Assembly (NCBI GenBank): GCA_963678705.1
Contig: OY783216.1
Coordinates: 6,758,001 to 6,822,000, forward strand
Reading direction: 5' to 3'
Length of the DNA stretch: 64,000 nt
Source: Panorpa germanica
Taxonomy: Eukaryota > Arthropoda > Insecta > Mecoptera > Panorpidae
Both the position numbers and the translations under genes were made by a program. The notes below the pieces were generated by a model. The model ran no database searches and had not been told where the DNA came from. It saw only the letters and a program-made list of their open reading frames with translations. Position 1 is the first letter of the stretch; each line of letters starts with the position of its first letter. Of the stretch, positions 1 to 64,000 are shown one piece after another.

Positions 1-312
1 TAATAATACTTTTGTGATAATTTAAATGGAATATTTATCTTATATTTTTTATAAGAAAAACATAAGCAATTAATAGGCTAACATTTATGTTATGATTAAA
101 GATGATGCCCTCATATTACTTTATTCGAAAGTACAATTATTTATATTAAATGATATTTCAATTATTATAGGCTATCTATTTTGTATAATTTACCAATTTA
201 TACAATCTACAGTAAAGATTATTGTTAGCGCCTTGTAAGAAAAAAATATTTTTATCAACAAAAGATTGTTTCTCGTTGCGATAAAACATTCAATAAAATT
301 TACCTAGAATAT
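1..312. other. AT-rich flank, no gene seen
   Basis: No open reading frame, RNA gene or repeat structure was recognised here. It lies directly left of a MITE copy and beyond the 3' end of the biotin protein ligase gene. Confidence 0.5.
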
Positions 313-934
313 AATGGGCTTGTGTCCTCATTTTTTAGTGGTCGATTTTTCAATTGTTGATTGAAATTGATGTTAATAAATGTGTATTGGCGTGTCTATT
401 TTATTAAATATCTAAATATTGACGGAGATATAGCAATTAAAAGTTTGAATTGTAGTTTTAGCGCTAGAAATGGTCGGCCATATTTGTATGACGTGAAATG
501 CATTTTAACGTCAGTTATTTGTTGATTAGGTCAGTGCTGTGGTAATGTTTTGCAGCTGTTGGTAGTCAAATAATCAAGTCAAATCAAAGAATAATAAGTT
601 TTTATTTTATTTAACCCTGTTACGGCAGACATAACATTGAAATTTGATTGTTCCTTGAAATAGCTGTAAATATTATTTGATATGTAAATACATATAGCAG
701 AGATTTATGAGCTATAAGTTTGGCAGCGGTTGTGATGTCACATGCATTTGGAATGTGTACAACGTTGAATCCCTTTAATAATTAAAGAGACAAAATGATT
801 TTTTTTAATTGTTAATATCTCCTAACATATAAGGAGTTATTAAAAAATAATTGAACATTTGAGGTTCTTGTAACCCACTTTATCAATATATAGTACACTT
901 TTATAGAAATTAAGACATAGGACACAAGCCCATT
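313..934 (+). mobile_element. MITE, AATGGGCTTGTGTCC family, copy 1 (full length)
   Basis: The element is about 622 bp and begins AATGGGCTTGTGTCC. It ends with the inverted GGACACAAGCCCATT. The same sequence recurs at 19633-20264, 52034-52672 and 53207-53839, and in shortened form at 8302 and 10040. It has no coding capacity. No clean target-site duplication is visible: the flanks are TA-rich and differ from copy to copy, so the superfamily cannot be assigned. It lies about 330 bp past the HLCS stop codon. Confidence 0.9.
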
Positions 935-1259
935 ATTATTTTAAAATAAATGATGGACGGCAGAATTCTGCTAAGAAACTACACTGCATCGACATTACTC
1001 TACTAATCGGTTCGTTAAAAATGATCAATTTAATTCAATTTTGTTCAATCACATTCTAAAAAAGGTTTACGATTAAACTGAATATTTTAAGTGCTGGTTC
1101 TTATCGGCAGTAATTCATGTAAAACTATCATTCTACAGATCTAAGGAACATAAAATTGCATAACTCCATTATTATTTGATTATTATCACCATCGAATTGA
1201 ACTAATTAAATATAGCGGAATTTATATAAATTACTTTTACTTAATAATGTACCTTTGAA
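935..1259. other. HLCS 3' flank / 3' UTR
   Basis: This AT-rich sequence lies between the MITE and the HLCS stop codon. It probably holds the 3' UTR and cleavage site of the leftward gene. I could not fix a poly(A) signal confidently. Confidence 0.4.
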
Positions 1260-4200
1260 TTAATGCATTTTGGGCACAATTAATCCCTTTAATATATCAA
1301 ACGAATTACCATCAGGATGCACAGATACTAACTTTCCATTTGAATAGCGCACTAAGAGATAGCCATAATCATCAATTCCATTAATTATCCCTGTTTGTTG
1401 ACCTAAACTCTCATCATGCAAAGTTATTTCGGCATTACTGAAAAAAATACACCATTACTCACTATTTGCGTATTCTTATAATTATATTTTACATTTAATT
1501 TATTACCTGTGTAGCCAGTATTTGTAATACAAATCATATAAATATTGGAGATCTCCATTTTGAACACGATCTATTATTTTTTCAATTTCTGTAAAGATAA
1601 CGGCTAACGTTTTTTCGTAAGTTAATAGTTGTAGTTTATTCGAGTTGTTTTCATTGTAATGTTTAATTATATCATTTATGCAACTTGTTGGGTTGCTGTT
1701 ATCTAAATTAAGACCGCATCCCACATTACAGATCGCCACATCAGGTCCCATTATAGTGTTAACGACTAAGCCACCAATCTTAATAGAATTATATGCGTAA
1801 ATATCATTTGGCCATTTAATACCTATGTCCAAAACCTTAATAAAGGAAACAGAAATTATTTAAAATGTTAATTTACTTTTAATTTTACATTGTATTTTAC
1901 TTACTTCATATCCAGTTAAAGATAATATTGCTGAAACAACAGCTGTTGCAATAAGATGTTGAATTAAAGGAATTCGACTTCCTAGAGGTGATGAAAGACG
2001 AATATGAAGTTGAACAGAAAACATTGCACATCCTTCTGGACTAATCCATTGATTTGCAGATCTGCCCATTCCCTTTTTTTTAAACATAATTTATTAATTA
2101 AGTGTGATCATTTTTAGAAATGTGAAAATATATCAACTCTATACATACATTAGTTTGATATCTTGGAATGACTACGATTCCATGCTGAAGTTTTGTGCCC
2201 CCAAGAACAGCTTGAGAGCTTGTCATAATCGATGAATAAATTACCAAACGACCAATATTATCCGATTTAAGATTTTCAAAATATTCCACAGTGGAAAAAT
2301 TATCAGGACATAAATGTACCATAACAGGAAGTAAGGATGCAGTTGGAGGGGGAGCAGTTTCACCTTTGCCACAGAATTTTAAAGCAAGATCTGTTGTTTT
2401 CAATGTTCCATCTGATATTTGATCTTTCAATTGTGATAACAGAGATAATTTTAACTAAAAATATGATAAAATTAAAATTAAAATAAGTATGACCAGCGAA
2501 CAAAAAAGTAATTGTATGAGTCGATGGAAAATAAATTTCACTATTATCTTCTGAACTATATTATTATTATATCTTGAATTTAATGGACCTATGCATTAAA
2601 AAAAAGAATTTTAAAATATACAAAGCGCATAGAAATCATATCGTTTTTAGGCATTAAAGATGAAAAATATATAATGATTAAATAGAGATGTTTCAAGATT
2701 AGTAATTATATATTTTTTCGAAAACAATAGCGAAATGCACTTTGCATCGGATATATAAAAATAAAATCTATGAATCATAACTTACTTCGTGCCTTCCTAA
2801 GAAATAAGCTGGAGTATAAGCAATTTGTTTACCAGCACCTCCAACGCAATGAAGCCCTAAATGACTTCCTAATAAATCACGAAGAATTTCTAAACGCGCT
2901 GGATTACTTTCTTTTAGGACAGAATATTTGCTTTCTTCAGATTCATATTGTGTGGGATCAACTTCTAAATGAACCTGACTAAACACAGCTTGTCCTTTTT
3001 TTTCGTTATCAGAAGTAGTAGCTAATAATAGACTTGGGGTATGCCAGGTTTCCTCTGCGCCCAAAACTCTAACATTTAACTTGGAGATACGACCATGACT
3101 GTCGCGAACTTCAACTGATGAAGGAGTTGCAGGAGGAGCACTAAAATTATGAAAAAAATAAATAATTTTTAACTAAACTTATAACATTTTTTTCAATTTA
3201 TAAAACTATATAAATAAAGAAACAAGGACAGCAAGGTTTAGATTGGGAAATGAGGAAAAAGGAAACAGATACTGGGAAAGTAGTGAGGAAAGAAAGTGTA
3301 GAGTGTGCGGAGCGGAGGACGAAACACTGGAGCACATTAAGTTTGAGTGCAAGGAAAAAGTAGCGAGCGAAAGGAATATTGGCCAGCTATTAAAGGGAGG
3401 CAGTGAAGGAAAGAGGTGGATGGCGGAAATAGTAAAAAGGAAAGGAAAAACAGGACAATAAATAAGCTGGTGGCTGGGTTGCACAAGGAACAGGAAGAGA
3501 GAGGAAGTACTAAAAGAGGCAGTGAAGGGAAGCAGGAGAAAGAAAGAAGTAGCGAGGAAACAGTTAAACTTCAGCCCAGAAAAATAGACTAGGGAATAGA
3601 CCAGTCCAGAAGGAAGACTAGGGAAAATGAAGGAAGAGGATCAAGAGAAGAAGAAGCAGAAAGTACTTTTGGAAATAAAAAGGTCTAGAATAATTTAAAT
3701 TTAATTGTAAGTTGAAGTATATGAAATGTATTAAGAATGTAGATTGTAAAGCCGAAAGACGAACAATTAACAACAATTAATAAATAATAATAATAAAGAA
3801 ACAAACTTACTGTGTTATTGGTGGCTCTTCAGAATCATGCGAAAAGTTCTTTCGTGCTGGTGACTGTTGGTAACAAAAAATATGATGCATCATACGAACT
3901 TGTTGCCACTTTCCATATGAAAAGCGGACCAACTCGTGCTCTCGAACCTAAAATAAGAAATGTTAAACAAGCTAATATATAAAACGACACTCAATTAAAA
4001 TTTGTTTCAGTTATATACCTCAGCTGTTTTATATGTAGGTAATACTGTATGAATAAGATCTGAGCATAAACAAAGAAGTTTTCCGCCTCCAAGTAAATAG
4101 TCTAGGAGTAGAGGCGCTACATCTTCTGTTACGGAGCCGCAAACTACGACGAGTAGGGCATTATCCATCCAGACGGGCATTAATGCTTGCGATTTATTTA

Positions 4201-6446
4201 GAGTATATATCGTATATCTAAAAGAAAAATTGTGATCCCATATTCTAAAAATATTGGTGGAAAATAATACGATAAATTTACCAACCTATCTTCATGTAAA
4301 ATATTTTTTAAAGTGGTCTTTACATTATCTCTGGCAACAGCACTGTCCGCATAAACTAACACGTTAGGAGGTTTTGTCGTACTCATATTACTGTTATTAC
4401 CTCGTGTAGGCCGTCCTGCTATATCTTTTTTAAATGATACTTTTTTAGGGGAATTATCTTTAACACTATTTTTCTTTTCGCATAAACTGTGTTCTAAACT
4501 GCCTTTTCTTTCTATATTATTGATCTTTTCCTCTCCATTTGATATATTTGATGGAATTGTTTTATTTAAATTTAAAATAAGTGGTTCCTTTTCCGAGTTT
4601 ATTACAATTTCTTCAGATTTTGGTGATTCAGCTTGAATATCATCAACTTGTATACATTCAGTTTTATGTTCGCTTATGTTATTGATTAATTTTTCGTTTT
4701 CAGATTTTTCTATCTCACTGTTAGAAATAGACAATTCATTTGATATCGCTGAATTTTTATCTTCTTGTTCGGACAAATTTTCGATAACCAAATCATCGAC
4801 AACTAGGTTTTCTGATGCCTTATTGCTTAATTCTTTTAAATTATCAATATGGAAATTCCACTGTGTTGAAGATATATCAGGAATTGTAGTTCCGGTTGGT
4901 ATATATTGTAACGTTGGAGCTTCATTTAACATAAAAGGTGAACCTTCAACCATAACAGCTGAAATAATTCGTACATATTTAATTATATATGCACATATTG
5001 AGTAAATATATATTATCATATATTAAAAGGCTCACTTTGTATTCTTAGCAATTCCATTCCCCCTCGTAAAGCCACATTGCCAATCATAAACTGTTGCGTA
5101 AGTTCTGTTAGCTGCTGCAGAGTACTGTCCAATACTAGCCCCAGCATGTTATCGACCCTCCATGCCACAACAGATCCATATCGGTGTAACTAAATATTTA
5201 TTAATATTAAACATTCTATTTTTATACCTATTTAGTATTCGATAGAACAGGATTTAAGGCACACCTAAATTAAATTTAATAGAATACAATACAACGGAAA
5301 TGGCCTTTATTGTAATACATTGTATATAAGTTTATATAGCTAAAGGCTTTTTGTTAAAACCGGATAACCTATTAAAATTCATGTATAATGGACTGTTCTG
5401 ATTAGTGTGATTATTCTGCTAATAAATTTATTTTTAAACTTACATCAATCCGTTCTAAGTCCTCACTGCGCTTAAGACTTGCTTCAAGTAATAAGTGTAA
5501 GTAATGTCCCCCATCTGAACTGGCAGGGGATAAATCTTTCAACTTTCCTGTAACATCAGTACTTAGCGAACATTCTGCAACTGTCGGCGATGCTACACTT
5601 GCGAGAGATAAAAGTGAAGATCCCGCAGATGCAAGAAATGGGCTTCCTGGGGTAGCTATCCACGTGGAAAGTGATAAACGTTGAAGCGGTACTAAAGAAC
5701 ACATTCGCATCGGTCCATCATGCCACAAGACTTCACTAACATGGGCTTGAGAGCTATTGTTGCACATAGTTGAACTAGGGCCTAATGATTCTGTAATTTA
5801 TAAAATTAGTTTGTGTTTAATTTCAAAGAAAAATTAATCTTAACATCTACTTGAATTTAACATTTCCGTTAATACTAAAGAACCCCTGATCAATATGTGA
5901 CCCATATTACAGAAGATCGACAAATTGCGTATAAGTAAAATTAAAATTGTTTTTATGTAAAAAGATAACATTATTTACATTTTACGTGTATTATATAATA
6001 TACAATGGGTCATATTAAGGACACGGTAGAATAAACTAACGTAATTATAGAAAAAAAACTAAAGAAAAGTTTATCACGTCGCAGTATAACAATTCTTAAT
6101 ACTAGTAGTTAATCAATCAATACACACTAATGTTTATCAATTTTATAATGTTGTTTTAAAGTTTTGCATATTCTCAAGGTTGTGACATATATTTCCAAAA
6201 TTAGAGTTAAAAATAATCGATAAAGTATATACCTGTATCAACTGTTACATTTTCGGGTATTTTATACAACACAATACTGGAATTAGATTGTAAATAATGG
6301 CTCAATCTGGCTTTTAGAGAACCGAGCCTCCAAGACTGTAGCCATGTGGCAGCCATATAATACAAAGTTAATAACATTGTAACTGTTTTGATGACCCCTG
6401 GCCACCACCTAGCCCGCACACAACCACTTATCCACCGTGGATTTTG
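1260..6446 (-). CDS. HLCS: Biotin--protein ligase (holocarboxylase synthetase)
   Basis: The enzyme activates biotin with ATP and attaches it to the lysine of carboxylases such as acetyl-, pyruvate- and propionyl-CoA carboxylase. I read eleven exons, right to left: 6446-6233, 5790-5444, 5189-5036, 4958-4286, 4217-4019, 3947-3811, 3140-2786, 2454-2149, 2072-1905, 1835-1507, 1437-1260. All have GT-AG borders and join in frame to 1019 codons plus stop, about the size of metazoan HLCS. The catalytic domain is C-terminal. GMGRSANQWISPEG (about residues 796-809) is the biotinyl-AMP binding loop, KWPND lies near 858-862, and a GLNLDNSNPT segment follows. The long N-terminal half, with an acidic Ser/Glu-rich stretch at 4290-4950, is typical of animal forms. 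The first exon is open at its 5' side. The first in-frame ATG is at 6377, so either that is the start or a short upstream exon is missing. A LINE tail sits in the intron 3141-3810. Confidence 0.93.
3226..3791 (+). mobile_element. 5'-truncated non-LTR retrotransposon (LINE) tail
   Basis: The reading frame at 3243-3461 encodes RLGNEEKGNRYWESSEERK followed by CRVCGAEDETLEHIKFEC. This is the Cys-x2-Cys...His...Cys tail found after reverse transcriptase in many insect LINEs. The segment ends in a TAA-rich tail (about 3780-3791). It is bracketed by a 13-bp direct repeat AATAAAGAAACAA at 3213-3225 and 3792-3804, a target-site duplication. Only the last ~560 bp of an element is present, so it cannot move on its own. 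It lies antisense within an HLCS intron. A related copy lies at 11722-12351. Confidence 0.85.
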
Positions 6447-7879
6447 CTAAAATTATTTTAATTCACATTTTTAATTAGTTTCAAATTGTGAAGATAAATA
6501 TAAAATAGATAAGAGACATATTACATTTATTTTATTACATAATGATGATTATTTTCATTCAAAACTTTTATTTTTTTATTATATGTTTCATACTCTTGTC
6601 TTCATCTAAATGAACTGTTGTAATTTTGACATTACGTATATGCTAAGTGTAAAACTGTTTTATCGATAGCTTCGCCGAAGCTTTCTAGGAATGTCAATCA
6701 CAGATGGCACTAGTGTTATCAAAGTCTGTTTAATTAAATATTTAATTATCTATCTAACTAATTAAATATTTAACTTGAAAATATTTATGAAACTTTCGGA
6801 TTCAAGTAAATATTTTGCATAATGAAGTTGTCTTAAGTAAACTATTACGAATTTTTTTTATCAAATAGTTAATAATTAAAATGGAAACAATTACAGATCG
6901 AATACCTAAACTTCTTGATTTTAATTGAAATAATTAATTAATTTCATAATAGTTTAAATTTCAGCATTGTATTGAATTGAAAGACTAACTTTCGGAGAAT
7001 GTTGAGACATTAATTTGTTTCACATAAAGACATTTTATCATGACACCAAATTATATTTTAATGTTTATCAATATTCCCGTGTTGTGAAATAATATAAATT
7101 ATAATAAAATATTACGGGTGTTGTACATAACGTACGCGGTCCTCTTTGTGTTTACGACATCATGGACAATAGATTGTTGATAAGAAAAACGATTCAGATT
7201 TATAATATGTACTTTTATTACTTTCAACGCGGTGGTATATCATGATAAAGTGTACAAGATTCAGACAATCCCTTAAATAAATAATATAATTAATAAATGA
7301 ATTTATTGCTTTAAAATAAAAAATAACTTTGAATTTTTGTTATTGTTTTTCGCAATACTTCTTTTAACTCTTAGGAATATTACAGATAATTAATCATGTA
7401 TGCATTTGTCCTTAAGTATAAAAATAAATAACATTAGTAACATAAATGATACAGAATTGTGATATATTGTTGTTATTTATGAAGGTGTCATCAAATTGAT
7501 AACCATTGTTATACCATACTAGAAGGGGTTATCCAAGTTAGAAGTTCTTTGCTATTGGTCCATAAATCACTGAAAAAGGACAGAATGTTGAAATGACAGA
7601 GACAGGGAAGAATCTTTTGAACAAACAACAAATAATAATGGTATATTTACATGAATAAAATACAGAAAATTATATTAAGTTTAAAATAGTACTATTACTG
7701 CTAAATATATATATTCTTTGTGTTTAAAATTCAAAATTGTTCGGTTTGATAATCCCGCCAAGAATAAATCTGTTGTAGTTTATAAATCTGCCACTAGAGG
7801 CATTGAAGGGCCTAAGGTCACAGATTCAAAATAGTCGGAGATGTTTGTACATAATCAATTTATCTTAATAGCAACCAGT
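6447..7879. other. Intergenic, upstream of HLCS
   Basis: This AT-rich region should contain the HLCS promoter and any missing 5' exon. I see no convincing coding exon, RNA gene or repeat. Its right part continues into a tRNA-like relic at about 7880. Confidence 0.4.
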
Positions 7880-7975
7880 CCTAGAAAATATAACTCTGAC
7901 CAGGGGATCGAATCCGAAGACACAACGTCAAGCATCAATGCTCTGGCCCATTGTGTCGCAACCTTTTTGTTATAA
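7880..7975 (-). repeat. tRNA-like (SINE-type) relic
   Basis: On the minus strand the sequence shows an A-box-like TGGGCCAGAGCA (7939-7950). About 25 bases further on is a B-box-like GGATTCGATCCC (7903-7914). That is the internal pol III promoter spacing of a tRNA. The acceptor stem does not close, so I do not call it a tRNA gene. A tRNA-derived SINE fragment or decayed tRNA is the likely source. Confidence 0.4.
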
Positions 7976-8301
7976 TCTTTACGATTTCTAAAGTAAATAA
8001 AACTTATAATGCAGGGTTATATAATGGTACATATTAAACTAGTATAAATAGTTGTTTATCATCGATGATCTCCTTACTATGTTGGCTTTTTATATGGTGA
8101 CGAGTTATGATTTATGCGGACTATATAACCAAGCAAAATAACTCAGTATACGTTAGTTAACTGTGGGTGGTCTTTTGTCGAAATTATTCTTATTTTCTTA
8201 TTGAGAAATGGAATAACTGTTTTTAGTAGATTTTATTTTAACATAAACCAGTTATTTTTTATTTGTTTTAGCCTCCAACTCAGTAATTTGAGACTACATA
8301 C

Positions 8302-8534
8302 AATGGGCTTGTGTCTTATTATTCTTTAACTTGACTTAATTATTTCGACTACCAACAGCTACAAAACATTACCACAGCACTGACCTACTCAACAAATAAC
8401 TGACGCCAAAACTACAATTCAAATTTTTAATTGCTATATCTCCGTCAAATAGACACGCCAATACACATTTATTAACATCAATTTCAATCAACAATTGAAA
8501 AATCGGCCACTAAAAAATGAGAACACAAGCCCAT
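8302..8534 (-). mobile_element. MITE, AATGGGCTTGTGTCC family, copy 2 (internally deleted)
   Basis: Both ends are present: AATGGGCTTGTGTC at 8302, and the complement of the other end at 8520-8534. The interior jumps from the end sequence straight to the segment around TTATTCTTTAACTTGAC, leaving 233 bp instead of about 630. It is in reverse orientation relative to copy 1. This is a typical internal-deletion derivative. Confidence 0.85.
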
Positions 8535-9280
8535 GAAATTTGGCTTGAGAGCCTAGCTTATAAGAGGAGAAGTATGAACGACACGTGTTTGTGGGACTAT
8601 GCACTTCGGGTGTCTCTTGAACACACGTGAAGAGACTTACAATTCAAAGTTCGTCACGGGAGACGATTTGTAGCTTCGATTAAAAGAAATGATATATATA
8701 ATCGATTGGAACGGTTTTAGGAGCCTGTGATTGAGCAGGGATCTCACGCAAAATTTCTTTTATCTCGTCGAAATTGACTCCAAACCCCACCACCTTGCCC
8801 ATACATGTAATACGGCTCTGGCACCGGGTTTACATTATCCCAGCGTCTTACAAATCAGCTGACTACTTTATTTTTTCATAATCAAATCCGTCATTAAGTT
8901 GTCATGTAAACTAAACTTAATTAACATCGAACGTAAACAGTTCTAGATAAGTAGCAAATATATTTTTACAATGCAATTATTGTTACTGATATTTTAACCT
9001 TTAACCCCTAAATATATAAATATGGTATCAAGGAGGGGGTATACTTATTATTAATCACAATGCTTGGTTGGCAACAGAACAGATTTGTTTACAAATTTAC
9101 TGTTAATGGTTGCCGGTTCTGCTTGTGATTCAGCTACTTGTTGTAGTTAGTCAATATCTTTCACGTCAGTGAGTTCAGTTAAAGAGTTGTACCATTTTTT
9201 GAATTTAGCTATCAGCCTCTTATAAAGGCGATTATTTGTTTTTGCTTATCTTTTTATCACACTGTGTCAAACTGATTGCT
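8535..9280. other. Intergenic, probable LC3 promoter region
   Basis: The part at about 8540-8860 is less AT-rich than its surroundings but has no long reading frame I recognise. The part closest to 9281 should carry the transcription start and 5' UTR of the LC3-type Atg8 gene. Confidence 0.35.
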
Positions 9281-10853
9281 ATGGAAATGAGACGTCCTGC
9301 AGCTATACCGGTTATGGTTAGACATGATCTAAATTGTAACGTTCAAAGAAGTTTTAAAAGCAAAAAATCCTTTGGTAAGTTGCTATAAAATTATTTATGT
9401 TGTGCAATAATACATTGGTTGATACTTAACTGTAGTTTAACCAAAGAAAACCTGGATTACATCTTTCGTTAGATAACTGCGGTTGGTCTTTGACACCAAT
9501 GGATTTGAAAAACTCATTTTTTAGGTTAATATCATAACTGTAATTCATATATATATAAAAAATCAGTTCATTGTATCTTATTCTTTTCAGAAAGCCGAAA
9601 AGATGAAGTACACGCAATCAGAGTTAAATTCCCTACTAAAGTTCCAGTGAGTATTTAAACATATTAAACATTCCGTAAATATATTGTGCAAACATCATTA
9701 TCCTTATTATTTGTTTATGTAAAGTAGAGGTAACATTCCTTTGACAATCGGGCTGTGAATCATTTAAAATTTAACTTAAACTTTCCTTTGTTTATTACTT
9801 TTATAATATCAAAACTTTGTGTATTGTACCAGACAACTTGACGTTGCAAAGTAAGCGTTCACAAATCCGCAATACTTGCATCAACGGCATTAGATTTATC
9901 TGTAAAACATGGCTTGTGATAGGAGAGGGGAGACGTATTCATCGAGCACTATGGTAGATTTGTAGTGAATGGGTTATTCCTGATAAGGCATTTGCTTGCA
10001 ATAATGCATTCCATGTCAGGACCTAATCAGGTCCTTGTGTATTATCAACATTCCAAATGCATGTGACATCATAACCGTTAGTTATTATCTCTTTTATACA
10101 ACAGAGAGTACAAGAGATATATTCTTGACAGAACTCTGACAAGTTTACAGGTTACCAACCTTACAGCACATAAATCTCTGCTATATGGATTTATATATTA
10201 AAATATCAAATATTATTTACAGCTATTTCAAGGAACAATAAAATTTCATTATATTATGTCTGCCGTAACAGGGTTAAATAAAATAAAAACTTATTATTCT
10301 TTGACTTGACTATTTCAACTACCAACAGCTACAAAACATTACCACAGCACTGACCTACTCAACAAATAACTGACGTTTAAATACATTTCACGTCATACAA
10401 ATGGCCGACCATTTCTAGCGCTAAAACTACAATTCAAACTTTTAATTGCTATATCTCCGTCAACATTTAGATACTTAATAAAATAGACACACCAATACAC
10501 ATTTATTAACATCAATTTCAATCAATAATTGAAAAATCGACCACTAAAAAATGAGGACACAACGATAATTTTTCTATTTATTTCAGATTATCGTTGAACG
10601 AAACATTAGAGAAAGAAATCTTCCAGAAATGTCTAAAACAAAATTTTTGGTGCCACAAGAAGTAACAATGTCTCAATTTCTGACAATAATTCGAAATAGA
10701 ATGAATATTAAACAAAGTCATGCGATTTATCTTCTAATTAATAACAAAACGTTAATTAGCATGAGTCGAACAATAGCTGAAGTTTATCAAGACTACAGAG
10801 ACGAAGACGGGTTCCTTTACATGACTTATGCATCGAAGGAAGTCTACGGGTAG
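9281..10853 (+). CDS. LC3-type Atg8 ubiquitin-like protein
   Basis: Atg8/LC3 proteins are conjugated to phosphatidylethanolamine on autophagosome membranes and recruit cargo receptors. There are three exons, 9281-9374, 9591-9646 and 10587-10853, giving 138 residues in frame. Recognisable blocks are SFESRKDEVHAIR and KFPTKVPIIVER, then KTKFLVPQEVTMSQF and DEDGFLYMTYASKEVYG. The spacing and the AEVYQDYRDEDGFLYM region are closer to LC3 than to GABARAP. The protein ends exactly at the conserved C-terminal glycine, so no tail needs removal by Atg4. About 15-20 residues at the N-terminus (MEMRRPAAIPVMVRHD) are extra compared with LC3. A second ATG at 9287 is also possible. Intron 2 carries a truncated MITE that ends 25 bp before exon 3. 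Confidence 0.92.
10040..10561 (-). mobile_element. MITE, AATGGGCTTGTGTCC family, copy 3 (truncated)
   Basis: This copy matches copies 1 and 5 in reverse orientation, from about CATTCCAAATGCATGTGAC to GAGGACACAA. It breaks off before the last GCCCATT. Relative to copy 5 it holds about 70 bp of foreign sequence at about 10079-10150. The proximal (left) terminus is also missing. It lies in intron 2 of the LC3-type gene. Confidence 0.85.
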
Positions 10854-11708
10854 ACCGTCATCTACGATGGCTTCTTATAATAATATACAAAAGGTACGAT
10901 ACTACTAATAATACCAATTACCTCGTAATATTCTTTATTAGACTCTCTCAGAAGACTATGTCGGTCTCTTACTAATCTTCTGCATCCGAAAAGGACCAAC
11001 ATAGTTGTGCAACCAAGATACGTATTTGCCTGTGCATTAATCATTATTTAATTGATTATTTTGCATAAAAGAACACGTTTCTTTTATTTACGTTTAGATA
11101 ATAATATTTTGACTACATTTATAACTAAATACGTCAACAAAATCAATTTTATAAATTTGTTATTTTATTTATAGGTTAGACCACATAACCTAACAAATTT
11201 TTCTTTTCTGGATTGTGATATATTTTGACGTCAAAAAGGTGTATCTTAAGTTCAACAATCTCATCAGCTGACCTACAGCAATATTTGATTTGTGTGGTGT
11301 AAAATTAGAAAATGTACACTGATTAAGTCCTTATCAGATAACGCGTTCAATAGATTAAGATAACCCAAAGATGACTTCAACTTCAGAAATCTTATTTGTT
11401 AATTAAGAATTATTTTTATTTGAGGACATTTGAGTCGTAGAGTTCATTTACTTTTTGTTTAGATTATAAATCAATTGAACATTATAATTATCAAGGCCTT
11501 TGAAATACTAATTGAAAGCAGGTTCAGTTTTAAAAATAATTATTCTTCACAAATTAGCTTTGACATGTAAGCCACACTGACATTTAAAATTTAAATATTT
11601 CGCGCCATGATGTGATTGGTCATATATTTTAAATTTCAAGACGCCATAACACGACGGCATCAAATCAGAGTGACGTCAAAGAATAACGTAATATTTGTCT
11701 CTTTAAAT
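10854..11708. other. 3' flank of LC3-type gene
   Basis: The first part is presumably the 3' UTR. No further gene, RNA or repeat was recognised before the LINE insertion. Confidence 0.4.
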
Positions 11709-11721
11709 TATACTTATAATT

Positions 11722-12351
11722 ATTATTTATTATATTAATTGTGTGCCTTTCGGTTTTACAATCTACATTATTATATTTCTTAATGCATTTCATATAAATT
11801 CAAAGTTAAAACTAAACTTAAACTATTCTAGACTATTACTACTTCGAATAGTACTTTCTATTTCTTCTTTTCTTGATTCCTCTCTCTTCATGTCCCCTAC
11901 TCCTTCTTTATTCACACCGTTTCCTGCTTCTCCCTCCTTATTGCCTGTATCTTCATCTATCACCTCTTGCCTTCCTTGTCTCCTCTCGACAAACCCTCTA
12001 TTATCTTTTCACTATCCTTCCTGCCTTCTCTCTTCGTTTTCACTTCTCCACTTATGTCTATTACAGGCATAAACGCTCTATCTTTACTATTTCCTCTTGA
12101 CTCTCTTACTTTACTATTTGTTCTTGACTGTCTTCCTTTACTATTTTATTATTGTCTCTATATCCGTCATCCACCTCTTGTCCTTATCTCCTTTCCGCAA
12201 ATCCTCTATTTTTCTGGACTGAAGTTTAACTGTTTCCTCGCTACTTCTTTCTTTCTCCTGCTTCCCTTCACTGCCTCTTTTAGTACTTCCTCTCTCTTCA
12301 TGTTCTTTATGCAACCCAGCTACGAGCTTATTTATTGTCCTGTTTTTTCTT
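11722..12351 (-). mobile_element. 5'-truncated LINE tail, second copy
   Basis: In reverse complement this resembles the element at 3226-3791. It contains the same AGTACTAAAAGAGGCAGTGA-like and AAGTTGAAGTATATGAAATG-like stretches and a TAA-rich tail, seen here as TTATTATTTATTA at its low-coordinate end. A 13-bp direct repeat TATACTTATAATT at 11709-11721 and 12352-12364 is the target-site duplication. Long frames on the plus strand here are antisense shadows of this element. It is more diverged than the other copy and carries a longer purine-rich stretch. Confidence 0.8.
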
Positions 12352-12364
12352 TATACTTATAATT

Positions 12365-13396
12365 GATTTCAAATCGGAATTTAAAATTATAACTTTGAAC
12401 GAATTAATTACTACAATAAATTTCTAATAGGTAACAAAGTGTGGTGTTATATCCCCTTCCCCCTTTCTTCTCCTCTGTTGAATAAACACAACTTTGACCA
12501 AAACAATAAATTACAAACGCTTGCACAATTGTTTACGTGGTATAGTTTTAAAAATATTTATATTGTCTTTATTATGATAAAAATTATCAACGCTTAAAAA
12601 CAGTAAACATTTTTAAAGAATACAGAACAGTATTGTTTAAAACAATATTTTAATTCCATGAAGTTTTCTTGAGGAAGTGATAAAGTATAAAAAATATTCT
12701 TTGTAAACAATTTTTATCACATATTAATATTTAGTTCAGCATAATGCGTCATTTTGATGATGTTAAATCTCGGTCGAGCCAAAGCTTCAAGTACACTCAG
12801 TAACTGTGCTTTGTATGAGTTAATTTGAATAAAGTTCGATCATAAAATTTCTAAATTCTCCGGTAATAACATTAGCACCTTGAGAACCAACCCGATGTAC
12901 TCCGAATGCAGCCGAATATCCCCGACTCCAAACATGTTTACGGTATATGAGAGAGATAGCAATCTTAATTTGTATATACATATCTATTGAAAAGGGATAG
13001 CATACACTTTACACAATTCTATTAAATACAAATCGTTTTTGATCCAAAATGCCTCCTCTTTTTTTATACCTTATATCGCCCAAATATCGATTCCTGTACT
13101 AGGTCGACTTCTAGAATATCGTATTCGAATTTTATACGCTTCGGATACAAATTGTTTCTAGGGGTTTAACTTATAAATGATCGAAAAACTTTGTAACCAC
13201 ATTGTAAAGAGTATTACCATGTGGTAAATTAAAATAAGAATTAATTAAGACATTAATTTTCTATAATCAATATACAACTATATTTTTATGCAGGACAATA
13301 TTTTGTTATCAAAACAAAAGGTCATTGGAAGGTTATAAATTATTACTTGTCAATAATTATTTACATATATAATCATATAGCAATTGTTTTTTACAG
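12365..13396. other. Intergenic, nothing recognised
   Basis: This is AT-rich sequence with no gene or clear repeat recognised. Confidence 0.4.
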
Positions 13397-13494
13397 ATTC
13401 GTGGAGAATTCCATCATATCCATTAAGCAAGATATTATTAGATCCAGTCTTTGAAGATTCTTGGACATCCTTTGTATCAATTGTTTATTACTAA
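13397..13494 (+). other. Possible orphan terminal exon
   Basis: A polypyrimidine tract and TTTTTTACAG acceptor precede a 98-bp segment. It reads SWRIPSYPLSKILLDPVFED and then 11 further codons to a TAA at 13492-13494. An AATAAA lies downstream near 13650. No donor partner or protein family was recognised. It could be an alternative 3' exon of an upstream plus-strand transcript, or chance. Confidence 0.2.
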
Positions 13495-14721
13495 GACTGA
13501 TGTGTTGTGTGTGATATTTGATTTTTTGTGTTAATGGGTTTAAATATTAGGTGTTTCTGTTTAAATGTTTATTTTATTATTAAGATTATTAATTATAAGG
13601 TTTTTTTTATATTCAACTATTTCAGATTTATTTTTATAAATCTTCTATAAAATAAATACACAATAGTAACTAAAATGTGTATTTTCTAATAAGTATGCTC
13701 AAGTATACCCCTAATACGTATGCAAACATTATATCACTATTTCTTCTGTACAACACATGGTTTGTTAGACCTGATATGCAAAATCTAATGTTTTACTGAG
13801 TGACGCACCAACAAGAGTATACCCTTTGAGTTGACCGAAATGTACAAAAATAAGTAGTCTCGTGTAGGCACTTCCGATTCTATTCATTTACTACCCTATT
13901 CTCTTCTAAGAACTGCCATCTCCTTTATACAACAGGGTGTAAAAGAGATGCAAACAAGTGTCAGTGATACATCAATTCAAATGCGTCCCAAGAGTGATTG
14001 GTACCTGTGGCTAATTAATATGGGGGCCTACCCAATGGTGTGCTAAGCCTAATACGGGCCTGGAGAGGTACTCAGTATGCGGACAGTTTTTGAACAGCGA
14101 AATCAATTGTATCCAAACCGTTTTTGCAGGTCTTCTCATGACTTCAGCGACCTCTTAGACCTCATGCGATTATATCTAGTCCTAATTGCCTCCAAACATA
14201 ATTTGTGGGGGGCTTATTTGCGCATATCGCCTTTACGACAGTTATAACTTACAAGTGGTTGTGCAATACAAAAAGTTTTGAAATTATCAACGTTGAGTAC
14301 AAAGAAAAATAAAATCAATTATGTCAAACGTCCAAAGTCAAACAATTGTTCATAATTAAATGAAACTACAGAAGATCTCCATATATACTTTTAGATATTT
14401 ATAAAATTAAAACACCAATATTACCTATATTAAATATATATTAATATTCATTTCAATCAAAAATTATAAAAAACAACCTCTAAATAATTATTCTACAAAG
14501 CAATTGTACCTTTTTTTCTAATTGACTTGAACTTCTAAATATTTTTTTACAATATTGAGGTAATATCAGTAGTTTCTTGTCACATAATCCATTAATTACA
14601 ATATTATTTATTAAATAAAAATAATAATGCTTAAGGCTGGTAAAAATATATATTTTCTTATTAATACTAATATAATATTTAACTTACAATAATAATGAAA
14701 GATAATGTTTTGATTATCTAA
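13495..14721. other. Intergenic, nothing recognised
   Basis: The stretch at about 13860-14250 is less AT-rich than its neighbours but shows no frame or repeat I can name. The rest is AT-rich. The right end should include the Intersex 3' UTR. Confidence 0.35.
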
Positions 14722-15521
14722 TTAATTTAACTCAGATATATTTTGTGCTGCAGCTACCAAAGTATCGTGAATTTCTTTCGCGTAACTGACTTGTGCACGT
14801 ACTGTATTTAAATATTGGGGGTACGTCAAAGTATTTGGTTCTGGTTGAGAAAGAGGCTCTGAACGAACAGCAGCTACACCAAGAGGTAGATAATGTTGCG
14901 AGGAAGCAGATTGATTAATACATTGGATAGATGTTTTCTGCAAAGAATAAAATCATCAGAAACAAATGTGAAATAAGGTTAATAATATATGTATCATAAA
15001 CATACCAAATGAAGTTCAATTTGATCACAAATTGAGAAAAACTCTTCCATATTTTTATCAAATCTTGGAGTCCCAGAATCGTTACTCTTTCTAAAATAAT
15101 AAATAAAATTATTAACACAAATTAATAAATGAAACTAGATATAAGAACAAATACTTACAGAATACCATTATCTATCATATTATTTTGTTGAAATGCTTGA
15201 CCAGCTGTTTTCATAGTCATCTGAAATATAAAATATATTTATAATCGTACTGAATAGTACCACATTGTATGTAGTTTATAAAAATTAACTTACAGATAAC
15301 GACTCTCTCAATGGTCCTATAAGTGACTTCACTTTTGAAATATTATCCAATTTCTCTTGAGCTGGTTGAGAATGTTGTTGTTGCGCTGCTTGTTGTTGCA
15401 TTGCTTGCTGCATTTGAGGAGAAGGTTGCTGCATAATTCCACCAGGTACACCTACAGGACCTGGCATACCCATTGGATTCCCTGGCATTCCTCCAGGTTG
15501 GTTCATCCCATGCATATTCAT
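14722..15521 (-). CDS. ix: Intersex / Mediator complex subunit 29
   Basis: MED29 is part of the Mediator tail module that bridges transcription factors and RNA polymerase II. In Drosophila, Intersex works with the female form of Doublesex in female differentiation. There are four exons, 15521-15294, 15220-15159, 15090-15006 and 14937-14722, joining in frame to 196 residues; the Drosophila protein is similar in size. The N-terminus is rich in Met, Gly and Pro and then Gln (about residues 1-50). The conserved part begins at KLDNISKVKSLIGPLRESL and continues through KTAGQAFQQNN, FDKNMEEFFSICDQIELHL and YPQYLNTVRAQVSYAKEIHD. The stop TAA is at 14722-14724. The start ATG at 15521 is the first in the exon. 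Confidence 0.93.
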
Positions 15522-17580
15522 ATTAATTATTCTTAAAATGAATTATACATACAAATACACAGTATTGGCTTTAAATTTACTGTCTTGTAGATATATTTTA
15601 TATATTAAATTAATTTATATATTAAAAATAACAATAAGAGATATTGAAAACTAAACGAGGTTATGGTTCACTACAAATTCACTATGTTTACTAATTTTGA
15701 CAGCCTGATATATCTTGTATCAGAGATAAACGAGAAATCTACTTTTTCAACTTGATTGGTGACTCTGGGTACTTTTGGTTAGAAGTCGGTAACAATAAAT
15801 CTGTAGTGATGGCGCTTTTGTACATCCTGCCTGATATTTTAAATATATATTAATTAACCAAACATTCAAAAAGATAAATAACTCTTTATAATAAAATGTG
15901 TTCGTAAATTAGAAGTGCTATTTGTATTATTAAATACGAAATCTTATTTATTACTTAAATATGGAGGAGTAGATTTTCACAACAAAATAATAGTTACTAC
16001 ATCTCCATCCCCACCTGTCTATTTTAATTTATTAACAGAACAGACAAAAATTATAGATTTTTATATTCATCAACATTACAGACACTCATAGAAATAATTA
16101 ACAAATACTGAAATTAGTAAATTAGCTCTCTTATAAATCCCACTGCAAATAAAGGTAACGCAACAACTCTTACATATTATATACACTAACAAAACCATTA
16201 TATATTATCTAATTATTTAATATTCATTTGATATAACTTTACTTTACAATATTATAAATATTCTTTAGATGTATACGGTTTGATTATTTAGTATCGGTGA
16301 TACCAAATATATCTAGATAAAATTGCACATGTATAATAATTAAATTTATAATTAATTTTATATGCATGTCTTTTGTATCAGATACATAAGGCGCCAGTTT
16401 TATTAAATTATCTTATCTTTACATTTCTTTATCAGTTTGATAATACCTATACTATATTATTCTCTCTTCATATAAGAATAATAGCAATTAGTGACACAAA
16501 TAATAGAAACCATTAGCACAGTGCTGCTTAGCATGTTAGCTGTTTACATTAATATGACCTTGAACTCAGGAATTGCATTAATGAGTAATGGCCATCAATG
16601 TTTCACTATTTATATAATAATTAAGAAGAGATATGCAAATTTGTAAAACATCTAAACTAGTTTTCTGTTTCGAAGAACAGTACCTGACTGCACGAAACAC
16701 AGTAATATTTAATCTAAAAGCGTCTTAATTTATAGCCATCTTAAAAGTCTGCAATCCTTAAGGAAGGCAGCTTAATAGTTTATACATATTCTTAAAAGTA
16801 GCCTATTCTTATGAGTACGTTAATGCGAAGAAAGGTATATTTCTTATTCAAAGAACAGTTTTATATTAGATAATTATTTACGTAACAGATTATCTATTTT
16901 GTAATTATAGATAAATTGGATAAATCTGAACTATACGTAACTGTGAAATAGGTTGACATTAAACAAAAATATTTTAAAATAAAAAATATTAAAACAAAAA
17001 ATCGACATTTCCATAAATTGAAGATGGCGAATATATATTTAGCCATTTCGCGGCGTGCTTTTGTACATGTCAATAAGTGACGCATACTCAGGATTATTAA
17101 AATAGTTAAAATAATATTGTACAGTATATAATGCTGTGGTTAGTGATATTGTAGCAGGTGTACAATGTGTGGCCTATCATGAGAACCGGCAAACTCTTTA
17201 AACAATCGTATAAATTAAAATAGACAGTACCGTAATTAGGTTGTGTAAAATTTTGAAACTTTATTGTAAGATCTACTATTAAATATTTAAAAAAAATTTT
17301 TTGGTTATGTAATAATGTCATTTTACCATTCTATCCATATTCTTTACATTGAAACAATTTATTTGGTAATTGTCTGAGTAATTGGTATAATATATTAATT
17401 TTTTACTTCATTTAACTTCGGCCATACTAGACCGACCAACGTGCTTTCTGCAAATTTTGACAGTTTATGGTGTCGTCTCATATAAGTATATGTAAGCCGC
17501 TTAATAAATGATTTGTTATAGGCATTAAATAATACAGAGAAAGTTTTCACACTTTCTTAACCCCCTAATGCGGCCCCGAT
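15522..17580. other. Intergenic, Intersex upstream region
   Basis: This AT-rich region includes the presumed Intersex promoter next to 15521. The short frames at 16894-17321 are low-complexity and show no family signature. I found no repeat. Confidence 0.4.
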
Positions 17581-17799
17581 TTCTGTTGAACATCAATTAC
17601 ACACACACGCGCATGCAAGCATTGTGTAAAATTGTATACTTGACATTAGTATTTTAGTACTGTGTGGTGTCGACAGCTAGTGATCAAGGTGTTCAGTTTT
17701 AAGTTAAACCATTATAAACATCAAAATATATAATAATATGTGAAAGTTCTTCAATTGAGAATTGTATCTATTGTAGCTCCTCTTGATTGATCATTTACT
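17581..17799 (+). other. Possible 5' noncoding exon of the 22106-22717 gene
   Basis: The sequence is less AT-rich and contains ACACACACGCGCATGC. It ends in CATTTACT|GTAAGT, a good splice donor. The next good plus-strand acceptor serving a gene is TTTTTGTTTTCAG at 22082, just ahead of the start codon of the protein at 22106. The link is inferred from orientation and splice signals only. The left border is a guess. Confidence 0.3.
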
Positions 17800-19632
17800 G
17801 TAAGTATAATTTATTAAATATGTACTTGTATGATTTTTAATCAATAGAATATCTTGAAACGTAGTTCCACTGTTTGTATTTTACATAACGCAGGTTTAAG
17901 ATAAAAGACGTATTTTAGTTTCCTTAAATATTATTGTACCTCTCATTTTGATTTTTAACCTAACCTTTATGTTGCTAATTACCTTCATTTGTTGTAATTA
18001 CTAAGTAAGAATTATCAATTTAGATAATCTCTAATTTGTTTCACGGTAAATATTATTTACTTGTTCTGATGCAATACTACTAAACATAAAATGTAAATAC
18101 TACATAAGATTATTGTAAAATATGACAATAAATTAACAATTTAAATTTCATTTATATCCAGTAACAACGTTCACTATATAAGTTGGGAACCCTAAATGTA
18201 AACAACAATATTTTTTTATATAAAATATATATAACAGTTTTAGCGGAACCTAATGTCAAACATAAATAAATATTTATTAAGAATACCTGCTAATCACAGT
18301 TATACATATACGTAAAGTTTACTTATTATAAAAATGTTTACCTTTTTTATATTCTTTTAGTTTAATGTGATTTAAGATTATATAACTATAAATATTTATA
18401 TGTTTTTGATGTTAATAAAGTTTTTTATGTAAAATTATACAATGTTACATATTAAATTAATATATTGCTAAAAGATTTTTAATCTCTTTTGAATCATGTA
18501 TAATGACTACGTAAGAGAATTATGTCTAACTTCCATAAATATTAAAGCGATACGTTAAGTATAAAAATATTATGTTAAATAATATATAAATATACCTTAA
18601 ATACATGTTGACTTTATTGCTAAATGCTAATTTATTGACGTGTCTTTTCACCTCTTGATCTCGCTGCTATCGACCTGTGTATTGTATTGGCGCAAAATAA
18701 GTATAATTGAAGCAGGATTTATTTTTACAACGTGCTCGGCACGTGTTTTTGTTTCATTAGAACCACATGCGCACTTGTTGCACATGTGCTATGTTTCGCC
18801 ACTGAGCAGAAGACTGTTTTCATGCATAGAAATACATATATCACATCTGAATCCTACCCTCTTCTTTTCTATTTCATAGAAGAGCCATCTCTTTTATACA
18901 ACAAATTGCACAAAAATGAATATATGATACTTACAGCAGAGCCGTGCAACCCATATGGTTTTATATCATAAATGTTGTGAACATAGAAAAATTTCTCTTT
19001 GTTTAATCAATAAATTTTTTGACGTCATACACAAGCGGGAAAACAGAGAGATTCAAATTTTAAATAGACCCATTACGGTTATCTCAGAGATAGCTTGAAG
19101 ACTGCAATCCTTTAAATAATCTAACATCAATGATTAGCAGAGCATTAATCATCCAACTATTTTTTCCGTAATCATACTCGTGTAATTATAGAATATATTA
19201 AAAGAAAATTACATATGTAATATGTTTAGATGGAATGTAATAAAATATCTTTGATGAAGATTAACAAAATCGAATTCAAATGTATTTATATTCCATATGA
19301 ATTGTTATTTTATATTTATTGTATGTACCATTTAAGTCGCGCAATTTTGCGGTTAATTACTTGTTTTTCTCGTTAATTTTGAATTCTGGGAAAGCACCAG
19401 ACTGAGCTGTAATTACAGTTAACGGAAGTAAGCTAGTATCACTACATCGATGCTTGTCAAACAGGTTTTTACTTGATTATAAACACACTGCCATACATAT
19501 ATATTGTATGCTTATATATAAGTATACTTATGGCACGGGTCCCCAAACTACGGTTTAGGGATCGTACCAATTCTATCCACTGAAAATTCATCTCAACAAC
19601 ACACACTATATTTATTTCTTTATTTTAACTTT
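17800..19632. other. AT-rich sequence, no gene supported
   Basis: No coding exon was recognised. Overlapping plus-strand frames at 18640-18971 have no family resemblance and lack supporting splice context. If the exon pair 17799/22083 is real, this is intron. Confidence 0.4.
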
Positions 19633-20264
19633 AATGGGCTTGTGTCCTCATTTTTTAGTGGTCGATTTTTCAATTGTTGATTAAAATTGATGTTAATAAA
19701 TGTGTATTGGCGTGTCTATTTTATTAAATATCTAAATGTTGACGGAGATATAGCAATTAAAAATTTGAATTATAGTTTTAGCGTTAGAAATGGTCGGCCA
19801 TATTTGTATGACGTGAAATGCATTTTAACGTCAGTTATTTGTTGAGTAGGTCAGTGTTCTGGTAATATTTTGTAGCTGTTGGTAGTCAAATAATCAAGTC
19901 AAGTCAAAGAATAATAAGTTTTTATTTTATTTAACACTGTTAAGGCAGACATAATATTGAAATTTTATTGTTCCTTGAAATAGCTGTAAATAATATTTGA
20001 TATTTTGATATATAAATACATATAGGAGAGATTTATGAGCTGTAAGGTTGGTAACCTTACACTAGGATTGTGATGTCACATGCACTTGGAATGTGTACAA
20101 CGTTGAAGCCCTTTAATAATTAAAGAGACAAAATGACTTTTTTAATTGTTAATATCTCTTAACATATAAAGAGTTATTAAAAAATAATTTGTGGCTCTAG
20201 TAACCCACTTTATCAATATATAGTACACTTTTATAGAAATTAAGACATAGGACACAAGCCCATT
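19633..20264 (+). mobile_element. MITE, AATGGGCTTGTGTCC family, copy 4 (full length)
   Basis: This copy is about 632 bp with both inverted ends intact, and is nearly collinear with copy 1. It contains the internal short palindrome GTAAGGTTGGTAACCTTAC near 20041-20059. It is noncoding. Confidence 0.9.
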
Positions 20265-22082
20265 ATATCCAGAAATATATTTTCTTTAAGAATAAATGTT
20301 GTACAGACTACAGCCTGCAGGTTGAGGACCCCAGGATGCGATTATTACATTTTTGTAATGGTTCCCATTCAAATATAAATATAGTCAACCTTCGAAATAA
20401 TTGATACAATACATCCCAATAATTATTATGATTTATTACTAATTTCGAAGGTAAAATATTTACAAGTTTAATTTTCTTGTCCATTGTTTTTAAATTTTTA
20501 AATAAATGGTTGAAAAGCCTTTATGAATAAGGACTTTTCTTTATACTACTAAAGCAGAGTACGCCCAAAGTGTGCATAATTTTAGTGAATGTTACTAGAA
20601 ACCAAACAGATGCACCACAAAATATTTTTTTGTATATTTTGAAACTTTTAAAATTTAAAAATTATTTTTCTTTTTCAATGTTTTAAAAATGGTTTAATTC
20701 AGAAATTTCTGGCGCAAACGGCAAATTGCTTCATAATTGCCTCGACGAAATAAATTGTATCTAGTCACAATTGTATATAAATTGCACCTAGTCTTTATGA
20801 AAATTTAAATAGTAGTACTGAAAATATCAGTAAAAATTAAAATCTTCAAAGATTCTATTACGATTTTTTTTTTTTTCACGAAACATAGATGTTATGTTAC
20901 ATTTATGTAATATTTTACTTGAGCAAAACCTAATACTCTTTATTCTAAAAGAGTCTTACTTTATAATTTTATATATGGTTGAAGTTACGAGAGTTCGGCG
21001 GTGACTCATATTTTAAACAAGTCGTGGGGTATAAACTGCCGATATAACTAAAAAGCACTGACTCACTTATTTTTCTATAATGTATATAGAAACGAATAAG
21101 ACAAAATTCATTATCGTATTATAAATTAATACCGCTCTTATAACCTCTTTTAAGTATAAGTCACCGCCGATCTGTCGTGATTTTGACTATATATTCTAAA
21201 AGTCTTTAATCCTTAAAAGGAACATAGTAAGATTTTATAAGTCGTAAAAAAAGTGTTCGCAAAAGGGTGGATTTATTTCAAAAACTTTGCATGTCAAGTA
21301 AAAAGTTACGTAACTTGTTATGTTAGATAAACCTTAAATATATGTAACTATGTTTGGCGGATGTATTGTAAATTTTACCCTAACGATCGCATTTGTATAA
21401 CTTAAACGATATCTTTCAATATTTGAAGACTCATAAATTTCTTTTTAATCAGTTTAATGAATGTTAAATTTTTCCATTTGAACAACGGGCCGGTGCATAA
21501 TATAAATACTGATATCACAACTACATATACGTAGGGGGCGCTGCGCTTGTCTGAACAAACAACTGCTGCGGAAATGACCTTTTGACATGCATTATAGATA
21601 TTGTTAAAAAAAAACATGTTATAAGGTGATCATTTCAATCACGTGATCATTTTTTATTGTAGTCTTATGAGGTTTAAAATATATTTACATAATTCTTAAT
21701 TGTTCAAAATATTTTGTATTTAAAGTATACTATAAAAGCCACCTGCATCGAAAATTTTATAGTCATTTAAATAATCTACAATAATAAATATATTATGTTA
21801 GTTTCTGAGACATGCAGACTTTTACTTCGCGTATGCAGTCTTACTTCTAATTTAATTAATAATGGATATTTGGTCACTAACATATGCAATTTGATGGTGC
21901 CTCATATGTACGGGCATATGACATCGCTGCTTGAAATAGTTTGATAATAAATTTGATAAATGTTTGATGTTAAATAAACTGGATTGTAAAAACCAACGTC
22001 TCCCATAACTTAATCGATTATTATAACTCTTCTATTTACCGCTAATATCAGAAATTTTTACAATCTTATTTTTTGTTTTCAG
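20265..22082. other. AT-rich sequence, nothing recognised
   Basis: No gene or named repeat was seen. It ends at a strong polypyrimidine-AG acceptor (TTTTTTGTTTTCAG) ahead of the repeat-protein gene. Confidence 0.4.
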
Positions 22083-22105
22083 AAACAAACGCAGAAGTCA
22101 AGATA

Positions 22106-22717
22106 ATGGCGACGTTCGATAGTGAAACTGGTGAATTATACGCAGAAGAAGCAACTTTTGATTTTGAAACTGGAGAAATATTCGGTGACGAAGCTACATT
22201 TGATTTTGAAACTGGGGAACCAATCAGACTTTGTGAAGCCTCCCAAACAACCACGCCGAAAAGAAAATTTCACGTTCCAAAAGAATATTTACAAAAGAAT
22301 AATAATGATGATCAAAATAAGAAAATGAAAAAATGTGATGTCAAATCTATCAAACAATCATTTCCGCTTTGTGGACAAAAAGCGGTCTATGGATTAAATA
22401 AAGATATTATAATGGGGTATAATACAATGAGTCATAGACTTGTTTTAATGTTGCCAATATTATTTATTTTTCCTAAATTACCAGCCATTTTGGTTGCAAT
22501 TTTTGAATTATTGATTCATGTTTGGGCTCATAAGAAAAATAAAACTTTGTCAGATTCTGGAGTGTATTATAGAAGTCCTCTTCACATTATAACAGCTGAA
22601 TTTTGTCATATTTGTAGAAATAAAGATTCTATGAACAAAATTGGTAAATTACAAGATCAACGAAAGTCTAATTATTTAAAAAACACTTATGATTGTGTGC
22701 GAAGAGCAATGACCTAA
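22106..22717 (+). CDS. Unrecognised 203-residue protein with N-terminal ETGE repeats
   Basis: I do not recognise the family. Residues 2-39 are three tandem copies of a 13-14 residue unit: ATFDSETGELYAEE, ATFDFETGEIFGDE, ATFDFETGEPIRL. A basic, Asn/Lys-rich linker follows. Next comes a hydrophobic stretch around LVLMLPILFIFPKLPAILVA that could be one membrane segment. The C-terminal part is basic with a Cys-x2-Cys (FCHICRNK) and a KIGKLQDQRKSNYLKNTYDC end. The coding region lies in one exon whose acceptor ends at 22082. ATG at 22106 has A at -3 and G at +4. Codons upstream to the acceptor are also open, so a coding upstream exon cannot be excluded. It runs tail-to-tail with RecQ4. Confidence 0.7.
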   Translation: MATFDSETGELYAEEATFDFETGEIFGDEATFDFETGEPIRLCEASQTTTPKRKFHVPKEYLQKNNNDDQNKKMKKCDVKSIKQSFPLCGQKAVYGLNKDIIMGYNTMSHRLVLMLPILFIFPKLPAILVAIFELLIHVWAHKKNKTLSDSGVYYRSPLHIITAEFCHICRNKDSMNKIGKLQDQRKSNYLKNTYDCVRRAMT

Positions 22718-23533
22718 AATTTGTGTTTAAATTGACTTTAGAGTCACTTGGGTTTACTTCACATATTGTTAGTTTAAGTTACACTAAGCAAACCTCCTTG
22801 AAAAGAGAATATTATACTTAAACTTTAGAATAGTTTAACATGGTGTTTATTTTAATATAATATTTTTTATACAATACACAAACCTAATGTTTTACGTTTA
22901 ATTATATATTTGCCAGCATTGATGAAACAGAGGCAAAGTGGTATATGTATAATGTAATACAATATTTTATATAATATGTAGTTAATTTTGTATTGGCAGT
23001 GTATTAAATTTAACAAAATTAATGTTACTTGATAAAACTGATTCCTATGTATTTCTATTTGAAATAGTCTGCTAAGAAATATATTTAAAATTAAATAAAA
23101 AAAAGTTATATTTATGCGAACATTTTCCATCTCTTTCTGACAGTATACTTTATATATACTTCGACTCAACAGAAGAATTGGGTCAAGTAGATTATTTAAG
23201 GCGGTAAGTTTTCTTCTAAAAACGTTACACCGAATTGATAAAATGATTAAACTTTATTTTAATTTAATAGTATTTCTATTGATTTATAGATAATTAGAAA
23301 CACATTTCTATAAAAGAAATAATATATTTTCTTAAAAATTGATTTATTCAGAAATATTTTATAATATCACAAAGTTTATTAAACATAACATTTCCAGAAC
23401 GTTTAACAGATTGTAATGATTTATAAATAAAAATATAACAGTTAAGAATTCAAGTCATTTTACAAAAACAGCTATTTTCATTACAGATTAGACTATTTTT
23501 AATATCAGATAAAATATAACAATAAAATCAAAT
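22718..23533. other. Convergent 3' flanks
   Basis: This AT-rich spacer lies between the stop codons of two convergent genes. It probably contains both 3' UTRs. No other feature was seen. Confidence 0.4.
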
Positions 23534-29657
<6,124 letters not shown>

Positions 29658-30296
29658 TTTCTTTAATTAAAATACTATTAAGAATTAGAACAAATACAAT
29701 TTCATATCCTAACCAGTTTTTAAAATAGACAACTCAAACAGGTTAAATAATAGAATCAAATAGAATGATAATAATAATGACAAATAACAACAGAAAAAAA
29801 TGAACGAATTGCGCCAAGAATTGTCATAACAACATAAGTGAAGATATGTCAACGATGGCCCTCTGCAACGCACACAGCACCGATACCAATTCACAAATAA
29901 AATATTTGTCCTTTCCTTATGACATTGTGAGGCAGCAGAGTTGAGAATATATTTGAGGCCAACACACTATTAATACTTGCAACATTATAGGAGGTCGTTG
30001 GTGATAGAACTAAGCATCGGAAACACGTCGAATTTAAATAAATAAATACATATATTTCATTACAGTGTAAGTGTGGCTGCAACCTGCCTAGGCGCAATAG
30101 AATTCATTTGCCATCTGTTGATAAAGTTAATAACACTGGCAAATTCTACTACTAGTTTATAGATGTCGCTAGGAAGCTCATTTACATTGGTACATTCCTT
30201 TAAATTGGCGATTTTATAAAATTACCTTCAATATTTAAAATTTGTTTAAGTAAATAAAAAATCAGTATCTAATTTTTAGGCAAAATATTAAAAATG
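29658..30296. other. RecQ4 upstream region
   Basis: This is the presumed promoter and 5' UTR of RecQ4. The part at about 30100-30296 loosely resembles 35835-36061 (shared TGCCATCTGT and AGATG-GCGC type motifs). It may be the left flank of the repeat block that follows. Confidence 0.35.
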
Positions 30297-30374
30297 AGGA
30301 ACTACCCCTAAGAAGCATAGCGCTGATCTACAATTTGAACTCGCAAACATAACAGCACCGGTCCTGATTAATTA
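30297..30374 (-). repeat. tRNA-like repeat flanking the satellite block, left copy
   Basis: It is similar over about 75 bp to 36062-36133 in the same orientation; shared pieces include CATAGCGCT, AACAGC and CTGATTAATTAT. On the minus strand the right copy has a B-box-like motif, which is decayed here. It is probably a SINE-like or tRNA-derived fragment. Confidence 0.4.
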
Positions 30375-30979
30375 TATACTAAAATAAGATACTATATATA
30401 TAAGAAAGAAATATATAATGTAGTATTAAAGAAGTAAAAACTTATTATTATTAAATATTATTATGATCCTCATTTATAAGAAATATAGAAATAGTCATAA
30501 TAAATGTCTTACATCCACATCTTAATAATTATATTTAAGCCAAATTATTCAATTTAAAAGTGAAACTAAAATTTAAAAGCGGAAGTTAAATTATTTATAT
30601 AACAGATTAAAATTAAAAACAAACTGCATATTTATCAATTTGAAGAAGACTACCTTCTTTTAACCCAAGAAATGTAGAAAATCTTATTTACCTTCTTACA
30701 TTGCAAAAAAAAATGAAAAATTATAACTCGGTGCGCCTGAGTTATTGCAACTACAATAACACCTACTTTAAAAACTAATAGATTCACCTAAATATGAAAA
30801 CCATACAAATGTTGATTGGTGCTTCCTTTAAATGTATGTATTATATAAATAAAAGAAGTAAAATAAATTTGAAGTATTTCTATTTTAATTTATTTTAAAT
30901 TTACATTTACGTTTTTTACAAGATTTGCATTATTTCGTTGAAAAAAATACAAAAAATGATTTGTTTTTAAAATGATAAA
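30375..30979. other. AT-rich sequence with degenerate satellite-like pieces
   Basis: No gene was seen. Pieces such as GAAGACTACCTTCTTTTAAC (about 30643-30662) resemble the 84-87 bp unit that starts at 30980. Confidence 0.4.
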
Positions 30980-31410
30980 TCTTACTTCTCGAGGATTGAA
31001 GAAAATCTTATTGTTGATAAAGTTAAAAATTCAACATTTTTATCAATTTTAACAAGAGAACCTTCTTACATCACGAGGAATGAAAAAAATCTGATGTTTG
31101 TTGTAATTAAAAATTCAACATTTTTATCAATTTTAACAAGAGTATAACCTTCTTTCATCTCGAGGAATGAAGAAAATATAATTTTTGATAAAGTTAAAAA
31201 TTCAACATTTTCATCAATTTTAACAATAGTATAACCTTCTTACATCTCGAGGAATGAAGTAAATTTGATTTTAGTTAAAATTATAAATTCAACATTTTTA
31301 TCAATTTTAACAAGAGTATAACCTTCTTACATCTCGAGGAATGAAGAAAATCTGATTTTTGTTAAAATTAAAAATTCAACATTTTTATCAATTTTAACAA
31401 GAGTATATGT
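30980..31410 (+). repeat. Tandem array, 84-87 bp unit, about five copies
   Basis: CTCGAGGAATGAAGAAAAT-type unit starts fall at 30988, 31072, 31159, 31246 and 31333, giving spacings of 84, 87, 87 and 87. Each unit continues with AAAAATTCAACATTTTTATC and AATTTTAACAAGAGTATAAC. The repeated core reappears inverted and isolated at 32219, 34196 and 35510 as GAAGNNTATAATCTTGTTAAAA-like sequence, linking this array to the larger block to its right. Confidence 0.9.
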
Positions 31411-32454
31411 TGTGTCATTCAATTATTTCCGTTATTGTACATTTCCTGTATTACATATCATAAAAGTAGTACATTCTCTACTTTGACCAATCCCAATGTA
31501 ATTTTTAGAACATGGACCATATTTGAATCTTGGTTTAATACAGATAAACATTTTAATGTTTATGAGCCAACAGTATTTTATCTTTAATGTTATTGTAGTA
31601 AATGAATAATACGAGTACATACAAAATTGTAATAAATTAATTGTTATAAATATATTTTCCATATTATATATGTATATTATGTATTAGTATAAGTATAACA
31701 CCAAGTAGTTGTTATTGAAAGTAAAAATAAATAAAACTTCCTGGTAAACATAGTTATGTAGCATTAATGTAAAATTTACCGTCAGATGTGTATGCTTACT
31801 TGAATTTTATGTAAATGTTACATTTTTGTTTACTAGTTTGTTATTGATATACAATCTATCTTAGTATTTATACAGATTAGTTCAAAGGTAAGATCATTAC
31901 GTCAATTTCAAGTATCAATAACTACATTCTTTTGTTAGCCTCTCATAAAACTTATATTACTATCTCCAACATGTATTTTGAAATCTTTTGTGACGATCTG
32001 TATAAACTACTACATCATATTTTAAATTTAATATGTATCAAAATGCTGTTCAAATTACAAATGGTACAAAAATTATATGTAAAAATGTACACATGTATTA
32101 TATATATTATGTTTATCAGCAAATAAATAAAAATGAGTAACTTAACATTTGTCTTTTCTTTAAATGTAAACCCATGTATTTTACATTTCAGCATAAATAT
32201 TTTTTTGTCAATTCCCTTGATGAAAGAAGGTTATACTCTTGTTAAAAATGATGAAAAGGTTTACTTTTAGACTTTAAAAAATCATAAATTTTCTGTTATT
32301 TTCTTGATAAAACAAGACTATGTATCCTATATTACAATGTTCCAACTTGATGTAAACTTTGCTTGTAAGTAATGTTGCCGCTCTGTCAGGCGCAATGATG
32401 TATACATTTTATCAAGTTCATGGTCATTTCTTTTCTAATTTATTTTTTCATTCT
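31411..32454. other. AT-rich spacer between satellite arrays
   Basis: No supported gene; the small frames here are low-complexity. At 32215-32330 lies one isolated copy of the unit type described for 30980-31410, in inverted orientation. Confidence 0.4.
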
Positions 32455-33445
32455 TTAGAAGTTTTTGATGCAGTTATGTTCCTTATGTTCTAAAATAAGG
32501 GACCGTTTTATTACATTTTAAATATCTCCGCGATTATGGCTTTTATACGACCTTTTTTAAATTCATGGAATTTTTTTTCTAAAATTTTTTTTTTGATTTC
32601 TTGAAATTTTTTGATGCAGTTATGTTCGTTAGGCTTTAAATTAAAGAACTGCTTCATTACATTTTAATTATCTCCGCGATTATGGCTTTTATATGACCTT
32701 TTTTAAATTCATGGACTTTTTTTTTCTAAATTTTTTTTGGATTTCTTGAATTTTCATGATGCAGTTATGTTCGTTAGGCTTTAAATTAAAGAACCGCTTT
32801 ATTACATTTTAATTATCTCCGCGATTATGGCTTTTATACGACCTTTTTTAAATTCATGGACTTTTTCTTTCTAAAATTTTTTTTGGATTTCTTGAATTTT
32901 TTTGATGCAGTTATGTTCGTTAGGCTTTAACTTAAAGAACCGCTTTATTACATTTTAATTATCTCCGCGATTATGGCTTTTATGCGACCTTTTTTAAATT
33001 CATGGACTTTTTTTTTCTAAAATTTTTTTAGGATTTCTTGAATTTTTTTGATGCAGTTATATTCGCTACGCTTTAAATTAAAAAACTGCTTGATTACATT
33101 TTAAATATCTACGCCATTCTGGCTTTTACGCGACCTTCTTTAAATTCATGGACTTTTTTTTTCTAAATTTTTTTTTGGATTTCTTGAAATTTTTTGATGC
33201 AGTTATGTTCGCTAGGCTTTAAATTAAAAAACTGCTTGATTACATTTTAAATATCTACGCCATTCTGGTTTTTACGCAACCTTTTTTAAATTCATGGACT
33301 TTTTTTTTCTAAAATTTTTTTTGGATTTCTTCAAATTTTTTGATGCAGTTATGTTCGCTACGCTTTAAATTAAAAAACTGCTTCATTACATTTTAAATAA
33401 CTAAGCTTTTCTGACTTTTAAGCGACCTTTTTTAAATTCATGGAC
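32455..33445 (+). repeat. Satellite array, 146-bp unit, left arm
   Basis: The marker GATGCAGTTATGTTC begins at 32467, 32613, 32758, 32904, 33050, 33196 and 33342, so the period is 145-146 bp over seven units. The unit also contains ATTACATTTTAATTATCTCC, GCGATTATGGCTTTTA and AAATTCATGGACTTTTTTT. Units at 33050-33445 differ slightly from the outer ones. The array is repeated in inverted order at 34276-35345. Confidence 0.95.
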
Positions 33446-33490
33446 CTTTTTTCGTAAAACTAAAATGTTTATATTTTTTAAAATTGATTT

Positions 33491-34064
33491 ATGTTTTCTA
33501 ACGTAATTTTTTATGCTGATTCCAAAATTGAAAACCATTTTCCATTATCTCTTATAGTTTTCGAGTAATCTGCGTGTAAAGTTTTCGACTATTTTTTTAC
33601 TTTAATATGGTCATATCTCGTAAACCAAAAGACTTACATAAAAATGAATTCCAGATTTGAAATCAGCATTCAAAACTACATTAAAAACCATTAAAAAACC
33701 AACGAATTTTTTTTTTCAATTTTTATGAAAAGTAAGAAGACTATACTCTTCTTACTTTTCTCAAAAAACATTTTTTTTATTTTGGCACATGATACATGTT
33801 TTCTAACGTAGTTTTTTATGCTGATTCCAAAATTGAAAATCATTTTCCATTATCTCTTATAGTTTTCGAGTAATCTGCGTGTAAAGTTTTCGACTATTTT
33901 TTTACTTTAATATGGTCATATCTCGTAAACCAAAAGACTTACATAAAAATGAATTCCAGATTTGAAATCAGCATTCAAAACTACATTAAAAACCATTAAA
34001 AAACCAACGAATTTTTTTTTCAATTTTTATGAAAAGTAAGAAGACTATACTCTTCTTACTTTTC
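33491..34064 (+). repeat. Two direct copies (about 270 bp, period 305) between the satellite arms
   Basis: The copies at 33491-33760 and 33796-34064 are nearly identical, both starting ATGTTTTCTAACGTA. They share CATATCTCGTAAACCAAAAG and end in a short palindrome AAAAGTAAGAAG...CTTCTTACTTTT. Unlike the flanking arms they are in direct orientation. Confidence 0.93.
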
Positions 34065-34275
34065 ATAAAAATTGAAGAAAAAAATAATTAATTTTTATAA
34101 CGGTTTTTAATATAAAATTGAACACTGATTTCAAATATGTTATTAATTTTTAAATAAGTATTTTAGTTTATGATATATCAATATATTAAATCTCCATATA
34201 GAAAGAAGACTATAATCTTGTTAAAAATGATGAAAAGGTTCACTTTTATGATTTTAAGAGCAATGCAATTTTTTG

Positions 34276-35345
34276 AGTATCTACGTAGATATTTAAAATC
34301 TAATGATGCAGTTTTTTATTTTAGAGCATAACAAACATAACTGCATCAAAAAATTTTAAGGAATCCAAAAAAAATTTTAGAAAAAAAAAGTCCATGAATT
34401 TAAAAAAGGTCGCATAAAAACCAAAATCGCGTGGATATTTAAAATGTAATGATGCAGTTCTTTAATTTAAAACCTAACGAACATAACTGCACCAAAAAAA
34501 TTCAAGAAATCCAAAAAAAAATTTAGAAAAAAAAAGTCCATGAATTTAAAAAAGGTCGTATAAAAGCCATAATCGCGGAGATAATTAAAATGTAATAAAG
34601 CGGTTCTTTAATTTAAAGCGTAACGAACATAACTGCATCAAAAAATTTCAAGAAATCCAAAAAAAATTTTTAGAAAAAAAAGTCCATGAATTTAAAAAAG
34701 GTCGTATAAAAGCCATAATCGCGGAGATAATTAAAACGTAATGAAGCGGTTCTTTAATTTAAAGCCTAACGAACATAACTGCATCAAAAAATTTCAAGAA
34801 ATCCAAAAAAAATTTTTAGAAAAAAAAGTCCATGAATTTAAAAAAGGTCGCATAAAAGCCAGAATCGCGGAGATAATTAAAATGTAATGAAGCAGTTCTT
34901 TAATTTAAAGCCTAACGAACATAACTGCATCAAAAAATTTCAAGAAATCCAAAAAAAATTTTTAGAAAAAAAAGTCCATGAATTTAAAAAAGGTCGCATA
35001 AAAGCCAGAATCGCAGAGATAATTCAAATGTAATGAAGCAGTTCTTTAATTTAAAGCCTAACGAACATAACTGCATCAAAAAATTTCAAGGAATCCAAAA
35101 AAAAATTTAGAAAAAAAAGTCCATGAATTTAAAAAAGGTCGCATAAAAGCCAGAATCGCAGAGATAATTAAAATGTAATGAAGCAGTTCTTTAATTTAAA
35201 GCCTAACGAACATAACTGCATCAAAAAATTTCAAGAAATCAAAAAAAAATGTCCATGAATTAAAAAAAAATCGCATAAAAGTCAGAATCGCGTAGATATT
35301 GGAAATTTACTTAAACAGTTTATCAATTTAAAGTGTAGCGGATAA
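34276..35345 (-). repeat. Satellite array, 146-bp unit, right (inverted) arm
   Basis: The complement marker CTGCATC begins at 34341, 34487, 34633, 34779, 34925, 35071 and 35216, again with a 145-146 bp period. The innermost pair (33342/34347) and the outermost pair (32467/35222) share the same centre of symmetry at 33844.5. The arms therefore match unit for unit with no net length difference. Beyond 35222 the unit degenerates. Confidence 0.95.
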
Positions 35346-36061
35346 AGATTAATTAAAGAATTAAACACATTTGAAATATTAATTATTTAAAAAGGAAATA
35401 CATAACTCACACTCGTTGTCTTGCGACGGGCGGAACAGCTAGTCTGATTAAAAGTGATGTTCACTTTTAGACTGTAAAAAATCATAAATTTTCTGTTATT
35501 TTTTCAACGGAAGAAGACTATAATCTTGTTAAAAGTGATCAAAAGGTTCCACTTTAGAGTTTAAAGAATCACAAATTTATTATTTAACATTAGTATTTGT
35601 TTTAAGATAAATATAATTAAAATAAAAGAAGTAAATTTCGATTTAATATTTTTATTCTCATAAATATTTTTACATTTTATTTGTCATTAAATATTTACAA
35701 TGTCATATATTTAATAATTAAAACAAAAAAAGTAATAATTAGAATATATAAAATTTGTTTGTTTATGGATAAACTTTGAATAACTTTAATTGATGTGAGT
35801 TTGGTTGCCGATATATGAGGCGCGGTATTTATCTGCCATCTGTCGGACAACTCTTGAAATATTTATTTGTTATACTATCTTACAATAGATGGCGCCAGTG
35901 AATAATTTTTATTGGTGTGATTTTAGTTGCCTAGACCTTAGGCGCTTCTTGTTGATTATATAAAGTACTTTTTATATTCTATTTAAAATTAAAATTCATT
36001 TAATTAATTAAATAATTCTTCTGGGCAAAATATAAAAAGACGAGTACTATTATATTTTTAG
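35346..36061. other. Right flank of satellite block
   Basis: This contains isolated copies of the 85-bp type unit at about 35455-35590. A stretch at 35835-36061 loosely parallels 30100-30296. No gene was seen. Confidence 0.4.
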
Positions 36062-36133
36062 TAAGGAATTGAACCTAGGATGTATAGCGCTAGTTTTAAA
36101 CTTAAAAACAACAGCCCCAGTGCTGATTAATTA
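36062..36133 (-). repeat. tRNA-like repeat flanking the satellite block, right copy
   Basis: On the minus strand TAATCAGCACTGGGG (36115-36129) resembles a pol III A box and AGGTTCAATTCC (36065-36076) a B box, with tRNA-like spacing. The stems do not form a convincing tRNA. A related copy is at 30297-30374. Confidence 0.4.
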
Positions 36134-36443
36134 TGGATAAAGTTTCTTTTCTTCTGAATAATAAAAGGAGTGACATGAAACAGAGGTTGAACATGAAAAG
36201 ATTGCAAGTCCACCTTTAAAAATAAATAAATAACTAAACTATTATCTCTGTTTTGTAGATCAGATGTTAAAGAACTCATCTGAGATTTATTACCTTTTTT
36301 ATAAATATTTAAAACTGCCTGAGTGAATATGTATTGTCAACAAAGATACCGATGTTTTAAGTTACTTATTACTTGGGTTTGGACCTGTTGTAAAACCTTT
36401 TTTATTGAATGTAACATAAATGTAGGCAGACTGCGCATAATTA

Positions 36444-37145
<702 letters not shown>

Positions 37146-40100
37146 TTAGTCTTTGTACATTTCCTTTTGTTGTTTTTCAGTACGACTTGCTTCAGCTGTT
37201 TCCCGTGTCATCTTAAAAGCTTCTGTTTTCAGAAAATCAACTGTTTTATACACAGTACTTGGCCCCGGAGATCGAGGTACACTTAAATTTGTATCTGAGT
37301 TTAAATCCAGGTCTAAGTACTGTAAGGTTTCGAAATTTGTGCCAGGAGGTGTAGCAGGAATAAACTTATCGCCAACGTTGTAAAAATATATCTAAAAAAG
37401 AAATTAATTATAATAACTTAATATTAAATACAAAACAAAAAAGGGCTAAATTTGCATACTTGGTCATCTGTAAATGCTGTATTATCTTCATCGGAGGCTC
37501 CTTCATGTTTAGGGGGCGTAGGACTTGGTGCAGCTCTTTGTCTACGAAGTGAAACACCATCGTATGAAGGTATATCTTGCAAAAATGACGCATTAGACGA
37601 CGAATGCGACTTATCAAAACTTATTGAATTAGGCGGAAGTGTGCCTGTTCTAGAAGCTACACGAGAATTCAATGGCGTTGGAGGTTTTAATTTTCTATCA
37701 ATACTGGGAGGTGGACTGACTCGATGTGGTTTCAAACATCTATTGACCATTGGGGCAGGCGACGATTTCCCCTGACCATTCTGAATTGTTTTAAAATTAA
37801 ATTTTACGTGCATGCTCTAGTAAGATTTCAAAGCAAAGATTACACCAGATTATAAAGTAATACCTGTGTATCCGAAAAAGAACTTGGTGAAGCCGGTTCA
37901 TCACAAACTCCAATTGTTACATTACTCATTAAACTATTCGAAATGCTTTCTGTTGTACTAGCAGGGGTACCTGGTGTCATTGGCGTACATGGTGAAGCAG
38001 CATCAGTCTGTGCCATAAAATAAAATATATAGCTACTTTTATCTTTGAAATAATGCTACTTTATTATTATATATGTTCTATTTATCAATATTTTCCATCA
38101 AATTTTATTAACAATCTTTACCAGAGGCATTTTATCCACTTCTTCTAATTTATTCTGAGAGTTGAAATCATATCTAAACACTAGTGACGTTTTTCCTCGA
38201 TTATCACATATTTCAGACGGTGCTGCATTTGTGTAGCAGTGTTTACCATGAGTCACATCAGTCTGTTCATCATCATTTGGTTGATGCGATCTTGGAATGT
38301 CATAAAAATCATCTGCAACGATCTAAAAACAAAAGTAATAGTGTGAAAGTCTTTATACTTTATCATAATAATAATAAATGATAAAATCATACCGTGCTCG
38401 CAGTTCTAGGTCCAATTAATAATGAGGAGTTTTCTCGATTAGAATATATTACATGATCGGAAGACCTAATAACGAAACGACATGTTAAAATAAAAATATA
38501 ATATAAACCAAAAATGCAATATTTGACAAATTTACTTCTCTAATTCATCAAGATTTCGATAACCATGACGTGGAGCTTCGTGAAGATGTGTTGGTTTTGG
38601 TGGCCTTGGAGGAGGAGTTGGCACTTCACTCTGCGCTTCAATATTTGTTTCAAACACTTCATTATCATGTAATTCTTCATTACTTTTTCCAGCCATTTTA
38701 CTAAACCTATGCATCACACTCCATGGAACAGTTTCATTCTCGACTGAGCTATCAGAAGGTCGGGGTCCCTGCGTTCCGAGTGGCAAAACCGGATGTGTCC
38801 ATTCATCCTCAGTAAACACGGAATCTGTTGGACTATGTCTAGGAGAACATCCAACGGCTCCTAACACTAAATCAGGAGGACGTGTCTTTGTTTTTGCAGT
38901 TAAATTATTCCTTTCATTTATTGTATTACTTGCAGACTGAACAGATTGATTGTTGTTATTGGCAAGTACATTAGTGCTAATAGATATGTTACGAAGATGT
39001 AAATTTAAATTGCTAACAGGACGAACTTTGGAAGGAGAATCATAAAAACGTGGATCGTATGAGTTTAGTGATTGCGTACATGTTTCTGCGTAACTAGGTG
39101 GAATAGAAGTTGGACTTAATGGACTTAGCTCATTTGAATAACCAGCCAGAAGACTGGACATCTCCTAAAAATTAAATTGTAATACAATTAATTAATAGCT
39201 ATTTTCTAAATTAGTCAAATATTAATCATTATCAATTGATTAATGTTGTGCAGATTAATTAAAAAACAATTTAAACCAAATATTAAATCTGATAACAATG
39301 CTAGAAGAAAACTCACCTCTGGTGATATAGGACTTGGTAAAGGAGGCCCTGACCTACATTCTGATATAGCAATATAGGGCCCGGAAGCTGTACTCAGTGT
39401 GGGAGACATTCGGTGCTGTTCAGCAATTTCAACTTCTTCAGGTGCGTTTAAGGCAGCATCAGGACCACAATTGTAATCTAAATATTGAATAGTTTAATAA
39501 GAATTAGTCATTCTGTTTAATTATTTTTCATATTCTATTTCTGAAGCTAAATTGCGGAATGAATGAATCACACCACAGTTGGTTTTTAGATGCTTCTAAT
39601 ATTAAATTAAAGTATGTATTTCTGTTATGAAAATGTTAATAACAAATTTATAAAGTACAAAAAAATATAAATCTGAAAAGTATATTTGAAATGTTCTACA
39701 TATGAAAGTAAAAAGTGATAAATCTACATTATATAAATGGACTCACAATCTGGTGTAGTTGGTACAACTTCTTCATCAGCTTTTAATCCACATACATGAC
39801 ATATGCAATTCACCCAGCGATTCATGTCGGGCTCATTGTCAGCAGCTAAATAATATGTTCTAGCTGGAGTCTTGACATCAAACATGAACTGATACTTCTG
39901 CTTACGTCGTTCAAAACGCAAGCCTGCATCAACCTGTATTTATTAATTCTGATAAAATGCCTAGAATATATTACAGATTCGTGTTTTGTTATGATCATTC
40001 CTGTGTTCAGATTACGATCGTATAAATGAATGATCACTTCCTAAATATTATAAATACTCTTGAATATATTCTTACTGTGTATATGAACTTTATTTACACT

Positions 40101-40716
40101 TCTATTATTATTTAAAAAACTCTGCATTGTTAAGAAAAATTTAAACAACGTACAATAGATCAATTGTTATTATTTACGTACCAAAATTATCAATAAACAA
40201 TGAATAGGTGTGATAAATAGAGAATGCACAACATTCTAAGTTTAAATTAAACAAAGCAAATACGTTAGACATTACCTACAAACAGAACTTTGAATATTTT
40301 AGAGTAGAGAATTGACTAACCTGTTCACATTGATCAAGATCTATTGTTCCTTTTAATTTGCGACAATTTCGATCTGTGTAATACTCAAGGAAGTACTGTC
40401 CAGGTAATTCTCCAGATTGACGTAAGACAAACCATCGCCGTCTCCATCGCTACAAACAAAATAACTATACTCTACCTATAATACGTATGGAAAATGCACA
40501 TATAAACAAAGAACAACACAATAAAATGTAAATGACATATTCCAATAATATATTCTATTATACTTGTAAACATTAGATAAGATATAATAAAGGTTATAGT
40601 GACACATAACTTCCTGGAATATATTTAAAATAACTTACAGCTCTCCAAATTCTTTTTGTTGGAGGAGATTTTGTTAACCAGCCTTCGTGAACTGTTTCTT
40701 GGTTTGAAATAGACAT
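37146..40716 (-). CDS. dos: Dos/GAB family adaptor protein
   Basis: GAB/Dos proteins dock at membranes, are tyrosine-phosphorylated below receptor tyrosine kinases, and bind Grb2/Drk and the phosphatase SHP2/Corkscrew. There are ten exons: 40716-40639, 40449-40321, 39933-39747, 39477-39317, 39164-38536, 38465-38393, 38322-38122, 38007-37864, 37780-37460, 37391-37146. They give 722 residues in frame. The PH domain is N-terminal (HEGWLTKSPPTKRIWRA, then RRWFVLRQSG and ending NRWVNCICHVCG). PTPPPRPPKP closes exon 5. Two PxxxRxxKP Grb2-SH3 motifs lie together at about 544-567 (PMVNRCLKP and PSIDRKLKP). The C-terminus carries two SHP2-type tyrosine sites, QYLDLDL (Tyr666) and VYKTVDF (Tyr689), in the arrangement known from Gab1. 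It is divergent from the ABHD16A-type gene, with 1.1 kb between their starts. Confidence 0.93.
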
Positions 40717-41791
40717 TGTTCCTACACCCACATTTAATAAATTTAATTACCAGTTCAAAGTTCGACCTATTTAATTGAGCGTCTAATTATTCATTAATTT
40801 AATAACAACACAAACGATCCCTGCTCACCATTTTTTAATATGTTATAATTAACAATTCATGAAATATGTAACACTTTTATATAAGTCACAGCTTATTGTC
40901 ATTTTTAATCATTTAACCACATTTAACTAGTGGCAATAAATTTTTCTATTTACTTATGTCTCTGGATTTGCTTTTACTCACTATCTTGTCTGACAGTTTA
41001 TCTTAAATTTATGTGTTGGTTTTCTAAAAAGTTGTATGACGTTGTTTATCAACGAGCTATCTTTAACTTCGTGACGTGTAATAAATTATTAATATATATA
41101 TGTATATATATTTATCACAAACATATTTATTTAATATATATTATAAACGAATATAGATATGAGGAAAATGAAATGTATTTTCAAATCTCCGAGTTGTATG
41201 ATTCTTGTATAAAATAGAAGCAAAAAAACACTTTTATATTAGAAGACGTAAGCAACATTTGGTCGCTTTTCTCATTCTGAAAAATATGACTTATAATCCT
41301 TAATAATTATATTAGTTTCAATATGAGTAGTCCATGTTTCTTGAATTGTAAAGGCCTTAAGAAAAGAATATACGTCTTTAAGATATTAAATTGAATATAT
41401 AACGTTAGCAAACAGTATTTTCGATAAAGGTAAAAAGATGCAATATTGTATGTTATTGCCTATATTATACCCAGTCAGACAATGATAAATGCATTGTTCG
41501 GTGTTTCAAAAAGGATTAATATCAAATTTTTACAACGTCATTGAACCTCATTATTTCTTAACTGTTCTTAACTTTTAGTGAAAATGTATTTCGGTGGATA
41601 CGTAACTTAATATGCCTAGCTTCTGTCGCCTATATAAACCAGAGAAATAAATGCTAACTTCTTGTCCATTCCAGAAAATCAAGGTCATTTGGATCAAACT
41701 CTACGTTTTATAAAAGAGGGGGTTTTTGACAGATGGGTTAAAATCAGAATAGTTTTGTCAACTTGACTCATGCAAATCAATGTGATTTAAG
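40717..41791. promoter_or_regulatory. Divergent promoter region, Dos/GAB and ABHD16A
   Basis: This is the 1.07-kb spacer between the two outward-facing start codons. No TATA box or other element is assigned with confidence. A 95-codon frame at 40930-41217 is low-complexity and not supported. Confidence 0.45.
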
Positions 41792-43979
41792 ATGTCTATT
41801 TTAAAGTCAGCTTGGCAGTATATGTTTAGCCCAAAATTATATAAAGTGCATGGCGATGGATCGATAGAGGTATAGAAGACATGACAGATATTATGTGATA
41901 TATATCTTAAATTCAAATATATTTTAATGCTACTTTTTTATTTAGAAACTTTATGAACCTAGTGGGCTAGAAAGATGGGGAGATCAGGTTATTCATTCAG
42001 TAAGTTTTCAGCAATAGTTTTATTACAATTTAAGCTCAATCTAATAAATTAAATTGTTTTGCAGCTGAGTCTCATGTGGACCTTTAGTTTATATACTTCG
42101 CCAATAATTGTTGCGTTTTTATATAAGAAAGGATATTTTGCCGCTGAAGGGTTTTTAACATTTACAAAATTAGCAACTGGTATTGGTTTATTTCTGGTAG
42201 TCTCTTACTGCATGCGAGGACTTGGTCGAGCGAGTAACAAAGATTACAAAGTTTTCATTAAAACTTATACAAATGTTGTAAATAAGAAGGAGAATAAAGC
42301 GGTCTTGCAGTTATATGATTTTGATTTTAAACACTGGCCAATTGATTTTAGTTGGAGTGATGTAAATAGGTATGTCGGTTTTTAGAGTTTTTAAATAGTA
42401 TACATTCTTTCCTAATGAAACAATATTAATGTTTATTTAAAGAGATCGATCTAAATCACGCAAGTCACTTCCACGTCCATCTCATCGGAATGAAACAACT
42501 GCTCAATGGGTAGTATCGTTACCATGTCAAGTTGCAGCATATGCTGCAGTACACACTTTTGGCATTCGTATGTTATACCCTGGATCTATTGGATTGCTAC
42601 AGTCATTAATGTGTAAGCTTAAATAAACTCTTTTACTTAATTGTTTATTTATAGATATTAATTTTCAATTCGCTCAACAGCAACCGTCTTATTAAACGGT
42701 AGAATAAAATTAATAGCAGAGCATAAAGGTATGCGTTTTAAATTACATACAGAAGAAGGAAATGACATTGACACAATGTTTGTGAATAACAAAAATAAAA
42801 CAGAGAAAGGTGATACTTTGGTAATTTGTTCTGAAGGAAATGCTGGATTCTATGAAATTGGTATAATGTGCTCCCCAATTGAAGCTGGATATTCTGTATT
42901 GGGTTGGAATCATCCAGGCTTTTGTGGCAGTACCGTAAGTGGTATTTCACATTAAGAAACAGACAAATAAATCTGAAAACGTTATTAGTTTTTATTTTTT
43001 AATGTATCTAGGGTAGACCCTATCCACCGGAAGATCAGAATGCTATGGACACTGTGATGCAATTTGCTATTCATAGTCTTGGGTTTTTACCAGAAAATAT
43101 TATACTTTTTGGTTGGAGTATTGGCGGATATTCTTCGGCATGGGCTGCTATGAACTATCCTGATGTAAAAGGGGTGGTAAGTAAGCAATATCCTTAAGTC
43201 ATTTTTGCAACAATAGTAGAAGTTTCGTTATAAACACATTTATTTTTTTGATAGGTGTTGGATGCAACGTTTGATGATGTATTGGCTCTAGCTGTACCTC
43301 GAATGCCAAGGTCTTGGGAAGGAATTGTAACCGTCGCAATACGTGAATATTTCAACTTAAATGTTATTGAACAATTATATCAATATCCTGGACCGGTTTT
43401 ACTTATTCGGCGAACTGAAGATGAAGTTATCTGTACAGAGTATGTATAGTGAAATAATTTATTTTAGATATTACGGTTAGTAATAAATACTTAATTTTAT
43501 ACATTTATTAAAGGGAATCAAACTTGGCGTCCAACCGTGGTAATCATTTATTAATTAAGTTGATGAAATATCGTTTCCCTCTAATTTTCGAATCGGATCA
43601 GTTATCATTGATTGGAGATTTCCTCTCACTGCATTCTCACGGCCAAAATAAGTTATTGCAACGATATACTATTAACGAAGATATATGTCTTTCATTGTTA
43701 TCTTCTTATGTTTCGGAGAATTCTAAGTCATATCCAATGCTTATTGGAGAATCTATGGATAAAAGGCAAAAAGACGAAATGGCGTTATTTTTGGTAAATA
43801 CATAATCGAATTTAAACAAATATATAATTGCATTACCTAATAATACTTTAATAATATTTTTTTCATAGGTTCGTAAGCATATGCGAGATTATAAATCGAG
43901 CCATTGCACGCCTTTGCCACAAGAATATCTGCAAGTACCTTGGGACATTCCATCTGAATCAGATTATGTCTTTACATGA
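41792..43979 (+). CDS. ABHD16A-type phosphatidylserine lipase
   Basis: ABHD16A is an ER-membrane serine hydrolase that makes lysophosphatidylserine from phosphatidylserine. Nine exons (41792-41869, 41946-41999, 42065-42369, 42443-42612, 42681-42934, 43012-43176, 43255-43439, 43514-43793, 43869-43979) join in frame to 533 residues, close to the family length of about 550. Two hydrophobic segments near the N-terminus (SLYTSPIIVAFLY and GIGLFLVVSYCM) are the expected membrane anchors. The nucleophile elbow is GWSIGG with Ser323. The acid is likely Asp398 in RRTEDEV. The catalytic His is in the last exon, His509 of SHCTPLP or His501. NHPGFCGS and SNRGNHLL are also family blocks. All key residues are present, so I expect an active enzyme. 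Confidence 0.93.
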
Positions 43980-46762
43980 ACTTACTCTGTTAGATAAATT
44001 ATTATATTATAAAAAAAATTAGATTGAAAAAAAATATGTCAAATAATAATTATAAAAATTTTATGTATTTTGAAATAATGCATTTGTAGAGTACGAAGAA
44101 ATTGTTTGTGTCAATGTTTGTAGAGCTATTGTTATAATTTTTTGTATTACTATAATTAAAACTAAAAAAGAATTGTTTATAAAACCTCGTTCTTAAACCT
44201 CCATTATTGTTTATCCAATTTTCTAGCTTTTATTTTATTTTGTTGGACCAATTTTATTTATATTTATTGTTTATTATTATATTACACTTTTAAAATATAA
44301 TAAAAATTTAAAACAATTTTAGTGATCGTTAAGAAAATTAAATTTTATTTAAATTTAAATTTTTGTTTTATTTTTAAAAATTTAATCGAAAGTAAGCAAA
44401 CTCTACATTTAGTTACTTTAAAAGATTATTTGTAACAATCATAAGTTTAGGGCCGTGTCTTCAATTCGCTGTTAACTACGGTTATGTTCTAACTAAAGTT
44501 TCCTCTAAAAAATAGATTTTTAGAAAATGGTGTTTTGCAAGGATATGTTCCTACAGTTATGTTGAAACGACTTGAAAATAAATGAGAGCTGAGAAACAAA
44601 CAAATATCAATCAATGAATATAATAAGACTTAGTTAACTGGAATTAAAGAATATATATAAATAATATGTTATACAGTAGCTATGAAAGATAAAGTGCCTG
44701 ATCCGCATGCTACTATATACACAAACTCAACGATAGCGATCAAAGTTTATAATGAATAACACTGACTTTCTTTACATTTACCCCTATTTACTATTACCAG
44801 TAAGTAGCCTTAATAAATCCACTTGTTTTAAAAATAAAACACATCAAAATATATGTATATCGAGATAAGTCAATTAATTTATAAAAATAAATAATAAATT
44901 TTAGATTTTCTTTAAAACTACAAACTTAGAAGGAAAATAAACATTAGTTATCATATTTATTGCTTTATAGTCCTGATGTTTTCAAAGCAAGAGCCGGGGT
45001 CATGAACTGACCCAGCCGGCATGACTATCGTGTACTTGCTCTAGACCCGTTTATGTTATCTGCCTTTGCTTACCATTGCTGCGGGCCACGAAGTCTGTCA
45101 GTTGATTATTGGCCGGTGTTACCAGTTTTTATGCGATAAGACACTTTTGTTAATGTTATAAATTGATGTTAAATGTAAACAGTATTGATGCTTGAAGATA
45201 GTGAATAATTGTAATCGCATCGTGAAGTTTTGTGAAAGTTTAAAAGTGATCAACGACTTTGATTTTTAAGAGGTTTGTTGTATCATTATGTTTTACTGTA
45301 CTGTATATTATTTATCAACATATTTAAGAGTATATTCCATACGAGTTATAAAAGAACCATTATTAATTTTTGGTGTGTAATACCACACCAAATTATTGTA
45401 TAATTACATAATATATTAAAAATAAGTTTTCTTATAATAAAACAATTTTTTTTTTATATTATCTTGAGTTTTTGTTGTATTCGCACCTTGTATTATTGAG
45501 ACCTCATTCTAAAGTAATTTTTGAATCAGTTATAAGTTTTCAATCACAAAATTTGCGTTGAATAACTTATTTCGGTTTCACGTCAATATGCATTCTATCT
45601 AGCCATAATTTACTGAGTTTCATGAGCCCATGGCCATTAGATGCTCCAGTTCGATGTAAGAATTATGACTGGATATAAATGAATTCCAGATGTACAGAAC
45701 AGAACTCAGTAGTAAAACCTAAAAAATCTTCATCTAAAAAAAGTTTAGAAACCCGCTAAACACAAAACGTAAATTCTTGTATTTTTTAACGAAACACTTT
45801 TTACCTAACATTCAAGTAATATTTTACTTAGGCTATTAAGGGTCTTTTTTTATTACTTTATAGCTATTTTTAATTCTTATAAAAGCCTTTGTGTTGATTG
45901 ATTGAAAGTGATGATTTATTTAAAAAAAAGCAGTTAAATAATTAGCACAATACGTTGCATATTAGGTAAAATCGTTTACATAACAGGTAACTTTTGTTAT
46001 ATTAGATAAACCTTGAATATAATATGTAATTGTGTTTAATTGACTGCATACAAGTATATCCCTCACTACAAATGTTATGTCAATGGTTCTACATTATATT
46101 GATAAGTATATTTCTCTATGCTTGCGATATTATTTATATCCTTTTTTTATATTCGTCTATCTATCAAGCATGCGAGCATTGCCCCCTAAGTCTGTATATC
46201 ATTAAACCCGATATAAATTATTTTTTCTAAAAATATTTAAATTTATATTTATAAAACTGGTACCCGGTTATCATCAGCTCGTTTGTTGATTACGTCGATT
46301 ACATTATTTAGATTCGTTTAGTATTTGTATATTTTCGTAAGATTCCGTTATTACTATTTTTAACTATGTATAAATCAGTATTTGAAATTTAGGTTATATT
46401 ATTTTATTAGTATTAATTTTATAGAAAACTGATTTTAAATTTCTATTATTATAATTTGGTATTTACAAAATGATACATTATTTAATAATATTTAAACAGT
46501 ATAGAAAAATAAATATAAAAGATACAGGTTAGCTTATATATTTATATAAATATTCAAAATAAGATAAAATTTTAGTTTCTAAGTTGCCACTAAATCATAA
46601 ACTGAAAAACTATAATCTATTCCAAGATATAATCACTTAGCGAACTCGGAGGCGTAAAGACTTTGTAGTTGATTCAATGAACGAATTTTAATTTATAATG
46701 AATTCGTAATATCATAGTATTGATTATCGTATAAAAATATTAGATTAATATTTTCTATTTCA
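43980..46762. other. Intergenic, upstream of the beta-galactosidase cluster
   Basis: No coding exon or named repeat was seen. The stretch 44990-45250 is clearly less AT-rich than its surroundings. It may hold the promoter and first noncoding exon of beta-galactosidase gene 1, since an acceptor (TTTCTATTTCAG, to 46763) precedes that gene's start codon. The partner donor was not identified with confidence. Confidence 0.4.
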
Positions 46763-46783
46763 GGGGAATTTTAATCAACAATT

Positions 46784-49700
46784 ATGTGGAAGAGCCTCCT
46801 GACGGCTTTAGTATTGTCCCCGTTGCTGAGTAAGGACGCCTCAAATGCGTTGGCTATGACAAGAAATGTACAAATTCCGGTATGTTGACAAATAAAAAAT
46901 TATATCACCTTGACAATCGAAAAATCTTTTGTTTTTACTTTCATGCTAAAATAATAAAAATAATTTAATTTCCATGCCTAAAATAGGGAATGGAAATTGG
47001 CGTGAGAGCAAGAGTAGATAATTCGCCGCAAAAAGAATAATTATAGAAATATATATCCTATAATCTGAACGGAAAAATAAATCTTTTAGAAAACCTAAAG
47101 TAAAGATCAAGATTGATCGCACATACATAGATTATAAATTTAAGCGACAAACAAAAATAAACGATATTTTAGTGACCGTAGTTTTTATAAGGTTATACAA
47201 ATTTGTTACGCATTCAAATATAACGTTTTTGTTAGATATTTATTTCATAATTGGGTTATAAATTGCTATTCCGATAAAACTCTCAACAAATTATATTTAA
47301 ATTTTATCTATTCAAAATATTATTGTTTCCATCTGATTATTTTGTGGTACCAATTATTACAGTATCTTTTGCAAATTTAAAATCTGTTATAATTAAATAA
47401 ACGATAAGCTAATAAGGATGTTTTAATAATTAAAAACGTGATACAAAGATATATGTCCATTCAAATCGGCCTTGTCAAACCGTGATCAACAGAGTATTTT
47501 ACCCAATCCGTGAATGATCCAATTTGTTAAATCATTAGTTTATCGTTTATAGTTGGCAGATATTTATTTTGGTTGCAAGGGTTTTCGCATAGAGCTCCTT
47601 TAAATTGAAAGAAGTATTTTCGTGAAAACATTGTAGAAGAAAATTGTTTTATTTTGCAATAGCAGCGGCTGCTAATTAAATATTCACACCACCTCTCTAT
47701 ACCTTTACCACCATAAACATATGTAAAACAACATTTTTATTCGTCTTGTACAAATCCAGCACGTACTAGAATATGTATACATAACCATCACAGTTTTAAA
47801 CACTCATTTCTAAATTGATATTTGTGGGAATGTTCTTAAAATTAATATTCTCCTCTATTCAAGAATACAAATTAATACCATAACGATTAGATAATGCGAA
47901 GTTTAAGGAATAATAAAAATATAACAATTTGCTTTACAAGAAGAAAGTTAATGTGCCAGTGTTTTTGTTTATTTTTAATAGTTTATGCCCTTATTTCGAA
48001 GTGGATTTTAATGCAAAATATGGCTGAGGTATTAAAAACGTATTTAAATCATTTATTTTAAGATACTATCAAGTGTTTTTAGGAACTCTACAGTAAATAG
48101 TAACATTAATCAAAACAGACTTTCGTGTTGTCTGACATATGTATATACATATGTGTCAAATTTGACACCAACAGTGTAGCCATGTCAGCAATAATAACAG
48201 TTTTAGAAAAGCACTATACAAACAAAGGAAATAAACATTCCATTATATTTTTAATTAATTATAATTCACATATACAGATACAATAATATAGTCTTTCATT
48301 TAAAACAATTTAAAATCATATTATAAATGTATGTCATTAACCAACTAATGATAATTGGGTTGAATCTTTGCTAAAACAATTTTATAAATGATTACGAATA
48401 TAGCCCCATTTCTATCTACCGTTTTAATTTTAATCTGTTTTCTGTTTAATCTGTGATATTGTAATTATTTGATTGTAATAAATAATTATCATTTCAGCAA
48501 AGAACTTTCACTGTGGATTTAAGGAAAAACGTTTTCTTGAAAGATGGACAACCGTTCCGATACGTTTCTGGTTCCTTGCATTATTTCCGTGTCCCTCATC
48601 AGTATTGGCGTGATCGGCTTCGGAAATTCAGAGTTGCTGGTCTGAATGCAGTAGACACGTAAGTTCAAATAATTTAAGCAAGACTGACTTTAGATAGAGT
48701 TATGTTTGCTGCAAAAATATTGAGATAACATCGTTTGGAAAATTGAACAAACAGATAACGCTTACAATTTGTCCTAACTCTTTGTGCTCCTAGTCTTATA
48801 TTTTTCATAAAATGAATATTCAAAATATTCTTCATGTTACAGATATGTGGAATGGAGTTTGCATAATCCAATGCCGAATATTTATACCTGGGAAGGAGAT
48901 GCCAATCTTGTGAAATTTATTGAAATGGCTGCTGAAGAAGATCTTTTGGTAATACTCAGACCAGGGCCTTATATTTGCGCAGAAAGAGATCTAGTAAGTC
49001 ACAGAATGTTTTATAGAAGATTTTCTTTTGCACTTGTAATTAATTTTTTTATCTTAAGGTATTATATAATTAATTTTTAGGGTGGTCATCCTTTTTGGTT
49101 ATTATCTCAATATTACGGTAATGAATCTTCGAAGATAAAACCCAGGACAACAGACCCAAGTTAGTACATTAAATATTTATACATGGTACGTCACGTCCGC
49201 AGATATTCCATCTCTTTTACGCAATAGAGACACATACGAGTGTGTGTGACGTTATTTAATATAAAATATTAGGCTTTATTTCAATCAAACTTGGAATAAA
49301 AATTAAGAATCGATAACATGTATCACACTTGAATTAAAAACCTTCATGGTTGATGTACTTTGATACAAATATGTTTTTTATAAAATGTGTAACAGTAACA
49401 ATGCAATCGCTCAGCCACATACCGCATGACTTGTGTTGTTTTTGTTGCAGTATTATTATGTTTATAATACAAGTATAATAATGACATTTTGCAATTTAAT
49501 ACCCTATTATTCTATTAATAATATTTTTTCTGATTTCTGCAATTTAATACTCTTAATATAAGCTTTTAAAAAAAAATTTTTTTCAACTATTTTTCAGGAT
49601 ATCTTCAGGAAGTGCGTAAATGGTACGCTGTGTTGATGAATAAGATGAGGCCACTTTTGTATGGAAATGGGGGTCCCATTATCATGGTTCAAGTAAGTAA

Positions 49701-51635
49701 TTGAATTTATAATGGTTTTCATTTAAAGTACAATAAAAAAAATATTTTTTAAGGTTGAAAACGAATATGGTAGTTTTGGTTGCGATAGAGTTTACAAAAA
49801 TTGGATGCGGGACGAAACTAAGCAATATACAGGTAACGCCGCTTTACTCTTTACTACAGATGGTGGATGGGACTCACCAGCAAGTTGTGGTAAAATAGAA
49901 GGCGTGTATTTGACCGTAGATTTTGGAACAAGTACGTGTGTCACAATAATATAATGGATTTATTAACTAATCAGCAAAAACGCCTGGTTTAGATGCTACT
50001 ACTTGTACTTGGTTTAGAATAAATATTAAAAATTCTACTTAGGTGCAAATGTTTCCTACGCATGGCGGACAATGCGAAAAATGCAACCACATGGACCATA
50101 CGTAAATTCTGAATTTTATCCGGGCTGGTTATCTCATTGGAATGAGAAAATGGAACGTGTTGGAACAGAAGAAATTATAGACACGTTTAGACAAATGATG
50201 GATAGTTCCGCCAATGTTAATTTCTATGTTTTTTATGGAGGAACCAACTTTGGATTCACTAGTGGTAAAGTTAATAATATATAATGCGAAATATGCAACA
50301 TTGTTGGATTGATCAGCTATTGATCCAATGAACTGGATATTGATTTAAGATTTAAAACAGGAAGTAGTATTTAATGTGAAATTCTTGCAGGTGCCAATTA
50401 CCAATTAAAAAGTGGAACACAATACCAACCCCAATTGACTTCCTATGATTACGATGCGCCTCTTGACGAGGCTGGTGATCCAACATTAAAATATTTTGCT
50501 CTTCGCAATGTTATTTCGGAAGTTAGTAATATTACTTATTACTAATTCATAATTTAAATGTATTACATATTGTGTTATATTTTCACAGTATCTTCCATTA
50601 CCGGATATACCAGTACCTATAGTAAAACCAAAAGGAAGTTACGGTCGAGTAGCTGTGACACCAACTGTTAGTTTATTGTCGCCTGGCAATATTTTGGCGA
50701 GCGACCCTGTGCTTAGCGTAAATCCTCAGACATTTGAAGAATTGTGGCAGTTCAGCGGATTTGTACTATACACAACAACTCTGCCTACAACTCAAAATGA
50801 AAAGTTGGCAATCACCAAGCTTCACGATCGTGCTCATGTATATATCGACAATGTATGTTTTTCTTTTCGTCTATAAAGTTGCGTCTCTATTTAGTAATTT
50901 GTTAATATATGTATAGTAAATTTGCTTGTAGGTTCTGGCTGGTATTTTATATCGCAATAATGATACTAGTATTAAAATTGATGCAAATGAAGGATCTAAG
51001 TTACAAATATTGGTAGAAAATCTTGGCCGCATTAATTTTGGAGAAATAACGAATGAATATAAGGTAATTTAAAGATATACCTACTCGTAATTACATATTA
51101 ATACATTTAATATCATTAGATATGTAAAAGTAATTTTTTTCTTTTTTCTCAGGGCATAGTTGGAAGTGTGAAATGGGGTGACCAAAAGCTAACAAATTGG
51201 GAGAGCACAGGATTTCCTTTGGACAATGTAAAAGAAATAAGATCCACACCATTAGAGGAAGAAGTGTTAGTGCAGACGACTGGTACTTTGATCAATGGAC
51301 CAGTTGTTTATTCGGCGAAATTCGATATAACCGGTGAAATTTTGGACACATACTTAGACACAACGGGGTGGGGAAAGGTAAATACATAAAGGTTTTTGTT
51401 ATACTTATAAATTTATACAATTCATTTTGTTTTATTATTGTGTGACTTCCAGGGTGTGATCTGGATCAATAATTATAACTTAGGCAGATATTGGCCCTCT
51501 GCTGGACCACAAATGACGCTTTATGTACCCGCTGTTTATTTAAAGCAGAATAACAATGAAGTGAAAATTTTAGAGTTAGAAACAGCGAGAGAAGATTTAA
51601 GTGTTAATTTTTCAGATACTGCTATACTAGGTTGA
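46784..51635 (+). CDS. Beta-galactosidase (GH35), cluster copy 1
   Basis: GH35 beta-galactosidases remove terminal beta-galactose; animal relatives act in lysosomes or are secreted. The twelve exons are 46784-46879, 48498-48658, 48843-48993, 49081-49159, 49598-49692, 49754-49931, 50043-50264, 50391-50521, 50589-50852, 50932-51063, 51153-51377 and 51453-51635, giving 638 residues in frame. The first exon encodes a secretion signal ([20 protein letters not shown]). Active-site blocks are intact. These are TYVEW with Tyr87, [10 protein letters not shown] with Glu133, VENEYGS with acid/base Glu198, and VNSEFYPGW with nucleophile Glu277. [15 protein letters not shown] and the C-terminal jelly-roll block [19 protein letters not shown] are also conserved. 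The start codon lies 20 bp inside an exon with an acceptor at 46763, so an upstream noncoding exon is likely. Copies 2 and 3 follow head-to-tail. Confidence 0.95.
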
Positions 51636-52033
51636 TTAGAAAATAAAACTATTTAATGAAAGTATTTTTGAGAAACTATTTTATATAATGTGTTAAACTA
51701 TATTGGGGCTTATTTGTAACAATTTAAAAAATATATAAATATTTAATAATAATATAATAACTATTTCGTTTCACTAAAGATTAAAATTGTGATTCGTGGT
51801 AACATTATATATAAACAAAATCTGGTAATATTTTATCCAAAAAGATTTTAATTTTGCTTAAAATGATTTTTTTCTTTATGATTCATTCTATTAAGTATAA
51901 GTCTAAGTCATTTTATGATGTTAAAATCTTAAAAAGGTAATTGTTTATTCCAATGGCAATAGGTATAATATAACTGAACTTTTTATTGTTGTGAAAAGAG
52001 GCCCACATAGTTTATTTTTAACCTATAGTTCTG
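51636..52033. other. 3' flank of beta-galactosidase copy 1
   Basis: AT-rich, presumed 3' UTR and termination region. No other feature was seen before the MITE. Confidence 0.4.
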
Positions 52034-52672
52034 AATGGGCTTGTGTCCTATGTCTTAATTTCTACAAAAGTGTACTATATATTGATAAAGTGGGTTACTA
52101 GAACCTCAAATGTTCAATTATTTTTTAATAACTCCTTATATGTTAGGAGATATTAACAATTAAAAAAGTTATTTTGTCTCTTTAATTATTAAAGGGATTC
52201 AGCGTTGTACACATTCCAAATGCATGTGACATCACAATCCTTGTGTAAGGTTACCAACCTTACAGCTCATAAATCTCTGCTATATGTATTTATATATCAA
52301 AATATCAAATATTATTTACAGCTATTTCAAGGAATAATAAAATTTAAATATTATGTCTGCCTTAGCAGGGTTAAATAAAGTAAAAACTTATTATTCTTTG
52401 ACTTGACTGGATTGTTTGAGTACTAACAGCTACAAAACATTACCACAACACTGACCTACTCAACAAATAACTGACGTTAAAATGCATTTCACGTCATACA
52501 AATATGACCGACCATTTCTAGCGCTAAAACTACAATTCAAACTTTTAATTGCTATATCTCCGTCAATATTTAGATATTTAATAAAATAGACACGCCAATA
52601 CACATTTATTAACATCAATTTCAACCAACAATTGAAAAATCGACCACTAAAAAATAAGGACACAAGCCCATT
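52034..52672 (-). mobile_element. MITE, AATGGGCTTGTGTCC family, copy 5 (full length)
   Basis: About 639 bp, reversed relative to copy 1, with both ends present. It occupies most of the space between beta-galactosidase copies 1 and 2 and ends about 215 bp before the copy 2 start codon. It may therefore overlap that gene's promoter. Confidence 0.92.
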
Positions 52673-52886
52673 AGACAAAAGTTGTTGAAGATACTTCAAA
52701 TATCAAAGTAGGTGTTTGTTACTGTGTTTTATTTACAGACGTTCATGTAATTTATACAGATTATTATATAAAAGTCAGTTATTGTATTTTCTTTTATTAA
52801 AATTATTAGTTTTGAAATATTACTTCTGTTTTCTTATATCATTTTTATATTGAAATCGTTGTGCATTTTTATATAAAACATACACC

Positions 52887-55800
52887 ATGGTTGTAAATCT
52901 TAAACATACTTTCTTAATTCTCTACGTCATTACCATCATTCTGCTTGTTGCAACATGCATCGCTCAGGTAGGAACATAAAGAAAATATATTAATTTTGAA
53001 GTTTGAAGATTGAACTATTGTGTTTTATCTTAAATTAAAGCAAAGCTGATATTTTAAGGTATGGCGTGCTCTGTACAAAAATGACAACTTCACTATTTCC
53101 AGTGGATACTACAGAAGCTTTTCTGCCCATTATAAAGAATGTAATAAAAACATCATGACGGTTAAGTTGATATTTTTCTTAATTATTATTATGAAATAAG
53201 AATTACAATGGGCTTGTGTCCTCATTTTTTAGTGGTCGATTTTTTAATTGTTGATTGAAATTGATGTTAATAAATGTGTATTGGCGTGTCTATTTTATTA
53301 AATATCTAAATATTGACGGAGATATAGCAATTAAAAATTTGAATTGTAGTTTCAGCGCTAAAAATGGTCGGCCATATTTGTATGACGTGAAATGCATTTT
53401 AACGTCAGTTATTTGTTAAGTAGGCCAGTACTGTGGTAATGTTCTGTAGCTGTTGGTAGTCGAATAATCAAGTCAAATCAAAGAATAATAAGTTTTTTAT
53501 TTTATTTAACCCAGCTAAGGCAGACATAATATTGAAATTTTATTGTTCCTTGAAATAGCTGTAAATAATATTTGATATTTTGATATATAAATACATATAG
53601 CAGAGATTTATGAGCTGTAAGGTTGGTAACCTTACACAATGATTGTGGTGTCACATGCACTTGGAATGTGTACAACGTTGAATCCCTTTATTAATTAAAG
53701 AGACAAAATGACTTTTTTAATTGTTAATATCTCTTAACATATAAAGAGTTATTAAAAAATAATTGAACAATTTCAGGTTCTAGTAACCTACTTTATAAAT
53801 ATATAGTACACTTTCAAAGACATAGGACACAAGCCCATTGGGTTGTGAATTCATTTTTTAGAGATCAATGTTTCATTCTTTATTGGTGTATATTCATGGA
53901 TAAATATCATAAAAAACCGGTGGAACGATACGTAAAGTTTTATGTTTACGCTATATAATATCTACATTTTGTAGTAGCAAATAGCTAATGTGAATAAGCC
54001 AGAATGATGAGATAAATATTCAAATATATTTTGTGTCATTTTTCAGCATTCTATAGAGGTTGATTTTAAGGAAAAGCAATTTTTGATGGACGGAGAACCG
54101 TTTAGGTTCATTGCAGGTTCTCTTCACTATTTTCGGGTTCCTCGTCAGTACTGGAGAGACCGGTTACGGAAGCTAAGAGCAGCTGGTCTTAACGCAGTGT
54201 CTACGTTTGTATTATTGCTAGACCACACACTTTTCTTAATATAATAGATACTAGATAATTGAATTGCAGATGCGTCGAATGGAGTTTTCATAATCCTTTT
54301 CCGGAGCAGTTTAATTGGGAAGGAGATGCGGATCTGAAATATTTTTTAAAAACTGCCGCTGAGGAAGATCTTTTTGTTTTGCTTCAAGTTGGACCATATA
54401 TAAATGCGGATAGAGATTTTGTAATTAATATATTCTACATATGTCTACTGACATACACTCACATTGTTTAAAAATTAGCAGACCTTACTATGGTGTTGCA
54501 TGATATCATTGCATGTGTTTGACAGTTAACTTTTCAATGAAGAATTGTTTTATTCTAATATCTATTGCTAAGTCTAAAAAATAGTCGAAAAGATGCTTTA
54601 GCGCCTGGTTCTTAGGCTAAAACTACAATACAAAAAGAATACCGCTAAATAATAATATAGCCCAGTCATTATAGTAAGTTCACCTCGGAATTCGAGATAT
54701 CCAGCTGTAAGTCTGTAAATACTTGTATATTGACACCCTAAAGTTGACTCAAAACCTACATATGGTAGGGTGTATAAACCATATGTAGGTTTTGAGACAA
54801 CTTTAGGGTGTCAATATACAAGTATTTACAGATTTACAGCTGGGTATCTCGAATTCCGAGATTCTTACCTAATTTAAGCTTAAATGACTGGGCCATAATA
54901 ATTTCATTTCATTTCAAATCAGCAGTTTGCATGTACAGTTATATATTTCAATGAATTATAAAATTACGGATTTATTTACGCGGTATTCTTTTTCTTAACC
55001 TAAGAAAGTGTGTAATTGTATGAATGGCAAAGTGAAAATATTCGACCTCAAACGATGATTAGTAGAAACGCTTATAACTTTAATTACGTGTTTAGGGTGG
55101 TCTTCCCTTTTGGCTCTTAACGCTCTATGATGGAAATGAAAACAATAAAATTAATGTACGATCTACTGATAAAAGTATGTGATTTGTTTTTTGAATAGGG
55201 GTTGTGAATCATAACTTAATTTCTATAAAATAGTAATATATGGATAAAGTTGACTATCAGGACCTCAAGTGTTCAAATATTTATTAGATTTTGTAAGTTA
55301 ATTAAATCCAGGCAACTCATAGGACTTGTCTTTCTCAGTTGGAGACTAATTTCAGAATGACTTATTTTATTAATTACTCTATCCCTATAAATTACCTTTT
55401 TTTAGTTTCATCACACGAATTTAATTGTTGAACTGTCAATTTAAATTTACTTAAATCGATAATTAACCGAAAAACCCCGATAGTGAGATATTTTCATAGA
55501 AGAAACCGATTTATCGAGATGGTAATAAAAAACCTAGGTATTGGTGTGCATAAAAGATGCATAATCAAATGTTAGATATTACTTACAGCTATCTAGAGCA
55601 ACACGTATAAATTTGATAATATAAATATGATATACATGAATAAATGAAATCGATTAGTTATTGTTTTACAGACTTTATTATTAACCTAGTGACGTCAAAA
55701 ACATGATTAAAAATTATATGGTAAAAGCCAAATTTTAAAAAGTTATATCTCCGTCACATTTTGGATATTACCCTCCAAAAAATGAGTTCACAACCCAATT

Positions 55801-58800
55801 ATATTTATATTAATTTTTATTTAAACTATGATTTTTTTGTAGGGTATATGCATGAAATCAATATTTGGTACGCAAATCTAATGCCCAAGATATTACCACA
55901 TTTTTTCGGAAGCGGCGGTCCTGTTATATTACTGCAAGTATGTAATATATTATTCGTTTAATAGGAAGTAATTTTGGGTTTGCAGTGTAAGAAATAGGGC
56001 GGCCTTAGGGGGTGGCAAGCAGGGCAACCACCCGGGGCCTCGCTCTTGTCTTATAAATATTATTTTTTTCGCGGCGAAAATATTACCAAATGTACCTAAC
56101 TATGTTTTCTACCTGTGGCTTATACGTGCTTCGAAAAATTTTACTCAAATTGTAATCAGGCTATTCGACATTATTATACTACCAGAGTGTGCAACCACCC
56201 TTATGGTCAGTGTGTATATATACAGGGTGTCCCAAAATTCAACGATAAGCCGGCACCAGAAGATGGTCCTGCTCATGACTACACAAGAAAAGAAGAAAAA
56301 AAAAAATTATCTCATTTTGTTTAGGAATTAGAAAAAAAATAATTTTTTTTTCGAAAATTGAAACACCTTAAGATGTTTTTAACTACCATGACCACAATTT
56401 TTCAAATATTTCTGATTTTTTTTTTGTATCGGCAACCTAAATAGCACTGCTATCCATCACAACCATTAAAACTCCCAGAATGCTAGTAGTTTTGACACAA
56501 AAATCAATCGAAATTACTTTTTTCCCAAAAATTTTTAAAGATTTTTACTTTCAGTCCACTTTAACTCATCGTGGTGTAAAAAAAAAGTATGAACACTACT
56601 ATGGCAAGTTTTTTTAAAAATTGGCGCAACTCTTCAGGATTCCAAAATGGTATAATACTCCAGGAAAACTGGCAATAAAAAAAAATTATGCATACTATTT
56701 CTAAAAAAGAACCATATTTCATAAATTGTTGTTGTTGATAGTTATCATTTTTACAATACCCAAAAGAGGTTTTTTATAGTTGAATGAATTAAAACAAATG
56801 GTACAAACAATTTTTAATTCATTTTATAAATTTATTACATTATTTACATTACAGTAAATGTTCAAATTGTTTCCCACTGGCATTAATACAGCCACAACAC
56901 CGCCTTAAAAAAGATTGTTTTTTTTGGACGTTATTACCATTGGATAATATCCACAACGGGTCGCATTTTGCCGTGTTATGCTGCAAAAACTCAGGGAAGA
57001 TCCCCAATTCTTAGGTAAAATTCTATAGTCGGATGAAACAACCTGCAAGATAGATGGTTATTTAAATCTTCATAACCTACATAGCTGGAGCAATGAAAAT
57101 CCTGCGCCTAATGAGACTAGACAAATCCCAATATCAATTTAAGATTAACCTATGGACGGGATATTAAATGGAAAAGTGCTTGGGCTCTTTGAGGTACAAG
57201 GATATTAGATGGCAATAATTATTTGAACTTTTTACAAAATGATTTGTCAGAATTATTAGAAGACGTGCCCATAAGTGATTTACAAAATGATGGTTGCTCA
57301 GCTCACTATGCTCGCCCTGTGCGAGAATACCTAAACGAAGAGTATCCGGGGCGTAGGATTGGACGATTTGGTCCAATTCACCCGATCTAAACCTCTGGAC
57401 TTCTTCTATTAGGGTTGTCTTAAAGAAACAGTTTATTCAAAACCCGTAGCAACATTGGACGAGCTTCGACAAAAAAAATACTCAGGTTGCACATCATATG
57501 AAAGGTAAACGATATGATATGAAAAAGATTTCGTTTAAGGCGATGTCGTGCCTGTATTTATGCTGGTGGCAAACATTTTGAACATTTACTATAATGTAAA
57601 TCAACTATAAAATTTATAAAATAAATGAAAAATTATTGGTATCATTTGTTTCAATTCATTCAACAATAAAACACCTCTTTTGGGTATTGTAAAAATGATA
57701 ACTATCAACAACAACAATTTATGAAATATGGTTTTTTTTTAGAAACAGTATGCATAATTTTTTTTTATTGCTAGTTTTCCTGGAGTATTATACCATTTTG
57801 GAATCCTGAAGAGTTGCGCCAATTTTTAAAAAAACTTGCCATAGTAGTGTTCATACTTTTTTTTTACACCACGATGAGTTAAAGTGGACTGAAAGTAAAA
57901 ATCTTAAAAAAATTTAGGGAAAAAAGTAATTTCGATTGATTTTTGTGTAAAAACTACTAGCATTCTGGGAGTTTTAATGGTTGTGATGGATAGCAGTGCT
58001 ATTTAGGTTGCCGATACAAAAAAAAAATCAGAAATATTTAAAAAATTGTGGTCATGGTAGTTAAAAAGATCTTAAGATGTTTCAATTTTCGAAAAAACAA
58101 TTATTTTTTTTCTAATTCCTAAACAAAATGAGATAAATTTTTTTTTTCTTCTTTTCTTGTGTAGTCATGAGCAGGACCATCTTCTGGTGCCGGCTTATCG
58201 TTGAATTTTGGGACACCCTGTATAATGAATAAATTAAAGGTCGAGAACGATTATGGTAGCTACCTATGCGACAATACCTTCAAGAAATTATTACGAAACG
58301 CAATCAAGAAATATTCCACATGGAACGCTGTACTCTATACGGCGGATGCGCCATCAAATCTTCATCTGAACTGTGGGAAGATTCGAGAAGTTCTTAGCAC
58401 GGTTAAATTTGGAAGCAGTACGTTATATTACATCTATTCCTCTTGCTCCATGGTTCCTGTGAACCATGTCTTAATTTCTGCAAAACTAATTAGCATAAGA
58501 TATGGTTCATAATCGAATTTCAATTGGTAACAGTTAAAATTGTATATTTTTAATTTATACACAGATGTAGATGAAAATAAGGCATTTAAATCTTTACGAA
58601 AAATAAAACCAAATACTCCATTAGTAAATTCGGAGTTTTACACTGGTTCGGCCATGTATTGGAATGGATCTTTTATACAGATACCTACTGAAAATATAAC
58701 CAGAGCGTTGCGCCTCCTTCTGAATGCATCGGCAAGTGTCAACATTCATATGTTTTCGGGAGGGACGAATTTTGGATTTACAAGTGGTAAGTATATGTCA

Positions 58801-61043
58801 CAATTTTGCCGTTTTTATATGATATTTAGAAAGTATCTAACTCCAGCCATTTTTGTATTTTTGACATAAATAAACCAGCGACGATTCTCCAACTAAAGGA
58901 AAACATTCTTCAAGAAATGGTCAACATACCGTGAGCTTTGTGTCGAAAAATTCCAGATCTTACCACCCAATAGAATAAAGTAGTGGATTTGTTGCTAATA
59001 CAGAAAAACTGATATAAGTTGCTATAATTATTGCAGGAGCTGAATACTTGTATAAAGAAGGGTTTTATAGACCCCAATTGACATCCTACGATTACAACGC
59101 TCCTTTAGATGAAGCAGGGGATCCAACGCCTAAATATTTCGCAATTAGAGATGTCATTTCAGAAGTGGGCTTTTCATTCCAGTATAAATACAACATTTAT
59201 TCCTTTTTATACAAAATCATTTATTCTTCCAGTACGCCGTTATACCGGATATTCCAATACAGAAAGCCAAACCAAAGGGAAATTATGGAAAAGTGTCTTT
59301 AAAACCTATGTATAGTCTGTTCACAACAGAAAATATTCTTTTGCAAAGATCCCGTATAAGTAATCATCCGCTGACGTTTGAAGCTTTATGGCTATTTAAT
59401 GGGCTCGTATTATATGAAACAAAACTTCTAGAAAGTCAAACTGCTGATCTTAAAATTGATGGGCTCCATGATAGAGCTTATGTTTATTTGAACAAGGTAA
59501 GGAAAAACACTTACCGAGACTGAAGAAAACATGTCAAAGGAAATAAAAATGAGAAGATGGCCAGTGGCGTAACTATTGTACGCAAAACAAAAATGTTCAC
59601 CGCGAGTGGTGACTCATTGGACAAGTAAATTATGAAAAAGTGCATAACTTTAACAATACAGTCTAGATAGCGTTTGTGATCTCTTTTTAATATATAGTTT
59701 CGTTTTATAGAAATAAAGTCATGATTCACAAGCCCATTAACTCGTTATAGTATCATAGTACTCAGTGGCAATTTTAATTTTTAAATGTAACATATATTTG
59801 ATATACATACAACAAATAAATAATTTCGCCACTACCACAAGTAAAATTCAACATTATGATCATTTCCACACCTTTAAGCTTATAAAATAAATTTATAGGT
59901 TATATTTCTGAACTTTTAATAACATTCATATTCTTTTAATCATCCTTCCTACCAATAAGTCCGTTATATCGAAATTCTATTGTATCATGTGTAACCTCTT
60001 TATCATTTTAAAGCATCGAATTGGAATTTTACAACGGCAATATAATTCCACCATAATATTAAAAGCGTCAAAAAATTCTACTCTACAAATTTTGGTTGAA
60101 AACCAGGGACGGATCAGCAGTGGACACAAAATGAATGAATACAAGGTATGATTTATAATAATTATAATTAACAGGCCCGCATTTGAGGGAGGGCAGGCGA
60201 GGCTACTGCCCACGGGCCTCCACAATAGAAAGAAAAGTAATAAATTTTTGAAAGACTGAACGAAAAGAAATTGTTTCTATTATTGGGAAAATAATTTTGG
60301 GCCTACATTCCTTCGTTGTCCCAGGGCCTCCAAACCTCTAAATCCGGCACTGATAATTTATTATACATTATTTAATCTTTTGATATTTTTATAGGGCATA
60401 ACAGGTTTAGTAACATGGGGAAAACATGAGTTAAAAAATTGGACCAATTTCGGATTTCCCTTGGATAATATTCAAAACATCTATTCAACTTTGACCCCAA
60501 ATGTAACCTTGTCAACAGTAGGACCATTGTTAAATGGACCGATATTTTATTCTGCAACTTTTGACTTATCAGGAAATGTATCAGATACATATTTAAACAC
60601 CGCAGGGTGGACGAAGGTAATCCTGCTAACACAAACAAACCATTTACGTAACAATTATATAGCAGATACATTTAATCGAATATTATACGTAAATGTTAAA
60701 TAAAGTTATTAATTAATTTTTAAAAACTTTATTTTACTATTAGTTTTGTTGTATTTATGTATAATTTAACTTTAAACTATCTGTTGCATCATTTTTACGT
60801 ATGTGTTTCGTTTAGGTGTTGCAGGATTTTTTTCACATATTTTTGCAGGGTATAATCTGGATAAACGAATATAATTTAGGAAGGTATTGGCCTGTGATTG
60901 GACCACAAGTAACTCTATTTGTTCCCGGCGTATATATGAAGAAACAAAGCAACACAATAACTATTTTGGAATTGGAAAAAGCTAGAAATGATTTAAATAT
61001 TCATTTCGTGGATAAACCAATTTTTAAAATTTTTTTAAAATAA
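52887..61043 (+). CDS. Beta-galactosidase-like (GH35), cluster copy 2, altered active site
   Basis: Thirteen exons: 52887-52967, 53059-53160, 54047-54204, 54270-54420, 55096-55174, 55843-55937, 58240-58417, 58565-58786, 59037-59164, 59233-59496, 60014-60145, 60395-60616 and 60849-61043, giving 668 residues in frame. Exon sizes from the fourth on match copy 1 almost exactly (151, 79, 95, 178, 222, 128, 264, 132, 222). Exon 1 encodes a signal peptide ([17 protein letters not shown]). Exon 2 has no counterpart in copy 1 but parallels a short exon of copy 3, and is less certain. The nucleophile is kept (NSEFYTG, Glu305). The acid/base block reads VENDYGS, with Asp226 for Glu. TYVEW is TCVEW (Cys115), ICAE is INAD (Asp161), and FYPGW is FYTGS. 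The fold should be kept; activity is probably low or lost. Introns hold at least five transposons. Confidence 0.92.
53207..53839 (+). mobile_element. MITE, AATGGGCTTGTGTCC family, copy 6 (full length)
   Basis: About 633 bp with both inverted ends, in an intron of beta-galactosidase copy 2 (53161-54046). Same orientation as copies 1 and 4. Confidence 0.92.
54612..55004. mobile_element. Fold-back element / long hairpin
   Basis: The inner arms 54686-54766 and 54779-54860 are nearly perfect inverted repeats around a loop of about 12 bases: CGGAATTCGAGATATCCAGC against GCTGGGTATCTCGAATTCCG, and CCTACATATGG against CCATATGTAGG. Weaker pairing extends outward through CCCAGTCATT/AATGACTGGG to AGAATACCGC/GCGGTATTCT. 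It has no coding capacity. It sits in intron 4 of beta-galactosidase copy 2. Confidence 0.85.
55198..55800 (-). mobile_element. MITE, diverged sister subfamily (GGGTTGTGAA ends)
   Basis: It begins GGGTTGTGAATCATAACTTA and ends TGAGTTCACAACCC. The interior shares features with the AATGGGCTTG family in reverse: a CAGGACCTCAAGTGTTCAA-like block, TTATATCTCCGTCA, and AAAAAATGAG next to the end. About 600 bp, in an intron of beta-galactosidase copy 2. Confidence 0.7.
55990..56065 (+). repeat. Possible hAT-type element fragment
   Basis: GGGCGGCCTTAGGGGGTGGC and ACCACCCGGGGCCTC form a G/C-rich pair unlike the surrounding sequence. They resemble the end of hAT-type elements such as the complete one at 60172-60352. 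No matching second end was found. Confidence 0.35.
56223..58220 (+). mobile_element. Tc1/mariner-type transposon with long inverted repeats
   Basis: The element starts CAGGGTGTCCCAAAATTCAA and ends with its complement. It is flanked by TA on both sides (56221-56222, 58221-58222), the Tc1/mariner target duplication. The inverted repeats are about 640 bp each (about 56223-56870 and 57580-58220), far longer than usual, and enclose about 700 bp of decayed transposase. The whole 1998 bp lies in the intron between exons 6 and 7 of beta-galactosidase copy 2. Its right end is 19 bp from the exon 7 acceptor. Confidence 0.92.
56985..57593 (+). pseudogene. Decayed Tc1/mariner-type transposase
   Basis: Pieces in different frames match the catalytic half of this transposase type. 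They are [16 protein letters not shown] (first catalytic Asp region), [20 protein letters not shown] with [10 protein letters not shown] (second Asp region), a SPDLN-like piece, and a C-terminal [16 protein letters not shown] before TAA near 57593. Frameshifts and stops separate them, and the N-terminal DNA-binding half is missing, so it cannot be functional. Confidence 0.8.
59640..59741 (+). repeat. Fragment of the GGGCTTGTGAA-type MITE subfamily
   Basis: TTTTATAGAAATAAAGTCAT followed by GATTCACAAGCCCATTAA matches the right end of the diverged MITE at 61694-62070 (TAAGTCATGATTGTAGAAGC). No matching left end was identified. It lies in an intron of beta-galactosidase copy 2. Confidence 0.5.
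60172..60352 (+). mobile_element. hAT-type MITE with 8-bp target duplication
   Basis: The left end is CAGGCCCGCATTTGAGG. The right end, read in reverse complement, is CAGTGCCGGATTTAGAGG. The flanks are ATAATTAA (60164-60171) and ATAATTTA (60353-60360), an 8-bp duplication with one mismatch, as expected for hAT elements. It is 181 bp, noncoding, and lies in an intron of beta-galactosidase copy 2. Confidence 0.85.
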
Positions 61044-61693
61044 ACTAAGGTGAAATGTTTAATAATATTATGTAAAATTGTGGAAATAAATTTAAAAAAA
61101 AAATACTGCTGCAGTTTTTTGCTTTTTAATGTTAATTAACATTAAAGTACTGTACAGAACGAAATATTATACAAGTATACAAGTGTAACGGGGAAAAATA
61201 TATTTTACTTGTCTAACCGCATCTCGTTTCTCTCTCACTTTGGAATAAATGAGATGAAAGTGAACTTAAAAAAAATATATCCATGTGGGAAAGAAACAGA
61301 AATACTTAATGAATGATGTTGGAAAAAGAAAGAATATTATTATGAAAAACTAACACAAAATCTGTGACAGGTAGAGAACTTGTAAAGCGTTAGAATAGAA
61401 TTGTACGAGTGACTCGAACTTCACCAAATAGGGCACTTCACCAAATTGTTTACTGAGAAATAAAAGCAATATAGTTGCTCGCATGTATAATTCGCAATAT
61501 TTCTTCCCGCTGAGTAAAATTAGACGAGCTTTAGTCCATTCATTTTTTAAATTTCGCGCCATTTATTCACACCAAACTTTTTACAGGGTTAAAAAGGAGG
61601 AGACTTTTAGTTCTTATCCCTTTTAGCATCTTCATTTTTAGTCACAGAACAAAAGAAAGATAGGACAATGTACTTCAAAAATGTTCTCTATAC
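61044..61693. other. Spacer between beta-galactosidase copies 2 and 3
   Basis: Presumed 3' UTR of copy 2 followed by AT-rich sequence. No gene or repeat was identified until the MITE at 61694. Confidence 0.4.
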
Positions 61694-62070
61694 AATGGGC
61701 TTGTTAACTCATTTTTTAGGGGTCGTTTTTAATACTTGATTGCAATAAAGGTTAATATTTTGATGTGTTATTTTTTTAAATATCCTAAAGTTAACGGAGT
61801 TAATGCTATATCAAATTTAAATTTGGTCGTGGTTTAGCTTTTCGTATGACGTCACAAAAGAAAAATGTAATCGAGATTAATAACCCTTTTTTTCACTATA
61901 ATATAAAACTTGATGCAATACACGATCCACCTAAATGTGACATCACATGCAGATTTATATTTTATAGCTTTGAATTTCTTTCATGATAAAAGGGTCAAAA
62001 ATTAATATTTTAATACAGTACAGTTTTATACAAATTGATACAAATTAAGTCATGATTGTAGAAGCCCATT
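61694..62070 (+). mobile_element. MITE, diverged short copy of the sister subfamily
   Basis: Starts AATGGGCTTGTTAACTC with ATTTTTTAGGGGTCG following. Ends TCATGATTGTAGAAGCCCATT. It has the same layout as the main family but is diverged, and only 377 bp. It lies about 170 bp before the start codon of beta-galactosidase copy 3. Confidence 0.75.
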
Positions 62071-62240
62071 CCGTAACTTTTTTCCAGAGACAAAATTATC
62101 GATACCAACAGAGACCTGCGATCAAGATTTCAAAACAAATTACTATCGTACCCTCATCCCATCTTGCTAATTGGTACATATTTTGTTTCTTTTCTAGAAA
62201 TGTTTCTGCAGTCCTGCATTTTTATAATAATAATGCAAAA

Positions 62241-64000
62241 ATGACTTTTAATATTTCTAAAAGATTTTGTCGTAAATCTAAATTTTTTGTATTATTCTTG
62301 AAGTCACTTATGGGTCTTCTAATAATTTACTTAATTAAACTGGTATGTACTCGTTTATTTTTAACAACTTTCTTACTAAGATAAATGTGAATGCTTTATC
62401 ATTATTCTTACGTTATTGAATTTTTTTTGGTTATTTAATTTTTCAGACTCGATTGACTAGACCTGTCGAAGGTATAGGTTTCTTATGGTACAGTGATCGC
62501 GCCATTGCATCGGTAAATATGAGTTAAACACCTTACGTTTATATTACATAAACTATTACACCCAGTTATTCTCATTCTATACACGATATTCTCAACAATT
62601 TTTGACAACTTTTCAAAAAAAGTATTACGTAACATTTTGTAATTAATGTCGGAATATACTTTTTACTACGACAACAACTTCACAGTGAAACTTAAAATGA
62701 CCGACCCTTATTATAATGGAAATAATCTTCTTATACAGTAATTTCTTTCTCAGCCAACATTTTCTGTTGATTACTTCAATAATGTATTTCTGTTGGACGG
62801 AAGGCCATTTCATTACATTGCTGGAACATTACACTACTTCCGTATACCGCATCAATACTGGAGAGATCGGTTAAGGAAAGCGAGAGCTGCTGGGTTTAAT
62901 GCAATATCTACGTAAGTAATTTTTTTTTAAATTATACCCATTATATTGTTATAACTAGTTTATATAAACTATCTAATAACATTTTAATCTAGTTAATTTA
63001 ATAATGGTAATATATTTTTGAAGTCAGAGTATTAACCATTGTTGATACTCTTTTTTTGTCGGTCATCATACTAGCTCAAATGGCTTAGTTCTCTTTAATC
63101 TTCTTGTCAGTCCATCCGTGTGCAGCAGGTGAAACGCTTCCACGTTGACATGGTGTTGGAGACGTTGCTCGTGCTTTCTTGCAATTTTCGTAATTTCTTC
63201 AGCTACTGTAGTTACTTTGAGATCCCTATGTATATCGCTATTGCGGACATACCATGGTGCATTCACTATGTTCCTCAGAACTTTATTTTGGAAAGTCTGA
63301 ATGCATATGACGTTGCATTTCTTAGTACAGCCCCATAGCTGCCATGACTCCATATGTCCAAACTGGTTTCAATATTTGCTTATACAGCATTAGCTTGTTA
63401 TGTATGGACAATGTGGATTTGCGTCCCATTAGCCAGTACATTTTCTTATATCTCATTCCCAGTTCATCTTCTTTTTCTTTACGTGAGCCTTCCAACGACG
63501 TTTGGCATCTAAAGTCATTCCTAGATACTTTGCTGTATTCGCATACGGAATAGCTTGGTCATTTATTTGTACCGGAATGTAATTAGTCCTTTTGTTGGTG
63601 AAATTAACATGCACCGATTTCGTTTCGTTTAATGCAATCCTATGTAACGTAAGTAATGAAAGTCAAAATAAATCATTTCGTAAAACGCTTGTTCATTTCA
63701 ACTCGAATTCTCTACGAAGCGTAACGTAGATTAGAATTCAAAATGAAATAGAATCGAAGTGTTCTTCGTTTTATATAGACATTTGGTTTGGAAGTACTAA
63801 GAAAGTATCCTTTTACTTAAACAAACTTTTAGAGTATGTTATTATTTTTCTACACATTATAGGACATATATTTATAAACAGGTGCGTGGAATGGAGCCTT
63901 CATAATCCCCATCCAGGGGAGTACGTTTGGGATAATGATGCTGACTTAATAAATTTCATAGAAACAGCAGCAGATGAAGACCTCTTCATACTTCTGAAGC
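62241..64000 (+). CDS. Beta-galactosidase (GH35), cluster copy 3, 5' part only
   Basis: Four exons are visible: 62241-62342, 62447-62512, 62754-62911 and 63882 to the window end. Exon 1 encodes a basic stretch then a hydrophobic segment (SLMGLLIIYLIKL), which would act as a signal peptide or membrane anchor. Exon 2 is a short exon (ending LWYSDRAIAS) parallel to exon 2 of copy 2. Exon 3 (FLLDGRPFHYIAGTLHYFR) and exon 4 ([20 protein letters not shown]) are clear GH35. Exon 3 is 158 bp, as in copy 2. Cys110 replaces the Tyr of copy 1 in the TYVEW block, as in copy 2. The catalytic glutamates lie beyond the window. The intron before exon 4 carries a LINE fragment in antisense. Confidence 0.88.
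63060..63645 (-). mobile_element. Jockey-like LINE fragment (reverse transcriptase C-terminus)
   Basis: On the minus strand the sequence encodes, from 63645 leftward, NETKSVHVNFTNKRTNYIPV and KYLGMTLDAKRRWKAHVKKK. After a frame break come QTFQNKVLRNIVNAPWYVRN and KHEQRLQHHVNVEAFHLL. These blocks are characteristic of the end of jockey-clade reverse transcriptases. It is truncated at both sides and broken by a frameshift. It is inserted in an intron of beta-galactosidase copy 3, opposite to the gene. Confidence 0.85.

Follow-up and report, generated by a model that had tools for sequence, protein, structure and literature searches.

How does it come about that, between two genes of Panorpa germanica, two satellite arrays face each other as mirror images? 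Within the window, that is, the whole 64,000-nucleotide stretch of DNA analysed, Tandem Repeats Finder places 146-bp arrays at 32417–33452 (7.1 copies, 91% matches) and 34287–35250 (6.6 copies, 94%), the right array being the reverse complement of the left (32440–33403 against 35249–34286, 91.1% identity over 966 columns with 4 gap columns). The initial annotation described seven units of 145–146 bp facing seven more and proposed a local inverted duplication or gene conversion between the arms. The described arrangement is correct, and the mirrored complementarity of the two arrays is far beyond chance, with perfect duplex runs between the arms reaching 65 bp; the interpretation has to be replaced, the identity of a transposon having been missed. 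The feature is very probably the interior of a non-autonomous Helitron, a rolling-circle transposon, whose parts are given in Table 1. The body of the element forms one long palindrome, in which 146-bp units make up the 5′ arm and, reversed, the 3′ arm, on either side of a core.

Table 1. Parts of the element and of its insertion site, in window positions.
Feature	Position	Strand	Remarks
Non-autonomous Helitron (very probable), 3,118 bp	32325..35442	+	5′-TCC ... CTAG-3′, between host A (32324) and T (35443); termini common to other copies
5′ terminal domain	32325..32407	+	starts TCCTATATTACAATGTTCCAAC
5′ arm	32408..33460	+	degenerate part-unit 32408–32466, then seven 146-bp units, the last truncated
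Core (spacer)	33461..34283	.	823 bp, asymmetric in the window copy
X1 and X2, direct duplication of ~305 bp	33462..34071 (33446–33767 / 33755–34071)	+	93% alike
Imperfect palindrome, ~285 bp, 80%	33906..34190	.	centre near 34048 (GTAAGAAG..CTTCTTAC)
Segment adjoining the 3′ arm	34201..34283	+	first ~57 bp (34201–34257) like the 87-bp repeat
3′ arm	34284..35362	-	seven reversed 146-bp units (innermost partial) and outer degenerate unit 35223–35362
3′ terminal domain, 80 bp	35363..35442	+	38 of 40 scored genome matches run to the CTAG end
3′ hairpin CTCGTTG-TCTTG-CGACGGG	35412..35430	+	7-bp stem, 12 nt from the end
CTAG terminus	35439..35442	+	host T next
Host 87-bp-type repeat unit, left of insertion	32222..32324	+	empty-site comparison
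Host 87-bp-type repeat units, right of insertion	35443..35590	+	empty-site comparison

The block is probably intergenic because it sits between two minus-strand genes. The last exon of one of them (37391–37149) reads YLDLDL, which we take to be a Gab-type adaptor motif, and the other, running from 29507 downward with one Helicase_C match below the cut-off, presumably encodes a RecQ4-like helicase. The Pfam search of ten reading frames of the window returned two weak matches, both below the curated cut-offs, while Rfam at the gathering threshold and the tRNA scan gave no match in the window, and the two viral-contig pattern scans gave none either. Repeats of 87 bp at 30980–31407, 32222–32321 and 35445–35580 belong to one family.

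The GATGCAG unit starts lie at 32467, 32613, 32758, 32904, 33050, 33196 and 33342 in the left arm and, on the other strand, at 35222, 35077, 34931, 34785, 34639, 34493 and 34347 in the right arm, so that the common centre of 33844.5 noted earlier for the innermost and outermost pairs is confirmed from these positions. Each arm has one 145-bp unit (on the left it is the second unit and on the right the outermost), and therefore there is no net indel between the arms, as had been stated. The outward ends of both arrays decay to degenerate part-units. The idea that the arms correspond unit for unit is sustained as far as both have seven units; a register shifted by one unit fits equally well in one direction (32408–33259 against 35136–34284, 91.1% over 855 columns) and reaches 87.6% identity in the other, so the phrase mainly means that there are seven units per arm today. 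In the strict mirror test of the window (exact, 5,040 permutations), P is 0.030 with all columns and 0.113 and 0.080 with trimmed columns, and it becomes 0.17 and 0.68 without the innermost pair and without the two innermost pairs; mirror pairing of single units in the window is thus weak and driven by the edge. In the tree of the 14 units the arms are interleaved with no branch above the support threshold, L3 and L4 standing beside R5, and the partner grouping expected from a local inverted duplication is not supported. Some states are common to the inner units of the two arms, and the outermost right part-unit resembles inner left units.

Related sequences were sought in the assembly that contains the window (464 Mb in 249 contigs). 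The whole block gave at least 388 matches, with 36 scored of 1,870 first-look candidates, and at least four near-full-length copies besides the window (92–94%), all on the window's contig; the core alone gave at least 131 matches, with 40 scored of 1,044 candidates, at no fewer than 40 separate places. In a sample of 21 copies, comprising the window and 20 others (L009–L028), the units run in plus and then in minus orientation with a single switch in 21 of 21. Because the query used to fetch the sample contained both arms, mirrored copies may be over-represented in it. The number of full units in an arm varies between 4 and 24 (for instance 24/8, 4/11 and 14/10), and an assembly artefact is unlikely because all 21 copies, at different places, keep the arrangement with differing unit numbers. 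Equal arms, previously regarded as the telling feature, occur in only three of the 21, the window (7/7), L009 (9/9) and L023 (8/8), and thus exact 7/7 symmetry is no rule. That an inversion had later divided a single array was considered and then dropped, as dispersed copies show the same switch. A macro-dyad, in which a satellite array is duplicated locally in inverted order and no transposon takes part, would account for the symmetry at the level of the arrays and for the states common to the inner units of both arms, and satellite macro-dyads are described in Tribolium pericentromeres in the accessible part of PMC13081366; the probability of such a duplication here is nevertheless close to nil, as the same arrangement recurs at 21 of 21 places with sharp, shared Helitron ends and an empty site.

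These ends are evidence for a Helitron. The sharp end ...CTCGTTGTCTTGCGACGGGCCGAACAGCTAG is common to many copies outside the arrays, and the flanks diverge beyond it. Among the 21 array copies, a 3′ end reading CTAG or TTAG was located in 13, with T as the next base in 13 of 13, and eight (L011, L012, L013, L016, L018, L021, L024 and L026) have no recognisable 3′ end. The 5′ start TCCTATATTA(C/T)AATGTTCCAAC was located in eight copies and in none of the other 13. The base before it is A in six, namely the window and L020, L023, L026, L027 and L028, in which the start is similar to that of the window (at most 4 edits); L010 has A or C, depending on which of two candidate starts is taken, and L009 has G, its start abutting another Helitron end. 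Both ends are present in one orientation in seven of the 21. The element boundaries therefore rest on subsets of the copies, since eight of 21 are without a 3′ end and 13 of 21 without a 5′ end. Matches resembling the 5′ start in L020 (at 5899), L024 and L025 were excluded because of their position beyond the element or their wrong orientation, and a looser end scan of nine copies returned 5′ matches that are mostly at chance level, the known L026 start and one credible 3′ end (L022).

A search with the 80-bp terminal domain alone, in which the best 40 of 211 candidates were scored, gave 38 of 40 matches reaching the last base. From these 40 loci, 20 were examined, leaving out copies already in the sample and some others; this selection removes the bias of the two-arm query on the 3′ side only. 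Reversed 146-bp units lie upstream in 20 of 20, the end is CTAG in 18 and TTAG in 2, and T follows in every one, which brings the count to 33 of 33 for array copies and end-selected loci combined. The final four bases are CTAG throughout except in L020, L055 and L056, which have TTAG. The distance from the last unit to the end of the element is 96 bp in 13 of the 20 end-selected loci and 87–209 bp across all of them. These results bear on the proposal that a foldback element or an inverted satellite block once landed in an unrelated Helitron, with the arrays as passengers. In its favour, the core together with the arms may formerly have been an element in its own right, and the 5′ domains differ among copies; the 20 loci found by the 3′ end alone all hold arrays, so the 3′ end and the arrays are one mobile unit today. 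As a description of the element, the proposal is unlikely, while such a landing may have been the origin of the family.

The 3′ hairpin also belongs to this set of features. Over 21 distinct ends (of 32), 95.2% of cells are paired, compared with 31–67% in slid controls. Letter shuffles were equally high in 500 of 500 cases, and no compensatory change was found in the 21 distinct ends, in which the changes are one-sided only; L022 has lost part of the hairpin. The terminal domains at the two ends do not clearly form an inverted pair, and no long reading frame was found in the element. The element thus has 5′-TC after A, CTAG followed by T, a 3′ hairpin and no terminal inverted repeats. According to the available text of PMC4778049, TC, a 3′ hairpin, CTAG and an A|T site are the hallmarks of Helitrons, and canonical ones such as Helraiser and Helibat have, like the window element, 5′-TC, a hairpin about 11–12 nt before CTAG and insertion between A and T without target duplication.

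The copy L023 (C13:9.19 Mb) provides the insertion site. Its flanks match those of the window in direct orientation, on the left at 97.9% over 1,000 bp and on the right at 98.4% over 430 bp, and because the host flanks match on both sides, L023 is judged from these alignments to be a second copy of the window's insertion. When its flanks are joined and compared with intact 87-bp units, there are 0 gaps over 126 columns (85%) with the junction exactly at A|T, while the joined host flanks of the window show a 1-base gap and a 6-base gap against the 87-bp unit. The gap-free empty site of L023 means that insertion took place without target duplication or loss; the comparison covers one insertion, that shared by the window and L023. 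Helentrons and HINEs have subterminal inverted repeats, insert at T–T sites and are not known to end in CTRR, and the CTAG end and the A|T site do not fit a Helentron/HINE identity. In Galileo and FB, as in Tetris, facing tandem-repeat arms surround a middle domain. A foldback-type (TIR) DNA transposon of this kind, with tandem-unit terminal inverted repeats, a cut-and-paste transposase and target duplications, has the same silhouette and would also explain why the family is dispersed in the genome. The accessible account of Tetris (PMC4079207) describes long facing arms of tandem repeats around a middle domain, a variable number of units and target duplications of 8–10 bp; unlike Tetris, Galileo and FB, the window element has rolling-circle ends and neither outer terminal inverted repeats nor a target duplication. 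The outer ends are not clear inverted repeats, the strong flank similarities are direct while the inverted ones are short and weak, and the only direct repeat next to weakly inverted ends, one of 7 bp (on average 0.13 expected in 30 shuffles, maximum 3), lies off the shared termini. With TC and CTAG termini, insertion at A|T and a gap-free empty site, it is scarcely credible that the family is of the foldback type.

The Helitron reading leaves the history of the arms and the core to be considered. The palindrome within the core is the conserved centre of the family, and a piece of the 87-bp type flanks the palindromic core on both sides in 13 of 21 copies, on one side in six and on neither in two (L020 and L021). 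Relative to the Helitron ends, the window and L026 share one orientation of the core and L022, L023, L024 and L025 the other, the orientation of L024 being assigned from flank similarity alone. Between the window and its twin L023, the flanks are direct and the core is reversed at 96.7%. A flipped core in twin insertions suggests that the arms recombine, and recombination between inverted arms is the simplest cause of the flip. The 190-bp core halves adjoining the arms were also compared in 13 copies. In L009, L010 and L014 the 3′ halves are identical and the 5′ halves 98.9–100% alike, while the two halves within a copy are 5–6% different; the palindrome therefore predates the spread of these copies and was copied whole. 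Unlike these three, L019 and L027 have a 3′ core half that is nearest to their own 5′ half. A slight homogenisation of core halves (P=0.031) was set aside, being mostly contradicted by the comparison of L009, L010 and L014.

The arms behave differently from the core. Of 392 units, 105.5 have their nearest unit outside the own arm in the facing arm of their own copy, against 9.6 expected (arm-pair shuffle, P≤0.00005). Between copies, hardly any signal is specific to one arm (0.056 percentage points in 15 oriented copies, P=0.021). These unit comparisons support arm exchange within the family, and the raised similarity of arms within a copy may partly reflect descent rather than exchange. By similarity, the own opposite arm ranks from 1st to 21st among the copies and 8th of 21 in the window. 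The proposed gene conversion between the arms accordingly finds backing in the exchange suggested at family level and in the one flipped core, and little in the window's own rank.

As for mobilisation, the Helitron_like_N domain was searched in the genome and the best 150 of 893 candidates were scored; many lie in 1,119-aa open frames, and three open frames are 1,486–1,489 aa long. Two elements with this domain, both with a 3′ end of the CAGCTAG|T type, show 99.98% identity over 5,613 bp, which suggests recent activity. Their 3′ sequences are unlike those of the palindromic family and their 5′ ends lie beyond the stretches covered; no autonomous element with the exact ends of the family was found in the 3′-end comparison of these two. 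The palindromic copies would be mobilised in trans by RepHel protein from autonomous Helitrons of the same genome. The whole palindrome would be copied via a single-stranded circle, which would fold to a hairpin. Between jumps, pairing of the arms would homogenise them and occasionally flip the core, and unequal exchange would lead to gain and loss of units.

It may be asked whether the palindrome has a function. The unit length equals that of nucleosome core DNA, as the initial annotation remarked, and any link between the two would be speculative. The predicted RNA fold of the element contains 897 arm-to-arm base pairs, and a long hairpin RNA from the element is possible on paper. A hairpin-siRNA locus selected to make double-stranded RNA, as the shape of the block might imply, would be compatible with the Helitron reading and would draw on this predicted pairing and on the long perfect duplex runs; any long inverted repeat folds likewise, and dozens of copies favour a mobile repeat over one functional locus, so such selection appears very unlikely. 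In the read-through model, the 3′ hairpin is the terminator, as put forward in the available text of PMC4778049, and on that model a role of the palindrome in termination is conceivable; a role in termination or in silencing is possible. A tentative and rather doubtful proposal is that of a 'foldback Helitron', in which the kilobase palindromic body would be retained for its benefit to the element; folded within the single-stranded circle, it might for instance act as a strong terminator or form a protected hairpin, and between jumps recombination of the arms would flip the core. In our view, the arms arose largely as a side effect of Helitron copying together with satellite expansion.

The kind of transposon is known and its palindromic form is unusual; tandem repeats inside Helitrons have been described before. 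Helitrons are described as being without terminal inverted repeats in the accessible text of PMC6544945, and unlike the canonical elements treated there, about two thirds of the window element consists of inverted tandem-unit arrays. Rolling-circle elements with inverted repeats are represented by Helitron2 and the non-canonical Helitrons of Fusarium, which, as far as the available part of PMC5148889 describes them, have short asymmetric terminal repeats of about 12–16 bp and other end letters, whereas the window element has canonical termini and internal repeats of about 1 kb. Similarly, Cg_HINE of oyster and DINE-TR1 of Drosophila are non-autonomous rolling-circle elements, dispersed in their genomes, with an internal array of satellite-like units; according to the accessible text of PMC7492417, the Cg_HINE repeats are all in one orientation without exception, while the window element has two convergent arrays around a core, and the ends of the window element are those of a Helitron (CTAG), not of a Helentron. 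The Tribolium macro-dyads have inverted satellite subarrays with a conserved switch point, but they are long, putatively pericentromeric satellites without transposon ends, in contrast to the short dispersed copies found here, and the available text of PMC13081366 states that satellite macro-dyads are documented only in Tribolium. Oyster Helitron arrays are mentioned as 'oriented in different directions', with no detail in the accessible part of PMC12628747, so mixed array orientation in Helitrons has already been noticed. No Helitron with a kilobase palindromic body was found among the literature matches listed, a coverage that leaves out most subscription papers.

The inverted body sets this family apart, as the best-studied Helentron-borne satellites are one-directional in the available text of PMC7492417. 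One family of this genome consists mostly of palindrome and has reached dozens of places; if it moved in single-stranded form, a hairpin of nearly a kilobase would have been tolerated or used. The family provides a natural case in which to test termination by hairpins during rolling-circle transposition. It also offers a route by which ready-made inverted satellite blocks may be scattered, for which the usual explanation is inversion or duplication in place, and arms that recombine would be a source of instability near genes.

The 87-bp repeat family (coordinates in the table) is the target of the Helitron insertion and, in part, also a constituent of the Helitron core, and a motif of about 24 bp is common to the 87-bp repeat (34200-34223) and the core palindrome (33731-33754), at 87.5%. 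Among other genomic copies of the palindromic Helitron, a Helitron start lies immediately after a CTAG or TTAG end at about position 1863 of L009, and 3 bases after such an end at 5895-5899 of L020; these start-behind-end junctions suggest read-through or tandem insertion. Helitron_like_N domains are plentiful in the window's own assembly, many within long open frames, and two such elements are almost identical in sequence; thus, some Helitrons of this genome look recently active.

Coordinates of repeats and Helitron_like_N elements
Feature	Position	Details
~640-bp repeat, full copies	window 312-936, 19632-20266, 52034-52673, 53207-53839	
~640-bp repeat, partial copies	window 10149-10562, 8315-8541	
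87-bp repeat family	window 30980-31407, 32222-32321, 34201-34257, 35445-35590	
691-bp inverted pair	window 56219-56909 / 57534-58224	95% identity, gap 624 bp
148-bp inverted pair	window 3441-3588 / 12205-12352	95% identity
Helitron_like_N examples	C2:14115500-14121500 (L035), C8:5305200-5311200 (L036)	

The ~640-bp repeat, with inverted ends AATGGGCTTGTGTCCT, is probably a MITE; the 64-kb window contains four complete copies of it and at least two partial ones, and it is also found in L010 and L024. The 691-bp inverted pair starts with TATACAGGGTGTCCCA. In another Helitron copy, L013, the two flanks (1-1802 / 5881-7668) are themselves inverted repeats of each other, 1.8 kb long and 97% identical, which places this copy within a larger palindrome.

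The 4.5-kb segment containing the Helitron exists in two copies, window 31407-35950 and G000:C13:9195141-9200028 (L023), which lie on the same contig, 2.4 Mb apart and in opposite orientation, with a flank identity of 98%. Inverted duplicates such as this pair can mark the breakpoints of chromosomal inversions.
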